Assembly (NCBI RefSeq): GCF_007671685.1
Contig: NZ_VCNL01000005.1
Span: forward strand, 248,001 to 312,000
From: Halorubrum salsamenti
GTDB taxonomy: Archaea; Halobacteriota; Halobacteria; Halobacteriales; Haloferacaceae
DNA length: 64,000 bases
Direction: 5' to 3'
In this document: one piece after another, positions 1 through 64,000 of the stretch
Numbering within the stretch: position 1 is the stretch's first letter
How the letters are laid out: every line of letters starts with the position of its first letter
The notes under the pieces: model-generated
The model's input: only the letters and a program-made list of their open reading frames with translations
What the model was told of the DNA's origin: nothing
Database searches by the model: none
Made by a program: the position numbers and the translations under genes

Positions 1-1716
1 ACAGCAGCGAGCGTATACGAGGGGATCAACTCTTCACTGGATATGGGCGCATACGCGTCACGAGTGGATCCCGGTGGGAACGTCCCGTATCTAGCAACGG
101 CGAACTTGATCGGCCACCGCTCTGCGTTCGAATCCGTCCCGTTTCCCAATCGGAGTATCGCCGAAGATGTGGACGTGTGCCGGCGCGCTATCGCGGCTGG
201 ACTCGAGGTCGTGTACTCGCCAACTGGGGTCGTCGAACATGTATATCGAGATGGGAAACGCGACTTCTCCAGCCGTCGCGCGGCGTACGGTTCGTCGGAG
301 GCGCTGCTCGCGCGCGACTACGGTCGTAATGCCTCCGGCAGCGTCGGTATGCCAACGCTCCTCCCCTTCGCCGTCATAGTCGGGTTGCTTGCGACCTTTG
401 GTTCGGCCGCAGTCTCCGCTGTCACGGTCGGAGTGATGGCGATATCACTCGGTCTCCTAGGAAGTTTCCGTGGGTGGCATCTCTGGCAGCGGTACAGACA
501 GCTAAACCCGATTATTGCGGCGTCTGACGTGCTACGGAGCTGGGGTCGTGAGCGACTTTCGTCGGCGTATGCCGTATCGCGAGAGATCATGCGGTACTAC
601 TCGGGACCGGCACTCTTTCTCGGTGTTCTAGTATGGGGAGCGGGGATACAGACAGTGGGAAGCGGCATCATCGGTGTGACGATCACCGCGATAGCGCTCC
701 CGCTGGCCGTCGAATATAACGTCCATGATCCAGACACGTCGCTACTTGGCTACGGAACGTACTACGCCGCAGACCACTTCGGATATCAGTATGGGGCCTA
801 TCGCGGAGCATTCGTCTACCACACGTTCAGCCACCTAAATCCGCTGACGCGGTTTCGACTCACAGGAGCCGGAGCAAAGCTCTTCGCACGACGACGTATC
901 GGCCGTGAGACATCACCCACAGAGACGCTCACCGTTGGGAGCGTAACAGGTCGATTCAACGTCGATTCATCGGCAGAAGAGTGGTGGTTCAAGGATGACC
1001 AGCTCAGGGGCGAACGTCCGGTCGTCGCCGATCTGCTCGACCGAATCAAATCCGACGACACGTTCCTCGATGTCGGCGCAAATATCGGGATCTACAGTTG
1101 TCTGGTCGGCCGTAAACTCGACAAGGGGACCGTCATCGCTGTCGAGCCTCATCCGGAGAACGCGGCGCGGCTCGCGGAGAACCTGTCGATGAACGATATC
1201 GATTCACCGGTGGTTCGAAAGGCGCTCGGAGCCGAAAACGGACGTGGGGTGCTGACAAGCCCGGACGATACGGTGGCTGGGAGCGGGACACACACCCTCC
1301 TCACAGAACAGGACGCGCCGACCGACTCAGTGTCGTCCTCAACCGATCAGTCGCTGTCGACGCCGGTCGTGACGGGAGATTCGTTGGTGGCATCAGGTGA
1401 GAGACCACAGCCGACGGTGGTCAAGATCGATGTCGAAGGCACAGAAGTTGATGTGCTCGACGGAATGGACGAGGTCTTATCAGACCCATCGTGTCGACTT
1501 GTGTACTGTGAACTTCATCCGGAATCACTCTCAAAACGCGGCGTGGCCACAGAACGAGCAACGACTGTCCTCCACAAGAAGGGATTCTCCGTGACACGTG
1601 TTCAGGACCTCCCGGACGAACGGACCATCGTTCGAGCCGAAAAGGACACAGTGAGAGCGGAGAAAACCACGTCGAACGCGGTTGGAAACGTTGATTCGGA
1701 TAATGTCGAGCAGTGA
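1..1716 (+). CDS. GT2 glycosyltransferase C-terminus fused to FkbM methyltransferase (5' truncated)
   Basis: The reading frame is open from base 1, so the true start lies outside the window. The first ~95 visible residues look like the end of a family-2 glycosyltransferase catalytic domain, with an AEDVD motif of the ED catalytic-base type. Two long hydrophobic stretches (LLPFAVIVGLLATFG and GPALFLGVLVWGAGI regions) suggest a membrane anchor. The last ~200 residues are an FkbM-type SAM methyltransferase, with a DVGANIGIYS SAM loop and VKIDVEGTEVDVL near the end. A sugar-transferring and methyl-transferring membrane enzyme for surface glycans is inferred. The gene converges on the fixA-like gene (48-bp gap) and looks unrelated to the redox cluster that follows. 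Confidence 0.75.
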   Translation, partial: TAASVYEGINSSLDMGAYASRVDPGGNVPYLATANLIGHRSAFESVPFPNRSIAEDVDVCRRAIAAGLEVVYSPTGVVEHVYRDGKRDFSSRRAAYGSSEALLARDYGRNASGSVGMPTLLPFAVIVGLLATFGSAAVSAVTVGVMAISLGLLGSFRGWHLWQRYRQLNPIIAASDVLRSWGRERLSSAYAVSREIMRYYSGPALFLGVLVWGAGIQTVGSGIIGVTITAIALPLAVEYNVHDPDTSLLGYGTYYAADHFGYQYGAYRGAFVYHTFSHLNPLTRFRLTGAGAKLFARRRIGRETSPTETLTVGSVTGRFNVDSSAEEWWFKDDQLRGERPVVADLLDRIKSDDTFLDVGANIGIYSCLVGRKLDKGTVIAVEPHPENAARLAENLSMNDIDSPVVRKALGAENGRGVLTSPDDTVAGSGTHTLLTEQDAPTDSVSSSTDQSLSTPVVTGDSLVASGERPQPTVVKIDVEGTEVDVLDGMDEVLSDPSCRLVYCELHPESLSKRGVATERATTVLHKKGFSVTRVQDLPDERTIVRAEKDTVRAEKTTSNAVGNVDSDNVEQ

Positions 1717-1764
1717 GCACAGTGAAACCTTCAGTACTGCGGATGTAGCGGAACCGTCGCTTGT

Positions 1765-2622
1765 TCACAGTAACTGGTGTTCCTCGAGGTACGTGACGAC
1801 ACGCTCTGCGGCTTCCTCGGGCGATGTATCGATCTGCTCTCCGGCGCTCGATCCCTCGTCGCTGCCCCGTCCGAGCATTCGGTAGATGCGCTCCTCGACC
1901 GTCCCGGTTCGTGGCGGCCGACCACGACCCCAGCGTTCGTTGGGTGTCACATCTTCGATTGTCACAGGACCGACACTCATCGAAAATCGTGACTCACGTG
2001 GCATCACGTCGGCAAGCGGAATCGTCTCGATATCAGCCCGCTGGCCAGCGACGACAGTGTCAAGCGGGGCACGGTCCGGATCCGTAAAGCCGGAATCCAC
2101 TCCGATCACCGCTGGAAGCTCGACGACAATTGCCTCTTGGTGACCTATCGCCAACTTCCGCTGGATCGCGATCTCATCGGCCCCTACGTCGACGTTGGTG
2201 CCGAGAGCCTGCTGGCCAAGTTCGGTCGTTCGAGTCGCACACGGCCAGTTCAGCCGATCGGCGGTGAACGTCGCGATTTCGGCGCCGACGAACGACGATG
2301 CGTGACCGACTACGACCGCATCCGGCGGGTCGCGGGCAACGACGCGACCCAACACCGTCGCGTACTTTTCCGCGGCGACGTTATCGATGGGATCGTACTC
2401 GACGTGGATGCCGCGATCAGCCCCTCGCTCAAGCGCTGACCGGACGGAGCTCCGTGCGGGATCGCCACCGATGCCCACTGCGATCACTTCGTCGGCGATC
2501 TCGAGGGCGGCTTCCAGCGCAACTCGATCGTCGATACTGAACTGGAAGTGGTACGGTTCAGCATTCCCGTCGTTATCGACGATCCGGTGGGGCTCTGGTC
2601 GAGCCGTGACCATCGCTCTCAT
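1765..2622 (-). CDS. fixA: Electron transfer flavoprotein beta subunit (FixA/EtfB-like)
   Basis: A 285-residue ETF beta-family protein. It has the adenine-nucleotide alpha-hydrolase-like fold seen in EtfB (ALEIADEVIAVGIGGDPARSSVRSAL, then DAVVVGHASSFVGAE). It should pair with the alpha subunit encoded at 5113-6126 and carry electrons from a flavoprotein dehydrogenase to the FixC/FixX quinone reductase. It is the last gene of a minus-strand run and its ATG overlaps the end of the SDR gene at 2619 by 4 bases, so the two are translationally coupled. A second in-frame ATG lies 9 bases downstream. Separating fixA from fixB by three genes is unusual, since etfB and etfA are normally adjacent. Confidence 0.85.
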   Translation of the reverse strand: MRAMVTARPEPHRIVDNDGNAEPYHFQFSIDDRVALEAALEIADEVIAVGIGGDPARSSVRSALERGADRGIHVEYDPIDNVAAEKYATVLGRVVARDPPDAVVVGHASSFVGAEIATFTADRLNWPCATRTTELGQQALGTNVDVGADEIAIQRKLAIGHQEAIVVELPAVIGVDSGFTDPDRAPLDTVVAGQRADIETIPLADVMPRESRFSMSVGPVTIEDVTPNERWGRGRPPRTGTVEERIYRMLGRGSDEGSSAGEQIDTSPEEAAERVVTYLEEHQLL

Positions 2623-3395
2623 CGTGCGGTGTACCCTCCATCGACGGGAATTGTCGCCCCAGTCACGAACGCCGCATCCTCGGACGCAAGAAATGCGATA
2701 GCACGTCCAATATCCTCGGGGGCGGCCATTCCGAGCGGTGTTTTATTGATCATCTCTTCAGTCACGTCGGGGACATCTCCGTCGCTGTCCGCCTCCAGTA
2801 CATCTTCGAGCATCGGCGTCTCCACGATGCCTGGACAAATTGTGTTCGCACGGATCGCCGGCGCGTACTCGACTGCGATCGAACGGGTCAGCGAAACGAT
2901 CGCCCCCTTCGTGGCGGTGTAGATATCCATTCCGGGTTCGGCGATCAGCGCTGCGATCGAGGCGTTGTTGATAATGACACCGGATCCGTCGCCCGTTTCA
3001 AGCATCGCTGGGATCGCATGTTTACATGCGTACATCGGGCCCTGAAGGTTGACACCAGTGAGAAATTCGTAGGCGTCGTCGCTGAACTCCGTGATCGGTC
3101 CGTCGGCGTCTCGAGATGCGACGGCGGCGTTGTTCACCAGAATATCGACGCGCCCGAACATGGACTCGGCGTGGTCGACCATGTGGGCGATGGCATCCTC
3201 GTCGCTCACGTCTGTCTCGACGAAGGAGGCGTGGCCTCCATCCTCGGTGATCGACTCCGCCAGCCGTTCTCCCTCATCGACCGAGAGGTCCGCAACGACG
3301 ACATCCGCGCCACGTTCAGCAAGCACGCGGCACGTCGCCGCCCCGATACCGCTAGCACCGCCAGTAACGATCGCGGTCTGAGTGTCGAGATTCAT
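2619..3395 (-). CDS. SDR family NAD(P)-dependent oxidoreductase
   Basis: A classical short-chain dehydrogenase of about 258 residues. It has a TGGASGIG cofactor loop near residue 8, NNAAV in the beta-4 region, and a catalytic Ser in NNASIAA followed by YTATK. The start is the ATG at 3395, because MNLDTQTAIVTG fits the family N-terminus and lies 2 bases after the fixX stop; upstream codons in the same frame run into fixX. Its place inside the Fix operon suggests it oxidises or reduces an intermediate of the same pathway. It is clearly different from the five-copy SDR array downstream (different glycine loop and YxxxK context). The substrate cannot be predicted. Confidence 0.9.
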   Translation of the reverse strand: MNLDTQTAIVTGGASGIGAATCRVLAERGADVVVADLSVDEGERLAESITEDGGHASFVETDVSDEDAIAHMVDHAESMFGRVDILVNNAAVASRDADGPITEFSDDAYEFLTGVNLQGPMYACKHAIPAMLETGDGSGVIINNASIAALIAEPGMDIYTATKGAIVSLTRSIAVEYAPAIRANTICPGIVETPMLEDVLEADSDGDVPDVTEEMINKTPLGMAAPEDIGRAIAFLASEDAAFVTGATIPVDGGYTAR

Positions 3396-3397
3396 GA

Positions 3398-3688
3398 TCA
3401 GCCGAAGTCGAACTCGACTCCTTTCCCCCCCTCTGCCTTCGACCATGACACGGCGCCCTTGTCAGAGTCATTCTCACAGAACACCATACAAGCGCCACAC
3501 TCCACGCAGGGTTCATATGCGAAGTAGATCCCGCCTTTCTGATCCTCTTGATAGTCGAAACACTGTGCGGGACAGAGGTGAAGGCAGGGCTTGTCATCGC
3601 AGGTGACGCATTGCTCGTTGTCGACGGTGATATGAGCATCCTCACTGACGTCCCAGCTGATCGTCTCCAAGTCGTCTTGAACACTCAT
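3398..3688 (-). CDS. fixX: FixX-type ferredoxin-like protein
   Basis: A 96-residue ferredoxin with Cys27, Cys30, Cys35, Cys39 and Cys43, then Cys61, Cys64, Cys67 and Cys71. The second group is a typical CVECGACMVFCEN cluster motif. The tail WSKAEGGKGVEFDFG is characteristic of FixX, the iron-sulfur partner of the FixC flavoprotein. Together they equal the single-chain ETF-quinone oxidoreductase of mitochondria. The gene sits 114 bases downstream of fixC, a larger gap than elsewhere in the operon, so a secondary promoter or processing site there is possible. It is followed by the SDR after 2 bases. Confidence 0.93.
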   Translation of the reverse strand: MSVQDDLETISWDVSEDAHITVDNEQCVTCDDKPCLHLCPAQCFDYQEDQKGGIYFAYEPCVECGACMVFCENDSDKGAVSWSKAEGGKGVEFDFG

Positions 3689-3802
3689 TGGCCCGTCCCC
3701 CCGTGAATTGGCGTATGTGTCTCTTCTACGCGTTGGTACGTCAATCGTGTGAATTGTAAACGCATAACTGTGAGTTTGTGTCAGAGGTTATTGTTCTTTG
3801 GG

Positions 3803-5116
3803 TCACAGCGACCGGAGTCCCCGGAAACCGTCCTTCAGCAGATCAATGACTCCGGCGTCGCTCCGCCGAAACGCACGGTACGCCTGCCGCCAGGTCAGCC
3901 CTGCCGCATCGGTGTCCGCGGAGTACATCGATCGCAGCGTCTCAGTAGCAATTCCCGGGTACGCCCCGTACATCCGTTCGTTCTTGAGAAACTGCGGGAG
4001 GTGCCGGTGCTGTTTCATGTCCCGAAGGACGTACGAATCCTCCAGTTCAGAGTCGTATCGTTGTCCGAACTTATCCCAGTTCCCGTCATCTGTACACGCG
4101 ATCGCGGCTTCGGCAGCGACGAGCCCACTTTTAATACCGTAATCCAGGCCTCGGAACGTGTACCCCTTGTTGAGAACCAGTCCTGCGGCGTCTCCAACGA
4201 GCGCAACCCGCCGGTCCTGTCGATCCGGAAGCGTGTCGTAGGAGTGTTCGGGAACCAGAATCCCTTGATACTCCTCGATGTCGTCGCCTTGTACGTAGGG
4301 GCGAACAGTGTCCAATTCCATGAACCGCTCTAACAGCGAATATAGGGGCGTGCCGGACTCGTCGTATCCCTCGTCTCCAAGCCAACTGAGCGTCTCTAAG
4401 CCGCCGACTGCACCGACAGAGATGTACTCGTCGAACGTGTAGAGGAAGTAGCCGATAGTCGGTGCGCCTTCTGGGAACCCCGTGTAGATGTAGGCGGCCC
4501 CCTCGTCGCTATTGAGGTTGAACCGCTGATTGATTTCGTTCCTACCGACATCGATCACCTTCTTCACCGACAGTGCCATGTCCTCGTTGCGCATCGTCCG
4601 CTGGATACCCGTCTTCCGACCGACAGTAGTGTTCACGCCGTCAGCGCCGACGACCGCCTGACACTCGATGTCGCCGTTCTGTCGGTCAGTGTGGACAACC
4701 ACACCGTCCGGTTCCTGCGTCACATCTCTGACCGATGTCTCCGAGAGGAAGGCGACGCCCTGCTCAACCGCACGTTCGACGAACCAGCGGTCGAATTTCC
4801 CCAGCATCAGCGTGTAGTTGGGCTCGTCTCGGAGTTCGAGGTCCCGGTAGCCGATCGAAACCTCCGCGTCGCCGTGGAGGAGTTTGATGTTGTGCTCCAC
4901 GACGTGACGTTCGAGCGGAGCCCCATCAGGGAACTCCGGCACGAGATCCGCAAGGATCGATCCGTAGAGGACGCCGCCGGTGACGTTTTTCATCCCCGGC
5001 TGTTTGGCGCGTTCGACCAAGGCCACGTCGATCCCCTCAGCGGCGAGCCTATACGCGGCCGCAACGCCGGCCCGACCGGCACCGACGACCACCACATCGA
5101 AGGCGACGTCGGTCAT
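3803..5116 (-). CDS. fixC: FixC-like electron transfer flavoprotein-quinone oxidoreductase
   Basis: A 437-residue FAD-dependent oxidoreductase of the geranylgeranyl reductase/FixC family. The N-terminal dinucleotide motif VVVGAGRAG begins at about residue 9, a GG doublet follows (VTGGVLYGS), and the C-terminal FAD motif VALVGDAAG is present. It accepts electrons from ETF (FixAB) and, with FixX, passes them to the membrane quinone pool. In some bacteria FixABCX bifurcates electrons from NADH to quinone and ferredoxin; whether this one does cannot be read from the sequence. It overlaps fixB by 4 bases (ATGA). Confidence 0.92.
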   Translation of the reverse strand: MTDVAFDVVVVGAGRAGVAAAYRLAAEGIDVALVERAKQPGMKNVTGGVLYGSILADLVPEFPDGAPLERHVVEHNIKLLHGDAEVSIGYRDLELRDEPNYTLMLGKFDRWFVERAVEQGVAFLSETSVRDVTQEPDGVVVHTDRQNGDIECQAVVGADGVNTTVGRKTGIQRTMRNEDMALSVKKVIDVGRNEINQRFNLNSDEGAAYIYTGFPEGAPTIGYFLYTFDEYISVGAVGGLETLSWLGDEGYDESGTPLYSLLERFMELDTVRPYVQGDDIEEYQGILVPEHSYDTLPDRQDRRVALVGDAAGLVLNKGYTFRGLDYGIKSGLVAAEAAIACTDDGNWDKFGQRYDSELEDSYVLRDMKQHRHLPQFLKNERMYGAYPGIATETLRSMYSADTDAAGLTWRQAYRAFRRSDAGVIDLLKDGFRGLRSL

Positions 5117-6126
5117 TCCGCCACCTCCTCTGTGGCGCCATCCGCGTCCCGTTTCGCACGTCGGATCGCATCAGCTATCGCAGGGCCGTACTCGTAGGCA
5201 TCGCCGACGATTCCGAGGTCGGCAAAGTTGAAGATCCGCGCGTTCGGATCGGTGTTTATTGGGATCAGATGGTCTGCGTTCACTGACCGCATATGGTAGG
5301 AGTCGCCTGAGATCGCACAAGGGACGTACAACTGTGCATCTATCTCTTTGCCTGTCACGCCGATCTGGCGGTCGTATGCTACCCATCCCTCATCGGAGGG
5401 GGGTCGAGACGCGCCGACGGCGGCGCCGACAGCATCGGCGAGTTCTTCGATCAGATCGAACCCATCGGGGCCGCCGAGACCGAATCCGCCGGCGACGATC
5501 CGACGGGCCTTCGAAAGGTCGTCTTCGGGCACGTCGAACGTCTCAACGTGACGGATGCGATCGTCGTCACCGACCGACACTTCGAGGGTTCGTTCACTGG
5601 GGACGCCTGTCGGCGGTTCATCGGGTGTCCCCAGCGCCTCTGTGTTGAGCGTCACGACGGGCGGAAGCCGTTCGAAGGAGAACTCAGCGTACGCGCGGCC
5701 ACCGTACGCGGGGCGCCCGGCGAGGAGTTCGTCGTCGCGAACGCGGAGCAGGCAGTCAGTGACACATGCGCTCCGTCGACGGCGTGCTGTCGCGGCTGCG
5801 AGATCGGTCCCGTCAGCGGTGTCGGGCAACAAAACGGCCCGTGCATCGGTGGTGGCTTCCGCCAGCGCACGTGACCGCGCTTCGATGCCCGCCGCACCCG
5901 GCGCGAACGTTCCGGCTTCGCGAGTGACGTGGAGTATCTCGTCAGGGTCGCCAGCGGCGATCGCATCGGGCGCGACGACGCCGTCGAAGGCGACGGCGAC
6001 AACCGTGGGTGGGTTGGCCTCATCGAGCGCCTCGGCGAGCCGGTGAGCCTCGTTGAGCAGCGCGACGTCTTCAGCGTCGGGAACGGCCACTATCCGATCG
6101 GTTGATGTCGGCGTTGTATCTGTCAT
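5113..6126 (-). CDS. fixB: Electron transfer flavoprotein alpha subunit (FixB/EtfA-like)
   Basis: A 337-residue ETF alpha protein. The C-terminal FAD-binding domain is clear: a GGFGLGG loop, GAAVGASRPPSDEGW, then QIGVTGKEIDAQLYVPCAISGD and the INTDPNARIFNFADLGIVGD block. The N-terminal half is more divergent and Ala-rich. It overlaps both neighbours by 4 bases (ATGA at each end): the OYE-type dehydrogenase gene upstream and fixC downstream. That places an OYE flavoenzyme, not an acyl-CoA dehydrogenase, as the probable electron donor, comparable to trimethylamine or dimethylglycine dehydrogenases, which are ETF-linked members of the OYE superfamily. Confidence 0.9.
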   Translation of the reverse strand: MTDTTPTSTDRIVAVPDAEDVALLNEAHRLAEALDEANPPTVVAVAFDGVVAPDAIAAGDPDEILHVTREAGTFAPGAAGIEARSRALAEATTDARAVLLPDTADGTDLAAATARRRRSACVTDCLLRVRDDELLAGRPAYGGRAYAEFSFERLPPVVTLNTEALGTPDEPPTGVPSERTLEVSVGDDDRIRHVETFDVPEDDLSKARRIVAGGFGLGGPDGFDLIEELADAVGAAVGASRPPSDEGWVAYDRQIGVTGKEIDAQLYVPCAISGDSYHMRSVNADHLIPINTDPNARIFNFADLGIVGDAYEYGPAIADAIRRAKRDADGATEEVAE

Positions 6127-8057
6127 ACCGATAACTCCCGGGCGAGCATCTCGCCGTCGTATATCGCCTTGTCGATTAGTCGTGGTGCGACACAGTCACC
6201 GATCCTGTGGACTGAGTCGGGTGAGAGCTCTTCTTCCAGCGCCGCTGTAAGGCCGCCTCGGGCCTCACGACGTCCGGCCACAACCAGCGAGTCCGCCGTG
6301 ACGGTGTCCACATCCTCCGAGTAGACGTTGAGCAACTGTGCGGTGTTGTCCTCGTATCCGATGATGGTAGCGTGGGTCTCGATATCGACATCGTGTCGGT
6401 ACAGCGTCTCCAAGAACGGCGGGACGTTCGTTCCCTCCAGCTGGTCGCCCGGATGATAAGAGGTGGTGACGAACGTCACGTCATGGTCGGGCGCGAGGAA
6501 CTCTGCAACTCCTACCCCGGTAGCGTGTTTGTTGCTGTCAAAGACGACGACCGAATCACCGACGGGTTCGCCCTGTAACACGTCCCACGATCGGTGGACA
6601 TCCGGTCCGGCCAAGTCGGGCTCCCGTTCGCTGGCACCGATAGCAACGACCACGTCATCCCACACATCGGCGTCGACGTCAGCGGGCGTGACCTCGGTCC
6701 CTGTCACGACGGTCACCTCGCGGTTCCCCAGTTGATTTTTCAGATTTCTAACGGCATCGCCAAATTCCTGTCGAGAGTCGATTTGTGTGGCGATGTTCGA
6801 CTGACCACCGAGCTCATCCTCACGTTCGCGGATAGTCACGTCATGTCCGAGGTCCGCAGCCGTCACCGCGAAGGAGAGCCCGGCCGGTCCGCCGCCGACG
6901 ACGAGCACTCGCCGGGGTGACGATACTTTCTCGCGGTCTTCCATATGAGGGATCTTCGTCTCACGGCCCGATCGCGGCGTCTGTATACAGCCAACGTGAC
7001 CGTTCGTATGGATGCCGCCCAGACAGTTCTGGTTACACGCGATACAGTGAGTGACTTCCTCGTCGTCGCCGCGCCGAACCTTCCTGACAGTGTCGGCATC
7101 GGCGATGAGCTGGCGGCACATCCCAACGAAGTCCGCGCGGCCCTCCTCCAACACATCATTGGCCTTGGTGAGATCGTTGATCCGTCCCGCCGCGATAACG
7201 GGAATGTCAACGAGTTCTCGTGCTGCACCGTAATACTCGGAAGTATATCCTAACGGCGCGTGCATCGGCGCATCGGTGATGTACAGTTTGGAAATCGTTG
7301 CGATGTCCGAATCGATGAAATCCAGGCTCGAATGGAGGCGACGCATCACTTCAACGGCGTAGTCGTAGCCGTAGCCACCGTCCTCCATCTCATCAAATGT
7401 GAGCCGAATGCCGACCGGGAATTCCTCGCCGACCCTGTCGCGGATGGTTTCGACTACCTCGTTCACGAGACGGACACGGTTGTCAATGGAACCTCCGTAC
7501 TCGTCGCTCCGAGTGTTGTACTTTGGTGATAGAAACTGACGCAAGATCCCGTCGTGACCCGCTTTGAGTTCGATACCGTCGAGATTGCCTCGCTTTACAT
7601 GTTCGGCGGTTTTCGCAAAGCCCAGCTTGATCTCCTCAATGTCCGATCGTTCCATGCGCTTCGGCATCTCGTAGCCAAATTCGGAGGGGACCGCCGAAGG
7701 TGCCCACGTTTCTCGCATCGCGTGTTCGCCGGTGTCCTCTCCACCTGTATGTTGGAGTTGGGCGAATACTTTTGTTCCGTAGTCGTGGACTCTGTCAGCG
7801 ATCATTTTCAAGCGTGGGATCACATCAGGGTCGTAGCCGGAAGCGTACATCGGGTTCGAAGCACTCGGGTGGACGAGCATACTGGAAGGACCGATGATGA
7901 GGCCGACGCCGCCTCGAGCGCGCGCCTCGTAGTAGGCGGCATCGCGTTCGGTCGGCAGTCCGTCCTCTGCGAACCCAGTTTCGTGTGCGAGAAAAACCGT
8001 ACGGTTTGGGATCGTCACAGAGCCGATTCGTCGCGGTGTGAAGAGCATGTCTGGCAT
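6123..8057 (-). CDS. Old yellow enzyme/2,4-dienoyl-CoA reductase-type FMN, 4Fe-4S, FAD oxidoreductase
   Basis: A 644-residue, three-module enzyme. Residues 1-330 form the FMN TIM barrel, with AGHDGILRQFLSP, the catalytic-type His at 168 and NTRSDEYGGS. Cys338, Cys341, Cys345 and Cys357 have exactly the C-x2-C-x3-C-x11-C spacing of FadH-type enzymes. The C-terminal FAD/NAD half begins with VLVVGGGPAGLSFA. Relatives include FadH, BaiCD/BaiH and trimethylamine dehydrogenase. Being first in an operon with fixB, fixC, fixX and fixA, it probably hands electrons to ETF or takes them from it. The gene diverges from the chelatase genes across a 154-bp AT-rich promoter region. A second ATG lies three codons in. 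Confidence 0.9.
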   Translation of the reverse strand: MPDMLFTPRRIGSVTIPNRTVFLAHETGFAEDGLPTERDAAYYEARARGGVGLIIGPSSMLVHPSASNPMYASGYDPDVIPRLKMIADRVHDYGTKVFAQLQHTGGEDTGEHAMRETWAPSAVPSEFGYEMPKRMERSDIEEIKLGFAKTAEHVKRGNLDGIELKAGHDGILRQFLSPKYNTRSDEYGGSIDNRVRLVNEVVETIRDRVGEEFPVGIRLTFDEMEDGGYGYDYAVEVMRRLHSSLDFIDSDIATISKLYITDAPMHAPLGYTSEYYGAARELVDIPVIAAGRINDLTKANDVLEEGRADFVGMCRQLIADADTVRKVRRGDDEEVTHCIACNQNCLGGIHTNGHVGCIQTPRSGRETKIPHMEDREKVSSPRRVLVVGGGPAGLSFAVTAADLGHDVTIREREDELGGQSNIATQIDSRQEFGDAVRNLKNQLGNREVTVVTGTEVTPADVDADVWDDVVVAIGASEREPDLAGPDVHRSWDVLQGEPVGDSVVVFDSNKHATGVGVAEFLAPDHDVTFVTTSYHPGDQLEGTNVPPFLETLYRHDVDIETHATIIGYEDNTAQLLNVYSEDVDTVTADSLVVAGRREARGGLTAALEEELSPDSVHRIGDCVAPRLIDKAIYDGEMLARELSV

Positions 8058-8076
8058 TGCTTTGTGAAGGGTTATC

Positions 8077-8086
8077 TATCATCACA
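8077..8086. promoter_or_regulatory. Shared decamer in the OYE promoter
   Basis: The minus-strand reading is TGTGATGATA, 20-29 bases upstream of the OYE start. A near-identical TGTGATGATG lies 11-20 bases upstream of the IclR-type regulator start at 21486. It could be a half-site for that regulator. The evidence is only the two matches and their promoter position. Confidence 0.25.
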
Positions 8087-8178
8087 TATTTCCATGGGGA
8101 TAAAGATGTACCGACGGTTTCAAGGTTCAAAATTTGAGCCCGAGTTCAGACGTGAGGAAGTCAAACGAGCGGTAATTG

Positions 8179-8186
8179 TTTATATT
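8179..8186 (+). promoter_or_regulatory. TATA box of the chelatase operon
   Basis: TTTATATT is centred about 29 bases upstream of the ATG at 8212. That is the position expected for a leaderless haloarchaeal transcript starting at or next to the start codon. The surrounding 40 bases are much more AT-rich than the flanking genes. Confidence 0.55.
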
Positions 8187-8211
8187 AATAACCAAATTGT
8201 GAAATACTGAC

Positions 8212-10200
8212 ATGGATGTACCGTACCCGTTTGCTGGAATCGTGGATCAGACGGCGATGAAGCGTGCCTTGCTCGTTAACGCCGTCAACCCAAACGTAAA
8301 TGGCGTGCTTATCCGGGGCGAGCGGGGGACCGCCAAGTCGACAGTGGTCCGTGCGTTGACCGACGTGCTTCCAGACATCGAAGTCGTCGCAGACTGCCCG
8401 TATGGCTGCCCACCCGACGATCCGGAGCGAATGTGTAGCAACTGTCGTGAACGATACGAGGTAGGAACCGAGTTCCCGGTCGATCGTCGGCGTATGCGGG
8501 TGGTGGATCTGCCGCTAAACGCCTCTGAGGACCGCGTCGTCGGAAGTATCGATCTCCAGCAGGCCGTTCGTGCCGGTGAGCAGACGTTCGAGCCGGGTAT
8601 ATTGGCGGAAGCCAACCAGAACATCCTTTACGTGGACGAGGTGAACCTGCTCGACGACCATATCGTCGATGTACTGCTTGACGCCGCGGCGATGGGCGAG
8701 AACATCGTCGAACGCGAAGGTGTCTCGTTCCGCCACCCGGCCGACTTCGTTCTCGTTGGGACGATGAATCCCGAAGAAGGAAACCTTCGTCCCCAACTCC
8801 TCGACCGCTTCGATCTAGTCGTTGACGTCGAGGCTAGTGACGATCCGTCGGAACGCGTCGAGATCGCCGAGCGTCGTGAAGCGTTCGATGCGGATCCAGA
8901 CGCATTTCGAGCGGCTTATCAAGACGAACAGCAGTCGCTCCGCGACCGCATCCGTGAATCCCGAGACCGCCTCGATGCGATCGAGATGAGCGAGGAGACG
9001 CTTCGAGACGCCTCCTATGAGGCGCTCCGCCAGCGCGCACACGGCATGCGCGCGGACATTGCCATCAATCGCGTGGCTCGCTCCATCGCTGCGCTCGATG
9101 GCGCAGGCGAGGTAACCGACGCACACGTCGCAGAGGCCCAATACTTCGTGTTCCCCCATAGAGTCGAAGGTGTCCCGGAAATGAGCTTCGGCGAGGGGCT
9201 CATCTCGACAGGTGACGACAGTGAAGAATCTGAGACTGACGAGGAAGACAAAGACGACCCCGATGGCGACGAAAACGCCGACGCGGAAGGCGGCGGGTTG
9301 CCCATTGCCGAAGATGAGGGGTCCTACACGGTGGACCGGACCGCCATCAATCCCTCGAAAGATCGCACGGTGCGGACCGCGCTTGCGCGACGCACGCCCT
9401 CACGGGTGGACGTGCGGAGCGGCCGATACGTCCGTTCGCGAATCGAAGAGGATGTCGACGACGTGGCCATCGACGCGACACTGCGGGCGGCCGCTCCACA
9501 CCAGCGCCGGCGGGGGGGCGACGGCGGTCTCCGCGTCAAACCCAGAGACCTACGGCAGAAACTCCGTGAACGGACCGCCCGCGCGCTGGTGGTGTTTGTC
9601 GTCGACGCCAGTGGAAGCGTGATGAGCGGCCGCCAGATGAGAGAGACCAAGCGCGGTCTCCTCTCACTTATCGAAGACGCCTATCGGGCACGCAACCGGG
9701 TCGCTGTGGTGGTGTTCCGAGGCGAAAGCGCGTTCACCCTCGTCGAGCCCACGCGGAGCCACCGACTGGCTCGCGACGCCGTTTCTCAGTTGACAGTTGG
9801 CGGGAACACACCACTTGCTCACGGTCTCGTCGAATCGTATCGGCTGATCGAGCGGGAGAAGCGCCGTGACCAAGACCTCTACCCCCTGACAGTCCTGCTG
9901 TCCGATGGTCAGTCGAACGTCGAGTACCGCGAGGACGGCGATCCGAGACGAGATGCGTTTCGTGCTGCCGCGCTGTTCGACGAGAACGACATCCCATCCG
10001 TGTTCGTCGACACTGGCTACAAGATCGACACGACGCCCGACGAGATCTGGACGGACCGGAAAGCAAAGCGCATGAAACGCAAGCGCTTCGAGCGTAACCA
10101 AGAGTTCGCCGAGACAATGGGAGCCGACTACTTGCCGCTGATCGACCTCCCACGAGACGCCAACATCGTGGCCGAAGAAGGAGAGGAAGGAACAGCGTGA
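8212..10200 (+). CDS. Chelatase-type AAA+ ATPase with C-terminal VWA domain (ChlD/BchD/CobT-like)
   Basis: A 662-residue protein. The AAA+ module (1-330) has Walker [10 protein letters not shown], Walker [14 protein letters not shown] and sensor-1 [11 protein letters not shown] four-cysteine insertion ([10 protein letters not shown], then CSNC) is typical of this ATPase group. An acidic linker of Asp/Glu-rich sequence follows (about 338-360). The C-terminal VWA domain has a MIDAS motif DASGS, a GGNTPLAHG loop and LLSDGQSN. In Mg- and Co-chelatases such motors drive metal insertion by a large catalytic subunit (BchH/CobN), which is absent from this window. A role in maturing a metalloenzyme of the neighbouring pathway is equally possible. 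Confidence 0.85.
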   Translation: MDVPYPFAGIVDQTAMKRALLVNAVNPNVNGVLIRGERGTAKSTVVRALTDVLPDIEVVADCPYGCPPDDPERMCSNCRERYEVGTEFPVDRRRMRVVDLPLNASEDRVVGSIDLQQAVRAGEQTFEPGILAEANQNILYVDEVNLLDDHIVDVLLDAAAMGENIVEREGVSFRHPADFVLVGTMNPEEGNLRPQLLDRFDLVVDVEASDDPSERVEIAERREAFDADPDAFRAAYQDEQQSLRDRIRESRDRLDAIEMSEETLRDASYEALRQRAHGMRADIAINRVARSIAALDGAGEVTDAHVAEAQYFVFPHRVEGVPEMSFGEGLISTGDDSEESETDEEDKDDPDGDENADAEGGGLPIAEDEGSYTVDRTAINPSKDRTVRTALARRTPSRVDVRSGRYVRSRIEEDVDDVAIDATLRAAAPHQRRRGGDGGLRVKPRDLRQKLRERTARALVVFVVDASGSVMSGRQMRETKRGLLSLIEDAYRARNRVAVVVFRGESAFTLVEPTRSHRLARDAVSQLTVGGNTPLAHGLVESYRLIEREKRRDQDLYPLTVLLSDGQSNVEYREDGDPRRDAFRAAALFDENDIPSVFVDTGYKIDTTPDEIWTDRKAKRMKRKRFERNQEFAETMGADYLPLIDLPRDANIVAEEGEEGTA

Positions 10201-10292
10201 ACCGGTTCCATCCTACAAAGCAAAGCGCGATCGGACCGACAGTCACCACCCGATCAGACACCCCCAACCGTCACAATCCGAACACGTAACCG

Positions 10293-11384
10293 ATGACTAA
10301 CCACAATACCAGACAGCAAGAGACGACGCCCGACACCGGATCGTTCGCAAGCCAGACGTTCCCGTTCACGGCCATCGTCGATCAGACCGAAATGAAGCGT
10401 GCGCTCGTGTTGAACGCCATCAACCCGGATATCGGCGGCGTACTGATCCGGGGCGAGCGAGGGACCGCCAAGTCGACGGCGGCCCGTGCGCTGGCTGAGG
10501 TGCTTCCGGACATTGATGTCGTTGAGGACTGTCCATACGGCTGTCCTCCCGACGATCCGGACCGAATGTGTAGTGACTGTCGCGATCGACACGGCGGCGA
10601 CGGAGCACTGCCGACGGCATCTCGGCCGATGCGAGTCGTGGACCTGCCACTGAACGCCTCGGAGGACCGCGTCGTGGGAAGTATCGACCTCGAACGAGCA
10701 GTTCAGGCGGGCGAACGCGAATTCGAGCCAGGTATCTTGGCGGAAGCCAACCGGAACATCCTCTATGTGGACGAAGTAAACCTGCTCGACGACCACATTG
10801 TCGACGTGCTGCTTGACGCCGCGGCGATGGGCGAAAACATCGTCGAACGCGAAGGTGTCTCGTTCCGCCATCCGGCCGAGTTCATCCTTGTCGGCACGAT
10901 GAACCCGGAGGAGGGAGACCTCCGCCCCCAACTGCTCGACCGCTTCGGGCTGGTGGTTGATGTCGAGGGCGTCAACGAGGTCGACGATCGGGTCGAGATC
11001 AGCCAGCGTCGTGCCGCCTTCGAGGCAGATCCGGACGCATTCAGAGCAGAGTATGCGTCCGACCAAGCGACGCTGCGGTCGGAGATCGTTGAAGCTCGTG
11101 AACATCTTGACGGTGTCGACCTCGGCGACGACATCGCGGAACTCATCGCGGGGATGAACATCGAGCTCGACGTCGACGGCCACCGCGGCGACATCACACT
11201 CCGGCGCGTGGCTAGGACGCTGGCGGCGTTCGAGGGAGACGACGAGGTGAGTGCGCGTACCGTCCGGCGCGTCGCGCGGATGGCGCTGGAACACCGGCTC
11301 CAGCGACTGCCGTTCGAGGAGGAAGAACAAGACGTACTGAGTACGTTCCACGACGTGCGGCGCGACCTCGGGCTGGAAGACTGA
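10293..11384 (+). CDS. Chelatase-type AAA+ ATPase subunit I (ChlI/BchI-like)
   Basis: A 363-residue paralogue of the AAA+ part of the preceding gene, without linker or VWA domain. Walker [10 protein letters not shown], the [10 protein letters not shown] and CSDC cysteine insertion, [13 protein letters not shown] and GTMNPEEG are all kept. The two ATPase domains are so alike that a local duplication followed by loss or gain of the VWA half is likely. An I-type and a D-type subunit together would form the usual two-ring chelatase motor. The gap to the upstream gene is 92 bases, so co-transcription is plausible. An IS200/IS605 element starts about 70 bases after its stop. Confidence 0.87.
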
Positions 11385-11659
11385 GCAACCGACTGGGAGA
11401 CCGAACAACGCTCCCAAAGCGTGTGCGGTTAGCTGGATATAGGCGCTAAGCCCCCACCCTCAACGGAGCGACCGAAGGGAGCGGAGTAGGGTGGGGATAC
11501 AGCGTCCCCAGAAATCGAAGATTTCTGGTGTGCGAACGAGACGCGGAGCGTCTCGTCAACGCCGTCATCATCTGTTCATACAGCGATACGGTTGCAGGCC
11601 CACAGACCCACGTAGTCGCAACGTTTTTCATTGGGGTACCGTACAACAGTACGAACCCA

Positions 11660-12067
11660 ATGGAATACGACCTCGATTCGGGAGCGCATTCGACGTACTC
11701 CCTGCACTACCACCTGATACTCACTACGAAGTATCGGCGCGGAGTGCTAACCGAGGAGCGAACCCAATTCATTCGCGGGGTCATCAGCGGGTTCACGGAT
11801 AAGTACGGCGTCGAACTGACGAACCTCGACGGAGAGGACGACCACGTTCACATCCTGTTCCGAGCGAAACCAACCACAGACCTCGTGAAGTTCATCAACA
11901 CGGTCAAGGGCGCGACCGCCCGCCGTATCCGCAACGAGTACGAGGACGAACTGAAAACCGAACTGTGGGGCGACTCGTTCTGGAACGACTCGTACTGCCT
12001 CGTCTCGACGGGGCAGGTGTCTCTGGACGTGCTGAAACAGTACGTCGAAGACCAGCGGGAGAGCTGA
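11660..12067 (+). CDS. tnpA: IS200-type Y1 transposase TnpA
   Basis: A 135-residue HUH single-strand transposase. It has the DDHVHILF metal-binding HUH motif (His-x-His), and a catalytic Tyr near the C-terminus in LDVLKQYVEDQ. The start is taken at the ATG at 11660, since MEYDLDSGAHSTYSLHYHL fits the family N-terminus; longer in-frame versions run back into the left end. It looks intact. Its stop overlaps the tnpB ATG (TGATG). Confidence 0.92.
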   Translation: MEYDLDSGAHSTYSLHYHLILTTKYRRGVLTEERTQFIRGVISGFTDKYGVELTNLDGEDDHVHILFRAKPTTDLVKFINTVKGATARRIRNEYEDELKTELWGDSFWNDSYCLVSTGQVSLDVLKQYVEDQRES

Positions 12068-13311
12068 TGTACTACGCCTACAAGTACCGCCTCAAGCCGT
12101 CCGCCGCCCACCGCAAGGAGTTGGACCGCCACCGCGATATTTGTCGACAACTCTACAACCACACGCTCTACCGTCTCAACGAGTACCAAGACGAACACGG
12201 CAACCTTCCGTCCATGACCACGCTTCGGTCGGAACTACCCGACCTCAAGAACTGGTGGGACGATCTCTCCGACGTGTACTCGAAGGTGCTCCAAACCGTC
12301 GTTGAACGGTTGTTCGACAACCTCAAAGGACTCTCAAAACTCAAGGAGAACGGCTACGGCGTCGGTCAACTCAAGTGGAAGCCGCCACGCGAGTTCCGCA
12401 GTTTCACCTACAGTCAGTCTGGCTTCAAGCTCGACAAGAAGGGCGGTCAGGCTGTGCTGTCCCTCTCGAAACTCGCGGACATACCGATTCGGCTTCACCG
12501 CGCCATCCCCGACGACGCGAACCTCAAACAGGTCACGGTCAAGAAGGAACCGACGGGCGAGTGGTTCGCCACGTTCGGAGTCCAAATGGACCGTGAACCG
12601 CCCGAACCGCCTGAGAATCCCGAGCGGTGCGTCGGCATTGACGTGGGGATTCTCAAGTACGCCCACGACACCGACGGGACCGCCGTCGGGTCGCTCGACC
12701 TCTCGGACGAACGGGACCGTCTGGAACGCGAACAGCGGTCCCTCTCACGGAAGGAACACGGGTCGAACAACTACGAGAAGCAACGGCGGCGGGTCGCTGA
12801 GTGTCACGCCGATCTCCGACGGAAGCGCCGCGACTTCCTGCACAAGCTCTCGAACTACTACGCTCGGGAGTACGACCTCGTGGCGGTCGAAGAGCTGAAC
12901 GTGAAAGGGATGCTCGAATTCCCGTCGAACAGCCGCAACACGGCGTCTGCCGCGTGGCAAACGTTCCTCTCGTTGCTCGAATACAAGTGCGAGCGTGAAG
13001 GAACGCACTTCGTCGCCGTGAATCCGAGAGGGACGACCAAGGAGTGCGCGTCGTGCGGCGTTTCGACCGACAAGCCGTTGTGGGTCCGTGAACACTCCTG
13101 TTCCGCCTGCGGGTTTGAGGCGGACAGGGACGCGAACGCGGCGTGGAACATCCGTTCTCGCGGCCTCAAGGACGTAGGAGTGGGACACTCCGAAGGAACG
13201 CCTGTGGAGACTGCGCTCCCTGTGGACACCGACTCGGTGTCTGCAAAGCGCGTCGTGGAAGCAGGAAGCCCTACCCTCAAGGAGCGAACGGCGTCAGCCG
13301 TGAGCGAGTAG
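12067..13311 (+). CDS. tnpB: TnpB RNA-guided nuclease of the IS605 element
   Basis: A 414-residue TnpB, apparently intact. RuvC-I Asp lies in CVGIDVGILKYA, RuvC-II Glu in DLVAVEELNVKGML, a zinc finger in CASCGVS with CSACG, and RuvC-III Asp in ADRDANAAWNI. TnpB proteins are RNA-guided DNA nucleases that help IS200/IS605 elements persist; the guide comes from the element's right end. The stop codon lies inside the right-end hairpin, as expected when tnpB and the guide RNA overlap. Confidence 0.92.
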   Translation: MYYAYKYRLKPSAAHRKELDRHRDICRQLYNHTLYRLNEYQDEHGNLPSMTTLRSELPDLKNWWDDLSDVYSKVLQTVVERLFDNLKGLSKLKENGYGVGQLKWKPPREFRSFTYSQSGFKLDKKGGQAVLSLSKLADIPIRLHRAIPDDANLKQVTVKKEPTGEWFATFGVQMDREPPEPPENPERCVGIDVGILKYAHDTDGTAVGSLDLSDERDRLEREQRSLSRKEHGSNNYEKQRRRVAECHADLRRKRRDFLHKLSNYYAREYDLVAVEELNVKGMLEFPSNSRNTASAAWQTFLSLLEYKCEREGTHFVAVNPRGTTKECASCGVSTDKPLWVREHSCSACGFEADRDANAAWNIRSRGLKDVGVGHSEGTPVETALPVDTDSVSAKRVVEAGSPTLKERTASAVSE

Positions 13312-13318
13312 GGTAGGG
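13269..13318 (+). ncRNA. Right-end hairpin, probable omega-RNA scaffold of the IS605 TnpB
   Basis: A 9-bp outer stem (CCCTACCCT/AGGGTAGGG) encloses an inner stem-loop containing GAACGGCG and AGCCGT. The same fold and loop sequence occur at the 3' end of the second tnpB (42057-42106, minus strand). The family's guide RNAs are made from this end, with the guide taken from the flank beyond TAGTTCAC, here bases after about 13327. The transcript itself is inferred, not seen. Confidence 0.5.
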
Positions 13319-13516
13319 TAGTTCACGTCTTATTCTTGTACTCGTTTCATCAACGTCGTACTGGTATGATTTTTAACGTCGTGTTGGTCGCTCTGATGGG
13401 TGATTTCACCGGCTATTGGTAAGTACCATCATATTTATCATGTATGATCAGTAACTGTTTGGTGGGAACACACACCATGAAGGATGGTGACGAACAGCTG
13501 TTCCCGGAGAAGACCC

Positions 13517-14338
13517 ATGCCAGAGTACGATTTCGACGGTAAGGTTGCGTTTGTCACTGGTGCCGGGCACGGCCAGGGACAGTCACACGCACAGCACTAC
13601 GCGAAACACGGTGCCGACGTCGTCGTCACCGATATCTGCGAGAACATCGACACCAATCCCTACGACCTCAGTACCCCTGACGAACTGGAGGAAACGGCGA
13701 GTCTCGTCGAAGACGAGGGGCAGGAGGCACTTGCGGTCCAAATGGACGTCCGCGAGGAGGACGAGGTGGAGGCGGCCGTCGAGCAAGCAGTCGATCACTT
13801 CGGTCACATCGACATCCTCGCGAACAACGCTGGCATCTTCAACGCCGCCGACGCGACTGAGATGACCGAGCAGCAGTGGGATGATATGATCGACACGAAC
13901 CTGAAAGGGGTGTGGCTCTGTGCGAAACACGTCGGCCAGCACTTCATCGACCGCGGCGACGGTGGGAAAATCATCTCCACGGCGTCGACGGCGGCGTTCA
14001 CGGCCTCCCCCGGCAACGGCCACTACGTCGCCGCCAAGCACGGGGTCCGCGGGCTGACGAAGACGCTAGCGCTCGAACTTGCGGAGTACGACGTCAACGT
14101 CAATGCGGTCGCACCAACGGGGATGGACACCCCGATGATTTCGGGATACGTCGAAGCTTACGGCGAGGAACTTCTCGAAGAGACGATGGCCATGACTGGA
14201 CCATCCAATATCTTCGGGGACGGCGGGATGCTCCAATCCAAGGAGATCAGCGAGGCGTACATGTGGCTCTCAAGCGACGCCGCACGCTACGTCACCGGAA
14301 CCACGCTAAAAGTAGACGCAGGAATGACGGCGAAGTAA
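13517..14338 (+). CDS. SDR array copy 1 (carveol/levodione dehydrogenase-like)
   Basis: A 273-residue SDR. It has the TGAGHGQGQSHA cofactor loop, ANNAGIF, the catalytic Ser in STASTAA and YVAAK, and an ending LKVDAGMTAK. The GQG-SHA variant resembles the SDR group known from mycofactocin-coupled dehydrogenases that act on terpenoid or alicyclic alcohols with tightly held NAD. No mycofactocin genes are visible here. The start MPEYDFDGK is shared with its paralogues and follows a GGAGAAG stretch. The gene opens a tandem array of closely similar SDRs with short spacers, probably one transcript. Confidence 0.88.
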   Translation: MPEYDFDGKVAFVTGAGHGQGQSHAQHYAKHGADVVVTDICENIDTNPYDLSTPDELEETASLVEDEGQEALAVQMDVREEDEVEAAVEQAVDHFGHIDILANNAGIFNAADATEMTEQQWDDMIDTNLKGVWLCAKHVGQHFIDRGDGGKIISTASTAAFTASPGNGHYVAAKHGVRGLTKTLALELAEYDVNVNAVAPTGMDTPMISGYVEAYGEELLEETMAMTGPSNIFGDGGMLQSKEISEAYMWLSSDAARYVTGTTLKVDAGMTAK

Positions 14339-14350
14339 TCAACCACAACA

Positions 14351-15172
14351 ATGCCAGAGTACGACTTCAGCGGCAAGGTCGCGTTCGTCACCGGCGCCGC
14401 ACATGGACAGGGACGATCACACGCACAGCACTACGCGAAACACGGCGCCGATGTCGTCGTCACCGACATCGGCCATGACATGGAGTCCGTCCCCTACGAT
14501 CTCGGCACGAGCGACGAACTGGCGGAGACGGCAGATCTAGTGGGAGACGAAGGTCAGGAAGCGCTCGCGATCGAGATGGACGTCTCCGATGAGACCCAGG
14601 TCGAGTCCGCTGTCGACGAGGCGCTCGAAGAGTTCGGCCACATCGACATCCTCGCCAACAACGCCGGTATCGGATCGATGGCCGACGCAACGGAGATGCC
14701 CGAACAGCAGTGGGACGAGATGATCGATACGAACCTCAAAGGCGTCTGGCTCTGCTCGAAACACGTCGGGCAACACTTCATCGACCGCGGTGACGGCGGC
14801 AAGATCGTCTCCACCGCATCAACTGCCGGCGCCATCGGACTTCCTAGCCAGGGTCACTATGTCGCAGCCAAACACGGCGTTGTCGGACTGACGAAGACGC
14901 TGGCGCTCGAACTCGCCGAATACGACGTCAATGTCAACTGTATCGGTCCAACCGGCATCGACACGCCGATGATTTCCGGCATCACCGAAGCCTACGGTGA
15001 GGAGGCACTTGAAGAGATGACCGAGATCACCGGCCCGTGGAACGTGTTCGGCGACGGCGGGATGCTCGAATCGAAGGACATCAGCGAGGCGTACATGTGG
15101 CTCTCCAGCGACGCTGCCCGGTACGTCACCGGGATCTATCTCCCCGTCGACGCCGGGTTCCTCGCAAAGTGA
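14351..15172 (+). CDS. SDR array copy 2
   Basis: A 273-residue paralogue of copy 1 beginning MPEYDFSGKVAFVTG. The cofactor loop TGAAHGQGRSHA, ANNAGIG, STASTAG and YVAAK are intact, so it should be active. It differs from copy 1 mainly in the substrate-side segment (residues ~190-240: SGITEAYGEEALEEMTEITGPW). That is where SDR substrate pockets vary, so the copies may serve different stereoisomers or successive alcohols. The spacer from copy 1 is 12 bases. Confidence 0.88.
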   Translation: MPEYDFSGKVAFVTGAAHGQGRSHAQHYAKHGADVVVTDIGHDMESVPYDLGTSDELAETADLVGDEGQEALAIEMDVSDETQVESAVDEALEEFGHIDILANNAGIGSMADATEMPEQQWDEMIDTNLKGVWLCSKHVGQHFIDRGDGGKIVSTASTAGAIGLPSQGHYVAAKHGVVGLTKTLALELAEYDVNVNCIGPTGIDTPMISGITEAYGEEALEEMTEITGPWNVFGDGGMLESKDISEAYMWLSSDAARYVTGIYLPVDAGFLAK

Positions 15173-15195
15173 GTCAACCACGAACCTAAAAAAAG

Positions 15196-16017
15196 ATGGT
15201 AGAATACGACTTCAGCGGCAAGGTGGCGTTCGTCACCGGCGCCGCACATGGACAGGGCGAATCGCACGCGGTCAATTACGCGAAACACGGCGCCGATGTC
15301 GTCGTCACCGACATCTGTGAGGATATCGAATCGAACCCGTACCCGATGGGAACGGGTGACGAACTCGAAGACACCGCCCAGCAGGTCGAAGACGAAGGGC
15401 AGGAGGCGCTCGTGATCGAGATGGACGTCCGCGAGGAGGACGAAGTTGAGGCCGCCGTCGAACAGGCGGTCGATCACTTCGGCCGCATCGACATCCTCGC
15501 AAACAACGCCGGCATTTGGAATATGGCGGATCTGACCCAGCTGGACGAAAAGCAGTGGGACGAACTGATCGATACAAATCTCAAAGGCGTTTGGCTCTGC
15601 TCGAAACACGTCGGCCAGCACTTCATCGACCGCGGCGACGGTGGCAAGATCGTCAACACCTCCTCGACTGCGGGGTTCACTGGTATTCCCGGTGGCGGCC
15701 ACTACGTCGCGGCAAAACACGGCGTTCGGGGGCTGACGAAGACGCTAGCATTAGAACTCGCCGAGTACGACGTCAACGTCAACACTGTTGCACCCACAGG
15801 CGTGGACACTCCACTCACCGCGGGCATGATGGAGGCCTACGGCGAGGAGACGATGGGTGAGATGATCGAAGTGACCGGACCGTTCAACGTGTTCGGCGAC
15901 GGCGGGATGATAGATGCACAGGACATCAGCGACGCGTATATGTGGCTGTCGAGCGACGCCGCGCGCTACGTCACTGGAACCACGATCAAAGTAGACGCAG
16001 GCTTCACTGCGAAATAA
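15196..16017 (+). CDS. SDR array copy 3
   Basis: A 273-residue paralogue beginning MVEYDFSGKVAFVTG. It has TGAAHGQGESHA, ANNAGIW, NTSSTAG and YVAAK. The Arg following GQG in copies 2, 4 and 5 is Glu here (GQGESHA), which may alter cofactor phosphate recognition or stability. The substrate-loop region is TAGMMEAYGEETMGEMIEVTG. It starts 23 bases after copy 2, and copy 4 starts 5 bases after its stop. Confidence 0.88.
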   Translation: MVEYDFSGKVAFVTGAAHGQGESHAVNYAKHGADVVVTDICEDIESNPYPMGTGDELEDTAQQVEDEGQEALVIEMDVREEDEVEAAVEQAVDHFGRIDILANNAGIWNMADLTQLDEKQWDELIDTNLKGVWLCSKHVGQHFIDRGDGGKIVNTSSTAGFTGIPGGGHYVAAKHGVRGLTKTLALELAEYDVNVNTVAPTGVDTPLTAGMMEAYGEETMGEMIEVTGPFNVFGDGGMIDAQDISDAYMWLSSDAARYVTGTTIKVDAGFTAK

Positions 16018-16022
16018 CGACG

Positions 16023-16844
16023 ATGCCAGAGTACGACTTCGACGGTAAGGTCGCGTTCGTCACCGGTGCCGCACACGGACAGGGACGATCGCATGCACAG
16101 CACTACGCGAAACACGGCGCCGATGTCGTCGTCACCGACATCGGCCATAACATGGACACCGTACCGTACGATCTCGGTACACCGGATGAGCTCGAAGAGA
16201 CAGTAAGTCTAGTCGAGGAGGAGGAGCAGGAGGCGCTTGCGATCGAGATGGACGTTCGCGACGAAGCACAGGTTGAATCCGCCGTTGAGGAAGCGATCGA
16301 TCACTTCGGCCGCATCGACATCCTCGCGAACAACGCCGGTATCGAGTCTATGGCGGACGCGGTAAAGATGGACGAAGTGACGTGGGACGAGATGTTGGAC
16401 ACGAATCTGAAAGGCGCGTGGCTCTGTGCGAAACACGTCGGCCAGCACTTCATCGACCGCGGCGACGGTGGCAAGATCGTCTCCACCTCCTCGACAGCGG
16501 GGCTGATCGGAGCGCCTAGCAACGCCCACTACGTCTCGGCGAAGTGGGGGATCCGTGGCCTGACAAAGACGCTGGCGCTCGAACTCGCCGAGTACGATGT
16601 CAACGTCAACTGCGTCTGTCCGACCGTAGTTAACACCCCAATGATCTCGGGGATGACGGAGGCGTACGGCGAGGAGGTGTTCGAGGACATGGCGATCAGC
16701 GGCCCGATGAACATCTTCAATCCGGAAGATCCTGGCATCGAGTCCAGCGACATCAGTGAAGCATATATGTGGCTCTCTAGCGACGCCGCCCGCTACGTCA
16801 CCGGAATTGCTCTGCCTGTCGACGCCGGGTTCGTCGCGAAATGA
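16023..16844 (+). CDS. SDR array copy 4
   Basis: A 273-residue paralogue beginning MPEYDFDGKVAFVTG. The catalytic Ser is in STSSTAG and the Tyr/Lys pair in YVSAKWG, where the other four copies have AAKHG. The C-terminal loop is the most divergent of copies 1-4 (ISGPMNIFNPEDPGIES), so altered specificity is likely. The start at 16023 is supported by the conserved N-terminus; a longer frame would overlap copy 3. A decayed 3' end of another copy follows at 16860. Confidence 0.88.
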   Translation: MPEYDFDGKVAFVTGAAHGQGRSHAQHYAKHGADVVVTDIGHNMDTVPYDLGTPDELEETVSLVEEEEQEALAIEMDVRDEAQVESAVEEAIDHFGRIDILANNAGIESMADAVKMDEVTWDEMLDTNLKGAWLCAKHVGQHFIDRGDGGKIVSTSSTAGLIGAPSNAHYVSAKWGIRGLTKTLALELAEYDVNVNCVCPTVVNTPMISGMTEAYGEEVFEDMAISGPMNIFNPEDPGIESSDISEAYMWLSSDAARYVTGIALPVDAGFVAK

Positions 16845-16859
16845 GCTAACAACTCTTAT

Positions 16860-16941
16860 TTGGCGTCTCTCTGGCTGTTCAACTACGCCACCTGCTACGT
16901 CACTGGGGTCGGGTTGCCGACCAACAGGGATGCGGCCGCAA
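16860..16941 (+). pseudogene. Decayed 3' end of a sixth SDR copy
   Basis: The plus-strand translation SLWLFNYATCYVTGVGLPT, ending DAAAK, lines up with the shared C-terminus of the array (MWLSSDAARYVTG, then PVDAGFVAK). About 27 codons remain, with many substitutions and no upstream body. It is best read as the scar of a deleted or recombined copy. Confidence 0.6.
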
Positions 16942-16957
16942 AACGGCGTCCTCTAGA

Positions 16958-17263
16958 TTACTCCAAGGATACTGTTGGGTTCTCTTCACTCCAGTACGAT
17001 GCGAGGGAGACAGCTAGCAACACACCTGTAATAAAAGCCACCGTGAGTGTCATCGGCTCAACAGCGTCACGGTATACCCACGCCAGCGCTCCCGAAACTC
17101 CTGCGTTCGCGCTACCCCAGAGTACGTTTAGCCGAGCGCTTGATTCAGCACCGAACGGCGTCATATGACGGTGGCCAGTGATCCCACGAACGAAATGTGG
17201 AACCGCATTCGTTCCGAAAACACCGATGACGGCGAAGACCACGAGTTCAGTAATCGTTGCCAT
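16958..17263 (-). CDS. Small conserved membrane protein
   Basis: A 101-residue protein starting MATITELVVFAVIGVFGTNAVPHFVRG. It has three hydrophobic segments (about 5-20, 45-65, 72-92). The GTNAVPHFVRGITGHRHMTPFG and NVLWGSANAG blocks resemble a small family of unknown function found in bacteria and archaea. It lies antisense between SDR copies 4 and 5, next to the decayed copy, and so interrupts the array. The downstream ATG at 17263 is preferred over an upstream start. No function is assigned. Confidence 0.6.
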   Translation of the reverse strand: MATITELVVFAVIGVFGTNAVPHFVRGITGHRHMTPFGAESSARLNVLWGSANAGVSGALAWVYRDAVEPMTLTVAFITGVLLAVSLASYWSEENPTVSLE

Positions 17264-17413
17264 ATTCGTATTATGAGAAACGAAATAATAATATCCAGGG
17301 CGAGACGGCATAGCTAGGCAACGTCCTCGCCGTGATGAATTTGAGACTTCCTTCGGGTTTCCGTGTCGCTACCACCGTAAACTAATTGGTTGAGTAGTTC
17401 TCAACCATTTATT

Positions 17414-18232
17414 GTGGTAAACTACGATTTTGACGGCCAGGTTGCGTTTATCACTGGGGCTGGCCGGGGACAGGGTCGCTCACACGCACAGTACTACGCG
17501 AAACACGGTGCCGACGTGGTGTTGACCGGAGGGGGGCGCAACATCGAGACCAGCCAGTACCCACTCGCGTCATCGGCCGATCTACAGGAGACCGCAAGAC
17601 TCGTCGAACAAGCGGGTTGCCGGGCCCTCACTCTCCGTGTCGATGTTCGCGATGAGGCAGCGGTCAAAGCCGCCGTCGCGGATGCCGTCGCGGAGTTCGG
17701 GCGGATCGACATCCTCGCGAACAACGCCGGTATCTGGAACGTCGTTGACCTCGTTGAGATGCCCGAACAGCAGTGGGACGAACTGGTTGACTCCGACCTC
17801 AAAGGTGCGTGGCTTTGTGCGAAACACGTCGGTCAGCACTTTATCGATCGCGGTAACGACGGCAAGATCATCTCAACCGCGTCGACAGCCGGCCTTGTCG
17901 GATCCAAGGGATCGGGCCACTACGCGGCTGCGAAACATGGCCTCATCGGACTCACGAAATCGCTCGCACTCGAACTTGCTCCCCATCGCGTGACCGTCAA
18001 CGCCGTCGCTCCCACCGGCGTCACGACCCCGATGATCGACGGAATCCTCGAGACGATGGGAGAAGAGGCGCTCGCGTCAGTCTCTGACGCCAGCGGATCG
18101 ATGAACGTACTCGATGAACAGCTGATCGAACCGCGCGATGTGAGCGAAGCGTACATGTGGCTCTCCAGCGACGCCGCCCGCTACGTCACCGGAACGGTAC
18201 TTCCCGTCGATGCGGGGATGACCGCGAAATGA
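17414..18232 (+). CDS. SDR array copy 5
   Basis: A 272-residue paralogue, more diverged than copies 1-4. It has TGAGRGQGRSHA, ANNAGIW, STASTAG and YAAAK, and ends LPVDAGMTAK. The start is taken as GTG at 17414, because MVNYDFDGQ then aligns with MVEYDFSGK of copy 3; an upstream TTG at 17390 would add eight unmatched residues. It is separated from the other copies by about 570 bases holding the decayed copy and an antisense membrane gene, so it probably has its own promoter. Confidence 0.85.
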   Translation: MVNYDFDGQVAFITGAGRGQGRSHAQYYAKHGADVVLTGGGRNIETSQYPLASSADLQETARLVEQAGCRALTLRVDVRDEAAVKAAVADAVAEFGRIDILANNAGIWNVVDLVEMPEQQWDELVDSDLKGAWLCAKHVGQHFIDRGNDGKIISTASTAGLVGSKGSGHYAAAKHGLIGLTKSLALELAPHRVTVNAVAPTGVTTPMIDGILETMGEEALASVSDASGSMNVLDEQLIEPRDVSEAYMWLSSDAARYVTGTVLPVDAGMTAK

Positions 18233-18422
18233 CCGTCGCTTCAGAAGTTCCGCAAGCCGTGCCACCGATAGCTCGTTCGGGATCGACCGCACGACGGCTG
18301 TTCAAGGCGTGTTAATGTCTGGACAACAGAACAGCCCCAGGGTCAAGCCCTATAGCATCTACTTTGTATTGCTGAGAACGTATTCGATCTGATGCGACTC
18401 ATGAGGAGCATCGAATGCCCAG

Positions 18423-20336
18423 TCAGAGCCGCCTTGCAAGTTGTTCTCCGTCGTAGTACGCGCGATCAAGCTTTCGCGGTGAGATTGCGTCGCCAATCCG
18501 ATACACGTCGTCACGGAGCTCGGCGAGTTCAAGATAGAGGTCCTCGTCAGCGTGACGACGCCCGGCAACGACGACGGTGTCGGGCTCACGGGTCATGGTC
18601 TCACCAGTAAGCGTGTTCCGGAGCGTGACGGTCCCGTCAGCGGAGACCGCGTCAACCGTGTGGTTCCCTGTGAATTCGGCGCCTTGGGCCTGGAGTGCCG
18701 CGACGAATCCTGGAAGATTGGGTTGTTCAGTCCGGAAGGCAGGATAGTGATCGCTTGACACCATCTCCACCGTGGATCCCATATCGAGCAACGTCAGCCC
18801 TGTCTGGACCGTAATGATCCAGCGGTTCTCGTCGAAGAGCAGAACGTCGTCGCCGACGCTCGCTCCTTCGAGAACGTCGAACGCGTTGACCACCTCTCCC
18901 TCAAAATCGTACGTAGACACGTCTGGACGGGTAGCACCGGTCGCAACGACGACAGTGTCCCATGAGGAATCGACGGTATCACCACTCACGGGTGAGTTCA
19001 GTTCAACCTTGACATCGGCGTCGCTGACAGCGGCTTCGAGGTCTTCCGCGGCACGGGTGAATGGTTCGAGTGGCCCTTCGGCCGCGAGTCCGAGTTGTCC
19101 GCCGAGACTGTCACTGGCCTCGCGAAGCGTCACGTCGTGGCCACGGTCAGCAGCGATGCTCGCGAACCGAAGCCCGGCAGGACCACCACCGATGACGAGC
19201 ACACGCTGTGGAAGTGCGGTCGGATCAACTGCGGACAGCGCAGCAAGGTCCGTCTCGCGACCAGTCCGAGGATTGACCACGCACTCGACATGGCCGCCAT
19301 GAGCGTGTCCGTATACCCCTTCGAGACACTTCTGATTACACTGAATACACCGGTTGTGACGGTCGCTGGCAGCGGCCTTCGAGAGGGTTTCGGCGTCCGC
19401 CAGAAGCTGTCGTGTGAAGCTCACGAAATCTACACCGGCGTCAAAGAGGGCATCCGCATCCTCGACAGAGGTGAACGGGAGACGGCCTATAACGGGAGCG
19501 TCGACTAGGTCGGTTGCCGTGGTGATCGGATCAAGCAGATCCGGAGCCGACGCGGAAATTCCTGCATGGGTCTGGTTGTAGGTCGCGTAAGATCCTACAG
19601 TACACGAGAGATAATCGAACCCCTCGACGGAGTCAAGCAGATCTGGGATGTCGTCGAATTCGTAGCCGCCGTACTCAAGCTCGGCCAGTGAGAGGTGGAG
19701 ACCGACTGGTCCGTCAACGCTATCTGTAACCCTAGAGAGAGCTTCGTTCACAAACCGTGCCCGATCATTCCATCCACCACCGTATTCATCATCTCGGGTG
19801 TTGTATCGTGGGGAAAGGAACTGTCGCAGGACAGAGAACGGGCCAGCGGCCAACTCGACGCCGTCGAATCCAGCACGGTCCAGATTGTTCGCAGCGGTCG
19901 CGAACCCGTCCAAGACGGAATTGATGTCCGCCTGAGTCATCTGCTTCGGCATCTCGTAGGCGGCATCGGATGGGGATGACGCTGGTGCGAGTTGGGGCTG
20001 CATCTCCCAGTCACCACGAGACTCTGCACCCGTGTGGGTTAACTGCCCGATAATGTGAGAGTCGTGAGCGTGGATAGCGTCGGCGACGGACGTCAACCCC
20101 GGCAGCGACCCGTCGTCATATGCGTCAACAAAGGCTGGTCCGCTAGCTGACGGATGAACCAGCATTCCAGCCGGTCCAATCACGAGCCCGGCACCACCGG
20201 CCGCACGTGCGGCCAAGTGGGTAGCAAGCGCGTCCGTTGGTTTCCCGTCCTCCACGAGCCGTGTACGGACAGGTCGGAACACACCACGGTTCCTGACAGT
20301 CAGCCCGTCAAGGGCTCCTTGCTCGGAGAGATCCAT
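18423..20336 (-). CDS. OYE/2,4-dienoyl-CoA reductase-type paralogue with altered active site
   Basis: A 637-residue paralogue of the enzyme at 6123-8057, with the same order of FMN barrel, Fe-S site and FAD/NAD domain (VLVIGGGPAGLRFA). Two differences stand out. The AGHDGILRQF block with its His is AGPFSVLRQF here, so the His at the FMN site is a Pro at position 166. The Fe-S cysteines read C-x2-C-x3-C-x14-C instead of x11. Substrate chemistry may therefore differ, or this copy may work mainly in electron transfer. It is 42 bases downstream of the CinA-like gene. Confidence 0.85.
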   Translation of the reverse strand: MDLSEQGALDGLTVRNRGVFRPVRTRLVEDGKPTDALATHLAARAAGGAGLVIGPAGMLVHPSASGPAFVDAYDDGSLPGLTSVADAIHAHDSHIIGQLTHTGAESRGDWEMQPQLAPASSPSDAAYEMPKQMTQADINSVLDGFATAANNLDRAGFDGVELAAGPFSVLRQFLSPRYNTRDDEYGGGWNDRARFVNEALSRVTDSVDGPVGLHLSLAELEYGGYEFDDIPDLLDSVEGFDYLSCTVGSYATYNQTHAGISASAPDLLDPITTATDLVDAPVIGRLPFTSVEDADALFDAGVDFVSFTRQLLADAETLSKAAASDRHNRCIQCNQKCLEGVYGHAHGGHVECVVNPRTGRETDLAALSAVDPTALPQRVLVIGGGPAGLRFASIAADRGHDVTLREASDSLGGQLGLAAEGPLEPFTRAAEDLEAAVSDADVKVELNSPVSGDTVDSSWDTVVVATGATRPDVSTYDFEGEVVNAFDVLEGASVGDDVLLFDENRWIITVQTGLTLLDMGSTVEMVSSDHYPAFRTEQPNLPGFVAALQAQGAEFTGNHTVDAVSADGTVTLRNTLTGETMTREPDTVVVAGRRHADEDLYLELAELRDDVYRIGDAISPRKLDRAYYDGEQLARRL

Positions 20337-20378
20337 AATATCCGATAGCGAGCAACACTACTTGAATATACTGCTCGG

Positions 20379-21146
20379 TTAATCGATCCGCTGCGTGCTA
20401 TTGGAACCATCAGAGTCAGCATCAGAGAGAGTTACCACTTCTACGGCTGAATGGGAATGGATCCATTCTCGTGCCTTAAAAAGGGCCTCGGTGTCTACGC
20501 TGACGAGTTGGATTCGCTTGTGGTCGTCAGTCGGATAACAACCGACTCGCACGTCGAATTTGTTTCGGACGGTCTCCAGAATCGGCGCAAGGTGGCTCTC
20601 AGGTGTGTCAGCGTAGAGGCTCTCGCTCTGGATCGGACCACGGAACTCGTCACGTATGTGCTCGAAGACAGCTTTCATTTCCGTCGGAATTCCGGGGAGT
20701 ACGTACACGTTTTCACAGATACAGCCAGGGGAGATCCCCTCTTCGTTCGGGAGAATCGTCGCGTTTGCCGGGTATCGACACGCTCGATCGATATCGTGGT
20801 TAAATTCCGGATGCTCTTGCCGAATATCGTCGACTGCGGTCTGAATGTCACATCTCGCTTCTGGGTGGGGTTCGACCGGCACGCTGAGGGCCTCCGCGAT
20901 CGCACTAGTAGTGATATCGTCCGGTGTCGATCCCAGCCCGCCAGTTGTAATGACGAACGTACACTCCTGACTAAGCTCTCTAACTGCCCTGGCGATCCGG
21001 TTAATCTGGTCGGGAACAACCCTGATCTCGTATACGCTGACACCACGGGTTGTGAGTTGGGTCGCCAACCACAGCGCGTTCGTATTCTCAACATCACCGG
21101 CCAATAACTCGTCACCGATCGTAATGATCGCACCTGTCTTGCTCAT
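20379..21146 (-). CDS. CinA N-terminal/MoaB-like domain protein
   Basis: A 255-residue protein of the COG1058 type: GAIITIGDELLAGDVENTN at the N-terminus, then VITTGGLGSTPDDITTSAIA, and VYVLPGIPTEM. Family members bind nucleotides or molybdopterin-like ligands; in CinA this domain is an ADP-ribose pyrophosphatase. There is no C-terminal nicotinamide-nucleotide amidase domain, as is common in archaea. It is upstream of and probably co-transcribed with the second OYE gene. A role in pyridine-nucleotide or cofactor housekeeping of the cluster is only a guess. Confidence 0.8.
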   Translation of the reverse strand: MSKTGAIITIGDELLAGDVENTNALWLATQLTTRGVSVYEIRVVPDQINRIARAVRELSQECTFVITTGGLGSTPDDITTSAIAEALSVPVEPHPEARCDIQTAVDDIRQEHPEFNHDIDRACRYPANATILPNEEGISPGCICENVYVLPGIPTEMKAVFEHIRDEFRGPIQSESLYADTPESHLAPILETVRNKFDVRVGCYPTDDHKRIQLVSVDTEALFKAREWIHSHSAVEVVTLSDADSDGSNSTQRID

Positions 21147-21485
21147 ACTGTTTGCTGTGGCCGTTAGAATGTGAGTGTATTGGTCAGTTGTTCGGCAAGA
21201 TCAGGATACGTGATCAAACGAAGACTGTCGGTATTAACCCATCCATCGTACAGATTCAGGGTATTGATTAGCTCGTCTAAAAGAGGAATTGTGAAACTGT
21301 TGTTCGGATATCTCGTAATAACTAGGTGGATTACTCCTCCCTGAATTATTCGTATCGTTCATTATAATAGTTATGTGTTATATATAGTATAGTTACCGTT
21401 ACAGAGGTAAGACTGTAATTCTAAACAGATTTCCGTTGCCCGAAATACCCGCAGGATTTATTTCGTGTGATGATGACCATCTGTC
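21147..21485. other. AT-rich divergent promoter region without genes
   Basis: These 339 bases separate the CinA-like gene (minus) and the IclR regulator (plus). From 21340 the sequence is strongly AT-rich, with a run of TA steps near 21370-21395. No ORF or RNA gene was recognised. Confidence 0.5.
21466..21475 (+). promoter_or_regulatory. Possible IclR operator half-site
   Basis: TGTGATGATG lies 11-20 bases before the regulator start and matches the decamer in the OYE promoter at 8077-8086. Autoregulation would be typical of the family. Confidence 0.25.
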
Positions 21486-22241
21486 ATGGAAAAAGATGTC
21501 CCACTCCAAACGGTCCAGCGGTCAATTGAGATATTGGAGATTCTCAAGGAAGATACGATAGGAGTAACAGAACTCGCAAAGCGGTTGGACCTCCCGAAGA
21601 GTACGGTGTATGACTACCTTAGGACGCTGAGGTCACTGGGGTACATTATAAAAGAGAACAGAAAATACAGACTCGCATTCAAGTCACTCGAATTAGGCGG
21701 ATATCGAAAGTACCACAGTCAACTGTATCAGCTTGCCAAACCCGAGGTCAAGCGGTTAGCCGACAAAACAGGTGAGATCGTGAGCGTGAACGTAGAGGAA
21801 CAGGGTCGCTTCGTTGTTCTCCACTCAGAGATAGGATCGGCATCATTACACCTCGAACACCATCCGGGAACAACGACGCCACTCCATACCCATGCCGGAG
21901 GGAAAGTAATGTTAGCAGAGTTCAGTACGGAGAAAGTTGAGTCTATCTTCGAGCGGCATGGGCTTACTACCGAAACAGAACATACGATAACGGATAGAGC
22001 TGAACTACTGACTGAACTAGAGACGATCCGTGAACGCGGATATGCTGTCGATCGTGACCAAGAGATCATTGGTGTCGGGACTCTAGCCGCGCCAATCCAA
22101 GTTGATGATCGTCTTATCGGTTCGCTAAATATTGCTTCTCCAGCAAACCGACTCAGTGATACAGGATACCAGGATGAACTTGTACGGGAAATCCAGAAAT
22201 CGACAAATATTATTTCTGTCAATTACGAACATTCGACTTGA
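21486..22241 (+). CDS. IclR-family transcriptional regulator
   Basis: A 251-residue IclR protein. The N-terminal winged helix (about 8-65) includes GVTELAKRLDLPKSTVYDYLRTLRSLGYI. The C-terminal ligand-sensing domain follows (EIVSVNVEEQGRFVVLHSEIG, then GGKVMLAEF). IclR proteins usually sense aromatic, terpenoid or organic-acid intermediates of the pathway they control. Position at the end of the OYE/SDR cluster suggests it regulates that cluster. It uses more AT-rich codons than the SDR genes. Confidence 0.88.
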   Translation: MEKDVPLQTVQRSIEILEILKEDTIGVTELAKRLDLPKSTVYDYLRTLRSLGYIIKENRKYRLAFKSLELGGYRKYHSQLYQLAKPEVKRLADKTGEIVSVNVEEQGRFVVLHSEIGSASLHLEHHPGTTTPLHTHAGGKVMLAEFSTEKVESIFERHGLTTETEHTITDRAELLTELETIRERGYAVDRDQEIIGVGTLAAPIQVDDRLIGSLNIASPANRLSDTGYQDELVREIQKSTNIISVNYEHST

Positions 22242-22287
22242 GATCTTTCTCAGCATGAATATAGAAAACACCCCACGGCCTTGTTTA

Positions 22288-22973
22288 GGTCGCGTTAAGT
22301 TTGGCGTAAATTGTGGTAGACGGCGACGGCTTCGAGCCAGTTTTGAGCTGTCCCTAACGCGACGCTGCTGAAACTATTTGCAAACTATGAGGTTCTATAT
22401 TCTATTTTCTAAATGATACGTTCGATAGCGTTTCGATTTCCATGTTGAATAACTTGAAATCGATATCCGTCTTCGGCAAGAACTGATCCAAGATAGTCTG
22501 CGTCATCGACGAGAAATTCGACGTTATTCAGCTGGTAGCGCCGGTGTAGCTCGGTCAGAAACCATCGCGTCGTCTGTTTCGTTGCGGTCAGACAAAGGCT
22601 CACGTGGGGGATCTCGTTCGGATACGGATCAACCGCGTCTTACAGCCAGAACTGCTGACCGTGGAGGCGGATCATCTTTTCGTCAGCCACGAGTTGATCC
22701 TCAAAGACGGTCGAGAGCGGCTGTATATCGGCTTTATAAACCCAGTTGTGGATAACGACGTGACTCCGATCAATTCCATATTCCTCGAGAAATTTACTTA
22801 CTTCTTGTAGTGACATACCGGCCAAGTGATAGCGGATCCCTACTTCAATCGCCCAGAGCGGCGTTCGATCTCGCTCCACGATACGTCAATCCAGATGCAC
22901 TATCAGTGAGGCGGTCAAATTCTGTCATAGACACTCAGAACTCGTCCGCCTCATCCTCTAACTTAACGCGACC
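22288..22973 (-). mobile_element. Degenerate IS6-family element
   Basis: Perfect 13-bp terminal inverted repeats, GGTCGCGTTAAGT at 22288-22300 and its complement at 22961-22973, enclose 686 bp. The flanking 8-mers differ, so no target duplication is visible. The only coding content is a broken IS6-type transposase. The element is probably immobile unless helped in trans. Confidence 0.8.
22300..22930 (-). pseudogene. Broken IS6-family transposase
   Basis: Read on the minus strand, the N-terminal MTEFDRLTDSAS segment is out of frame with RTPLWAIEVGIRYHLAGMSL. The latter continues to GQQFWL, where an in-frame TAA replaces the usual Tyr. The same frame then resumes (VDPYPNEIPHVSLCL, then FLVDDADYL and HGNRNAIERI) and breaks again near 22409. 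A C-terminal remnant, AQNWLEAVAVYHNLRQT, sits next to the terminal repeat. At least three lesions, so non-functional. Confidence 0.8.
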
Positions 22974-23061
22974 CTGACAGGCAGTGTTACAATAACTGGA
23001 ACACGTCATCCGAAGAAAGCGTTCTGTATGAGGATCAAAGCGAACCGAGTCGTACACCTAC

Positions 23062-23484
23062 CTAGTCGAGAGCATACCCCCACTCTTCGAGGACGTCGAT
23101 AACGGCGTCCGTCTCCTGGAGGCCAACGAGAAGGGCGGCCTCGCGAAGGTCCGCCTTCCGGACACTCTCGCCGAGCCGATTTTCGATGGCCGTTTTCCGT
23201 TTTCGTTGCACGTCGAGCGTGCTCTCTTGGAGGTGAAGCTGAACGGTCTGCTCGCGTCCGTCGGTGATACTGTTCCGACGGAGAACCCACGGGATGGCGG
23301 CCGTCGTCGATCCGCTCTCTCGATCGGACTGCGATGTCGATTCAAAGTCGGAATCCACCTCCGACGGAGGTGCTTCGGGTTCCGTCTCATCGGGGTCGGC
23401 AACGGAGGCAGCGGAATCGGTTCCCGAATCATCCCCGTCGTCGGGCTCCCAGCCGTTGACCGTCCCCTCTTTGAATCCCCCCAT
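23062..23484 (-). CDS. ParA-coupled small protein (probable partition partner)
   Basis: A 140-residue protein, unrecognised by itself. The first ~70 residues are acidic and low-complexity. The second half is basic and helical (QTVQLHLQESTLDVQRKRKT, then ESVRKADLREAALLVGL). Its ATG overlaps the parA stop by 4 bases (ATGA), the usual layout of a ParA ATPase with its DNA-binding partner. A centromere-binding role is inferred from context only. Confidence 0.6.
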   Translation of the reverse strand: MGGFKEGTVNGWEPDDGDDSGTDSAASVADPDETEPEAPPSEVDSDFESTSQSDRESGSTTAAIPWVLRRNSITDGREQTVQLHLQESTLDVQRKRKTAIENRLGESVRKADLREAALLVGLQETDAVIDVLEEWGYALD

Positions 23485-24365
23485 CAGACGGTCACCTCCT
23501 CGGGTTCGTCAAGCGCCCCGGGCTCAGGCGGCGACGGAGCCGTAATACCGCCCTGAGTTTCGAGGAATCTGGCAATGCGATCGAACTTCGCAAGCGTATC
23601 GAGTTCGTAGTCTCGGCGCTTGTCCCGATGATTCTGCACGAACTCGAAGGCGCTGCACTGCTGACGCCAGCAGCCCTCCATCATCGAGGTCCGATCGCCG
23701 ATAACTTCGGGAACCTCAAACGGCACATCGTCGAGAATCTCGCTCTGATCCGTCGTTCCTTTGAATTCGATCGGAATCGCACCCAAGACGCCGACGTCGA
23801 TATTTAATTGGTTAGCGAAGTTCGTTGCGAGCTCCTCGAGCCCTTCGACCGATGCCTCCCCTTTTGCAGAGGGTTCGAACGGAATGAGAAGGTTTCTCGT
23901 CGCGTAAATCGCGTTGTATAGGTGGTCCGACTCCGTCGCCGGCGGGTCGCAGATGAGGACATCGTAGCGGTTCGGAACGTCGTTAGCAGCCAGCACACGC
24001 CGAAGTTGCGCGTAGATGTTGTACGCGTCTCCGAAATCCTCGGCTCGGCTTTGCTCTCGCGCTAAGTGGTCCGATAGATCTGAGAGTGTGTTATGCTCCG
24101 GGATAATATCAATACCCTCTGCCGTCCGGATGAGATCATCGAAGTCGCCGGCCGGGTTGTCGACGAGATGTCGAACCAGGCTGTCAGCAGACGAATCACC
24201 ACGGGCGTCGTCGACGTCGAAGAGCCGGCTCAGATTTCCGTCTTGGGGATCGAGCGGAATCACAAGCACGTCGAGACCGGCTCTCGCGTGCGCGCGAGCG
24301 ACATTGGCCGTGAGCGATGTCTTTCCCACGCCGCCAGCTTCGCTGTACACCGTGTAAGAGAGCAT
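23484..24365 (-). CDS. parA: ParA/Soj-type partition ATPase
   Basis: A 293-residue ParA-family ATPase. The deviant Walker A is EAGGVGKTSLTANVA at about residues 8-22, the A' motif is VLVIPLDPQDGNLS, and Walker B lies in YDVLICDPPAT. Haloarchaeal plasmids and second chromosomes carry such genes for segregation. No replication initiator is visible nearby, so the locus may be a remnant or act in trans. The upstream leader (24366-24540) is rich in short repeats that could be its operator or centromere. Confidence 0.88.
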   Translation of the reverse strand: MLSYTVYSEAGGVGKTSLTANVARAHARAGLDVLVIPLDPQDGNLSRLFDVDDARGDSSADSLVRHLVDNPAGDFDDLIRTAEGIDIIPEHNTLSDLSDHLAREQSRAEDFGDAYNIYAQLRRVLAANDVPNRYDVLICDPPATESDHLYNAIYATRNLLIPFEPSAKGEASVEGLEELATNFANQLNIDVGVLGAIPIEFKGTTDQSEILDDVPFEVPEVIGDRTSMMEGCWRQQCSAFEFVQNHRDKRRDYELDTLAKFDRIARFLETQGGITAPSPPEPGALDEPEEVTV

Positions 24366-24424
24366 GCTCTGATCTTAATCAGAGAGTACATAAATCTACG
24401 TCAGACACTTATCAAAGATAGACC

Positions 24425-24496
24425 ACTTAGATACATCCCCAACACACATACATGAGATAGATGTCTTAGACACACATCTAAGATAGACATATAAGA
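24425..24496. repeat. Palindrome and short direct repeats upstream of parA
   Basis: TCTTAGA (24464-24470) and TCTAAGA (24477-24483) form a perfect 7-bp inverted repeat around CACACA. Variants of AGATAGA and CTTAGATA recur several times on both sides. The AT-rich, repeat-rich leader of a parA gene is a typical site for autoregulation and partner binding (parS-like). No binding evidence is available. Confidence 0.45.
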
Positions 24497-24590
24497 TAAT
24501 CAGGTGACCTACATACGCCGGGGAGATATCTACAAAGAATCGTCTTTCGGGGATCATCGCTGAGTGGCCCGCCGAAAACTCCGGAGGCTC

Positions 24591-26768
24591 TCAATCGAGG
24601 AGCTGAATCGGGTGTCGCGTCGGTCGCTCGAGGAGGTCATCGAGCTGTTCGAGACAAGACGTCCCACTCGCGACCACCGTTCGGTCACGGGTCTCGGCTT
24701 CGGTAAACTGGGCCCTGAGATCGCTTCCGACGGCCATACTCACCTCGTAGTAGTCGCTTTTGTACCCGAAGCTTCCGGCCATCCCGCAGCATTCCACGTC
24801 GGACGTGGTCACGTCGAAATCGCACCGTTCGAGCACGTCCAGCGTATAGGGTTCGAGGTCGAGCGTCCGCTGTTGACAGTGGCTGTGGTAGGCGAGTTGT
24901 TCACCGTCACCGTGCCGGAGATCGTCTGCGGCTGCGCCGTTTTCGAGGAGTCCGTACACGTACTCGAACACCTCGTAGCCGTTCGACGCCAGTTCGTCGT
25001 AATCTTCCGCGTCGAGAAGCCGCTCGTACTCTCGGTCGAACATCGCGATATCGGACGGTTCGACGACGACGACGTCGCGTCCGTCCTCGATGTGTGGTTC
25101 GAGCGTCTCGGCGACCCGCTCGGCGTGATCACGCGCCGTCGCGATCATCCCCTGTGAGAGCGGAGCGCGACCACTCGACGGCGCGGGGGGAACGACGACG
25201 TCGACACCGAGGGACTCGAGGACGCGAACGGCGGCCTTGCCGCGCTCGACGTGGACGTGGTTCGTGTACAGATCCGGATAGAGAACGGCGCGGCGGCGGG
25301 GGTTCTCGATGGCGGTGTCGCGCTTTCGCGCCCAGTCGACGAGCGTCTCGCGCCGGAACTGCGGCAGTTCACGGCGGGAATCGATCCCCAACACTCGCTG
25401 CATGGCCATCCGGGCCGGCGTCGTGTCCGAAGCCCAGTTCGAGAGCGGGGCGAGCGCGGACCCCACCGACGCGATCGCTTCGAAGTTCCCGAAGAAGCGC
25501 TTCTGGAGCGACGGCGACGTCTCCTCTTCGTCGGGCGTGAGCCCGTCGACGAGGAAATCGAACTGCCCCTCGTTCTCGCCGTTGAGCCGATCCCGGACGA
25601 CGGTGTTGATCCACGGGATGTCGATGCCGACCGGGCAGGCGTCGACACAGCGCGAACAGCCGGTACAGAGATCGTTGAACTCGCTCGCAGTGTCGAGTCC
25701 TTCGATACCGGCTTCCCACCCGGTCGCGATACCACCGGAGTACGTCTCGCCGCCGAAGGCGTGCCCGCCGACCTGCTGGAAGTTGGCACAGGAGTTCGAG
25801 CAGGCGGAACACCGGATACAGTACAGCGTTTCGCGCAGCTCGTCGTCGTCGCGCATCGCCATGCGGCCGTTGTCGATCAACACGAGGTGGAAGTCGCGGT
25901 CGGAATCGAGTTCCGACAGCGGCGTCTCGTCGTCGTCGAAGTCGATCGACGGTGTCCCTACCGGTGGAGTCAGCAGGGAGATGTACGAGGTGATGTCCTG
26001 GCCGGTCCCGGAGCGACCGATGAGCTCGACGAACGGCTGGAGGTCCTCGACGCTGGGAATCACCTTCTCGACCCCGGCGACGGCGATGTGCGTGTCCGTC
26101 GCGGCGACGCTTTTGCGCGCGTTCCCCTCGCTGGTCACGAGCGCCATGGTTCCCGTGTCCGCGGTGATGAAGTTCGCCCCGGTCATCCCCACGTCGGCGT
26201 CCTCGATCAGCTCCCCGAGGTGGTCTCTGGCGAAGGCGGTGAGCTCCGACGCGGTCGCTAGGGGTTCCTCGGGGTCGAACCGCTCGTTGATCAGTTCGGC
26301 GATGGAGTCGCGAGACTTGTGGATCGCCGGGGCGACGATGTGCGACGGCGTCTCGTCGGCGACCTGGAGTACCCACTCGCCCAGATCTGTCTCGACCACG
26401 TCGACACCGTCCTTCGCTAGCGCCTCGTTGACCTCGATCTCCTCCGAGGTCATCGACTTGCTCTTGACGACCCGTTCGGCGTTCTGATCCGCCACGACCG
26501 ACCGAACGTAGTCGTTGGCGTCCGTCGCGTCCTCCGCGATGTAGAGCGTCCCGCCGTTGGCTTCGACGGTGTCACGCAGCCGATCGATCAGCTCCGGGAG
26601 GCGCTCGATCGCGTCTTCCTTGATCGATCGGGCCTCGTCCTTCAGGGCGTCGTAGTCGGAGAGGCGGCCGACGGAGTCGTACCGTCCCCTGTTGAACCCC
26701 TTCGTGTTTTCGCTGACGGCCGCTCCCTCGGTGGCCATCACATCTCGGAGTTCGCTGGGGCTACTCAT
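24591..26768 (-). CDS. LutB-LutA fusion: LUD domain, two 4Fe-4S clusters, CCG domain
   Basis: A 725-residue protein. The N-terminal half is LutB-like (LUD domain, e.g. GMTGANFITADTGTMALV), followed by CIRCSACSNSCANF and CTGCSRCVDACPVGI cluster motifs. The C-terminal ~300 residues are LutA/GlpC-like, with a final VECCGMAGSFGY CCG motif. The first CCG motif is degenerate: APSSGRAPLSQG has Ser-Ser where relatives have Cys-Cys. With LutC it should oxidise L- or D-lactate to pyruvate. The start at 26768 overlaps lutC by 8 bases; an upstream ATG (26801) lies deeper within lutC. Confidence 0.87.
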   Translation of the reverse strand: MSSPSELRDVMATEGAAVSENTKGFNRGRYDSVGRLSDYDALKDEARSIKEDAIERLPELIDRLRDTVEANGGTLYIAEDATDANDYVRSVVADQNAERVVKSKSMTSEEIEVNEALAKDGVDVVETDLGEWVLQVADETPSHIVAPAIHKSRDSIAELINERFDPEEPLATASELTAFARDHLGELIEDADVGMTGANFITADTGTMALVTSEGNARKSVAATDTHIAVAGVEKVIPSVEDLQPFVELIGRSGTGQDITSYISLLTPPVGTPSIDFDDDETPLSELDSDRDFHLVLIDNGRMAMRDDDELRETLYCIRCSACSNSCANFQQVGGHAFGGETYSGGIATGWEAGIEGLDTASEFNDLCTGCSRCVDACPVGIDIPWINTVVRDRLNGENEGQFDFLVDGLTPDEEETSPSLQKRFFGNFEAIASVGSALAPLSNWASDTTPARMAMQRVLGIDSRRELPQFRRETLVDWARKRDTAIENPRRRAVLYPDLYTNHVHVERGKAAVRVLESLGVDVVVPPAPSSGRAPLSQGMIATARDHAERVAETLEPHIEDGRDVVVVEPSDIAMFDREYERLLDAEDYDELASNGYEVFEYVYGLLENGAAADDLRHGDGEQLAYHSHCQQRTLDLEPYTLDVLERCDFDVTTSDVECCGMAGSFGYKSDYYEVSMAVGSDLRAQFTEAETRDRTVVASGTSCLEQLDDLLERPTRHPIQLLD

Positions 26769-27276
26769 CGGCCGCCTCCACGACGAGGACGTGGACCTCA
26801 CTGGGGCCGTGTGCCCCTCGAACGAGCTCCCCCATATCCGCCGTCGCGCTGGGCCCCGTGGCGATGATGCCGCTCTGCGTTCGCTCCCTGAACGCCTCGC
26901 CGAACCGGTCGAACGCGGCTTCCATGTCGGGAACGACGTCCCGTTCGTTCACGATCGCCACGTGGCGGTCCACGAAGAGGCTCACGAGGTCGCTTCCCGC
27001 CGGCGACTCGGGGACCACCACCGATCCGTAGTCACCGATAGCGAACGAGGCCGGTGTGACGCCGGTCGTCGCCGCCTTCAACGCCGCCGGCGTTGGATCG
27101 ACTTCGACGTCCGTCCGGGTGAGCGAGGCGTCGATCCCGTCCAGCTCGACGCCGACCGAGCGCCCTCTGAGGTGCGGCGAAAGCGCCTCCTCGAACGCCT
27201 CTGGCGTCGTTTGTTCACACGGCACGTCTAACGTACCGAGCGTCGAGACGAGCGAGTCAGTCGGCGTTGCTGACAT
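26761..27276 (-). CDS. lutC: LutC-like LUD-domain protein
   Basis: A 171-residue LUD-domain protein (FAIGDYGSVVVPESPAGSDLVSLFVDRHVAIV, then GIIATGPSATADMGELVRGAHGP). It is the small subunit of the LutABC lactate oxidation complex. It is first in a two-gene operon with the LutB-LutA fusion. No lactate permease or dehydrogenase is adjacent. Confidence 0.87.
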   Translation of the reverse strand: MSATPTDSLVSTLGTLDVPCEQTTPEAFEEALSPHLRGRSVGVELDGIDASLTRTDVEVDPTPAALKAATTGVTPASFAIGDYGSVVVPESPAGSDLVSLFVDRHVAIVNERDVVPDMEAAFDRFGEAFRERTQSGIIATGPSATADMGELVRGAHGPSEVHVLVVEAADE

Positions 27277-27975
27277 GTGACACTGTAACGCGACCGTCGG
27301 GATGTAATTTTCGGGTACCGTCCGTCGACCGGCTTCCGGAAGCGTCGTCAGCGGGGACCACGCACGCGCTGAGAACGCGGTGACAGGTCACACCGAAGAC
27401 GTGTCGCACGCGCTGAGGACGTGCTCGCGGAACGCGCGCCCGGCGGGCCGTTCCCGATAGCTTCCGGTCCCCTCCGCTACGCGGTCGAGCCGGTGCCGGG
27501 TGTCGCCGTAGCGGTGGACCCGAGGCCCCACGTCACGGTTCATCGTGACGGGCTACGATGCGGACACAAACACGTGGGGATCGGAGCGTTACCAAATACA
27601 TATTTAAATGACTAATTTGGAAATATATAAAATAGTATATGTTTCTACATGCCGGTCTAGCGGCCGTCAAAAGTGAACTCCAGCTCACGGCTTCATCAAA
27701 AAGAGTACCTGGAATATATTTTAAAATCTGCTTTTAAATTAAAATATTTAACCTCATAGACGGTTATCGATCCGAATATGAGTCAGATTCCGGCAGGAGG
27801 TCCGTCTCGTGAACTCAGTGATGAGCGGTGAGTCGTTATCAATTAGTACGGACCCATCATTAAGAATAGTATTATTTAAATAGGATACGAATAGGGTAAA
27901 CCCGACACCGAGATTCGTTTACGGCCCCGAAATCGCCTCGCGTTCCGTGGGTTTCCAGAACGGGAACGCTCCGTG
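27277..27975. other. Gene-free region with AT-rich island
   Basis: About 700 bases between lutC and the beta-propeller gene. The part 27277-27590 is GC-rich. From about 27595 to 27900 the sequence is strongly AT-rich (runs such as TATATTTTAAAAT), unusual for this DNA. A 64-codon plus-strand ORF at 27421 has no recognisable features. I see no RNA gene. Confidence 0.5.
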
Positions 27976-29238
27976 TCACCTGATGGCATACATCCGGCCG
28001 TCGGTTCCGCTGACGTACAGCGTGCCGTCGACGAGCGCGGGGCTCGATCCGACACCGCGGCCGCCGACTTCGACGAACCACGCTTCCTCGCCGTCGGTCG
28101 TGAGTCCGTAGACGCCGAGCCCGTCTCGCTCCGTCTGGCCGTGGGTCCCGAAGTAGAGTCGGTCGTCGGTGACAACGGGACTACTGCCCACCTCTAGCGC
28201 ATCCGTCTCGAAGCTCCACAGCTCCTCGCCGGACTGGCGGTCGAACTTGAACATCTCACCGTAGTGCGTGGTGGGATCGTCCAGCGTGTTGTACGGCGTA
28301 TCTCCGACGTACACCCCCGAGTCGTCGACGGCGACGGAGCCGGAGATGTAGCGGGCGAACGGGTCCGCAGTCCACTCGACCTCTCCCGAAGCGGCGTCGA
28401 CCGCGTGGACGATCCCGTTCCAGTCCCCGAAGAACACGGTCCCGAACGCCAAGGTCGGGCTCGACCAGACCATATCTCCCACGTCGTAGGTCCAGACCTC
28501 CGCTCCGGATCCGGTGTCAAGCGCGTAGAGCGTGTCGTTTGAGGCTCCGATGTACATCGTTTCGTCGTCCACTGCCGGCGTACTCACGACCTCGTCGCCG
28601 ACCGCGTACCGCCACTCGGTCTCGCCCGTGACGGCGTCCAGCGCGTAGATCCACCCGCCTTCGGTCGCGTCGGGCTCGTCCGACTCTTCCGCAAACACCG
28701 CGCACGCGAGGTTGTGACAGCCCACGCCGATGTACACCGTCTCACCGGTCACCGTCGGACTCCCCCGGATCAGTCCCTCGAGGTCGCGGCGCCACGTCTC
28801 GTCGCCGCTCGCGGCGTCGATCGCGTACACGCACGTGTCGTAGGAGCCGACGTACACCGTCCCGTCGGCGTACGCAGGTGACCCCTCGATCCGGTGTCCC
28901 GTCGCAAACGTCCACAGCTCCTCGCCCGTCGTCGCGTCCAGCGCGTACAGCGTCCCGTCCGCGTTGCCGACGAACACGGTGTCGTCTGCGACGACCGGAC
29001 TCCCCCAAAAGGGCCCGTCGGCCTCGTGGGTCCATTCGATCGACGGGTCTGCGCTCGTCGGTGAGACGCCCCTCGCGAACCCCGTGTTGTAGCGGTCGCC
29101 CCGGAACGACGGCCAGTCGGTTACTGGCTCCGAGACGGGATGCGATCCCGAGCCCTCGCCTCGGATGCCGGCACACCCCCCGACAAGACCGAGCGAGGCC
29201 GTCGACACGGCGGCGAGAAAGCTCCGTCTGTTACTCAT
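27976..29238 (-). CDS. PQQ-like beta-propeller lipoprotein (Tat-exported)
   Basis: About 420 residues. The N-terminus has a twin-arginine signal (SNRRSFLAAVS) and a lipobox ending LVGGC, so it should be membrane-anchored outside the cell. The rest is a series of PQQ-type blades with recurring motifs such as VYVGSYDTCVYAIDAASGDETW and LYALDATTGEELWTF. No quinoprotein catalytic residues can be claimed; many members are scaffolds. It lies 100 bases downstream of livF in the same direction, so it may serve the transporter operon. The start at 29238 places the Arg pair normally; ATG 29244 is an alternative. Confidence 0.8.
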   Translation of the reverse strand: MSNRRSFLAAVSTASLGLVGGCAGIRGEGSGSHPVSEPVTDWPSFRGDRYNTGFARGVSPTSADPSIEWTHEADGPFWGSPVVADDTVFVGNADGTLYALDATTGEELWTFATGHRIEGSPAYADGTVYVGSYDTCVYAIDAASGDETWRRDLEGLIRGSPTVTGETVYIGVGCHNLACAVFAEESDEPDATEGGWIYALDAVTGETEWRYAVGDEVVSTPAVDDETMYIGASNDTLYALDTGSGAEVWTYDVGDMVWSSPTLAFGTVFFGDWNGIVHAVDAASGEVEWTADPFARYISGSVAVDDSGVYVGDTPYNTLDDPTTHYGEMFKFDRQSGEELWSFETDALEVGSSPVVTDDRLYFGTHGQTERDGLGVYGLTTDGEEAWFVEVGGRGVGSSPALVDGTLYVSGTDGRMYAIR

Positions 29239-29340
29239 CACCATGTCTCGGTTCACCTGTCGTCGCGTAATAACGCTTTGGGCGTCGGGGATCGACGGAC
29301 CGCGAGGGGAGAGGGGCGGTTCGCCTGCACGCGGCCCGCC

Positions 29341-30084
29341 TCAAACGACGAGGTATTCGTCCAAGTCCTCGTTTTCGAGCTCCTCGACGGTCCCTTCGTA
29401 GACCATCTCGCCCTGATCTAAGACGTAGCCGCGGTCGGCGAGCTTCAGCGCCTCACGGACGTTTTGCTCGATGAGAAGGACGGTCAACCCCTGGTCCGAG
29501 ATCTCGCGGATCGACTCCGAGACGGACTGGATGATCTGCGGCGCGAGCCCCTCCGTGGGCTCGTCGAGCAGCAGCAGATCGAGATCGGGTAGTCGCAGGG
29601 TTCTGGCGATCGAGAGCATCTGCTGTTCGCCGCCGGACAGCGTCCCGGATTTCTGTGACCGGCGTTCCTCCAGTCGCGGGAACAGCTCGTACAGCTCGTC
29701 GATCCCCATCGTGGGCGATCCGCTCCCAGTCGCGCGCCGGCGGATCGTGTTCCACTGGGCGCTGGCGATCTTCGACATCTTGAGGTTCTCCTCGACCGTC
29801 AGGTCGGTGAACAGCCGACGCCCCTCGGGAACCACGCCAACGCCGGCCTGCGTGACGTCGTCGGTCGGCCAGTCGGTGATATCGTCTCCGTCGAAGTGGA
29901 TGGTACCAGAGCGGACCTCGGGCGGTTCCGTGCCGGCGATGCTCCTGACGGTCGTGGTCTTGCCGGCGCCGTTGCGACCCAGAAGCGAGATGACCTCCCC
30001 TTCGTCGATCGCCATCGACACCCCGCGCAGGATGTGGCTCGCCCCGTAGTAGGCGTGGACGTCGTCGAGTTCGAGCAGCGTCAT
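29341..30084 (-). CDS. livF: Branched-chain amino-acid-type ABC transporter ATPase LivF
   Basis: A 247-residue ABC ATPase. Walker A is GRNGAGKTT, the signature is LSGGEQQ and Walker B is LLLDEPTEGLAP. It closes a livK-H-M-G-F order. The Liv family carries branched-chain amino acids but also amides, urea and aromatic acids, so the substrate is open. It overlaps livG by 4 bases. Confidence 0.93.
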   Translation of the reverse strand: MTLLELDDVHAYYGASHILRGVSMAIDEGEVISLLGRNGAGKTTTVRSIAGTEPPEVRSGTIHFDGDDITDWPTDDVTQAGVGVVPEGRRLFTDLTVEENLKMSKIASAQWNTIRRRATGSGSPTMGIDELYELFPRLEERRSQKSGTLSGGEQQMLSIARTLRLPDLDLLLLDEPTEGLAPQIIQSVSESIREISDQGLTVLLIEQNVREALKLADRGYVLDQGEMVYEGTVEELENEDLDEYLVV

Positions 30085-30839
30085 TCCGCTTCACCTCCGA
30101 GGTACGCCTCGCGAACAGCGGGATCGCTTTTAATCTCGTCGGGCGTTCCCTTCGCGATGATCGCGCCGTCGTTGAGCGTGAATATCCGATCGGAGACGTC
30201 GAAGATGACGTCCATGTCGTGTTCGACGAGGAAGATGGTCATGTTCCAGTCGGCGAGGAGTTCGCGGATGAGCGACACCGTCATCTCGGTCTCTCCCGGC
30301 GACATCCCCGCCGTGGGCTCGTCCATGAACATCAGGTCGGGATCCGTCGCCAACCCGATAGCCACCTCCAGTCGCCGCTTGTCGCCGTAGGGGAGCGATT
30401 CCGCGACCTCCGCGGCGTTATCCCCCAGTTCGATGGTCTCGAGGATGCGTTCCGTGCGGTCCCGCACCTCGTCGTAGCTGTCGCGCCGACTGAAGAAGTT
30501 GACGCTGAACGATCCGTGTTCGGTCGCGAACGCCGCCACCTGAATATTCTCTCTGACGGTGAGCTCGGGGAAGATCGACGCGGTCTGGAACGACCGACCG
30601 ACGCCGAGTTGCGCGATCTCGAACGGGTCGAGCCCGATGAGGTCGGTCCCCGCGTAGGTGATCTCGCCGGAGGTGGGCTCCAACATGCCCGTGATGGCGT
30701 TGATCAGCGTCGATTTCCCGGCGCCGTTCGGTCCGATGAGCGAGACGAGCTCGCCCTGATCGACCGAGATTGTCACGTCGTCGAGCGCTTTCAGACCGCC
30801 GAACGTCTTCGTGAGATTGCGCGTTTCGAGTAGTGGCAT
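30081..30839 (-). CDS. livG: Branched-chain amino-acid-type ABC transporter ATPase LivG
   Basis: A 252-residue ABC ATPase. Walker A is GPNGAGKST, the signature region is LPYGDKRRLEVAIGLA and Walker B is LMFMDEPTAGMSPGE. The ATG at 30839 overlaps the livM stop (ATGA); a GTG one codon earlier is less likely. It partners LivF. Confidence 0.93.
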   Translation of the reverse strand: MPLLETRNLTKTFGGLKALDDVTISVDQGELVSLIGPNGAGKSTLINAITGMLEPTSGEITYAGTDLIGLDPFEIAQLGVGRSFQTASIFPELTVRENIQVAAFATEHGSFSVNFFSRRDSYDEVRDRTERILETIELGDNAAEVAESLPYGDKRRLEVAIGLATDPDLMFMDEPTAGMSPGETEMTVSLIRELLADWNMTIFLVEHDMDVIFDVSDRIFTLNDGAIIAKGTPDEIKSDPAVREAYLGGEAE

Positions 30840-31939
30840 CACTGATCACCTCTCCGAGACCGAAGCCGCGAACTGACACTCGTGATCATCCCCCAGAGTC
30901 CGTCGGGGTACTTCCAGACGACGGCCGTGAACGCGAGAGCGAGCGTGAGCAGCCAGTAGCCGCCGATCACGTCGAGCCCGTTGACGACGCCCTCGAAGTA
31001 GAGGAAGACGATCACGCCGAGTATCGGGCCCGCAACCGTGCCTAACCCGCCCAACACGGTCATCATAACCACGTCGCCGCTGAGCGTCCAGTGAAGGCGT
31101 TCGACGCCGGTGAAGTACGTCTCCATCGGCAGGAGTCCCCCGGCGATCCCCGCGATGAATCCCGAGATGACGAACGCCGCGAACTTGTACCGCCAGACGT
31201 CGAGCCCGACGAAGGACGCTCGGGTCTCATTCTCCCGGACAGCCTTGAAGATCAGCCCGTACGGCGACTTCCGGACGCGCGTGATGAACACGACGACGGC
31301 GACGAAGAACGCGGCGATAAAGAGGTACATGTATGTCCCCCAGAGCGCGCCGAAGATCCCCGGGATGTCTGCACCCAGTTCGACGAGGCCGAAGAGCGGG
31401 CTTCGTTCGACGCCGAGGCCGTTGATACCGCCGGTAATCCCCTCGAAAGGTTCTCTGGCCATGTAGTACAACATCTGTGCGATCGCGAGCGTCACGATCG
31501 CGAAGTACACCGTGTGGAGTCGGAGCAGGATGAACGGCGTCACGACGGCCAACACGAGCGCGAAGCACACGCCGACGACGACCGAGAGAAACGGATCGGC
31601 AACGACGTTGTTCGCGAACAGAGCCGTCGCGTACGCCGATCCGCCGAAGAACATGGCGTGACCGAACGACAGCAGTCCGGTTTGGCCCAGTAGGTGGTTG
31701 AACCCCAGCGCGAAGATCCCCCAGATGAGCACCAAGCGAGCGAGCTGGTCGTACGCGAGCAGGTCGTTCGGGATCAGCGGGAGGCTCGTGAACACCCACG
31801 GGAACACCGCGACGAAGACGACGGCGCTGACCAGCACGAACCGCTCCGTGTGCTTGATCCGGTCCCACGTCTCGAGTGCGCTCGACGCCGGTTCGTCGTC
31901 GGTGGTCTCCTCCGACCCCTCGGTGGTCTCCGTGCTCAT
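30839..31939 (-). CDS. livM: ABC transporter permease LivM
   Basis: A 366-residue permease with about nine hydrophobic segments. It has the conserved ALGFNHLLGQTGLLSFGHAMFFGG motif and the EAA-like loop (ENETRASFVGLDVWRYK). The Glu/Asp-rich N-terminal cytoplasmic extension (first ~35 residues) is a haloarchaeal feature. ATGA overlap with livH upstream. Confidence 0.92.
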   Translation of the reverse strand: MSTETTEGSEETTDDEPASSALETWDRIKHTERFVLVSAVVFVAVFPWVFTSLPLIPNDLLAYDQLARLVLIWGIFALGFNHLLGQTGLLSFGHAMFFGGSAYATALFANNVVADPFLSVVVGVCFALVLAVVTPFILLRLHTVYFAIVTLAIAQMLYYMAREPFEGITGGINGLGVERSPLFGLVELGADIPGIFGALWGTYMYLFIAAFFVAVVVFITRVRKSPYGLIFKAVRENETRASFVGLDVWRYKFAAFVISGFIAGIAGGLLPMETYFTGVERLHWTLSGDVVMMTVLGGLGTVAGPILGVIVFLYFEGVVNGLDVIGGYWLLTLALAFTAVVWKYPDGLWGMITSVSSRLRSRRGDQ

Positions 31940-32868
31940 TGTCCGACCCTCCCCGTCGGGTAGATGCCGCTCGGTCGGATGGTCAACACCACGATCGCCA
32001 GCGCGTAGATGCTCGCCGTCGCCATGCTGGGCCAGACCTGCGTCACCGCCGCGAAGACGAAGCCCGCGAGCAACGCCCCGACGGTGGTCCCCTTGATCGA
32101 TCCGACCCCACCCATGATCACGATGACCAGTGCGGGGATGATGTTACTGAACCCCATCCCGGCGTTCACGCCGAACAGCGAGCCGCCGAGAATCCCGGCG
32201 AGGCCGGCGTAGGCCGCGCCGATGGCGAAGATCAGGAGGAACGGGCGGCCGATTCGGATACCGAGCAGCTCGGTCATTTCGGTGTCCTCGGTGCCGGCCC
32301 TGACTGCGAGGCCGTAATCGGTGTACTTGTAGAAGGCGAAGAGGATCGCCAGGAACACGAGTGCGAGGACGACGACGTAGATGCGCCACCGCGACACCGA
32401 TCCGACGGCGGGGATGAGTATCGGTCCAGACGCCCAGTCGGGCCGGGCGTAGTTGAATCCGGTTCGGCCGAAGACGAGGTTGAACCCCTCTTGGAAGATC
32501 AGGAGAATGCCGAACGTCACCAACAGCTGATCGAGCAGCGGGCGATCGTACAGCGGTTTCGCGAGGAACCGCTCCATCGCGATCCCACCGACGAACACGA
32601 CGATCGGCGTCACGACGAGGGCGGCGAGGAATCCGAGGTCGAGCCCCAGCGGCGCGAGCCCGTATCGGTCGATCAGCCCGCCGAACCCGACTTGGAACCC
32701 GACGATCAACCCGACGTACGCTCCGATCAGGTACAACGCTCCGTGCGCCATATTGACGAACTGAAGGGACCCGAACACGATCGACAGTCCCAGCGCCACG
32801 AGGAGGTACACTGACGCCACGCTCAGCGCGACGAACAGGAACTGGACGGACGATTCTACGAGGCTCAT
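31936..32868 (-). CDS. livH: ABC transporter permease LivH
   Basis: A 310-residue permease. The N-terminal block ALGLSIVFGSLQFVNMAHG is diagnostic of LivH, and AALVVTPIVVFVGGIAMERF follows. The ATG at 32868 is preferred over a GTG four codons upstream. The gap to livK is about 170 bases, so livK may be more strongly expressed than the membrane part, as is usual. Confidence 0.92.
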   Translation of the reverse strand: MSLVESSVQFLFVALSVASVYLLVALGLSIVFGSLQFVNMAHGALYLIGAYVGLIVGFQVGFGGLIDRYGLAPLGLDLGFLAALVVTPIVVFVGGIAMERFLAKPLYDRPLLDQLLVTFGILLIFQEGFNLVFGRTGFNYARPDWASGPILIPAVGSVSRWRIYVVVLALVFLAILFAFYKYTDYGLAVRAGTEDTEMTELLGIRIGRPFLLIFAIGAAYAGLAGILGGSLFGVNAGMGFSNIIPALVIVIMGGVGSIKGTTVGALLAGFVFAAVTQVWPSMATASIYALAIVVLTIRPSGIYPTGRVGQ

Positions 32869-33042
32869 CCGAACCGCCACCTATTGTCTACTGTTACCAT
32901 GTCTTGACAGCGCTCTCATTCGCCGTTGAATCGCGCGTCACACCCGGTGGTCGTCGAACGCGGGCACGGGCTCATCGCGGGACGCCCCGATTGGTACGCC
33001 GCGGGTCGGACGCCGCGCCGGGACGACCGTCCGGGAGACGCG

Positions 33043-34428
33043 TTACTCGTCACCGTACTCGTTCTCGTCCATCGCACACTCGTTGGCCGGGTAGGCGTCG
33101 CACTCGTACACGAGCGGGTCGGTCGTCTCCATCACCTCGGTCCGAATGCCGATCTCCTCGGCCGTGGCGTCGTCGACGCCCTGTACGAGGTGCCACGGGC
33201 GCTCGACCTGGTGGTCGCACTCCCGGAACTGGGACGGCCCCCACGCCTGCTCCCAGTCGAACTCCTCGAGGGTCCGCACGACCGTCGGCGGGTGGAACGT
33301 GCCCGCCTCTTCGACGGCGGCCGCGTACACCAGCATCGACTCGTAGGTGTGAAGCGAACTCTGGTTGGGGATCTCGTCGTACTCGCTCTGGTACGCCTCG
33401 ACGAAGGTGTTCGACGCCTCGTTGTCGTAGTTCGGGTTCCACGGCTCCATGCCGTAGACACCCTCGGCGTCGGACCCCATGGGGTCGAGGGTGAACGCGC
33501 TGACGTGCGGGATGAACACGTCGACGTCCTCGGTGACTCCGGCGTCGACCATCTGTGAGAGCCCGCTGGCCGCGAACTCGCCGAAACTGGCGAAGTGGAC
33601 AACGTCGGCGCCCGAATCCTGAAGGTCCTGTATCTGCGTCTGGTGGTCGCTTTCCCCCTCGGCGATCGCCGAGCCGCCGGCGTCTTCCCACGGTCCGTTC
33701 TCCGTGAGGTGGGTGCGCATGGCGTCGCGGTTCGACTGACCGTAGGAGTAGTCCATGTAGATATGGAACAGCTCCCGGTCCTCGCCGAGCGCCTCGGGAA
33801 GCAGGTTTCCGGCGGCCATCCCGATGATCTCCGCGTGGAAGGTCGGGTGGAAGTAGTACCGCGAGCAGTTCTCCCCGCTGATCCCGGCCGACGTGGAGTT
33901 CCCGCCCATGAACGGGACCTTCTCCCGCTGGGCGACGTCTTGCATCGCGAGAGTCACCGTACTGGACATGCCGCCGGTCCAGAACTGGATGTTATCCTGC
34001 TGGATCATCCCGTTGATATTGGAATTCGCCGTGTCGGGATCCCCACCGGTGTCGGCCTTCGTCGGTTCGATCTGGTACCCGAGAATGCCGTCGCCGCTCA
34101 GCGCGTCCCAGGTGTCGACCAACCCGCCGCCGTTGTTCAGGTGTTGGACCGCGAGATCGAACCCCAGCTCCTGGTCTTGACCGTCCGGGCCGAGCGCGCC
34201 GGACAGCGGGCCGTTGAATCCGATTGCAACGGTGTCTCCCTCCGGGGGGAAGTTCCCGATCGGTTCGTACTCTCCGTCGCTACCGTCGCTACCGTCGCTA
34301 CCGTCGCTGCCGTCGCCCCCGTCGCCGCCTCCAGTACAGCCGGCGAATCCGGCGGTGAGACCGCCGGCCGCGAGGCCTTTGAGGTAGCGACGTCGAGACT
34401 CGTCTCCAGGTTCACGTTTGTCTGTCAT
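33043..34428 (-). CDS. ABC transporter substrate-binding lipoprotein (LivK-like)
   Basis: A 461-residue Peripla_BP_6-type binding protein. The Tat motif SRRRYLKGLAAGG and lipobox GFAGC give a membrane-anchored external protein. A Gly/Asp/Ser linker made of four DGS units follows. The core has IGFNGPLSGALGPDGQ and GGMSSTVTLAMQDVAQREKVPFMGG, typical of Liv receptors. Ligand residues cannot be assigned. The neighbours (Tm-1-like protein, PEP-hydrolase-like protein, cupin, IclR) argue for a carboxylate or sugar-derived substrate, but this is a guess. Confidence 0.88.
   Translation of the reverse strand: MTDKREPGDESRRRYLKGLAAGGLTAGFAGCTGGGDGGDGSDGSDGSDGSDGEYEPIGNFPPEGDTVAIGFNGPLSGALGPDGQDQELGFDLAVQHLNNGGGLVDTWDALSGDGILGYQIEPTKADTGGDPDTANSNINGMIQQDNIQFWTGGMSSTVTLAMQDVAQREKVPFMGGNSTSAGISGENCSRYYFHPTFHAEIIGMAAGNLLPEALGEDRELFHIYMDYSYGQSNRDAMRTHLTENGPWEDAGGSAIAEGESDHQTQIQDLQDSGADVVHFASFGEFAASGLSQMVDAGVTEDVDVFIPHVSAFTLDPMGSDAEGVYGMEPWNPNYDNEASNTFVEAYQSEYDEIPNQSSLHTYESMLVYAAAVEEAGTFHPPTVVRTLEEFDWEQAWGPSQFRECDHQVERPWHLVQGVDDATAEEIGIRTEVMETTDPLVYECDAYPANECAMDENEYGDE
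34274..34316. repeat. 9-bp tandem repeat coding for a DGS linker
   Basis: CTACCGTCG-type 9-mers repeat about four times inside the binding-protein gene. They encode the flexible linker between the lipobox and the folded domain, and their number is likely to vary among strains. Confidence 0.7.
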
Positions 34429-34697
34429 GGTTGTTTAGGCAACTCGTGGACAAATGGAACGATACAGGATTTAAATCTTTGGTAATTATATTTATTTTCT
34501 TAGGTTATTAGCCGTCGCTGTCAGAGCAGCTCCGAACCGGGTTCGGTCGAACTCCGGCCGCCGAAACGGGTCAGATCGCCGAAAATGGTTCAGAAGACCT
34601 CGTGCTGCCGACGTGTTCGAGATCGATTCGGGATCGGCCTGGGTTCGAGTCGCGATCGGTGCGTGGCCGATTCGGGTTCGTGGCCGGTCCGTGAAAC

Positions 34698-35936
34698 TCA
34701 CCGCTGCATGTACTCGTGGAGCCGTTCGGCCATCGCGACGGCGAACGACTCGTCGTTGATGTTCGCGTCCAGTTCCAGCAGCTGCACGTCCTCGTCGATG
34801 TGCGTCCGGAGCGACTGAAACAGGGCTTCGTCGGCCTCGGGATCGTGGAACGGCTCGCCGTCGGCGTCGAGCATCGAGACGCCGGCCAGCGGGAGCGCGA
34901 GCGTCACCGGTCCGGTGGCGGCGTTGAGCTTCTCGGCGATGATCCGGCCAAATTCGGTGTTCTCAGCCGGCGTGGTCCGCATCAGCGTTACCTGAGGATT
35001 GTGCACGTGGAACGTTCGGTCCTCGAACTCCGCCGGCACCGTGTCTTCGGGACCGAAGTTGACCATGTCGAGTGCGCCCGTCGAGACGACCTGGGGGATT
35101 CCCGCCTCGGCCGCCGCGTCGAGCCGGTCCGGTCCCGCGGCGAGGACACCGCCGACGTGTTCGTCCGCCCACTCGGTGGTCGTCGCGTCGAGGACGCCGT
35201 CGATGACGCCTTCCGCGATCAGGTTCTCCATCGCGCGACCGCCGGTGCCCGTCGCGTGGAAGACGATCGTCTCGTAGCCCCGGTCTTCGAGCCACTCGCG
35301 CGCGGTCTGGACGCAGGGCGTGGTGACGCCGAACATGGTGATACCGATCGTGGGCTTGTCGGGTATCGCGACGTCCGGGTCGTTAGTCACCATTCCGGTC
35401 ATCGCAAGCGCGGCGTTCGAAATCACCGTCCGCGAGAGCTGGTTGAGCCCCTCGATGTCCGCGACCGAGTACAACATCGCGATGTCGCGCGTGCCGACGT
35501 AGGGTTCGGTGTCCCCGGACGCGACCGTCGACACCATGAACTTCGGGACCCCGACGGGGAGCGCTCGCATGGCCGCCGTCGCGATCGAGGTGTTCCCCGA
35601 CCCGCCGAGACCGAGGATCCCGTCGAGCTCGCCGGCCTCGTGGAGACGCGTTGCGATCGCAGCGGCCCCGTCGCCCATCGCCTCGACGGCTTTGCCCCTG
35701 TCGCCCGCGTCTCTGAGCCCCTCGAGGGTGGCGCCGCCCGCGTCGGCAACGTCCGCGGCCGAGACGGCCGGATCGATTTCGGGCTCACCCATGACACCGA
35801 CATCGACGAGGGTGACTTCGACGCCTTGGGCCGCGAGCACGTCACGCGCGAAGCCGATCTCCTCGCCCTTCGTGTCGAGAGTTCCGACGATGACGACAGT
35901 CGCGGGCGCCGATTCGGAACGGTCCGTCGAACTCAT
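34698..35936 (-). CDS. Tm-1-like ATP-binding domain protein (UPF0261)
   Basis: A 412-residue protein of the UPF0261/Tm-1 family. It has VVIVGTLDTKGEEIGFARDVL at the start, GILGLGGSGNTSIATAAM, and VSTVASGDTEPYVG. Plant Tm-1 binds a viral replicase and ATP; the microbial function is unknown. The start ATG 35936 overlaps the stop of the upstream TIM-barrel gene (ATGA). In many microbes and fungi these two proteins are adjacent or fused, so they probably act in one reaction. Confidence 0.88.
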   Translation of the reverse strand: MSSTDRSESAPATVVIVGTLDTKGEEIGFARDVLAAQGVEVTLVDVGVMGEPEIDPAVSAADVADAGGATLEGLRDAGDRGKAVEAMGDGAAAIATRLHEAGELDGILGLGGSGNTSIATAAMRALPVGVPKFMVSTVASGDTEPYVGTRDIAMLYSVADIEGLNQLSRTVISNAALAMTGMVTNDPDVAIPDKPTIGITMFGVTTPCVQTAREWLEDRGYETIVFHATGTGGRAMENLIAEGVIDGVLDATTTEWADEHVGGVLAAGPDRLDAAAEAGIPQVVSTGALDMVNFGPEDTVPAEFEDRTFHVHNPQVTLMRTTPAENTEFGRIIAEKLNAATGPVTLALPLAGVSMLDADGEPFHDPEADEALFQSLRTHIDEDVQLLELDANINDESFAVAMAERLHEYMQR

Positions 35937-36769
35937 CAGAACTCGATCTCCTTGAACTCGCGGGCCTGGTTCTGGATGGCCTCCTCCGTCGGAAGCCGTT
36001 CGATACTGGACGCGCCGAAGAAGCCGACGACCCCCTCGGTGTTGTTCAGGACGTATGTGGCGTCGTCCGGCCACGCGATCGGTCCGCCGTGACAGATGAC
36101 CATGACGTCGTCGTTGACCGCTTTCGCGGCGTCGTGGTGGGACTGGACCCGCTCGGCCGCTTCCTCAAGGTCGAGGGCGGTCTCGGCGCCGATGTCACCG
36201 GACGTCGTGAGTCCCATGTGCGAGACGACGACGTCGGCACCGGCTTCGGCCATCGCCCGAGCTTGGTCCTCGTTGAAGACGTACGGGCACGTCAACATGC
36301 CTTGGTCGCTGGCCTCGCGGATCATGTCGACCTCCTTGTCGTACCCCATGCCGGTCTCCTCCAAGTTCTGCCGGAAGGAACTGTCCTCGTCGATGAGGCC
36401 GACCGTCGGGAAGTTTTGGACGCCGGAGAACCCGCGTCGACGGAGATCCTCGATGAACACGTCCATCTCTCGGAAGGGATCGGTTCCGTTGACGCCCGCG
36501 AGCACGGGCGTGTCCTCCACGACCGGAATCACCTCGTGGCCCATCTCGACGACGATCTCGTTGGCGTCGCCGTAGGGGAGGATCCCCGCTAAGGAGCCGC
36601 GCCCGTTCATCCGATACCGCCCCGAGTTATAGATGATGAGGAGGTCGACACCGCCGCGCTCCGCGAACTTCGCCGAGATACCGGTTCCCGCCCCGGCGCC
36701 GATGATCGGCTCTCCGCTCTGTACGACCGACTCTAACCGCCCGAGCGACTCGTCCCGTGTAAACTTCAT
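35936..36769 (-). CDS. PEP-hydrolase-like TIM-barrel protein
   Basis: A 277-residue protein of the PEP_hydrolase/TIM-br_sig_trns family. It has [43 protein letters not shown] and [16 protein letters not shown]. The fold belongs to the PEP mutase/isocitrate lyase-like barrels in broad terms. It is translationally coupled to the Tm-1-like gene. Actual substrate unknown; a phosphorylated or keto-acid ligand is plausible. Confidence 0.87.
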
Positions 36770-36820
36770 GGACGATCTACATATTACCCAGACAGATAAT
36801 TAATGTTCTGGTCAACCCGT

Positions 36821-37228
36821 TTAGGTGTCGTGGCCCGTAGGAGGATGGACCTCACACCCGGGAGAATCGCGGATTTCGGCTTCCGGTCCCGGCGGACCGT
36901 ACATCGCGAGGAACCGCAGCGGCTCCCACCCGGTGTTCTTCGTGCTGTGTTCGACCCCGGCCGGGATATACACCATGTCGCCGGGGGTGACCTCTCGGTC
37001 CTCGTCGTCGATCGTCTGGACTCCTTCGCCGTTCAGGAAGTACAGCACTTCCTCGCTGTCCGGATGGGTGTGACGTTCGTGCCCCTCCCCGGGCGTCAGT
37101 ACGACGACGCCGGAACTGAACGCCTCGGCACCCGTCGTCTCCGGTGTGCTGAGCCACTTTATCGTTCCCCAATCCAGCTCCAGCGTCTCGATGTCGTCCG
37201 GGTCGATGAACCGCTGATCGTCTGGCAT
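36821..37228 (-). CDS. Cupin-domain protein
   Basis: A 135-residue single cupin. Motif 1 is ERHTHPDSEEVLYFLNGEG (His, His, Glu) and motif 2 is GDMVYIPAGVEHSTKNTG (His), so all metal ligands are present. The start ATG 37228 (MPDDQRFIDPDD) is chosen because upstream codons look non-coding. It is 51 bases upstream of the TIM-barrel gene in the same direction. Isomerase, epimerase or dioxygenase activity on the imported compound is possible. Confidence 0.83.
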   Translation of the reverse strand: MPDDQRFIDPDDIETLELDWGTIKWLSTPETTGAEAFSSGVVVLTPGEGHERHTHPDSEEVLYFLNGEGVQTIDDEDREVTPGDMVYIPAGVEHSTKNTGWEPLRFLAMYGPPGPEAEIRDSPGCEVHPPTGHDT

Positions 37229-37786
37229 GACACAGAAAGGCATGCAGCAGCTCTGTATAAGTGTTTGGGGAGAGCGGACCGCAACCGTCGCCCGTTCCGC
37301 CGCGAACCGTTTCGCGTATCGGCGGCCCGAAGCGGTATCGCACGGGACGTTCTCATAATGTGAATAGCATGGTGTGTTGTGACACAACTAACCACGCCAT
37401 CGGCGGATCGTCCTCGGTGAGCCCGGAGTATAATGAAAAACCATTCACATAGTAGGAACGAAACGACGTCCAACCGACCTCGCCGGTCGACGAGAGGAGA
37501 ACGCATTCGCGGTGTCTATCAGCAGAGCCGTGGCCGTTCTATCGAGGCGACACCGAAGCGATAACAACTCGACGTCGAGTCACAGTGGTACGCGGATTCG
37601 AGAGGGAGACGCCGTTAGACTCGGTTTCATCCCGCTATTTTGAATCGATCCGGTGACCGGCGAGGCGAGATGTCCATTACAATATTATGATTGTAATTTT
37701 ACGCGGATGTCGGTGTTATCAATCGCTAACGGGGTGCCGGAGCGGTTCGGCCGTCCGAGATCGCGTATTCGCGAAATGCGAATGAA
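37229..37786. other. Gene-free regulatory region between cupin and IclR genes
   Basis: These 558 bases lie between two minus-strand genes. They contain a perfect palindrome GTTGTGACACAAC (37376-37388), and ATGTGAAT near 37358 with its complement ATTCACAT near 37442. No conserved ORF was recognised. The palindromes make this the likely promoter region of the cupin-liv operon. Confidence 0.5.
37376..37388. promoter_or_regulatory. 13-bp palindrome upstream of the cupin-TIM-Tm-1-liv genes
   Basis: GTTGTG-A-CACAAC is perfectly symmetric and lies about 150 bases before the cupin start. It is a candidate operator for the neighbouring IclR regulator. Confidence 0.4.
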
Positions 37787-38548
37787 CTACGTGTGAAGCG
37801 CATCTTCCATCCGCTCGACGGCGTCAAGTAGTTGATCCGCGAGCTCCTCGTGGAGCCGCGTCATGTTGATCCGGTACTTCGGACCGCCGATGCTCAGACC
37901 GCCGATGATGTCACCGTCGGAGTGGACGGGGGCGCCGACGGCGACGAGGCCCGGAGCGAACTCCTCGTCGATGATCGCGTACCCCTTGCCAGCGATGTCG
38001 TCCAACTGGTCGTACAGTCGTTCGCGGTCGGTCACCGTCGCCTCTATCTCGCGGGGCATGCCCCACTCGTCGAGAATTCGGTCGACGTGTTCCCGCTCCA
38101 ACTCGGCGAGGATGGCCTTGCCGGCGGCGGTGTTGTGGAGGTAGTACTCCGTTCGGAAGCCGGATTCCCCCTCGTGTTCGGTCGCCTGATTCGAGGACCC
38201 GTGGAGCAGCAGGAGCCGTCCGTGTTCGAAGACCGTGAAGTTGGCCTCCTCACCGGTCTCCTCCGCGAGTCGTTCGACCGCATCGGTCGCGATGGCTTCG
38301 AGGTCGCCGCGCCGCGCCCGATCGCCAAGTTCCGCGAGCCGAAAGCTGGCCAGATACGTCCGGTCCTTCTTCACGAGGTAGCGACACTCTAACAGCGTGT
38401 TGAGATGGCTGTGGAGGGAGCTTTTGGGCTTGTCGACGATCCGATCGAGCTCGGCGAGCGTGAGCCCGTCGTGTTCCAAAACGAGTTCGAGTATCCGCAA
38501 CGACGTTTTCGTCGTTTTCAGCGTGCGACCATTCGTTGTTTCGAGCAT
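37787..38548 (-). CDS. IclR-family transcriptional regulator
   Basis: A 253-residue IclR protein. The winged helix contains LTLAELDRIVDKPKSSLHSHLNTLLECRYLV. The effector domain includes EEANFTVFEHGRLLLLHGSSNQ, HNTAAGKAILAEL and GLVAVGAPVHSDGDIIGGLSIGGP. It lies just upstream of the cupin-Tm-1-liv genes and probably controls them in response to the imported compound. Confidence 0.9.
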   Translation of the reverse strand: MLETTNGRTLKTTKTSLRILELVLEHDGLTLAELDRIVDKPKSSLHSHLNTLLECRYLVKKDRTYLASFRLAELGDRARRGDLEAIATDAVERLAEETGEEANFTVFEHGRLLLLHGSSNQATEHEGESGFRTEYYLHNTAAGKAILAELEREHVDRILDEWGMPREIEATVTDRERLYDQLDDIAGKGYAIIDEEFAPGLVAVGAPVHSDGDIIGGLSIGGPKYRINMTRLHEELADQLLDAVERMEDALHT

Positions 38549-38558
38549 ACGCGTGTGG

Positions 38559-38629
38559 TTCGTTCGCAGTATTAAATCAGTTTATATATTCCAGATGTCC
38601 AATCGGGATATTAACATAGTGCGAACGAA
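38559..38629. promoter_or_regulatory. Spaced 10-bp inverted repeat upstream of IclR
   Basis: TTCGTTCGCA (38559-38568) and its exact complement TGCGAACGAA (38620-38629) flank an AT-rich stretch (TTTATATATT) that should be the promoter of the IclR gene (start 38548). Two arms 51 bases apart could allow looping autoregulation. Confidence 0.45.
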
Positions 38630-38672
38630 TCCGGCGGAGCTACCGCTCGGGTATCGCCGTGTCGCGTTTCGA

Positions 38673-39575
38673 TCAGATGGCTCGGGAGCGCCTCGTCCAC
38701 CCGATCCGGGTGATCGCTTTCGCGCCGAGTTGCCCGAGCAGGCTCGCCGCTTCGACGTCGCGTTCGTCGAACGCGTCGACGGTGATGTCACCCGCGCTCA
38801 ACACGCCGTGATCGCCGATGGGGACGTACAGCCCCGACCGGAGCTCCCCCCGTTCCTGGTCGTCTTCGGTCGAGCTGTGGTCCGTGTGTAGTTCGGGCTC
38901 TCCGGTCCTGAACGTCCGAGCAGCGGGCGTGTCTTTGTCGGCCGGATAGTCCGGTCGGGTTCCGGCCTTCGTGACACACTCCTCGGTGACGACCACGACC
39001 TGGAGCGTCCCCTCGGTCTCGTCGACGAGGCGGATCGTCGTGTTGTCCAACCCGAGGATGTTCTTGGCCGTGTCGGCCATAATCTCGGCGACGGCCTGTC
39101 TCGAGTTCGCCTCCCGGAGTTCCTGGCTCGTCTTGCGGAGCACTTCGATGCGCTGCTCCTGCCGTTTCGCGTCCGTGATGTTCCGGACCGTTCCGTAAAG
39201 CGTGTCGCCCTCGGAGTCGTCCGAGCGCGGCGCGCCACGGATGCGGAGGTATCGCTCGGTCGTTCCGCCGTTCATGAAGCCGACCTCGACCGCGAACGCC
39301 TCGCCGCGCTCGCGCGCTCGCTCGAACAGCTCCCGCGAGCGCCGGCGGTCGTCTTCGACGAACTTCTCGGCGACCGACTCGAACGTCGGCTGGATATCGG
39401 CGGTGACGCCGAGGATGTCTCTCGCCTGATCGCTCCACCACGTTTCGTCGGAGTCGTCGTCGTACAGCCACACACCGACCCCCGTGAGCTGCTGGACGCT
39501 CTCTAGCAGTTCTACCGGGCGGGACTCCGCCGGGATCCCGTGTTCCGCTTCTGTCCGCGACTCGGGGGAAGTCAT
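38673..39575 (-). CDS. PAS-GAF sensor protein without visible output domain
   Basis: A 300-residue protein. A PAS domain covers about 25-140 (GVWLYDDDSDETWWSDQARDILG, then YGTVRNITDAKRQEQRIEVL, the usual PAC end). A short coiled linker leads to a GAF domain (about 160-290: VAEIMADTAKNILGLDNTTIRLVDE, then RSGLYVPIGDHGVLSAGD). No histidine kinase, HTH or diguanylate cyclase part is present. It may be a partner sensor for another kinase or a truncated relative of Bat-like regulators. Confidence 0.8.
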   Translation of the reverse strand: MTSPESRTEAEHGIPAESRPVELLESVQQLTGVGVWLYDDDSDETWWSDQARDILGVTADIQPTFESVAEKFVEDDRRRSRELFERARERGEAFAVEVGFMNGGTTERYLRIRGAPRSDDSEGDTLYGTVRNITDAKRQEQRIEVLRKTSQELREANSRQAVAEIMADTAKNILGLDNTTIRLVDETEGTLQVVVVTEECVTKAGTRPDYPADKDTPAARTFRTGEPELHTDHSSTEDDQERGELRSGLYVPIGDHGVLSAGDITVDAFDERDVEAASLLGQLGAKAITRIGWTRRSRAI

Positions 39576-39706
39576 GCACGGTACATCACGTTCGATCCAT
39601 ATATAACCTATCTACGATGTGCTCCCGCTTTAGAAGTGCTCCGGGATAAACGGCGAAACGAGGCTGACTCGCCGACGCGACCCGCTGACGCAGCCGAAAT
39701 TCGGGG

Positions 39707-40678
39707 CTACTCGGGGACCCAGTCGACATCCGCTTCCTTGCGAAGGAGTCCGTCCTGAAGCATCGTCACGGCCTTTTCCAACCCTTCCGTCGGTTCGGCG
39801 AGCCCGTCCTCCCACTCGATGCTGAGCACGTCGTCGTACCCGACCAGCCGAAGCGTGCTGATGATGTCTCGCCACGCGTCCTCGTCGTGACCGTATCCGA
39901 CCGAGCGGAACATCCAGGCGCGCTCCTCCTCGCGGTCGAAGCCCTTGTTGTCGAGTACGCCTTCGATCTCAGCGTTGGCGTCGTAGACGCGCACGTCCTT
40001 TGCGTGGACGTAGTGGATCGCGTCGCGTTCGCCCAGGTAGCGAATCGCCTTCGGGATATCGATGCCCTGCCACCAGAGGTGGGAGGGATCCAGGTTCGCC
40101 CCAACGCGCTCGTGGGTCGCCTCCCGGAGTTCAACCATGGCGACCGGATCGTAGACGAGCATGTTCGGGTGCATCTCGATGGCGATGTCGACGCCGTAGT
40201 CGTCGGCGTAGGCCCCGAGTTCGCTCCAGTAGTCGACCGCGATATCCCACTGGTACTCCAGCGCCTCCGAGTGCTCCTGCGGCCACGGGAACGTGACCCA
40301 GTTGGGGACCTGGTCCTCGGGACCGCCGGCCGGGAGTCCGGAGAAGGTGACGATCCGGTCGACGTCGAGTTCGGCCGCCAGCCGAATCGTCTCGCGCGTC
40401 TCGGTATCGACGCGCGCTTGCCGCTCGTCGTCCGGATGCAGTGGGTTATCGTGGATCGCGAGCGCACAGACGTCGAGGTCGTGTTCCGCGAGCTCCGTCT
40501 CAAGCGCGGTCCGCGCCTCGTCGCTGTCGAGTAACTCGCGCCGGTCGATGTGGTCGGACCCGATCAGCCCACCCGCGCCGAGCTCCACGGCGTCGACGCC
40601 GAGCGATTCGAGGAACGAGAACGCGTCCGATCTGTCCATGTGTCCTAACGGCTGGGCCGTAAGTACGCCGAGTTGCAT
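39707..40678 (-). CDS. Xylose-isomerase-like TIM-barrel (sugar phosphate isomerase/epimerase family)
   Basis: A 323-residue AP-endonuclease-2-type barrel. It has the LGVDAVELGAGG early strand, VDIAIEMHPNMLVYDP, ERVGANLDPSHLWWQGIDI and HVKD-like HYVHAKDVRVYD, then LSIEWEDG. Metal-binding Glu, Asp, His and Glu positions are present. The start ATG 40678 (MQLGVLTAQPLG) is chosen because the frame upstream runs through a tandem repeat and an opposite gene. It is divergent from a Gfo/Idh/MocA gene, a pair typical of inositol or sugar catabolism. Confidence 0.87.
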   Translation of the reverse strand: MQLGVLTAQPLGHMDRSDAFSFLESLGVDAVELGAGGLIGSDHIDRRELLDSDEARTALETELAEHDLDVCALAIHDNPLHPDDERQARVDTETRETIRLAAELDVDRIVTFSGLPAGGPEDQVPNWVTFPWPQEHSEALEYQWDIAVDYWSELGAYADDYGVDIAIEMHPNMLVYDPVAMVELREATHERVGANLDPSHLWWQGIDIPKAIRYLGERDAIHYVHAKDVRVYDANAEIEGVLDNKGFDREEERAWMFRSVGYGHDEDAWRDIISTLRLVGYDDVLSIEWEDGLAEPTEGLEKAVTMLQDGLLRKEADVDWVPE

Positions 40679-40726
40679 ACGTCGGCAGTTCGACGGGGTA
40701 ACTCTAATAATTATCCCCGATGGTCG

Positions 40727-40802
40727 GTCGCGCTCCGTCTTGGTAGGCCGGTGACGCGGGTCGCGCTCCGTCTCGGTAGGCCGGTGACGCGGGTCGCGCT
40801 CA
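40727..40802. repeat. 33-bp tandem repeat, 2.3 copies
   Basis: Unit 1 (40727-40759) and unit 2 (40760-40792) differ by one base, and ten bases of a third unit follow. It sits in the 237-bp region between two divergent genes, so copy-number changes would alter promoter spacing. Confidence 0.85.
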
Positions 40803-40915
40803 CTCGGGGAAAAGTTAATACGAGTCGTCGTGGTCTCGTCAATCATGGGAGTAACTGCCACTTTGCCGCGGGATCGATCTATCGGAGACGCGCGTTCCTC
40901 GCGAGGTGAGCGCCG

Positions 40916-42052
40916 ATGACGCTGTCCGTCGGGATGCTCGGCTACCGATTCATGGGGAAGGCACACTCGAACGCGCTCGCCCGGCTTCCCATGTTCTTCC
41001 CGGACGCACCGGAGATCGAGCGAGACGTGCTCGTCGGCCGCGACGAGGAGGCGCTGCGCGAGGCCGCCGACCGGCTCGGATTCGCTCGGACGACGACCGA
41101 TTGGCGGGAGGCCGTCGACGCGGTCGACGTCTTCTACAATTTGGGGCCGAACCATGTCCACGCCGAGCCGACCATCGCCGCGCTCGAGGCGGGCGTCCCC
41201 GTTCTCTGTGAGAAACCGCTCGCGGCGACGATCGGGGACGCCGAGCGGATGGCGGCGGCGGCCGACGAATCCGACGCCCCCGCCGCGATCGCCTTTAATT
41301 ATCGGTACGTGCCGGCGATCAGGTACGCGAAGCGGCTCATCGACGACGGGGTTCTCGGCGAGATCCACCACGTCCGAGCGACGTACCTCCAGGACTGGCT
41401 CGTCGATCCGCAGTCGCCCTGGTCGTGGCGGAACAGCGAGGAGATGGCCGGCAGCGGCGCCCTCGGCGATTTGGGGGCGCACTCGATCGACCTCGCGCAG
41501 TTCCTGCTCGGGGATCGGATCGAACGCGTCAGCGGCCATCTCCGCACTTTCGTCGACGAGCGGCCGGTGCCGGGCGCGGACGGCGGTGGTCTCGATGCGG
41601 AGAGCCAGGACGGCGTCGAGACCCGCGAGGTCACCGTCGACGACGCCTACTCCGCCCAAGCGGCCTTCGAGGGCGGCGCGATGGGGACCTTCGAGGCGTC
41701 CCGCTTCGCAAACGGTCGGAAAAACGCCCACACGATCGAGGTGAACGGCTCGAAAGGGAGTCTGCGGTTCGACCTCGAACGGCTCAACGAACTGGAGGTG
41801 CTCCGCGGAGATGACCGCGGCTTCGAGACGGTCCTCGTGACCGACCCGGGCGACCCCTATATCGACCACTGGTGGCCGCCGGGACACACCATCGGCTGGG
41901 AACACACGTTCGTTCACGAAGATTACGAGTTCCTCACGGCGGTCGCCGAGGGGGCCGAGTACCACCCGGACTTCCGGGACGGACTGGCCGTACAGCGTGT
42001 TCTCGACGCCATCGATCGGAGCGACGAGACGGGTCGCTGGATCGACATGTAA
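40916..42052 (+). CDS. Gfo/Idh/MocA-family oxidoreductase
   Basis: A 378-residue NAD(P)-dependent sugar dehydrogenase-like protein. The Rossmann start is VGMLGYRFMGKAHSNAL, the conserved EKP motif is VLCEKPLA, and GDLGAHSIDLAQFLLG lies in the catalytic His region. A GAGGTGAG sequence 6-8 bases before the ATG supports this start. It diverges from the isomerase-like gene and probably works on the same polyol or sugar. A tnpB element inserted immediately after its stop codon (TAA 42050-42052) without damaging it. Confidence 0.9.
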   Translation: MTLSVGMLGYRFMGKAHSNALARLPMFFPDAPEIERDVLVGRDEEALREAADRLGFARTTTDWREAVDAVDVFYNLGPNHVHAEPTIAALEAGVPVLCEKPLAATIGDAERMAAAADESDAPAAIAFNYRYVPAIRYAKRLIDDGVLGEIHHVRATYLQDWLVDPQSPWSWRNSEEMAGSGALGDLGAHSIDLAQFLLGDRIERVSGHLRTFVDERPVPGADGGGLDAESQDGVETREVTVDDAYSAQAAFEGGAMGTFEASRFANGRKNAHTIEVNGSKGSLRFDLERLNELEVLRGDDRGFETVLVTDPGDPYIDHWWPPGHTIGWEHTFVHEDYEFLTAVAEGAEYHPDFRDGLAVQRVLDAIDRSDETGRWIDM

Positions 42053-42056
42053 ACTA

Positions 42057-42106
42057 CCCCGCCCTACTCGCTTACGGCTTCGCCGTTCGCTTCGTTGAGG
42101 GCGGGG
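42057..42106 (-). ncRNA. Right-end hairpin, probable omega-RNA scaffold of the second TnpB
   Basis: It has a 9-bp outer stem with an inner stem-loop containing GAACGGCG and AGCCGT, as in the first element (13269-13318). The guide would be read from the flank beyond TAGTTTAC, that is, antisense into the 3' end of the Gfo/Idh/MocA gene. Transcription is inferred. Confidence 0.5.
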
Positions 42107-43338
42107 CTTTCGCGTGGACTCCTGTTCTGGCCATCGCTGGCAGGCTCGTAATCGCCGTTCACATTCAACGTCCCGCGATTCAAGCGCACGTTTACGGGTG
42201 CGCCTCCGCCCGACGACGTTTGCGCCGAGCGGAGATGCTTCAGGCCGATATTCTTCGCCGCGTTGTAGTCGGCGTTCACTTCGTAACCGCACTTCTGGCA
42301 ACAGAACCGTTCTTGCGTCTCGCGGTTCTCTCGGAGTGTCGTCCCGCACTTCGAACATCGCTGGGAGGTGTACGCGGGACTCACCTGCTCGACCGAGATG
42401 CCGACTATCTCGGCTTTGTACTCGACGTACTCGAACAGGCGTCGGAACGCCCATGCGTGGAACTTCTTGGCGGTCGGCATCCGCTCACGAATTCCCGTCA
42501 GGTTCTCGAACGCGATCACGTCACAGTCGTGTTCGACGGCTTCTGCGACGAGTTCTTTCGAGACGGTGTGTAAGAAGTGGTCGTAGCGCCCCGTCTCCGT
42601 GCGTCCGATCGACTGGATAGTTTCGTGGGCGGCCCGCGTCCCGCGCTGGTGGAGCGACCCGCGTCGCTTCTCAAACTCGCGGTGCCAGTGGTTCAACTCC
42701 GACCCGTTCCAGAACGTGCCTGTTGAGGTAACGGCGACGTTTTCGATGCCGAGGTCAACGCCGAGGACTGTGCTGTGCTCGGTGTCACCTTCATCGGCAG
42801 TCTCGGACTCCACGTCCGCCTTTGTGCGGACGTGAAGGTAGAACTCACCGTCGCGGTAGTGGAGTTCCGCACCCGTTACGTCGTAGTCGTCGTTGAACAG
42901 ATACTCAGAGTGGGGCGTATCGCGGCTCTCGTCTGGAAGGACGTACTCGGCCGTGATTCGGCCTTCGACGGTTGAGAGCGTCGCATGGTCGTCGTTGAAC
43001 GTTGCACAGCGTTTGTCGTAGACGAGTGTTGGGGCGGAAAAAGACGGTTTCCCCGCGTAGTCGCCTTGTTTCCAGCGGGCAACGACGCTTTGTACGGCGT
43101 CGGCGGCCTTGTTGCGAGCGTTCTGGACGTGATTCGCTTGTAACCGTGTCTCAGCCCGTACGTTGTCGTAGGTTTCACGTTGGAGTTGGGCTTTACTCGT
43201 CGTTTTATACTCGCCTTGCCAGGCGTGGTCGACGACGTAGTTGGCAGCCCACAGGAACTCGGAGATAGTTTCATGGAGGAGGTCAGCGTCGCTGTCGGCC
43301 ACATTGAGCTTGACAGGGACGGTGCGGCAGACCTCCAT
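42064..43338 (-). CDS. tnpB: TnpB RNA-guided nuclease (tnpB-only element)
   Basis: A 424-residue TnpB of a different subgroup from the first copy. RuvC-I Asp is in [13 protein letters not shown], RuvC-II Glu in [14 protein letters not shown], the zinc finger in CSKCG and CQKCG, and RuvC-III Asp in [12 protein letters not shown]. All catalytic residues are kept, so it is probably active as an RNA-guided nuclease. The C-terminus carries an extra low-complexity tail of about 50 residues overlapping the guide RNA region. Confidence 0.9.
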
Positions 43339-43489
43339 CCGTACTTCAGATGTATACTCTCATTTTTATATTAGTAACGATTCGGTGAGGAGTCAGCCGA
43401 CAATCGAACGTGGCTGGTGTAGTGCCGTGTCGGTTTCCTCTCCGACCTACTCGCTCGCTTCGCTCGCTCCTTGAGGTCGGAGGCTCCAC

Positions 43490-44474
43490 CTTGTATTATG
43501 CTGAATCGAACGCTCCGGAGCCGGCGGTGCGCTTTCACCCACCTTCGCTCTCCCTCGCGGAGGCGATATTACCGGCTCCCCGGTGAGAAGCGTGGGTCGG
43601 GGTCCGACTCGTTCGTCGGCGTGCGTCGCCGGAGTGATCATAAATCTGAGTTTTTATAATATACATATGAAATTTTATATAATAAAGTGCTTGAATTTCC
43701 AGCGTCATTTTGGACTATAGTCGTCAGAATAGACGTGATATATTAAATTTGTATGCAAAGTACTACACAAAAAGTCAGATATAGTACTATATACTACAGG
43801 GTTAAGCGTATTTTATACACTATTTGGACAAATTACGTCAAAACCGATGAAGAGAACACTATCGATGGCGTCGAATCTGGCGGTACTCTCTTTGACAGCA
43901 ACGAGTTGAGCCGGTATCGCCACTCATTCGAAAACGGATACTACCCGTCGAGGGACGGGAGGGGTGGCAGCTCATCGTAAGTTACCAAAACAGATTATAT
44001 ATAAATATCTATAGGTTTGGGCTCCGGTACAGGGTGTCGTCGGTAGTCGAGAGGTTGGTGATCGATCCGGAACGCGGATACTGGGAATCGGTGTGGCAAG
44101 CCTGCAAATGGAGAGATAGACGTGGATGACGCCGATCTTGGAATCGATAAGAGTGCCGAGCGTGACGGGGCTCCGACGTCGAGACGAAAACGGAGACCAC
44201 GGTGCGCGGGCCGAGTCTCGGTGTCTCGTCCGAGGTTACGCGTGCGTTTCGTCGTGAGGCGTAGCGGAGCGCCGAACCACGCGATAACCTGATCGCGTAC
44301 GCGGAGCAACCCGAGTTTCGCCGGCAGTTCCGAATACGAGTAGTGTACTCGAAGCGGTATTAAGCAGACCTGTTTGGGAGTACGTACAAAACTCAGAGAC
44401 GGTGTTTCGAGTAATATCAGAATATAAGTAATACGGTGCTTGTTACTATCGGGGGAAATCCCGATAGTGATTCC
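43490..44474. other. Gene-poor region with AT-rich island
   Basis: Nearly 1 kb without a convincing gene. Bases 43640-43850 are very AT-rich. A 75-codon ORF (43753-43980) has an AT-biased first half and an acidic second half, and cannot be recognised. A palindrome CGAGTA-GTG-TACTCG lies at 44337-44351. Confidence 0.5.
44445..44468. promoter_or_regulatory. 9-bp perfect inverted repeat before the HalOD1 gene
   Basis: ACTATCGGG (44445-44453) and CCCGATAGT (44460-44468) are separated by six bases and end 6 bases before the ATG at 44475. It could be an operator or a leader hairpin covering the start. Confidence 0.5.
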
Positions 44475-44747
44475 ATGAGAAGCACTTCAGAGGAACCGCT
44501 CCTGACTATCGCCGAGGCCGTTTCCGACGCGTTGGACACGCCGGTAGAGGAGTTACCCCCGCTCTCTCAGTCAGTTAATCTCGAGGGATTAGAGGCGATT
44601 GTCACGGAGGATCCGTCCCATGACGTGACGGTCACATTTTCCTACGCCGCTCACAGAGTCCTTGTTCACTCGGACAACACCGTCTACGTGTGCCCGATAC
44701 GGGAAGACGACACAGACCGATTGGACGCGGTATATTTTGACGAGTAA
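44475..44747 (+). CDS. Stand-alone HalOD1 output-domain protein
   Basis: A 90-residue HalOD1 domain (PLLTIAEAVSDALDTPVEELPPLSQSVNLEGLEAIV, then VTFSYAAHRVLVHSDNTVYV). This domain is restricted to haloarchaea and usually ends response regulators or stands alone; its target is unknown. The ATG at 44475 is preferred; a GTG at 44436 would place the start upstream of the palindrome. It opens the respiratory island. Confidence 0.75.
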   Translation: MRSTSEEPLLTIAEAVSDALDTPVEELPPLSQSVNLEGLEAIVTEDPSHDVTVTFSYAAHRVLVHSDNTVYVCPIREDDTDRLDAVYFDE

Positions 44748-44951
44748 CGACTACGTACGGGGCGGATCACTACCGCTAACTCCCGTACCGACCGGAACCT
44801 GGTCTGGATGGGCCACCCGCTGAGAGCCTCACCGAAGCAATCGACGTGAACCGTCCGTATCGAGCGACTCGACCACACTCTGGGGGGCGTTCCACCTGCG
44901 GAACCCGGTTTGCGATCGGCTATTGCCAGCCAGGGGATGGACCGACCCCGG

Positions 44952-45050
44952 CTACGGGTCCCCGTACGCGATCTCGCCGTCGACGACCGTGGTATCCACA
45001 TCGATGTCGGCGATCGACTCCGGCTCCGCGAACGGGTCCGGGGCGAACAT
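44952..45050 (-). pseudogene. 3' relic of an amidohydrolase gene
   Basis: The minus-strand frame reads PFAEPESIADIDVD, then TVVDGEIAYGDP and a stop, which is the usual C-terminal end of YtcJ-like amidohydrolases (metal-dependent hydrolases). The body of the gene is missing and replaced by the ctaB region. Part of the relic now overlaps the CGAAC box of the ctaB promoter. Confidence 0.55.
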
Positions 45051-45054
45051 ATTC
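45045..45054. promoter_or_regulatory. CGAAC-type box upstream of ctaB
   Basis: GAACATATTC flanked by C and G; its near edge is 39 bases before the ATG at 45093. It is identical to the box at 61803-61812 and one base from the symmetric consensus GAACATGTTC. The intervening DNA is GC-rich with no TATA box. Confidence 0.6.
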
Positions 45055-45092
45055 GGGGGAAGAACCGCGGGGGCGGGACGCGAGTCCGACGT

Positions 45093-46454
45093 ATGGTTCG
45101 ACCACGGCTCACGACGCTTTTGATCTGGTCAGTCGTGGGGACGTATCTGCTCGTCGCGCTCGGAGCGACCGCCGCCACGGACGGCGGCTCCGCGGTCGCC
45201 GCGGTCCACCACGCCTCCGCGGTGGCCGTCGGCGTCCTCCTCGCCGCCACGGCTCTTTTCGCCCACCGAACGGCGGCCTCCCGCGGCGTCCGTGTCGGAA
45301 CGATCGCGGTCCTGATCGCGTATGTGGTACAGGCGGGCGTCGGGCTCGGGGGGCGAACCGGTGTCCTACCGTTCGACGGCGGGCTCCACCTGCTGGGCGG
45401 GATCGCGGTCTTCGCCGTCCTCCTCGTGACGCTCGTGATCAGGGTGGAGGCGACCGCGGGCGTCCCGACCGACGACGGCTCTCCGAAGGGACCGGGCGAC
45501 CACGCGACGCCGAGCGCACCGGACGGAACCACCGACTCCCCGGCGTCGGAAAACGGTTCGACCGGGTTTCGCGGCCGGCTTCGTGCGTATCTCGAGTTGA
45601 CCAAGCCGCGGCTGATGTGGCTGTTGTGTCTGCTCGCGCTGGCGGGGATGGGACTGGCCGTTGCGGCCGGCGGCGAGCTCGACGGCGTGACGGTCGTCGC
45701 GACCCTCGGTGGCGGCGTCCTCGCGACCGGCGCGTCGGGGGCGTTCAATCACGTGTACGAGCGCGACCGCGATCGGAAGATGCGGCGAACCGCGGACCGA
45801 CCGATCGCGACCGATCGGGTCGGCGTCCGGCGCGCGACCGGCTTCGCCGTCGCGCTCGTCGTCGCCTCGATGGCGGTCATGGTCGCGTTCGTCAACGTCC
45901 TCGCGGCCGGGCTCACGGCGGCGGCGATCGTCTACTACGCGTACGTCTACACGGTCCTGTTGAAGCCGACGACCCGGTGGAACACCGTGATCGGCGGTGG
46001 CTCCGGCGCTCTGCCGGCCCTGATCGGGTACGCCGCGGTGACCGGGACCGTCGGGCTCCCCGCGGTCCTGCTCGCGGTCGTCGTCTGCTGCTGGACGCCG
46101 GCGCACTTCTACAACCTCGCGATCGCCCACCGCGAGGACTACGCCCGGGCCGACTACCCGATGCTGCCGGTCGTCGCGGGCGTCGAAACCGCGCGCCGGC
46201 GGATCCTCGCGTGGCTCGGCGTCACCCTGATCGCCGCGGTCCTGTTAGGGAGCGTCACCGACCTCGGCGTCCTCTACGCGGTCACCACCACGGCGCTCGG
46301 AGCGCTGTTCGTGCGAAGCGTGGTCCGACAGTACGACGCCGACCGACGGGGAACCGAGGACGAACGGGCGGCGGCCTACCGGAGCTTCCACGCCTCGAAC
46401 GCCTACCTCGGAGCCGTTCTCGCGGCGATCCTCGTGGAAACGTTCGCGATGTGA
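45093..46454 (+). CDS. ctaB: Protoheme IX farnesyltransferase (heme o synthase) with extra N-terminal membrane domain
   Basis: A 453-residue membrane protein. The C-terminal ~300 residues are a UbiA-type heme o synthase with NHVYERDRDRKMRRTADRP and YTVLLKPTTRWNTVIGG. The first ~140 residues add four transmembrane helices with paired histidines (AVHHASAVAVGVLLAA, GGLHLLGGIAVFAVLL), resembling half of a CtaA/COX15 heme a synthase. A hydrophilic linker joins the two. The start ATG 45093 fits the 39-base spacing of the CGAAC box. It supplies heme to the oxidase encoded just downstream. Confidence 0.88.
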   Translation: MVRPRLTTLLIWSVVGTYLLVALGATAATDGGSAVAAVHHASAVAVGVLLAATALFAHRTAASRGVRVGTIAVLIAYVVQAGVGLGGRTGVLPFDGGLHLLGGIAVFAVLLVTLVIRVEATAGVPTDDGSPKGPGDHATPSAPDGTTDSPASENGSTGFRGRLRAYLELTKPRLMWLLCLLALAGMGLAVAAGGELDGVTVVATLGGGVLATGASGAFNHVYERDRDRKMRRTADRPIATDRVGVRRATGFAVALVVASMAVMVAFVNVLAAGLTAAAIVYYAYVYTVLLKPTTRWNTVIGGGSGALPALIGYAAVTGTVGLPAVLLAVVVCCWTPAHFYNLAIAHREDYARADYPMLPVVAGVETARRRILAWLGVTLIAAVLLGSVTDLGVLYAVTTTALGALFVRSVVRQYDADRRGTEDERAAAYRSFHASNAYLGAVLAAILVETFAM

Positions 46455-46545
46455 GCCGGTCCGGCTCGGCGGAGTTCCGCGGTGCTCTGCGCCGCGCTTC
46501 GCTTCCGAGCAGATCCGCGTCCGAACCGGCATGTCACCGGCGGAC

Positions 46546-46555
46546 GAACATGTGC
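46546..46555. promoter_or_regulatory. Weak CGAAC-type box upstream of cbaD
   Basis: GAACATGTGC differs by one base from GAACATGTTC and ends 51 bases before the cbaD ATG. That is one helical turn further than in the other promoters. Confidence 0.35.
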
Positions 46556-46605
46556 GTGATAACGCTCACCATGTGTATCTGTGTAACTGGTCGTGTGAGC
46601 GACCG

Positions 46606-46761
46606 ATGAGCAACCGAACGACACCCGACGGCGAAGACATTCCGGCGATGCAACGCCTCTATAACCGTATCTGGCTGTTGGCCGCGGCGGCGATCGTGTT
46701 CTTTCTCGTGGCCTACGTCGGGTGGGGGTTACTCGACCTCCTGTCTCTTCCCGTGAGGTGA
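46606..46761 (+). CDS. cbaD: Small single-span subunit of ba3-type oxidase (CbaD-like)
   Basis: A 51-residue protein with one transmembrane helix (IWLLAAAAIVFFLVAYVGWGLL). It sits 7 bases before the subunit II gene. The order small subunit, subunit II, subunit I, extra membrane protein matches the cbaDBAE cluster described for the ba3 oxidase of Natronomonas pharaonis. Identity rests on size and place, not on a motif. Confidence 0.65.
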   Translation: MSNRTTPDGEDIPAMQRLYNRIWLLAAAAIVFFLVAYVGWGLLDLLSLPVR

Positions 46762-46768
46762 TCGTCGC

Positions 46769-47311
46769 ATGAGTAACCCACTCGACGACCCCGACGACGA
46801 CTGGTGGAACTCCCCGGTACATCGCCGCGAGAGCATCTGGCTCGGGCTCGCGGGCGCGTGGTCGCTCGGCATCTTCACGTGGATGGCCGGGTTCACCCAG
46901 TTCGGCGACCAGAACCCCGTCGGCACGACGTACGAGGTCGATCCCGACCAGTATCAGGAGCGCGTCGGCGAGTACAAGGAGGCCGCCGAGGAGACGGACG
47001 ACGGACTGATCCCGCCCGAAGACGACGTGTACGTCGGTGCGATGCGGTTCAACTGGGACGGACTCCCGGCCGTTCTCGAAGCGGGCCGCGAGTACGACAT
47101 CCATCTCGGCGCCTACGACGTGCAACACGGCTTCTCGGTCCGACCCGAGGAGAACCTCAACAAGCAGATCAATCTCCAAGTGTTCCCGGGCTCGGAGTGG
47201 GTGATCCCGATGACCTTCGACGAACCGGGCACCTACCACGTCGTCTGCAACGAGTTCTGCGGACAGGGTCACCGAACGATGCACGGCCGCTTCACGGTGG
47301 TGGAGGGATAG
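46769..47311 (+). CDS. cbaB: ba3-type cytochrome oxidase subunit II (CuA)
   Basis: A 180-residue subunit II. One N-terminal membrane helix (SIWLGLAGAWSLGIFTWMAG) is followed by a cupredoxin domain. The CuA ligands are complete: DVQHGFSV (His) and VCNEFCGQGHRTM (Cys, Cys, His, Met). It takes electrons from halocyanin or cytochrome and passes them to subunit I. The stop is one base before the cbaA start. Confidence 0.92.
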   Translation: MSNPLDDPDDDWWNSPVHRRESIWLGLAGAWSLGIFTWMAGFTQFGDQNPVGTTYEVDPDQYQERVGEYKEAAEETDDGLIPPEDDVYVGAMRFNWDGLPAVLEAGREYDIHLGAYDVQHGFSVRPEENLNKQINLQVFPGSEWVIPMTFDEPGTYHVVCNEFCGQGHRTMHGRFTVVEG

Positions 47312-47312
47312 C

Positions 47313-49037
47313 ATGTCCGCGATCGCCTCCCTGTTCCGGAACGACTACGACGCGGACGGGTTCCGGACGTGCTCGGTGACCGGGCTCGACATCCATCAGT
47401 CAGTGGAGAACTACGTGAAGCTGTTCGGCCTGACCGCGGTGATCGCGCTCGCGGTCGGCGGGAGCTTCGCCTTCTCCGTCGCGATGACCCGGTGGGAGTT
47501 CATCGGCCTGCTCGACCCGAGCAGCTACTACACGCACCTGAGCATGCACGCGTGGAACCTGCTCATCTTCTGGATGGTGTTCATGGAGATCGCCGTCCTC
47601 TACGTCGGCGGACCGATGGTTCTGGGCCGGGAGCTCCCGCTTCGCCGGCTCGCGGCCCTCGGGTGGGTCACGATGGTCGTCGGCGCGATCGGCGTGAACG
47701 CGTCCATCTGGCTGGCCGAGGCGCCCAACGAGGCGCCGCTTCTGACGGCGTACGTCCCGCTCCCCGTCACGCCGTGGTTCTACGCCACGGCGATCGTCTT
47801 CCTGCTCGGAGCCACGATCGCGGCGCTGCCGTTCTTCGCGACGATCTGGACGGAGACCCGCGACAGCCACAGGACGCTCCCGCTCGTCGCCTTCGGCGCG
47901 TTCGTCACCGGGATCATCGCCGTGGAGGCGATCCTCGGCGGGATCGCGGCGTTCGCGTACGCGCTCGCCTGGCGGATCGACCTCATCGCCTCCGTGGACC
48001 CGGGGATCTACCGGCAGCTCTACTGGATCGTCGGTCACGGGACCCAGCAGATCAACCTGCTCGCGATGATCACGGTGTGGTACTTCCTGACCCACGTCGT
48101 CGGCGGCGCGGTCGTGATCTCGGAGAAGGTCTCGCGGACCGCCTTCATCCTCTACCTCTTCTTCATCAACCTCGGGGCGGCCCACCACCTGCTCGTCGAC
48201 CCCGGCGTCTCCGCCGGCTGGCGCATCTGGAACACCTCCTACGCCTTCTACGGCGCGGCCTTCGCGAGCATGATTCACGCGTTCGCGATCCCGGCCGGGA
48301 TCGAGGCCGGCCGCCGCCGTCGGGGACAGGGCGGCGGCCTCTTCGGGTGGCTCACCTCCGCGCCGTGGCGGAACCCCGTCTTCGCCTCGACGGTCTTCAG
48401 CATCATCCTCTTCGGCTTCCTCGGCGGGATCACCGGCGTCGTGATGGGCCAGATCCAGGTGAACATGACCTGGCACAACACCCTCGCGACGGTCGGGCAC
48501 TTCCACGCGACGGTCGCGCTCGGGACGACGCTCGCGTTCTTCGGGCTCGTCCTCTTCGTCATCAAGACGATGTTCCGGCGGGACTTCGTCTCGGACGCGC
48601 TGGCGAGCGCGATCCCGTACGCCTACGGGGCCGCGATGAGCGTCGCCACGCTGATGTTGATGTACGCGGGGATCCTCTACGGCGTGCCCCGCCGGACCGC
48701 CGAGGCCGTCAGGAACATCCCCGGCTCGGAGTTTAGCTTCTCGGCCGCGATTCCGATATTCATGATCTTCGGGATCTTCGCGCTGTTGGCGATCCTGTCT
48801 GGCGTCCTGTTCGTCGGCGTCTCGGTCGGCTCGCTTTTGTTCGGCGGCCGGCTCGCCGAGGGCGACGACGGCGGGATGCTTCCGGAAGGGGGGCTCCACG
48901 CCGACGGCGGGGAGCCGATCCACGCGGTCGAGCTCCGCGGGACCTTCGCGCTCTGTCTGATATTCCTCGGCGTCTTCGCCGCCGTCTACGTACTGAACTG
49001 GTACCTGTTGACCCAGCTGTGGGCGATCGGCGCGTAA
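47313..49037 (+). CDS. cbaA: ba3-type cytochrome oxidase subunit I
   Basis: A 574-residue heme-copper oxidase subunit I with at least 12 membrane helices. Conserved histidines appear in LSMHAWNLLIFWMVFME, WIVGHGTQQINLLAMITVWYF, LGAAHHLLVDPGV and VGHFHATVALGTTLAFFG (heme and CuB ligands). B-family (ba3) enzymes have high oxygen affinity and suit low-oxygen brines. It is the main membrane enzyme of the island. Confidence 0.93.
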   Translation: MSAIASLFRNDYDADGFRTCSVTGLDIHQSVENYVKLFGLTAVIALAVGGSFAFSVAMTRWEFIGLLDPSSYYTHLSMHAWNLLIFWMVFMEIAVLYVGGPMVLGRELPLRRLAALGWVTMVVGAIGVNASIWLAEAPNEAPLLTAYVPLPVTPWFYATAIVFLLGATIAALPFFATIWTETRDSHRTLPLVAFGAFVTGIIAVEAILGGIAAFAYALAWRIDLIASVDPGIYRQLYWIVGHGTQQINLLAMITVWYFLTHVVGGAVVISEKVSRTAFILYLFFINLGAAHHLLVDPGVSAGWRIWNTSYAFYGAAFASMIHAFAIPAGIEAGRRRRGQGGGLFGWLTSAPWRNPVFASTVFSIILFGFLGGITGVVMGQIQVNMTWHNTLATVGHFHATVALGTTLAFFGLVLFVIKTMFRRDFVSDALASAIPYAYGAAMSVATLMLMYAGILYGVPRRTAEAVRNIPGSEFSFSAAIPIFMIFGIFALLAILSGVLFVGVSVGSLLFGGRLAEGDDGGMLPEGGLHADGGEPIHAVELRGTFALCLIFLGVFAAVYVLNWYLLTQLWAIGA

Positions 49038-49086
49038 CCGCCGGCCGCCCGAATCACCGACCCAACGACCGCGAGACACTCCACGA

Positions 49087-49776
49087 ATGACCGACACTTC
49101 CCGTACTTCACTTCCGGCGCGACTCGGCGGAATCGTGCGTCAGGCCTGGCGTGACCTCTTAAGCGTGTACTACGCCAACACGCCCGTCTGGCGCTGGTTA
49201 AAGAGCGGTGCCCTCGTCTTCCTCGGGTTCTTCCTGTGGATGGGCGGAAACGTCCTGTTGGCCTACTGGATAGACGCGACCGCGCTGCGGTACGCGATCG
49301 CCTACGGCTTCGTCCTGATCGCGTGGGGGCCGTTCACCCACATGCTCGTCGTTCCGGCCGTGATCCGACTGCGGCGCACCGCCGAGAATCCCACCGTGCG
49401 GCGGCTCGTTCGCCACGGGTCGAAGATCAACTTCACGACGTTCCTCGTGATCGTCGCGGTCGTGGGGACCCTCGCTCCGGGCGTGATGCTGCTCGACTTC
49501 ACCTCCGAATTCGGCGGTGACGGCGGCGACGTGACCGCGGACCTCGTCTGTGAGACCGACGGCGACCCGATCACCTGCGAGCTCGAGACCGCCGAGGGCG
49601 TCGACCACGTCGTGCTCCTCTCCGGGAGCGAGGAGATCGACCGCAGCGACGAGCCGCCGTACGCGGTGTCGGCGCCCCGCGAGTCGCTCTCCGACGGTCC
49701 GTCCGGGAAACAGTTCGAGATCGAGTTGCGGGACGCGGACGGCGAGACGCTCCGGCGGTTCATCCGGACGGTGTAG
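49087..49776 (+). CDS. Membrane protein of the ba3 oxidase operon (CbaE-like position)
   Basis: A 229-residue protein with three hydrophobic segments (GALVFLGFFLWMGGNVLLAYW, YAIAYGFVLIAWG, FTTFLVIVAVVGTLAPGVMLL), then a hydrophilic ~75-residue C-terminal domain with DLVCETDGDPITCELE. Two cysteines there could bind copper or form a disulfide. By position it corresponds to cbaE, but I cannot confirm homology. It is 49 bases after cbaA and probably co-transcribed. Confidence 0.6.
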   Translation: MTDTSRTSLPARLGGIVRQAWRDLLSVYYANTPVWRWLKSGALVFLGFFLWMGGNVLLAYWIDATALRYAIAYGFVLIAWGPFTHMLVVPAVIRLRRTAENPTVRRLVRHGSKINFTTFLVIVAVVGTLAPGVMLLDFTSEFGGDGGDVTADLVCETDGDPITCELETAEGVDHVVLLSGSEEIDRSDEPPYAVSAPRESLSDGPSGKQFEIELRDADGETLRRFIRTV

Positions 49777-49826
49777 GGAGGGTGTCGGCGGGGGTCTCTC
49801 GCTCCGATTGTATCGGAGCGAACGAG

Positions 49827-50271
49827 CGATAACGGGAGTACGTATATCGAGTTGCCTCGGTGGTTGTTTATAAGTGGGCGAGCGATGCTGCTAGCGGCTG
49901 TTTATAGGTGATCGACGGCTCTGCGGTGAAGGCTTCCAAAGCCCCAGTCGCTGAGGACGGCGCACGCTCGCTGCGCGCCTCACTCGGTCGCTAACGCTCC
50001 CTCGTTGCGGTGCTTACGTCGCCTGCGCCGCCCTCAGCGACTGCCCCTTAGAATCCCACCCGCCCCGCAACCGCACAGCCTCACGCCTCCCCAGCCTCGT
50101 CGCTGGCGCCGACGGCGCCAGCGACTCCCTCGCACCGTCGGTTCGCGGCCCGGAGAGCCGCGAACCGGGGCGCGCCACCGGACTCTATTTATAAGCGATC
50201 GTCGCCGTGGTTCATGGTCGTTTAAATATCGAACTACCGCCACCAATCTGCAACACCCACTCCCGTCATCG
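49827..50271. repeat. MITE-like multi-hairpin repeat, copy A
   Basis: Terminal inverted repeats CGATAACGGGAGT (49827) and ACTCCCGTCATCG (50259-50271) match at 12 of 13 bases. Inside are TTTATAAG-type TATA motifs near both ends, CAGTCGCTGAGG pairing with CCTCAGCGACTG, a perfect hairpin on GTCGCTGGCGCC/GGCGCCAGCGAC, and another on GGTTCGCGGC/GCCGCGAACC. A second copy with the same layout lies at 58038. No protein is evident. This fills the space between cbaE and copA. Confidence 0.75.
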
Positions 50272-50316
50272 TTTACGAGACGCCGTTCAGCGGTCCGCCG
50301 TTTCGCGGGGCCGCCC

Positions 50317-52887
50317 TCACAGCACCGATCGCGTCGAGTTCGTCACGACGATGCCGCTGCTGGCGGCCATCGCCAGCGCGGCGAAGAAGGGATTGAGCGC
50401 CCCCGCGACCGCGAGCGGGATCGCCACCGCGTTGTAACACAGCGCCCACGCCACGTTCTCGCGGATGCGCCGCCGCGTCCCGGCCGCGAGGTCGAACACG
50501 GTCTCGATCGCTCGGAGGTCCCCGCCCGTTATCACGACGTCCGCGGCCTCGACGGCGCGCGCCGTTCCGTCGCCCATCGCGATCCCGAGATCGGCCGCCG
50601 CGAGCGCGGGCGCGTCGTTGGTCCCGTCGCCGACCATCACGGTGGTCCCGGAGGCGGCGAACCCGCGGACCGCTTCGAGCTTTCCGTTCGGCGGCACGCC
50701 GGCGAAGACCTCGTCCACAGCGGGATGGTCTCGAAACCGGTCGGCCCGAGGGCCTTCGTCCCCGGTCAGGACGGCCACCTCCCGATCGGCGAACGCGTCG
50801 AGCGCCGCGTCCCACCCCTCCCGTTCGCGGTCCTCGACCGCGATCACGCCGCGGGCCGCGCCGTTCCACCCCACGACGACCGGGAGCGCGCCCCGATCCG
50901 TGACGGCGTCGACGCGCTCTCGCAGGCCCCCCGGAATCGGACCGCACTCGCGGGCGACCAACTCGGCGGTCCCGACGACGACGCGCGGGCCGGTCCTTCC
51001 CGGATCTGAGTCGTTGCGGGCGGCGGGGACAAGATCCCCCGAAACCCCCGAGCCGGGATAACGGGTGAACGACTCCACCCGCGTCCCCTCGGGGAGGTCG
51101 TCGGTCACCGGTCGGTCGTCAGCCGTCGGCTGGCCGTCGGCCCTCGACGGATCGCCGGTCGCCGCCTCCCGGATCGCGTCCGCGACGGGGTGGTCGGCGC
51201 GGCGTTCGATCGCGGCGGCGCGGCGGAGCGTCCGGTCGTCGCCGTGCGTCTCGCTGACGCGCATCTCCCCCGCAGTGAGGGTCCCGGTCTTATCGAACAC
51301 GACCGTCTCGGCCTTCCGAGCGACCTCGAACACCGAGGCGTCCGTGACGACCACGCCGCGGTCGAGCGCGTCGCGGAGCCCGCCGGAGACGGCGAGCGGG
51401 GTCGCGAGTCCCATCGCGCACGGACAGGAGACGACGAGGACGGTCAGTCCGGCGAGCATCGCGGCGGCGACCGTTCCGCCGGTCGCGAGCCGCCAGCCGG
51501 CGACGAGGAGCCCGAGCGTCAACACGACCGGCACGAATATCGTCGCGAGCGCGTCGACGAACCGCTGGATCCCCGGGGTGGCGGTCTGGACCTCCCAGAG
51601 CGCGGCGGCGAGCCGGTCCGCGGTGCTCTCCGCGTTCTCGCCGACCCGCATCACGATCGCGCCGGCCGATTCATCTCCTTCGGCCTCCATCTCGTCGACT
51701 TCTCTTCCGTCGACCACCCCGCCGTCGGCCGCTCGGCCGTCGCCGAGGAGCGTCGCGCCGCCGATCACGGTCTCGCCGGGTCCCTTTCGCACCGGGAGCG
51801 ACTCCCCGGTGATCACGGACTCGTCGACGTCGGCGGTCCCCTCGATCACGGTGCCGTCGATCGGCACGCGTTCGCCGGGCGTGATCCGGACCCGGTCGCC
51901 CGGTTCGAGGTCCGCGATCGGGACGGTCTCCGACCCCGTGTCGGTTACCCGCGTCGCCGACTCGACGCGGGCGGCCGTGACGGTTTCGAGGAGGTCGTTC
52001 GCCCGCGACCGGACTCGCTCCTCGTAGTGCCGGCCGAGCGAGACGACCATCACGACGGCGACCGTGACGTCGTAGTACAGGTGCGTACTGCCGGTCGCGA
52101 GCGCGAGGGTGCTGTACGCATACGCGGACAGCGCGGCGACCGCGACGAGCAGGTCCATGTTCGGCCGACGCGCCCGAACGCTCACGTACGCGCCGCGGAG
52201 CAGCGGCGCCCCCGTGTACGCCAGCAGGACGGTCGTCAGGAGCGCGATGAACGCCAGCGGCAGATACCGTCCCACGGCGGTGGTGGTGTCGATCGCGAGG
52301 ACGTTCGTCTCGATGCCGAGGTAGCTCGGATACAGCGACAGGACGTACCACGGCATTATCAGCATCGCGAGGAAGCCGCCGACGACGAGCCGTTCGACCG
52401 TGCGATCGTCCGAACGCGTCCGCGCGCGATCGTCTCCGATCGTCCGGCCGTCGTCCGTCGCCGATTCGTCCCGAAACCGGAGCGTGTAGCCGTAGCCGGA
52501 GAGCGACTCCGGGAGCTCCCCTCGTTCGATCTCCTCCGGATCGTAGACGACCCGGACGGTCTCGGTGCCGTAGTTCGCCTCCACCGCACGAACTCCCCGA
52601 CAGTCGTCCCCCCGCAGTCCGAGGAACGTCTCGCAGGTCGTACAGTGCATCCCGTCGACCGCCAGATAGGCCTCGGCGGCGTCCGGCGGGAGCGTCCTCC
52701 CGGCGGCCGCCCGGTCGCTTCCGGTCGTCGTATCACCGATCTCTCCCACCCCCGTCTCGGCGTCGCCCACGTCGTCGAGTCGACGGGCCACCTCCAGGCA
52801 GCCGCGACAGCAGAACCCGCCGTCGACGTCGGCCGCACTGACGGGTGGGTCCGGGGTCGGGAGGTCACAGAGCCGACAGTCGCCCAT
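50317..52887 (-). CDS. Copper-transporting P1B-type ATPase with FixI-like N-terminus
   Basis: An 856-residue heavy-metal ATPase. An N-terminal four-cysteine zinc-ribbon-like module (CRLCDLPTP, then FCCRGC) precedes an HMA domain (GMHCTTC). Eight membrane helices, the metal-site CPC in VVSCPCAMGLATP, the phosphorylation motif DKTGTLT and MVGDGTNDAPAL follow. The N-terminal ribbon is typical of FixI/CcoI/CtpA-type pumps that deliver copper to oxidases, so it probably loads the adjacent ba3 oxidase or the multicopper oxidase. The ATG at 52887 (MGDCRLCD) is chosen over 52908, because the CGAAC box then lies at the standard 40 bases. Confidence 0.88.
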   Translation of the reverse strand: MGDCRLCDLPTPDPPVSAADVDGGFCCRGCLEVARRLDDVGDAETGVGEIGDTTTGSDRAAAGRTLPPDAAEAYLAVDGMHCTTCETFLGLRGDDCRGVRAVEANYGTETVRVVYDPEEIERGELPESLSGYGYTLRFRDESATDDGRTIGDDRARTRSDDRTVERLVVGGFLAMLIMPWYVLSLYPSYLGIETNVLAIDTTTAVGRYLPLAFIALLTTVLLAYTGAPLLRGAYVSVRARRPNMDLLVAVAALSAYAYSTLALATGSTHLYYDVTVAVVMVVSLGRHYEERVRSRANDLLETVTAARVESATRVTDTGSETVPIADLEPGDRVRITPGERVPIDGTVIEGTADVDESVITGESLPVRKGPGETVIGGATLLGDGRAADGGVVDGREVDEMEAEGDESAGAIVMRVGENAESTADRLAAALWEVQTATPGIQRFVDALATIFVPVVLTLGLLVAGWRLATGGTVAAAMLAGLTVLVVSCPCAMGLATPLAVSGGLRDALDRGVVVTDASVFEVARKAETVVFDKTGTLTAGEMRVSETHGDDRTLRRAAAIERRADHPVADAIREAATGDPSRADGQPTADDRPVTDDLPEGTRVESFTRYPGSGVSGDLVPAARNDSDPGRTGPRVVVGTAELVARECGPIPGGLRERVDAVTDRGALPVVVGWNGAARGVIAVEDREREGWDAALDAFADREVAVLTGDEGPRADRFRDHPAVDEVFAGVPPNGKLEAVRGFAASGTTVMVGDGTNDAPALAAADLGIAMGDGTARAVEAADVVITGGDLRAIETVFDLAAGTRRRIRENVAWALCYNAVAIPLAVAGALNPFFAALAMAASSGIVVTNSTRSVL

Positions 52888-52926
52888 CACTCGCGATCGG
52901 TCGGCCACCCACGAGTCCCTGTCCGC

Positions 52927-52936
52927 GAACGTGTTC
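52927..52936. promoter_or_regulatory. CGAAC box upstream of copA-like gene
   Basis: CGAACGTGTTCG (52926-52937) is symmetric in GAAC/GTTC. Its near edge is 40 bases before the ATG at 52887. Confidence 0.65.
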
Positions 52937-52980
52937 GGGCCTTCGCCGGAATAAAAAGGCGGCCCGGTCGCGGGTCGATC

Positions 52981-54078
52981 TCAGAACGGGGCGTTCGGTT
53001 CCTCGGAGACGCTCGATTCGCCGCCGCTCGACGCCGACTTACCGACCAGTACGCGGAACTCCCCGGGGTCTTGTTTGCGGTACTCCCAGTAGAACGCCGG
53101 TCCGGCCTCGGCGTCGAACTGGTGGTACAGCGGCTTCGGGTCGTGGTCGTTCACCAGGACGAACCCCTCGCCGTCGTCGAGGTCCGCGTACGCCTCGAAG
53201 ATCTGTTCGTGGCGCTGAGCGGGTGGAAGATCGCGGACGTCGAGTTCCCTCGTGGCCTCGGGCGTCTCGTCGGCAGTGCCCTCCTCATCAGCCGCGCGCT
53301 CCGCGTCAGCCGCGCTCTCCTCATCAGCCGCGCTCCCCACGTCCCCGGACGAGGAGTCCGCCCGTTCGGTCTTCGTGATCCGGACGCGGCAGCGACCGGG
53401 CTGCTTTTCCACCACCTCCCAGTCGAACGCGTCGCCGTACCGCTCTCGAAACTCGCCGTGGAGCGGTCGCGGCTCGTGCGGGGCGATGAGCTCCATCGCC
53501 TCCCCGTCGGGTATCATGCCGTATCGGTGGTGGATCGTCTCGTGACGGTCCGGTTTGGGGATCTCACGAACGTCGTATCGCGTGATCACGTCCTCGTCAT
53601 CGGCCGTCGATGCGTCCGTTTTCACGATCTCGACTCGCCATCCGCCCGATCCGCGACTCGCGTACTCCCACTCGACGACGTCGCCGTGCATCGAGCGAAG
53701 CTCGTAGTAGAGCGGCTTCGGGTCGTGGTCGTTCACCAGGACGAACCCCTCGTCCGGTTCGAGGCGGTCGAACGTGTCGAGCAACACCTCGTGTCGCCGC
53801 TGGGGTATCAGGTCACGCACGTCGAACGTCCCCAACTCACCGTCACCGAGCGGTTCCCGTTTGGACACCCGAACCTCGCGCGGTTCCGCGTCGGGATCCT
53901 CGTGGTCCCAGTCGAGGGCGCGGTCCCGTTCGATCTGATACCGGATGAGATGCGCGTCGATATCTCGATCGGCGATAACGAGAACTTCGGCATCCGTCTC
54001 GGTCTCGTCGAGCGCTCCGTAGATCCGTTCGTGAAACTCGCGAGGCGAGTGATCCCGCAGATCGATTTCAGTAACCAT
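52981..54078 (-). CDS. Four-repeat DUF2249 protein
   Basis: A 365-residue protein of about four DUF2249 units. Units 2 and 4 carry the near-identical block DEGFVLVNDHDPKPLYYEL / GEGFVLVNDHDPKPLYHQF; unit 3 has EAMELIAPHEPRPLHGEF; unit 1 is degenerate (VLVIADRDIDAHLIRYQI). A Ser/Ala/Asp/Glu linker with imperfect repeats separates units 3 and 4. DUF2249 proteins resemble the TusA/SirA fold and often accompany denitrification and low-oxygen genes; their role is not established. The ATG at 54078 lies 44 bases from a CGAAC box. Confidence 0.85.
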   Translation of the reverse strand: MVTEIDLRDHSPREFHERIYGALDETETDAEVLVIADRDIDAHLIRYQIERDRALDWDHEDPDAEPREVRVSKREPLGDGELGTFDVRDLIPQRRHEVLLDTFDRLEPDEGFVLVNDHDPKPLYYELRSMHGDVVEWEYASRGSGGWRVEIVKTDASTADDEDVITRYDVREIPKPDRHETIHHRYGMIPDGEAMELIAPHEPRPLHGEFRERYGDAFDWEVVEKQPGRCRVRITKTERADSSSGDVGSAADEESAADAERAADEEGTADETPEATRELDVRDLPPAQRHEQIFEAYADLDDGEGFVLVNDHDPKPLYHQFDAEAGPAFYWEYRKQDPGEFRVLVGKSASSGGESSVSEEPNAPF

Positions 54079-54121
54079 TCTCGGATCGATCACGGCCGCG
54101 AAGAGGGATGGTCTCTCAGCC

Positions 54122-54131
54122 GAACGCGTTC
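54122..54131. promoter_or_regulatory. CGAAC box upstream of the four-repeat DUF2249 gene
   Basis: CGAACGCGTTCG (54121-54132) is a perfect palindrome. Its GAAC edge is 44 bases before the ATG at 54078. Confidence 0.65.
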
Positions 54132-54165
54132 GGGATATGCACTAAACGAGACGGGCCCGGGGAAT

Positions 54166-54176
54166 GAACTATGTTC
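54166..54176. promoter_or_regulatory. Variant box (three-base spacer) upstream of the SRPBCC gene
   Basis: GAAC-TAT-GTTC, flanked by T and A to give 13-bp symmetry. It ends 51 bases before the ATG at 54227. The arms match the CGAAC boxes but the spacer is one base longer. Confidence 0.4.
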
Positions 54177-54226
54177 ACCACTCCAGCACAGGGGTCTCGG
54201 TCGCTCCCCGAAGGAAATCCGGACCC

Positions 54227-54637
54227 ATGAATTCGGTGACGCTTTCGCGAACGATCGACGCACCTCCGGCCGTGGTCCGCGAATCGATGAACGAACTCGA
54301 GCAGTTCATGCGAGCGTCGGGCTTCGACGAGGTTCTCGTCGACGGCGAAACGGTCTGCGTCGCGAACGAGGTGGGGATCGCGACGATCGAACTCACGCTC
54401 GAACTCGTCGACCGTCCTGAAGCCGACCTCGCCTACGAACAGCGTGAGGGCATCTTCGAGGAAATGCGGACAGCGTACACCGTCACACCGGCACCCAACG
54501 GGAGCGAGGTGGTCGCGACGACGGAGTTCGCGCTCGACGTTGCGATCGTCGGGGACGTACTCGACTCGACGGTCATCAAACGCCAACGGCGAAGGGAACT
54601 CTCGGCCCAGTTCGACTGGCTTGAAGGGGTCGTGTAA
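54227..54637 (+). CDS. SRPBCC/START-like small protein
   Basis: A 136-residue protein with the SRPBCC start pattern (VTLSRTIDAPPAVVRESMNELEQFM), alternating strands in the middle (TIELTLELVDRPEADLAYEQREG) and a C-terminal helix. It is a ligand-binding fold; the ligand is unknown. The ATG at 54227 (MNSVTLSRTID) is chosen as the family-like start. It is divergent from the DUF2249 gene and probably shares its control region. Confidence 0.7.
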   Translation: MNSVTLSRTIDAPPAVVRESMNELEQFMRASGFDEVLVDGETVCVANEVGIATIELTLELVDRPEADLAYEQREGIFEEMRTAYTVTPAPNGSEVVATTEFALDVAIVGDVLDSTVIKRQRRRELSAQFDWLEGVV

Positions 54638-54879
54638 CCCGTCGCTCTTTCGTCTTTCCGCGTTTCTACAAGAGAGCGACACAAAGAGCAGCCGATGTCC
54701 GCCGGGGTGACCCCGAGACGTTGCCATGTGCGCCGAAACGGTCGCCGACCACAAGAAGCGCGAGGCCCTCCCGGGAAGAGACAGACCAACACGAACCGGA
54801 GGAACGGTACCCGTCCCGTTTCGGTCGTTTGTTCGGCGCGTAACATATGGTACGTGAGCACATAGCGCCGAACAGCGCA
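54638..54879. other. Spacer of 242 bases without a convincing gene
   Basis: A 43-codon ORF starts at 54726 (MCAETVADHKKREAL) but has no recognisable features or box upstream. Confidence 0.3.
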
Positions 54880-55380
54880 ATGTCCCAGCTACGAACTCAC
54901 AGCGTGCCCGACGAGATCGACCCGAACGAGTGGACGCTCCGAGTCACCGGTGCGGTTTCCGAACCGCTTCGCGTCAAGCGAGGGGAGCTGTCGGAGTTTC
55001 CCCTCGAGACGGTTACGGAGGACTTCGAGTGCGTCGAGGGCTGGATCGCAGAGGGTCTGTCGTGGCGAGGAATACGCGTCGGGTCGGTTCTGAACCGCGC
55101 CGCCCCCGAAGCTGATGCAGACTACGTGCTCGTCCGCTCGATGGACGGCGAGTACGCCTGTTCGTTCCGGAGGGATCGCGTGGCCGACGCGCTCCTCGCG
55201 GTCGAACTCGGCGATCGGCCCCTTCCCGTGGAACACGGTGGGCCGGCCCGACTCGTCCCGACCACCGGCGACTCGGACTGCTGGGAGAGCGTCAAGTGGG
55301 TGACGGCGCTGGAGGTGCGTCGCTCGGAGCCCGTTGTCGACGACACCGCCGAGAACATAGCAACCGGCAGACTGGAGTGA
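54880..55380 (+). CDS. Molybdopterin-dependent oxidoreductase, sulfite-oxidase fold (single domain)
   Basis: A 166-residue Oxidored_molyb domain. The block DFECVEGWIAEGLSWRGI contains the probable Mo-coordinating Cys51; ARLVPTTGDSDCWESVKWV near the end is the usual family finish. It has no signal peptide and is shorter than sulfite oxidases, so it is a cytoplasmic, stand-alone domain. The substrate is unknown. The ATG at 54880 follows the family N-terminus better than 54847. Confidence 0.83.
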   Translation: MSQLRTHSVPDEIDPNEWTLRVTGAVSEPLRVKRGELSEFPLETVTEDFECVEGWIAEGLSWRGIRVGSVLNRAAPEADADYVLVRSMDGEYACSFRRDRVADALLAVELGDRPLPVEHGGPARLVPTTGDSDCWESVKWVTALEVRRSEPVVDDTAENIATGRLE

Positions 55381-55486
55381 CGGTCCGGTACTTTGTCCAC
55401 TCGGTCCCCATCCGAAGAGTGATCAGCGGTCACGGGAGCGGTCCCAGTCAAATCCTCGTTCGTCACAAATCGTTGGTACCAACGCC

Positions 55487-56158
55487 TTAACTGTCGGTTT
55501 TCTCATCGGGTTCGAACCCGATCGGATTCCGAGGGAGATCGTCGACGAACTCTCGGACGATCGTCCGTTCGACGCGCTGGAGAACTTCGCTGCACGTGGA
55601 TTTCGCGATCCCGACGTGCTCGGCCACCTCGGTTAGCGTGCAGGTGCGTGGCACGTCGTAGTAGCCGCGATCGACCGCCTCGAACAGCACCTCTCGCTGC
55701 CGTTCAGTGAGCGACTCTCCCGGGTTCAACCGCTGTTGAACGTACTCGACGTCGAACTCCGCACCGACGGCCCGGAGCATCTCCCCGAAGTCGGCGATGC
55801 GGTCGTGGGCGCCGGTGATGTCGATCCGGGCCACGCCGTTCTCTATCTCGACGGGCATCTCGATGGGGATCCCGGCCTGCCGTGCGGCCGCCATCAACAA
55901 CGGTGCGTGCGCCTCGACGTGAACGGTGGCGACCCCGTCACTCAACGCCATGACCGAGACTTCCTCGATCGTGTCGTGGACCTCTATCGCGTCCAGTATG
56001 TCGTCCATATCGTCAGCGGAGATCTTCACGAGCGCGAACCCCGCACCGTCTCCGGGGGTCGCACTGAGTACCTGGATCCGCGCCTCCGGGAACTCCCGAG
56101 AGACCTCGCCGACCCACGGTCCATCCGGGAGATCAACGTTGAGTCGAGCCTGTGCCAT
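55487..56158 (-). CDS. HTH_10 (Bat-like) transcriptional regulator
   Basis: A 223-residue haloarchaeal regulator. The C-terminal HTH_10 domain contains LTERQREVLFEAVDRGYYDVPRTCTLTEVAEHVGIAKSTCSEVLQR. The N-terminal ~150 residues form an input domain with no PAS or GAF signature and no cysteine cluster. DmsR and NarO belong to this broad class, but NarO has a Cys-rich N-terminus that is lacking here. It is a candidate reader of the CGAAC boxes by position only, and it has no box of its own. Confidence 0.8.
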   Translation of the reverse strand: MAQARLNVDLPDGPWVGEVSREFPEARIQVLSATPGDGAGFALVKISADDMDDILDAIEVHDTIEEVSVMALSDGVATVHVEAHAPLLMAAARQAGIPIEMPVEIENGVARIDITGAHDRIADFGEMLRAVGAEFDVEYVQQRLNPGESLTERQREVLFEAVDRGYYDVPRTCTLTEVAEHVGIAKSTCSEVLQRVERTIVREFVDDLPRNPIGFEPDEKTDS

Positions 56159-56362
56159 ACCGACCGTTCGCTGTCACGGGGGAAATGGATTCGTCTTCGC
56201 GTCCCGATCAGAGGAGGGACGGGTTCGTCAAATTGGAGACGGTCGGAAACTCTCGCGTGGATGTGGACGGGTGCCGCTTCGTATCTCACGGCGTGAGAGT
56301 CGTCCTATCCCTTTACGGCCTTCTGCGGAGGTATTAGAACACGCATCGGAATTTCGATTAGC

Positions 56363-56650
56363 ATGACAAACACAAAATCAGCGATAGCCGTTACGTTTAC
56401 TCCGCAAGAATGGGTCGACGCACCGTTCCACCTAGACGACGGGGCAGACAAACAGCTGACTCCCGCCGAAAACCGGGACCCAGTGACGTTCGAAGTGCCC
56501 TGGGAAGACGGAACTGACGGAGAGAGAGCCGTGTTCCCGGACAAATCGTACGAGGCGAATCAGCTGCAATCGCACCCTGCAGCCCCGGAATGGGTCCGAA
56601 ATTGGGACGGGCCATACTACGTTCGGACAAAGTTGGTTGACGACGAGTAA
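56363..56650 (+). CDS. Hypothetical acidic protein
   Basis: A 95-residue unrecognised protein with several tryptophans (QEWVDAPF, VPWEDGTDG, EWVRNWDGPYYVRTKL). The acidic character and codon use are those of its neighbours. It lies upstream of a membrane protein in the same direction (52-base gap), so they may form an operon. Confidence 0.55.
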   Translation: MTNTKSAIAVTFTPQEWVDAPFHLDDGADKQLTPAENRDPVTFEVPWEDGTDGERAVFPDKSYEANQLQSHPAAPEWVRNWDGPYYVRTKLVDDE

Positions 56651-56701
56651 CGGCCAACGGACAGAGTAGACCAAGTTCCTCGAGAATAGCAGAAATGAAG
56701 C

Positions 56702-57919
56702 ATGGCCGCTGAGATATCGCGCTGGTCGCGTCGATACGTTCTCGTCGGGGTACTCGCGCTCTGTTGCTGGCAGGTGGCCACGGTCGCCGGCCTCCCGCGA
56801 CGCACGACGGTGACGTTGGGCGTGTTCGGGTTCGTGTTCCAAATCGTGTTCGGCAAAGCCTACGCCCTCGTGCCGGCGTATTTCGACGTCGATCTCGTCT
56901 TCGAGCACGCCCCGATGATCCAGTTTCCCTTCGTCGTTACGGGGGCTGCGTGTCTCGCGCTCGACCCGCTTCTCGTTCGTCGCTTCCGTGTCGACCTCGG
57001 CGTTCTCGGCGGTGTGCTCTGGACGGTCGGCGTCGTCGTGTTTATCGGAGCGCTCGCACTGACGATCGGCGGACCGCTCCGACACGGGACGACTGGGACC
57101 GGAGAGCACAACGCCGACCGGCGGCCGCTCGACCGGTTCGCGAACCGCTTCGTCCCCATCGTCCTCCTGTATCTCCTCGTCGGTAGCTACGAGACCGTCG
57201 CCGGGCAGGCGAGCGCGCTCCCGCCACTGATCGGCGTCCGGGCCGCCGCGACGCATCTCTTGGCCGCCGGCGCCGCGACGTTGCTCGTGGTCACGCTCGG
57301 CTTTCGACTGCTTCCGCGGTTCCTCGGCGCACGTCCGACTCGATCGTCGGCCGCCCTCGTCCTACCCGTCACCGCGACTGCACCCGGGATCATCGCCGGC
57401 GGGTTCGTCGACGATCGATGGCTCCCACTCGGTGCCGCATTGATGGTGATCGCGATGGTCGGCTTCGCGCTCGTCGTCTCCGGAATGTGGTTCCAGTCCG
57501 ACAAACGCCGAATCGGATTGTACGCCCTTCTCCCAAGCGCGACGTTCGGCGTTATCGGCGTCCTTTTCGGCGGTCTCTTCGCGGTCGGGGGCGCGTCTCC
57601 GGCGTTGATCGAGACCCACCTCCGGGTCAACCTGCTCGGCTTTCTCGGCCTGATGATCGTCGGAACCTCGTTCCAGTTCTATCCGCCGCGGCTGGGCGCG
57701 TTTCCCGGGTCGTCGAACCGTTCCGCGAGCGTAGCGATCGCCGCGCTCGCTTGCGGACTCGGGATCGAGGTCCTCGGTGTCGCTGCGATCGCCGTCTTCG
57801 ATCCCGCGACGGCGTCTCTTTCGACACGAGCGAGCGCTTTCGGTCGTTGGCTCACGCTCTTCGGTGCGTTCGGGTACGCGTACCTCATCGCGAGCGTGTT
57901 CAGGACCCGAGCGACCTGA
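56702..57919 (+). CDS. Polytopic membrane protein, heme-copper subunit-I/NnrS-like
   Basis: A 405-residue protein with about 12 hydrophobic helices. Histidines in membrane segments (FEHAPMIQFPFV, ATHLLAAGAATLL, IETHLRVNLLGFLGLMIVG) and the FQFYPP motif recall subunit-I-like and NnrS-type proteins. It shares this general plan with the protein at 62613-63971. A role in NO handling or heme binding is possible but not shown. It lies next to the second hairpin repeat. Confidence 0.65.
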   Translation: MAAEISRWSRRYVLVGVLALCCWQVATVAGLPRRTTVTLGVFGFVFQIVFGKAYALVPAYFDVDLVFEHAPMIQFPFVVTGAACLALDPLLVRRFRVDLGVLGGVLWTVGVVVFIGALALTIGGPLRHGTTGTGEHNADRRPLDRFANRFVPIVLLYLLVGSYETVAGQASALPPLIGVRAAATHLLAAGAATLLVVTLGFRLLPRFLGARPTRSSAALVLPVTATAPGIIAGGFVDDRWLPLGAALMVIAMVGFALVVSGMWFQSDKRRIGLYALLPSATFGVIGVLFGGLFAVGGASPALIETHLRVNLLGFLGLMIVGTSFQFYPPRLGAFPGSSNRSASVAIAALACGLGIEVLGVAAIAVFDPATASLSTRASAFGRWLTLFGAFGYAYLIASVFRTRAT

Positions 57920-58037
57920 TCTCCTCGATCAACGTGGTCCGTGTCGAATCGGCCTGTCCAAACGGGCGGTTCCATTGAAATAGTTTTCAGATGGCACGTA
58001 TCGCCCGAATGTGGTCAATACAGACACAGCAGCGATT

Positions 58038-58480
58038 GATAGCGGGAGTAGGTATAGCACGTTGTGAGTGTGGTCGTTTATAAGTGATCGAGTAGTGTTG
58101 CTGGCGCTGATTTATAAGTGATCGACGACTTCGCCGTGAAGGCGTCCAAAGCCCCAGCCGCGACGGCTCGCGCGGCTCGATGCGCTCCTCGATCGCTCAC
58201 TTCGTTCGCGGTCTGCGGTGCTTTCGTCGCCGTGCTTCGCCCTCGCGACTGCCCCTTTGAGTCCCACCCGCCCGCAACCGCACAGCGCCTCCCGCCTCCC
58301 CAGCCTCGTCGCTGGCGCCGTCGGCGCCAGCGACGCCCTCGCACCGGCGGCTCGCGGCCTATCGGCCGCTCACCGGGGCGCGCCAACCGCATCGGGGTTT
58401 ATAAGCGATCGTCGATGGCGCTCACGATCGTTTAAATACTGAATCGTTGCTACCGATTTGCTTCACTTACTCCCGCTATC
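58038..58480. repeat. MITE-like multi-hairpin repeat, copy B
   Basis: Perfect 13-bp terminal inverted repeats GATAGCGGGAGTA (58038-58050) and TACTCCCGCTATC (58468-58480). The interior follows copy A in order: two TTTATAAGTGATCG motifs, CCAAAGCCCCAG, the GTCGCTGGCGCC hairpin, a TTTATAAGCGATCGTCG motif and TTTAAAT. Same orientation as copy A and 443 bp long. It occupies most of the gene-free span 57920-58525. Confidence 0.78.
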
Positions 58481-58525
58481 GATCAAGAAGCTGCCTTCAG
58501 CGACTGGCCGCTCGTCGGCCTCCGA

Positions 58526-58831
58526 CTACTCGTCGGACCGAGACGCCAAGACGATCAGTGCGGTGCTCTCCTCGACGGCACGGGGAGCGATCTCTTGGTC
58601 GCCGTCGAAGCGAGCCACGTCGCCTGCCGACAGCTCGTGTGTCTCGCCGTCGAGTTCCAACTCTATCGTCCCCTCGACGAGATGGAACACGATCTCGCGG
58701 TCGGGGTGCGAGTGAGGCGCGACTTCGCCGCCCGCGTCGAGAGTGAGTCTGATCGTCTTCGGTTCAGCGTCGGGGAAGACGTTGGCGTGGGGCCGTCCGT
58801 CCAGTTTGCCGAGGCTGTGTATCGTCGTCAT
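58526..58831 (-). CDS. Cupin-domain protein (second in operon)
   Basis: A 101-residue cupin. Motif 1 APHSHPDREIVFHLVEGTIEL has the His-x-His and Glu metal ligands; the second motif (GDVARFDGDQEIAPRA) lacks the usual His. Its start overlaps the preceding cupin gene by 4 bases. Function unknown; such cupins often accompany multicopper oxidases or nitrite/NO genes in haloarchaea. Confidence 0.78.
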   Translation of the reverse strand: MTTIHSLGKLDGRPHANVFPDAEPKTIRLTLDAGGEVAPHSHPDREIVFHLVEGTIELELDGETHELSAGDVARFDGDQEIAPRAVEESTALIVLASRSDE

Positions 58832-59208
58832 GTATCGGTCGGATCGAACTCGTCGGTTCGGAGTCCCCGGCGGACCGGTTCGTGTTCGGCATCGGTCGGC
58901 GGCGGAGCGGTGACGAGCAGCGCTTCGAGCCGCGAGTCGTCGTCGGCCTTGACACCGCGATCGGTGTCCGCTCCGACGGTCACGACGTCTCCCGGTGCGA
59001 CGCGGTGTTCCTCATCGCCGTCGCGGACGAGCCCGGTGCCGGAACGAACGTCGATCACCACGTCGCTGGACGGGGCGTGAACCGGGATGAACTGTCCCGG
59101 TTCGAAGTAGCCGCAGACGACTTTCATCCGCTCGCTCCGGAACACTTCGACCGCCGAGAACTTCTCGTCGTCGTACGTCCGTTCCCCGTCGAAATCGATT
59201 GCTGTCAT
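58828..59208 (-). CDS. Cupin-domain protein (first of pair)
   Basis: A 126-residue cupin-like protein (GQFIPVHAPSSDVVIDVRSGTGLV, then APGDVVTVGADTDRGVKA). Only one of the usual two His of motif 1 is present, so metal binding is doubtful. Its ATG overlaps the stop of a 37-codon ORF by 4 bases (ATGA) and its end overlaps the next cupin, giving a three-gene coupled unit. Confidence 0.75.
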   Translation of the reverse strand: MTAIDFDGERTYDDEKFSAVEVFRSERMKVVCGYFEPGQFIPVHAPSSDVVIDVRSGTGLVRDGDEEHRVAPGDVVTVGADTDRGVKADDDSRLEALLVTAPPPTDAEHEPVRRGLRTDEFDPTDT

Positions 59209-59318
59209 ACTGAATCACCCAGTCGACAGATTCCACAGTCGTTCGATCGGGCGGCCAGTCGCGTGATGGCGGCCGATGACTCGGCCGTTCGACTTATTTT
59301 AGGTTTGCCTAAACTCAT
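59205..59318 (-). CDS. Overlooked 37-residue ORF at the head of the cupin operon
   Basis: A minus-strand ORF starting MSLGKPKISRTAESS and ending NDCGICRLGDSV. Its TGA overlaps the cupin ATG (ATGA). A CGAAC box ends 42 bases before its ATG (59318), matching the 39-44 base spacing of the other promoters, whereas the cupin start is 152 bases away. A CxxC pair sits near the C-terminus. Against it: the ORF is short, and a TTTAGG-CCTAAA palindrome lies within its first codons. An ATG at 59324 is an alternative start. Confidence 0.45.
   Translation of the reverse strand: MSLGKPKISRTAESSAAITRLAARSNDCGICRLGDSV
59298..59313. promoter_or_regulatory. Iron-box-like palindrome TTTAGG-N4-CCTAAA
   Basis: TTTAGGTTTGCCTAAA resembles the DtxR/SirR/Idr-type iron-dependent sites found before haloarchaeal iron-uptake genes. 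It lies 90-105 bases before the first cupin, inside the small ORF. Confidence 0.5.
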
Positions 59319-59359
59319 ACACATCAGTATGCAGCGGGGAGACACAATAGGGTTGAGTC

Positions 59360-59369
59360 GAACATGTTC
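59360..59369. promoter_or_regulatory. CGAAC box upstream of the cupin operon
   Basis: GAACATGTTC, preceded by C. It lies 42 bases before the ATG of the 37-codon ORF and downstream of the multicopper oxidase stop. Confidence 0.6.
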
Positions 59370-59394
59370 CCGTCAGATCGGCCCTGTCGACCAA

Positions 59395-61230
59395 TTAGTC
59401 GCTCCCACCCTCGTCATCGGGCGACAGGACCCTGAACGGTCGCATCATGTCGTGGTCCTCGTGCTCGATCATGTGACAGTGCCACATATAATCGCCCGTC
59501 TGATCGGAGAAGAGCCCCTCGTACTCCCCGAAGTGCGCGATCACGTGCACTACGTCGCCCGGGTCGACGGTGACGACGTCGTTCCACCCGAGTTCGTACG
59601 TCTCGGGGCCGTCGAGCGCGTCCGGATCGATGTCGTCTTCGGCGGGATCGTAGTCGGCGGCCGACTGGCGGCCCAACACCTGGAAGTGAACGAGGTGGAG
59701 ATGCATCGGGTGGGACATCCCCGTGAAGTTGGCGAGACTCCAGATCTCGGTGTCTCCGAGCGTCGGGGTCTCGGTGACCGGGTCCGTGAGTTCGAAGCCG
59801 GTCTTCTCGTTACCCGTGCCGAGCGCGTAGAGCGGGCGACCGTACTCGTCCGTCTGGCGGGCAAGCGTGAGGTACCGTTCGGTGTCGACGGACTCCGTCG
59901 GTATCTCGGGGACCCGCGTCAGCTCGTCCGGGAGTTGCGTGGGCGCCCGTTCGCTTTCCGCGGCCGCCACGTCGACCAGCATGACCTCCGGAAGGGGTTC
60001 GGCGCCGTCCGCCTCGATCCCGCTCGCGCCGCGATACTTCGCCGGCGCGTCGTTATGCAGGAGCAGGGTCTCGCCCGCGTACTCGCTGAAGTCGACGACG
60101 ACGTCCGCCCGTTGACTCGATCCGAGTTCGAGGCGGTCGGCGGTCTCGACCGGCTCCGAGAGGAGTCCGCCGTCGTTACCGATCTGGACGAACGGCGGCC
60201 CCGCGTCGCCGGTGTCGCCCGATTCCTCGTCGTATTCGAGCAGTTTGAGGTCGTAGTATCGGCTGTTCGCCCCGTTGAGCAGGCGGAACCGGTACCGTTC
60301 GGGATCGACGGACAGTCGGGGCCACGCCTTCCCGTTGACCGTCGACGTGTCGCCGTAGAACTGCGGGACGATGCTCGGGTCGGGCCGCGAGTCGTCTTCA
60401 TCTCCCTGTGTCGCCGGAACGTTCGTGGGGTAGTACAACGAGCCGTCCTCGTTGAAACTTCGGTCCTGTAACACGAGCGGGATTTCGTTGTCGCCCGTCG
60501 GGAGGTCGAGCTCCCGCTCGTGATCGTTCCGGAGCAGATAAAAGCCCGCGAGACCGGCGTAGACGTTCAGTCGCGTGATGCCGAGCGAGTGGTCGTGGTA
60601 CCAGAGGGTCGCCGGCGGCTGGTCGTTCGCGTAGTAGTAGTCCTTCTTCTCGAAGTCGGGGCCCGTCCGCTCGAAGTCGCGGGTGAACCACGCCTGCGGT
60701 TTCCCGTCGCTCTCGTGTTCGACGTTGCCGCCGTGGAGGTGCGGGACGACGCGCGCGCCCGGCTCGTCGTACGGGATGATGTCGCCGTGGATCGTCGAAT
60801 CTTCCGGGAGCAGGTGTTCGTCGGGCAGGTGATTCTGCCACCGAACGTAGATCGGTTCGCCCTGTTCGGCCTCGATCGTCGGCCCGGGGAACTGGCCGCC
60901 GTAGCCCCACAGGGTCGTCGGCGGGAGGTCGCGGTGGAGCCTCTGTTCGATCTCGGCCATCTCCACCTCGTAGCGGGGCTGGCCGTCCTTCGTTCCGCTC
61001 GGTTCGATGACGCCCGGGCGGGGCACCTCGTCGACCCACCGCTCGAGGTCCGGTGACGTGTGTGTCGGGTCGGATTCCCCTTCCGTGTCTCCGGTCTCTT
61101 CCGCAGCCACCGGGGCGCCAATACTCTTTCCGGCACAGCCCGCGAGCGCCGCGGTACCGGTGATACCCACGGCCGCGAGAAACCTCCGCCGTGCAACCTC
61201 ACTTCGGGATCGGTCAGCCTTGTCACCCAT
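59395..61230 (-). CDS. Laccase-like multicopper oxidase (Tat-exported lipoprotein)
   Basis: About 611 residues. A Tat motif ARRRFLAAVG and a lipobox ending ALAGC give an external anchored enzyme. All four copper-ligand blocks are present: PHLHGGN, WYHDHSLGITR, HPMHLHLVHF and WHCHMIEHEDHDMM. The layout matches CotA/bilirubin-oxidase-type laccases such as haloarchaeal LccA; it is longer than NirK nitrite reductases and lacks their arrangement. Copper may come from the ATPase at 50317. The ATG at 61230 is preferred; a TTG at 61257 would give exactly 41 bases to the CGAAC box. Confidence 0.9.
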   Translation of the reverse strand: MGDKADRSRSEVARRRFLAAVGITGTAALAGCAGKSIGAPVAAEETGDTEGESDPTHTSPDLERWVDEVPRPGVIEPSGTKDGQPRYEVEMAEIEQRLHRDLPPTTLWGYGGQFPGPTIEAEQGEPIYVRWQNHLPDEHLLPEDSTIHGDIIPYDEPGARVVPHLHGGNVEHESDGKPQAWFTRDFERTGPDFEKKDYYYANDQPPATLWYHDHSLGITRLNVYAGLAGFYLLRNDHERELDLPTGDNEIPLVLQDRSFNEDGSLYYPTNVPATQGDEDDSRPDPSIVPQFYGDTSTVNGKAWPRLSVDPERYRFRLLNGANSRYYDLKLLEYDEESGDTGDAGPPFVQIGNDGGLLSEPVETADRLELGSSQRADVVVDFSEYAGETLLLHNDAPAKYRGASGIEADGAEPLPEVMLVDVAAAESERAPTQLPDELTRVPEIPTESVDTERYLTLARQTDEYGRPLYALGTGNEKTGFELTDPVTETPTLGDTEIWSLANFTGMSHPMHLHLVHFQVLGRQSAADYDPAEDDIDPDALDGPETYELGWNDVVTVDPGDVVHVIAHFGEYEGLFSDQTGDYMWHCHMIEHEDHDMMRPFRVLSPDDEGGSD

Positions 61231-61297
61231 TCTGAACACGCTAGCCGAGTCATGCAAATAGGGGGCCGGGGAAACGCCACTCGCTGGGGATCAGTTC

Positions 61298-61307
61298 GAA
61301 CATGTTC
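61298..61307. promoter_or_regulatory. CGAAC box upstream of the multicopper oxidase
   Basis: CGAACATGTTCG (61297-61308) is a perfect palindrome. It lies 41 bases before a possible TTG start (61257) and 68 before the ATG at 61230, consistent with a short leader. Confidence 0.65.
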
Positions 61308-61529
61308 GCCGACAAAAACGGGGTCGCAGGATCGAAAGTACTTCGTCGAGATCTGATCCGGCGAGTACCCGTCACGTTCGATCCCTCCCGGCACGTTCGA
61401 TCCCGCTAGACCAAGACGCTCCGGTGACACCGAAAGCGTCACGCGAACACGGTCGAGTGGAACCGTGTCCGCATGGATACCGGTGCAGAAGCGGACACAC
61501 TGGGGATCGACGGGCCTCGCGGAAGTAGT

Positions 61530-61763
61530 TTACTCGTGTCGAACCTCGATGTACCACACATCGGACCCGTCAGACGTCGTCTCGTACTGGAACCCGCGTT
61601 CTTCGAGGACCTGATACAGCGGCTCCGGCTCGAAGCTGTTGATCAACAGCAGCGTCTCGTCGTCGGGAAGCGCTTCGAGCTCGGCCATGATGTCTCCGAA
61701 CGGTTCGCCGTCGATCTCTCGGACGTCGAGGCGTCGACCGACCTCGTTTCGCTCAGTGGCCAT
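61530..61763 (-). CDS. Single DUF2249 protein
   Basis: A 77-residue DUF2249 domain: RRLDVREIDGEPFGDIMAELEALPDDETLLLINSFEPEPLYQVLEERGF. It is a single unit of the fold present four times in the protein at 52981. The start ATG 61763 (MATERNEVG) is fixed by the domain boundary and by a box 40 bases upstream; longer in-frame versions run into the regulator gene. Confidence 0.82.
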   Translation of the reverse strand: MATERNEVGRRLDVREIDGEPFGDIMAELEALPDDETLLLINSFEPEPLYQVLEERGFQYETTSDGSDVWYIEVRHE

Positions 61764-61802
61764 ATCCGTGTAAGCGTCGGCGACGGGCGTGCGTGTTCTC
61801 CC

Positions 61803-61812
61803 GAACATATTC
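61803..61812. promoter_or_regulatory. CGAAC-type box upstream of the single DUF2249 gene
   Basis: GAACATATTC, flanked by C and G; near edge 40 bases before the ATG at 61763. Same sequence as the ctaB box. Confidence 0.6.
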
Positions 61813-61834
61813 GCAGACGCGCCCGTCGTGAGGG

Positions 61835-62317
61835 TCAGCACTCGGTCCCCGCGAACGGGCACTGTTCGACTCCGGTTGGCGGGGTCGCAGAACACGTGTT
61901 CGGCATCTCGTCGACGAGCACCCGCAGGCGGTCGATCGCCTCGTCCGGAAGAACGTATCCGATTCGGTAGCCCGCTTCGAGTGACATGTCGAACCCCGTT
62001 CGACGGCGAAAGAACGTTCGGACGGCGCACTGGCGCGCTTCGAGTTCCAGCGCGACCTCTCTCCCCCGATCAGTGAGCGCGACCCCGGCTCGCTTCTCGT
62101 GTCGGAGGAGCCCGGCGGCGGCGAGTCGCTCGAACATCTCCGTCACGGTCGACGGCGCGACGTCGAGTCGATCACTCACTTCCCCGGTCCGAACCAGGTC
62201 GTCGCGGTCGGTCCCGAGCCGCCTGACGGTGACGAGATACAGCCCTCCGTTCCGATCGACGCAGGCGGTGGGTCGCGTGCAGCCGCAGACGTCCGCCCGC
62301 GAGTAGTCGATAGCCAT
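61835..62317 (-). CDS. DtxR-like metal-responsive regulator
   Basis: A 160-residue regulator with a DtxR/SirR-type winged helix (RTGEVSDRLDVAPSTVTEMFERLAAAGLLRHEKRAGVALTDRGREVALELEARQC). Dimer-domain-like sequence follows, and there are extra cysteines at the N-terminus (VCGCTRPTAC) and C-terminus (MPNTCS, QCPFAGTEC) that could bind metal or an Fe-S cluster. No SH3-like third domain. A perfect CGAAC-type box 41 bases upstream suggests it belongs to, or runs, the local regulon. Confidence 0.8.
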   Translation of the reverse strand: MAIDYSRADVCGCTRPTACVDRNGGLYLVTVRRLGTDRDDLVRTGEVSDRLDVAPSTVTEMFERLAAAGLLRHEKRAGVALTDRGREVALELEARQCAVRTFFRRRTGFDMSLEAGYRIGYVLPDEAIDRLRVLVDEMPNTCSATPPTGVEQCPFAGTEC

Positions 62318-62357
62318 TACCGTACGGTCGACACGCTCCGGACATGAGGGTGCCTCC

Positions 62358-62367
62358 GAACATGTTC
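62358..62367. promoter_or_regulatory. CGAAC box upstream of the DtxR-like gene
   Basis: CGAACATGTTC; near edge 41 bases before the ATG at 62317, with GC-rich DNA between. Confidence 0.65.
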
Positions 62368-62563
62368 CCGTCTATCGTCGACTTCGGTACGCCAGGTCTC
62401 TAACCGCGGTACAGGAGAGACTCGCCCCGGCGTTCGGCCGACTCGAGAGCCGCTATCCGTGAGCGGGTTCGTTGCGGTATCAGATCCCGCCGGAGGCGGC
62501 CCGCGATCGTCGACACACCGCTCCACTCCGTTCCAGTAGGAAGGTCCGCGACCGGCGGAAGGG

Positions 62564-62573
62564 GAACATCTTC
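62564..62573. promoter_or_regulatory. CGAAC-type box upstream of the subunit-I-like gene
   Basis: GAACATCTTC, one base from GAACATGTTC, followed by G. It ends 40 bases before the ATG at 62613. Confidence 0.5.
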
Positions 62574-62612
62574 GGTGGTACTGTCAGGTGTGCGGAGAAC
62601 GTACCCGTCCCC

Positions 62613-63971
62613 ATGGGTGCCATCCCGGGTAACATCGAGACGGACCAACAGCCCCCGATGACGGTCCCGTTACGACACTTCGTCGTCGGGCTCGTCTTTC
62701 TCGTCGGGGGAATCGGGCTGGGGATCGGCTTACAGCTGAACGCCGTTCCGGGCCTGGGGCGGCTCGCTCACGTCCACCTCCTGTTAGCCGGGTGGATCTG
62801 TATCACGATCATGGGAGCGATGACGCAGTTCGTGCCCGTCTGGTCGGGAGCGACCCTCCACTCGCGGCGTCTCGCGAACGTGCAGTTGGGGCTGGTCGTC
62901 GTCGGTCTCACCGGGTTCGTCGGTGCGTTTCTCCTGGTCGAGACGGCGTGGCTGATCCCGTTCGCGGCGCTCATGCTCGTCGGCTTCTGGGTCTTCGCGT
63001 ACAACATCGTCCGAACGCTCGGCACGGTCGAGGAGTACGACGTCACCGAACGGCACTTCCTCGGCGCGCTCGGCTTCTTCCTCGTGTTGACCGTTCTCGG
63101 CGTCCTCCTCGCGGTCGATTTCACGGTTCCGACGTTCTCGCGGGTCGGCGTCAGCCGGTCCGGGGTGGTGGGAGCCCACGCGACCCTCGCGGTCTTCGGC
63201 GCCGTTCTCACGACGGTGTACGGGGCGCTGTACCAGCTCGGAACGATGTTCACGCAGACGGAGCTCCACGGGATCGACCACCGTCTTCGATCCGTCGAGG
63301 AGATCGCGCATCCCACCGGCGTGGTCGTGCTCGCGGTCGGTCGGCTCGTGGCTCACGCTCCCGTCGCGCGGGTCGGCGGTCTGTTGATCCTGTTCGCCGC
63401 GTCGGCGTTCTGTCTCGTCCTGGCACGCAAACTGTACGAGATGCGGGTCGAACGGACCCCGATGCACACGCGGTACATCGTGGCGGTGGGCGCGCTCGCG
63501 CTGTGGATCGCCGTCTCAGCGCCCGCGTGGATATCCGACCCGTTAACTCGGAATTATCTGCTCGGCGCGGCGAACGCCGGCCACCTGCTGTTGCTGGGAG
63601 CGATCGGGTTCGTCGTCGTGGGGACGCTCTACCACATCATTCCCTTCGTTATCTGGGTCAACCGGTACAGCGATCTGCTGGGGTTAGAGGACGTCCCGAT
63701 GATCGACGACCTCTACGACGACCGGCTCGCCGCGACCGACGGGGTACTCCTCGGGGGCGGAAGCGCACTGATCGTCGGCTCGAACCTGCTGGATGTCACC
63801 GGGACGCCGGCGCTCCTCGGCGGGCTGCTAGTGGGCCTCGGTATCATGGCGTTCGTGGTCAACATGGTCCTCGTGTTGGTCCGTCACAGCCCGCACTCGA
63901 TCGACCGGATCGTCCTCGGGTCGTTCTCGCCGCGCCGAGCGCGCGGTCTCGACGAGGCGGCCGAGGAGTGA
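62613..63971 (+). CDS. Heme-copper oxidase subunit-I-like membrane protein
   Basis: A 452-residue protein with about 12 membrane helices. Membrane histidines occur in RLAHVHLLLAGWICITIMGA, VVGAHATLAVFGAVLTTVYGALYQLG and NAGHLLLLGAIGFVVVGTLYHIIPF, a plan like subunit I of cbb3/NO-reductase-type enzymes. No partner cytochrome or CuA subunit is adjacent inside the window, so activity as an oxidase is uncertain. The ATG at 62613 is preferred to the longer frame because the protein then starts just before the first helix and the box spacing is 40 bases. Confidence 0.72.
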   Translation: MGAIPGNIETDQQPPMTVPLRHFVVGLVFLVGGIGLGIGLQLNAVPGLGRLAHVHLLLAGWICITIMGAMTQFVPVWSGATLHSRRLANVQLGLVVVGLTGFVGAFLLVETAWLIPFAALMLVGFWVFAYNIVRTLGTVEEYDVTERHFLGALGFFLVLTVLGVLLAVDFTVPTFSRVGVSRSGVVGAHATLAVFGAVLTTVYGALYQLGTMFTQTELHGIDHRLRSVEEIAHPTGVVVLAVGRLVAHAPVARVGGLLILFAASAFCLVLARKLYEMRVERTPMHTRYIVAVGALALWIAVSAPAWISDPLTRNYLLGAANAGHLLLLGAIGFVVVGTLYHIIPFVIWVNRYSDLLGLEDVPMIDDLYDDRLAATDGVLLGGGSALIVGSNLLDVTGTPALLGGLLVGLGIMAFVVNMVLVLVRHSPHSIDRIVLGSFSPRRARGLDEAAEE

Positions 63972-64000
63972 GTTGATTGATACTCACGGGTTCGACGGAC

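Follow-up and report, generated by a model that had tools for sequence, protein, structure and literature searches.

Five tandem short-chain dehydrogenases of Halorubrum salsamenti as the probable dehydrogenase set of a haloarchaeal mycofactocin island

The redox-active group of the redox cofactor mycofactocin is known to be formed by the pre-mycofactocin synthase MftD, which acts by deaminating AHDP; the oxidase MftG passes electrons back into respiration. Passages of Haft 2011 (PMC3023750) state that MftD is not universal among mycofactocin clusters, and report five mycofactocin-coupled short-chain dehydrogenases (SDRs) together with such a cluster on a plasmid of Haloterrigena turkmenica. 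According to sections of PMC11778925, MftG is absent from about 25% of genomes with mftC, and the question is raised there of a different enzyme acting in its stead. An MftD-less cluster with TIGR03997 has been described for Saccharopolyspora in a section of PMC11162802 (BGCFlow), through which Ellerhorst 2022 on S. erythraea is cited here. In the openly licensed literature no paper was found pairing "mycofactocin" with "haloarchaea" or with "electron transfer flavoprotein", spelling variants being covered in mixed queries only.

The window, that is, the whole stretch of DNA analysed, comprises 64,000 nucleotides of Halorubrum salsamenti (contig NZ_VCNL01000005.1) and carries five tandem SDR genes, S1 to S5. 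Judged from sequence comparisons, this array would, with a probability of roughly 0.85, supply the dehydrogenases of a mycofactocin island of haloarchaea; as such it extends a known arrangement, the surrounding island being less expected. Plasmid pHTUR01 of H. turkmenica (NC_013744.1) likewise has mftE, A, B2, C and F (mftE and mftF being probable genes here), an AAA/VWA pair, tandem TIGR03971 SDRs, an OYE, EtfA, FixC-like protein, ferredoxin and EtfB, a second OYE, and FkbM next to MftF, but SDR count and order differ, the ordinary SDR present here between EtfB and the ferredoxin is missing there, and the plasmid array includes an extra monooxygenase-like gene. The mycobacterial system, as outlined in parts of PMC5264612 and PMC11778925, shares the precursor, MftC, a probable MftF and an SDR family with an insert covering the NAD site, whereas the haloarchaeal island departs from the mycobacterial MftA-G set in that MftD and MftG fall below cut-off, MftB2 is found instead of MftB, and an OYE-ETF-FixCX module is present.

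The preliminary description of this DNA had seen no mycofactocin genes, which is true only of the window, since the latter begins inside the probable mftF. The first open reading frame (1..1716, plus strand, its start lying 657 bases further left, outside the window) encodes the C-terminal portion of a probable glycosyltransferase MftF, fused to an FkbM methyltransferase, and mftA, mftB2 and mftC lie within 2 kb upstream. The fusion protein reaches 241 bits against TIGR03965 (cut-off 280), which is its best family and fits its position, and 99 bits against the FkbM profile TIGR01444 (cut-off 37.7). The genome search that had been proposed recovered MftA (TIGR03969, 35.9 bits, cut-off 25), the MftB-type chaperone MftB2 (132 bits, cut-off 62) and the radical SAM protein MftC (305 bits, cut-off 265); MftF and a protein resembling the peptidase MftE, encoded about 6 kb upstream of mftA (159 bits, cut-off 172), stayed just below their cut-offs, and MftD was not found, the best genome-wide score of 23 bits (cut-off 471) leading to the rejection of a hidden copy elsewhere. 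Nine of the 243 haloarchaeal genomes sampled bear mftC and 234 do not; MftA ends in IDGICGVY in all nine, and MftE was not found within the stretch examined around the locus in three. MftD was above cut-off in none of the nine, L-lactate-dehydrogenase-like matches in four of them (at most 154 bits) being rejected as candidates, and neither was MftG, searched genome-wide with TIGR04542 and TIGR03970. H. turkmenica has an MftG-like gene in pieces of 248 and 101 bits, below the cut-off of 387. If the MftD step has no replacement, the product of the island might not be redox-active.

On the minus strand, the window encodes an EtfB-like protein (1765..2622; Pfam ETF), an ordinary SDR (2619..3398), a FixX-like 4Fe-4S ferredoxin (3398..3688), a FixC-like FAD protein of the ETF:quinone oxidoreductase type (3803..5116), an EtfA-like protein (5113..6126; Pfam ETF_alpha) and two FadH/OYE-type flavoenzymes, OYE1 (6123..8057) and, on the other side of the array, OYE2 (18423..20336), with the cysteine motifs C-x2-C-x3-C-x11-C and C-x2-C-x3-C-x14-C, respectively. 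Two chelatase-type AAA genes on the plus strand (8212..11384), the first with a VWA domain (8212-10200) and the second at 10293-11384, recur in seven of the nine mftC genomes. The best-matching families of the module are mycofactocin-associated though their cut-offs are not reached: mft_etfB (TIGR04503, 87 bits, cut-off 200) for EtfB, mft_etfA (NF038209, 130 bits, cut-off 240) for EtfA, and TIGR03997 (mycofactocin OYE 2, cut-off 793) for both OYE1 (620 bits) and OYE2 (424 bits). The FixC-like protein scores 273 and 261 bits with the PRK10015/FixC models, below their cut-offs, and the ferredoxin matches Fer4 weakly, short of the gathering scores; in relatives it is annotated as 4Fe-4S ferredoxin. 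All nine mftC-bearing genomes carry an island with two FadH/OYE flavoenzymes (OYE2 as a full or end-cut match), EtfA, EtfB, a FixC-like protein and the ferredoxin (72-92% identical). The ordinary SDR has an ortholog-level match in six of the nine, this genome included.

Similar modules are found in other mycofactocin clusters. On 12 plasmids with mftC, MftD and the module are mutually exclusive (4 vs 8), and a wider contig scan gave 11 loci, of which 8 are haloarchaeal and 3 have a weak mft match or none. The Streptomyces plasmid clusters, like that of Saccharopolyspora in the corresponding section of PMC11162802, have FadH/OYE enzymes and no MftD; in Streptomyces, EtfA, the FixC-like protein, ferredoxin and EtfB follow directly after mftC, whereas ETF is absent from the section that describes the Saccharopolyspora cluster. 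These MftD-less clusters differ from the present one in a distinct MftC lineage (in a tree covering 7 of the 9 haloarchaea and 5 of the 6 module-bearing Streptomyces) and in having no or one TIGR03971 SDR annotated beside the module. Taken together with the gene content of the haloarchaeal islands, these patterns suggest that the OYE-ETF-FixCX module may replace MftD and/or MftG. Electrons from reduced mycofactocin would enter the OYE-type enzymes and move via EtfAB and then FixC/FixX to the quinone pool, a path standing in for MftG; the last biosynthetic oxidation might perhaps use this path too, instead of MftD. It can be proposed, tentatively and at a little under even odds, that two interchangeable routes finish and recycle mycofactocin, one by MftD/MftG and the other, seen in haloarchaea and some Streptomyces, by OYE-type enzymes that perform one or both oxidations and pass electrons via EtfAB and FixC/FixX to quinone; cofactor synthesis and use would then share one respiratory entry. 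The island names candidate genes for the job of MftG and for the missing MftD step, in hosts whose genomes lack any MftD above cut-off, which makes the question directly testable.

This last step, by which the module would replace MftG or MftD, and this step only, has a rival that we hold to be a real though lesser possibility, namely that the OYE-ETF-FixCX genes form a separate substrate pathway (an enoate or steroid-like reduction, cf. BaiCD) merely travelling with the mycofactocin genes. The closest solved relative of OYE1 is a 2,4-dienoyl-CoA reductase (245 bits), NCBIfam relatives include BaiCD, and an ordinary SDR lies within the same gene run, all of which would suit such a pathway. It is less easily reconciled with the distribution of OYE1 orthologs (at least 1094 bits) and FixC-like orthologs, which coincides exactly with the 9 of 243 genomes that bear mftC, or with the Streptomyces module occupying the place held by MftD in the MftD-bearing clusters. 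Moreover, at the place that we take to be that of the reductase active-site tyrosine, no tyrosine is conserved in OYE1 or OYE2, the OYE trees and alignments covering 4 of the 9 haloarchaeal and 4 of the 6 Streptomyces pairs. In addition, neither protein has a cysteine at the place aligned with what is presumably the covalent FMN-binding cysteine of histamine/trimethylamine dehydrogenase, and, with the dienoyl-CoA reductase also nearer, a role of OYE1 as an amine dehydrogenase was rejected. A comparable gene set includes Pno, the 6-hydroxypseudooxynicotine dehydrogenase. In the Pno-EtfAB-Euo system of nicotine catabolism, as presented in parts of PMC7688666, genes for an FMN/4Fe-4S flavoenzyme, etfAB and an ETF:quinone oxidoreductase are clustered as they are here, although in sequence OYE1 stands closer to dienoyl-CoA reductase than to the dehydrogenases of histamine and trimethylamine.

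The array itself consists, as had been described, of five intact paralogous genes on the plus strand, S1 (13517..14338), S2 (14351..15172), S3 (15196..16017), S4 (16023..16844) and S5 (17414..18232, with a GTG start), which encode proteins of 272-273 residues with no internal stops. The resemblance to mycofactocin-coupled dehydrogenases noted at that stage is borne out: TIGR03971, the NCBI profile for mycofactocin-coupled SDRs with a curated cut-off of 300 bits, is passed by all five (323.3-329.2 bits; 324, 323, 329, 324 and 325 bits from S1 to S5); the genome has a sixth intact TIGR03971 SDR outside the window (contig C17:238216-239013). By alignment, the insert that in this family covers the NAD site, located after strand 2 and before the following helix, occurs in all six TIGR03971 SDRs of the genome as well as in the stretch of 3PGX; the ordinary SDR at 2619 lacks it. 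From these features we infer NAD retention and mycofactocin use by S1 to S5: in the predicted scheme every enzyme keeps its NAD buried and non-exchangeable and acts on an alcohol particular to it, and mycofactocin, the product of the adjoining mftA-B2-C-F and the likely MftE, would then reoxidise the captive NADH.

An alternative reading, that S1 to S5 keep the family fold without using mycofactocin, as ordinary NAD-exchanging dehydrogenases or with another acceptor, is unlikely. Exactly one TIGR03971 SDR above cut-off occurs in 14 of the 234 mftC-negative genomes, so that mycofactocin need not accompany such an SDR; these SDRs form one clade in the tree, and in three of the regions concerned (L140-L142) none of 11 mft/module queries found a match by tblastn. 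Two or more TIGR03971-type SDRs, however, were found in 9 of 9 mftC-bearing genomes (the second copy being counted at 298 bits, just below the cut-off, in G012 and G039) vs 0 of the 234 others, and the NAD-covering insert is retained, both of which favour the coupling of S1-S5 to mycofactocin.

In pairwise comparison, the proteins S1-S4 share 71-80% of their residues, and S5 shares 60-64% with each of them. The copies share the N-terminus and the GQG-SHA loop and differ in the substrate segment, in agreement with the preliminary description: residues 6-40 have a mean identity of 91% among S1-S4, and the lid (residues 191-246) one of 61%, or 42% for S5. Within the ortholog sets of S1, S2, S4 and S5, for which segment identities were computed, lid identity rises to 74-90%, which argues for specialisation of the copies and not for dosage; the near-identical pockets that had been named as a sign of dosage only are not seen, and dosage as the purpose of the array was rejected. 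The dN/dS values were 0.04-0.30 in the 14 pairs tested.

Regarding descent, relatives of S1-S5 are scattered over other mftC-bearing haloarchaea in a tree that includes all SDRs listed for the mftC genomes, three copies just below 300 bits among them. S2 groups with copies of G056, G231 and G183, S4 with copies of G213, G231 and G056, and S5 is 84% identical to a Halolamina pelagica copy (G213); S3, for which no clear ortholog was found in this tree, is sister to the S1 set at 90/90. In each of the nine mftC-bearing genomes the number of separate lineages equals the copy number. A phylogeny of separate acquisitions had been put forward as evidence against amplification, and the copies do fall in separate lineages; they nevertheless have the look of long-standing paralogs that stayed with the island and travelled with it as a set, and not of five independent acquisitions. 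The SDRs are read here as old paralogs with diverged, individually conserved lids, their array having passed between haloarchaea as a unit, in many cases probably on plasmids. Recent tandem amplification of the whole set within this lineage, be it for dosage or for rapid diversification, as first proposed, is very improbable: the tandem order counts for it, and gene conversion may have occurred occasionally, to judge from short runs of matching silent codons (p<=0.005 in 9 of 142 within-genome pairs vs 1 of 150 between-genome pairs, S2/S4 being among the nine from a 400-shuffle run and giving p 0.006 in a 2000-shuffle run), but it is refuted by the tree and by the AU test, which rejects S1-S5 as a single clade (p-AU 9e-54), S1 shares 94% identity with a copy from Halolamina (G183) and only 75-78% with S2-S4, and silent divergence between the copies is high (dS 0.80-1.73).

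Between S4 and S5, the 27-codon scar of another copy reported at 16860 is credible as a decayed SDR C-terminus (about 16860..16940, plus strand). Its peptide matches SDR residues 246-273 with no gaps and 10-12 identities in 27, a score reached by 0 of 1000 shuffles for each of the five copies; the evidence at the DNA level is weaker, where none of 500 resampled sequences did as well for S2-S5 but 3 of 500 did for S1, and where 3 of 517 unrelated window tiles scored as high or higher against S4. Next to this remnant, a small gene on the minus strand (16958..17311), whose product gave no match in a Pfam search, is conserved beside the array, with matches in six of the nine mftC-bearing genomes, this one included.

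The five tandem SDRs of the window (S1-S5) are intact genes on the same strand, with a pairwise identity of 60-80%. In a profile search all five score 323-329 bits against TIGR03971, the mycofactocin-coupled SDR family, above its curated cut-off of 300 and in keeping with the resemblance noted in the preliminary description. By alignment they carry the insert that covers the bound NAD in mycobacterial relatives, structures of which are described in the part of PMC5264612 available; the insert is absent from an ordinary SDR of the same island (2619-3398). A sixth intact copy lies left of the window (238216-239013 of the contig, C17). The scar of a decayed copy suspected downstream of S4 also stands at the peptide level, as an in-register match to SDR residues 246-273 (10-12 of 27 identical) whose score was reached by 0 of 1000 shuffles for each of the five copies, the DNA-level evidence being weaker.

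The mycofactocin genes that the preliminary description did not see adjoin or overlap the left edge of the window, which spans C17:248001-312000. MftC (C17:246390-247226; 305 bits, cut-off 265) is directly preceded by MftA (39 aa, C-terminal IDGICGVY) and MftB2, and directly followed by a 790-aa MftF-FkbM methyltransferase fusion (17344-19716 of L029, the stretch reaching left of the window), whose C-terminal part is the window ORF 1-1716. The proposed search for mftA-F in the 3.67 Mb genome recovered these four, together with an MftE-like creatininase about 6 kb further left that stays below its cut-off (159 bits, cut-off 172), and no MftD over cut-off. The fusion suggests a methylated sugar chain. 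FkbM adjoins MftF in three of nine mftC-bearing genomes, G231 and Haloterrigena turkmenica (G240) among them, and FkbM matches come after MftF in loci L118 and L119. Also left of the window is an operon for a molybdopterin oxidoreductase (L029:1383-6581), with genes for the catalytic, the Fe-S and the NrfD-type subunit and a chaperone; no counterpart of the catalytic subunit turned up in the islands fetched from the other eight mftC genomes. According to Haft 2011 (PMC3023750), H. turkmenica carries a mycofactocin cluster on a plasmid and has five TIGR03971 SDRs, and the families MftD, MftE and MftR are not universally present; the H. salsamenti array is a further example that extends this arrangement.

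Among 243 sampled genomes of the order, MftC exceeded the cut-off in nine (at least 302 bits; next best 152). At E<=1e-80, each of these has between 2 and 9 TIGR03971-type SDRs, counts that take in three copies at 298-299 bits (cut-off 300); of the 234 mftC-negative genomes, 14 have exactly one and 220 none. Over residues 6-40 the identity among S1-S4 is 91%, in line with the common N-terminus described earlier, and the substrate segment, or lid (residues 191-246), has indeed diversified, with 61% identity among S1-S4 and 42% between S5 and these, against 90% (S1), 87% (S2), 74% (S4) and 86% (S5) inside ortholog sets, S3 having no clear ortholog. Since lids are more alike within ortholog sets than between S1-S5, each counted pocket is conserved along its own lineage, pointing to specialisation rather than dosage. 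Nearly identical pockets, the mark of dosage only, were looked for and not found, and the lid divergence rules out dosage alone. Recent amplification, the earlier proposal, is ruled out for the set as a whole: in a tree of 65 SDRs (51 from the nine mftC genomes, 14 from mftC-negative ones) S1-S5 as a single clade is rejected (AU test, p-AU 9e-54), relatives occur in other mftC genomes (a Halolamina copy matches S1 at 94% identity, and one from Halolamina pelagica matches S5 at 84%), and silent divergence is high (dS 0.80-1.73). The number of lineages equals the number of copies for every genome, and dN/dS is 0.04-0.30 (14 pairs tested). The SDR set is old; occasional gene conversion among copies is likely, long tracts of identical silent codons occurring in 9/142 within-genome pairs versus 1/150 between-genome pairs.

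The H. salsamenti genes were compared by tblastn with fetched stretches of the eight other mftC-bearing genomes. MftA (by motif), MftB, MftC, MftF, EtfB, a FixX-like ferredoxin, a FixC-like protein, EtfA and OYE1 are present in 9/9, as is OYE2, cut by the stretch end in two and complete there in a genome-wide search. OYE1 and FixC orthologs occur in exactly the nine mftC genomes of the 243 (at least 1094 bits versus at most 340 without mftC, and at least 583 versus at most 226). An MftE-like gene lies within the fetched stretch in six of nine, and the chelatase-type AAA/VWA pair (8212-11384) is kept in seven. An IS200/IS605-type insertion (11528-13311; Y1 transposase and TnpB-like OrfB) lies between this pair and S1; on the Halolamina plasmid the AAA gene is directly followed by the SDR array. 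Inside the array, a small conserved protein (16958-17311, minus strand) with no Pfam match is present in six of nine mftC genomes. Eight named haloarchaeal loci were also checked, three being contigs of genomes already counted; in the five further loci the module of OYE, EtfA, EtfB, FixC-like and FixX-like proteins is visible as far as each stretch extends, L125 holding only EtfB and an ordinary SDR within its stretch.

MftD (TIGR03966) and MftG (TIGR04542 and TIGR03970, two of three MftG models, the other being NF038210) exceeded the cut-off in 0/9 mftC genomes; H. turkmenica has an MftG-like gene below it. On the plasmids bearing MftC, MftD and the module are mutually exclusive across the 12 records, a comparison that for the bacterial strains covers the plasmids. 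In four records (Thermomicrobium, Streptomyces NBC_00080, Tsukamurella, Mycolicibacterium chubuense) MftD is present and the module is absent within 10 kb; the other eight, from six Streptomyces and two haloarchaea, carry the module, and no MftD occurs anywhere in these records. The unannotated module of S. lavendulae was found by tblastn; this record is nearly identical to S. yangpuensis, so 11 of the 12 are distinct. In SAT1 the second OYE lacks annotation and gave only a partial match. Plasmid-wide, a Streptomyces EtfB query matched only the six Streptomyces records, and an MftD search (E<=1e-60) returned the same four records plus two Sphingopyxis macrogoltabida plasmids (H17, H18), whose MftD-like gene is unannotated and about 51% identical, with no MftC match at E<=1e-30. 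The module accompanies two separate MftC lineages, a pattern suggesting one or more exchanges between the two cluster types.

Both OYE1 (6123-8057, minus strand) and OYE2 (18423-20336, minus strand) retain all four cysteines by alignment; neither keeps the FMN-binding cysteine of amine dehydrogenases, or the reductase active-site tyrosine at what we take to be its aligned place, the roles of both residues being likewise presumed. Judging from their family, the SDRs would oxidise alcohols with captive NAD and pass the electrons to mycofactocin. The module resembles known chains that run from an FMN/4Fe-4S flavoenzyme through EtfAB to an ETF:quinone oxidoreductase, among them the Pno chain of nicotine catabolism (PMC7688666). 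Tentatively, the module may take over the function of MftG, of MftD or of both; we give this replacement idea as a whole slightly less than an even chance (about 0.45). Support comes from the portion of PMC11162802 at hand, in which 17 Saccharopolyspora clusters lack mftD and have TIGR03997, and methylated mycofactocin is reported as a product of S. erythraea. NCBIfam has families named mft_etfA and mft_etfB and two OYE families, so the association is familiar to annotators; in the openly licensed papers searched we found none stating a link between ETF and mycofactocin.

The single SDRs of the 14 mftC-negative genomes (L073-L086) all exceed the TIGR03971 cut-off and form one clade. Three of their regions had no match to any of 11 mycofactocin or module queries. 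These orphans run counter to the statement, in the text of PMC5264612 available, that TIGR03971 SDRs are found only alongside mycofactocin markers.

Follow-up and report, generated by a model that had tools for sequence, protein, structure and literature searches.

Background

Invertons, whether of the fimS type or from gut microbes, are DNA segments that lie between short inverted repeats and occur in both orientations (PMC11892184). For archaea, the accessible text of PMC8371274 describes site-specific inversion by tyrosine recombinases and chromosome inversions mediated by mobile copies.

Here, we describe an element that occurs twice in the window, the whole stretch of 64,000 nucleotides of Halorubrum salsamenti DNA that was analysed; its source genome (3.67 Mb) is labelled G000. 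No description of the element was found in searches of an open-access library for papers on repeats in Halorubrum, MITEs of haloarchaea and invertons of archaea. With moderate confidence, we favor the reading that it is nested: a MITE carrier holds a cassette that may flip and exchange via inner sites, with a trans-acting site-specific recombinase as the likeliest agent and a mainly selfish character.

Results

Anatomy of the two copies

Copies A and B are 445 bp each, 77% identical over ~465 bp and in direct orientation (pairwise alignment). The original prediction had located such a pair correctly, and the true limits are slightly wider when the full 20-bp sites are included. From inner site to inner site, on the + strand, copy A covers 49824-50274 (sequence, self-matches, site pattern and comparison of the copA locus) and copy B covers 58034-58484 (sequence, self-matches, inverted repeats and site pattern). 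The predicted terminal inverted repeats are found in both, and a search with the site pattern places them as follows. Copy A starts with the left site ACGTACTCCCGTTATCGCTC (49824-49843, − strand; G000:C17:297824-297843) and ends with the right site ACCCACTCCCGTCATCGTTT (50255-50274, + strand; G000:C17:298255-298274); the corresponding sites of copy B are ACCTACTCCCGCTATCAATC (58034-58053, − strand; G000:C17:306034-306053) and ACTTACTCCCGCTATCGATC (58465-58484, + strand; G000:C17:306465-306484). Neither copy holds a credible gene, as had been expected of elements with no protein.

Read from the outside in, the element begins with an outer end, GGCTCTGTTGAAATC, and a subterminal stretch of ~55 bp, either L-type or R-type, followed by the 20-bp inner site ACNNACTCCCGNNATCGNTC, two TATA-like boxes 34 bp apart, stem 1 with its CCC × CCC internal loop, a pyrimidine-rich linker, stems 2 and 3, a third TATA-like box with TTTAAATA, the inverted inner site and, last, the other subterminal sequence and outer end. 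The 440 bp bounded by inverted 20-bp sites are called the cassette. TATA-like boxes had been proposed for both ends, and TTTATAAG is indeed seen there. On the + strand of copy A, it forms left box 1 (49867-49874; direct repeats D1/D2, conserved in the alignment) and the right box (50188-50195; repeat search and alignment), while left box 2 reads TTTATAGG (49901-49908; repeat search and alignment). The three hairpins of the original prediction are present as well, all given here on the + strand. Stem 1 of copy A (49937-50051; inverted repeat and covariation) has arms at 49945-49967 and 50021-50043 and CAAAG/CTT outer pairs in addition to the internal loop; stems 2 and 3 are inverted repeats at 50099-50125 and 50139-50167. 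In copy B, stem 1 lies at 58147-58259 (core pattern match, G000:C17:306147-306259; covariation) and stem 2, an inverted repeat, at 58307-58335; the stem-2 hairpin GTCGCTGGCGCC/GGCGCCAGCGAC is nearly unchanged between the copies.

Remnants excepted, recognisable outer ends are gone from both window copies. A decayed R-type MITE end lies just outside copy A (50275-50309, + strand) and is collinear in three other copA loci (L141, L142 and L144). Copy B has an L-type end on its left (57968-58033, + strand; read directly and from L-type flanks), whose outer repeat GGTTCCATTGAAATA, with 4 mismatches in 15, is the only one still recognisable in the two copies, and a truncated R-type end on its right (58485-58509, + strand; R-type flank comparison). 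No target duplication is detectable around copy A or copy B.

The IS5-type carrier

The two copies had been read as a MITE or a structured-RNA repeat family. The first reading holds for the carrier, but the inverted repeats on which it was based bound the inner, apparently flipping cassette and are not the MITE ends. The MITE really ends ~70 bp outside them, at GGCTCTGTTGAAATC with its 8-bp duplications, and in neither window copy have these outer ends escaped decay. A complete copy elsewhere (L037) measures 588 bp, with outer ends matching 15/15 and a duplication matching 7/8. Both outer ends can be recognised in 17 copies, and in seven of these the 8-bp flanks agree at 6/8 positions or better, against a chance expectation of about 0.07 (binomial estimate). 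Perfect 8-bp duplications surround siblings with the same ends and other cargo (L118, L136, L137 and L040), and the sibling passengers comprise a RidA/L-PSP gene (PF01042) in L137 and membrane proteins in L040, L102 and L141. The last of these, at the copA locus, is a second insertion with the duplication GCGATCTC/GCGATCCC.

An autonomous partner of 1355 bp (L383) has the same ends (15/15), a perfect AGATATGT duplication and an IS5-family transposase inside; the IS5 transposase profile NF033579 gave 216 bits (cut-off 140). G000 itself has a transposase 95% identical to the query transposase, with an intact frame (G000:C20:30759-31586), and a left outer end sits 44 bp upstream of that frame. 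The ends and 8-bp duplications, common to the autonomous IS5-family element, identify the carrier as an IS5-type MITE. The ends, the duplications and the partner are all observed, and they suggest that a MITE of ~590 bp with 15-bp ends would be moved in trans by the IS5-family transposase, which would make the 8-bp duplications.

Family size and distribution

The original prediction had proposed a search for further copies, and there are many. Copy A has at least 48 matches in G000 at E ≤ 0.01 (40 of 203 candidates scored). A pattern search for the exact core, CAAAGCCCC-N80..108-GCCCCTTTG, found 42 matches in G000, 134 in a second genome (G014) and 99 in a third (G003), whereas the reversed core pattern, used as control, found 0; the inner-site pattern has 103 matches in G000 versus 4 in its reversed control. 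From these self-matches and both comparisons with controls, it follows that the copies are not a product of chance. Family copies were sampled through searches and genome stretches.

The core was found in 22 of 22 congeners searched; outside Halorubrum, the search of relatives returned two weak core matches only. Judged by the adjacent gene, the nearest named relatives are Halorubrum sp. CSM-61 (L141) and Hrr. salipaludis (L142). Many copies of the cassette core also exist without MITE ends. The search against phages gave no match, and that against plasmids gave fragments of 50–140 bp only. Four viral contigs (L397-L400) contain one exact inner site each, never a pair.

Orientation at orthologous loci

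Orthologs were paired by unique flanks between genomes, using strict site classes and excluding composite or double-core loci. With both inner sites present, seven orthologous loci are inverted and seven have the same orientation, whereas without sites none is inverted and ten are the same (Fisher p = 0.019, by locus). The numbers are small, the count by locus pools pairs sharing a locus, and the compared pairs are not fully independent. The seven inverted loci include L004-L036, taken from a separate comparison; L010-L209 and L152-L209 stand for a single locus. Adding partly preserved sites gives 9/18 inverted versus 0/12 without sites (p = 0.004), and counting by pair gives 7/17 versus 0/10 (p = 0.026).

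In alignments of the inverted pairs, the flanks are collinear to the inner site, the cassette is reversed, and the flanks are then collinear again. At the copA locus, which holds copy A, the cassette is forward in G000 and G014 (L141/L402) and inverted in L142/L403 and L144/L405; five congeneric loci, with spacers of 30–144 bp, do not have the element. Inversion is seen here in comparisons between species. The pattern suggests that orientation has been randomised within about 6–12% sequence divergence at otherwise stationary sites.

Such a pattern might also arise if the cassette were a second transposon, inserting either way into a fixed pad (ATCGAT) of old MITEs, separately in each species. 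Species-specific subfamilies, random orientation and sharp boundaries would all be accounted for, and ATCGAT is readable as a palindromic target duplication. However, an 80-bp joined R-L query did not find the empty pad in 52 congeneric genomes; the empty copA loci are missing the whole MITE and not the cassette alone; and in complete copies, MITE and cassette share one duplication around the whole. Furthermore, the orthologs L180 and L204 lie in opposite orientations, and yet across genomes the cassette of each is the best match of the other. We consider separate insertion quite improbable, and the L180-L204 pair is the cleanest evidence for what would be an inversion in place.

Inner sites and probable exchange of content

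At both ends of the cassette, the inner site has invariant ACTCCCG and TC, and the positions between are free. This pattern of fixed and free bases is kept in 92 copies, on both sides and also outside the selection motif, the site-bearing class being defined by at most 4 mismatches to the consensus, a criterion that favors conserved sites. Across this class, R-left and L-left arrangements are both common. Left and right site variants within a copy show no correlation, and the pattern is therefore not due to mutual (cis) correction. No obvious dyad, as a tyrosine recombinase would lead one to expect, is seen in the site.

Five cassettes in G000 are 98% identical at separate sites with unrelated outer flanks (ungapped comparison). 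Identity across the five is 0.90–1.0 inside, drops to 0.73 over the outer half of the site and reaches random levels (0.17–0.39) beyond it, at both ends. At least two of these sites (L004 and L008) are occupied in other species too, which indicates that the sites are older than their cassette content. The cassette of an ortholog is usually ranked no higher than those of paralogs (e.g., 23/98 and 44/66), with exceptions that include L180-L204. Some cassettes are mosaic (L016), and so ordinary homologous recombination also contributes. The flanks of L003 and L026 are swapped between G000 and G003/G014 (L056, L203 and L249), a rearrangement with its breakpoints at two copies. The breakpoints can be read directly from the aligned sequences, and it is from such orthologous loci that we infer flipping and exchange.

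Haloarchaea are polyploid and recombination-prone. One rival explanation is a generic process, namely, inversion between the 20-bp inverted repeats by homologous or microhomology recombination or by template switching, without a dedicated enzyme, and homogenisation by gene conversion. The inverted repeats exist, cassettes can be mosaic, stem loops are sometimes inverted, rearrangement breakpoints fall at copies, and the stem arms covary nearly without G-U pairs, as quasi-palindrome correction would give. On the other hand, the inverted repeats of the stem arms exceed the inner sites in length and lie closer together, and yet they flip far less: of 138 aligned copies, only 2 had a loop that was atypical or inverted. 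The base pattern of the sites, which stays fixed from copy to copy with no left/right correction, also argues against this process, and the homogenised tracts extend to the site at 10 of 10 ends examined, although random conversion tracts should sometimes end earlier. We regard a purely generic mechanism as less likely than a dedicated one, though it is the alternative to be taken most seriously.

The direct orientation of copies A and B had suggested that recombination between them could remove the 7.8 kb in between. This idea finds no support: no relative shows both copies flanking the segment or a join between copies, copies do not keep one orientation relative to each other, and the copy B site is unoccupied in 8 of 8 related cupin loci inspected. 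Synteny at these loci is not assured, but they lend no support to the flanked segment as an old unit.

Hairpins and genomic placement

Covariation of the stems, which the original prediction had proposed to examine, is present in stem 1: among 37 sequences, 20 of its 30 predicted pairs show compensatory double changes. The two outcomes that the original prediction had named as refuting it, a lack of further copies and a lack of compensatory changes, are thus both contradicted. Its paired cells comprise 1030 Watson–Crick, 11 G-U and 43 mismatched combinations. Loop flips were also noted by eye in truncated sequences of the core-pattern matches. The structured part of the structured-RNA reading stands, but with G-U in 11 of 1041 pairs (~1%), a cause at the DNA level is at least as likely. 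The scarcity of wobble pairs would speak for upkeep of the DNA, through correction of palindromes or a bound protein, no less than for RNA.

If the copies were instead a conserved small-RNA family, with a promoter and a three-hairpin RNA at many loci and mobility as an incidental feature, the TATA-like boxes would be suitably spaced before the hairpins, and the strong covariation of stem 1 and the presence of the family in every congener searched would be natural. Against this, the elements are unmatched in Rfam, where the sole hit was a sub-threshold guanidine-III within a gene; wobble pairs are rare among the paired cells; and random orientation and overwriting of content would be odd for a functional RNA. 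We find this interpretation improbable.

Placement was determined for 86 copies with inner sites, of which 42 lie between convergent, 37 between codirectional and 7 between divergent gene pairs; background junctions in the window, counted at spaced junctions with a simple gene caller, are 5 convergent, 20 codirectional and 6 divergent. Both window copies are between convergent genes. An invertible promoter that switches neighboring genes by phase variation would fit a cassette that flips and has TATA-like boxes pointing out of one end, but the prevalence of convergent placement makes a general role of this kind unlikely, and orientation relative to genes (23 to 14) shows no significant bias. 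Since the cassette is usually at gene 3′ ends, phase-switching of neighbors is unlikely to be its general role, and we attach very little probability to the promoter-switch explanation.

Discussion

Our preferred reading, the nested element, would work as follows. Once the MITE has inserted, the 440-bp cassette would flip in place by crossover within the 20-bp inner sites, and crossover within the same sites would let it swap content with sister copies at other loci. The agent is most likely a site-specific recombinase acting in trans. Specific activity is favored by the fixed site pattern on both sides, by the lack of left/right correction and by the rarity of flips between the longer and closer stem arms. 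Searches for the enzyme found no recombinase linked to the inner sites: G000 has 14 matches to Phage_integrase (PF00589), none of them near a site, which still makes for many candidate enzymes. Likewise, no autonomous version with inner sites was found, and 20 further site-bearing loci in G000 were the same element or deleted or decayed forms of it, down to 163 bp. We regard the cassette as a mainly selfish, tolerated element.

A broader hypothesis, which we put forward only tentatively, is that site-specific recombination, trans-acting and genus-wide, keeps inverting and trading non-coding cassettes at dozens of fixed positions in each Halorubrum genome, rides on IS5-type MITEs and serves as a hub for chromosome rearrangement. 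If a recombinase drives it, an archaeal genus would have its own means of inverting DNA and exchanging cassettes at many loci, with possible use as a genetic tool, and chromosome rearrangements with breakpoints at copies would also be explained. If the mechanism is generic, the elements would show, in nature, how inverted repeats recombine in polyploid archaea.

Comparison with known systems

Several described systems resemble parts of this element. As in REP/BIME and other intergenic palindromic repeats, copy number is high and the copies are intergenic, hairpin-forming and enriched at gene 3′ ends; however, the element is much longer, contains TATA-like boxes and is delimited by defined sites as well as by MITE ends. 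Passenger-carrying non-autonomous IS elements are matched by the same-ended siblings, which carry genes in the transposase's place, whereas the cargo of the window copies is a non-coding structured cassette.

As in invertons, short inverted repeats enclose a few hundred bp, and at one and the same locus this stretch can lie either way round, here between species. Unlike invertons of the fimS type or from gut microbes (PMC11892184), the element uses one site at dozens of loci in each genome, has no recombinase linked to it, is mostly not placed upstream of genes and appears to have its content swapped between loci. The archaeal inversions in the accessible text of PMC8371274 are either due to integrases of viruses or plasmids, which act at att sites, or homology-driven, as homology-length events; no such multi-copy cassette appears in that text.

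IS5-family MITEs are likewise short, without protein, intergenic, mostly at gene 3′ ends, and equipped with the ends and 8-bp duplications of an autonomous element. Unlike them, the Halorubrum element encloses a cassette that is bounded by a separate pair of inverted sites and appears to flip and to be exchanged between loci. It is this putative inversion and exchange of content that sets it apart from known IS5-type MITEs.

Gene Cargo and Rearrangements

The IS5-type ends of the MITE were also found, identical in type, on non-autonomous elements that carry passenger genes, either a RidA/L-PSP gene (locus L137, 1469-2036) or a small membrane protein (L040, 2015-2756; L102, 1469-2185; and L141, the copA locus of Halorubrum sp. 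CSM-61, near 11400-12030). Some of these four are surrounded by perfect 8-bp duplications. We consider them a gene-carrying family, which could spread genes between Halorubrum species. Comparing loci L003 and L026 of H. salsamenti (genome G000) with L056, L203 and L249 showed that the chromosome is rearranged from one species to another, and that the breakpoints coincide with two element copies.

In a few copies, the stem 1 loop is apparently reversed between its arms (genome and contig positions G014:C7:134043, G003:C23:62473, C87:7935, C90:66213 and C102:83606), and this appears to be a second level of inversion, rarer than cassette flipping.

Core Arrangements and Other Features

At five loci common to more than one species (L021, L024, L047, L248 and L347), two cores lie in divergent orientation; several hundred bp separate them, and the intervening DNA includes conserved sequence. 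At L018, L020, L025, L035 and L052, tandem units of ~57 bp stand ahead of core copies that lack the inner sites, every unit containing a TTTATAAA-like box and CCAAAGCCCCAGCCGC.

The cupin region of the window (58520-59210) is duplicated, with 92% identity, at G000:C3:3602-4292 (L431), where the element is absent. The window also holds 5.8 tandem copies of CCGTCGCTA (34274-34325) and, within a gene, a sub-threshold guanidine-III riboswitch match (53717-53777, minus strand; 23.1 bits against a cut-off of 36), probably arising by chance.
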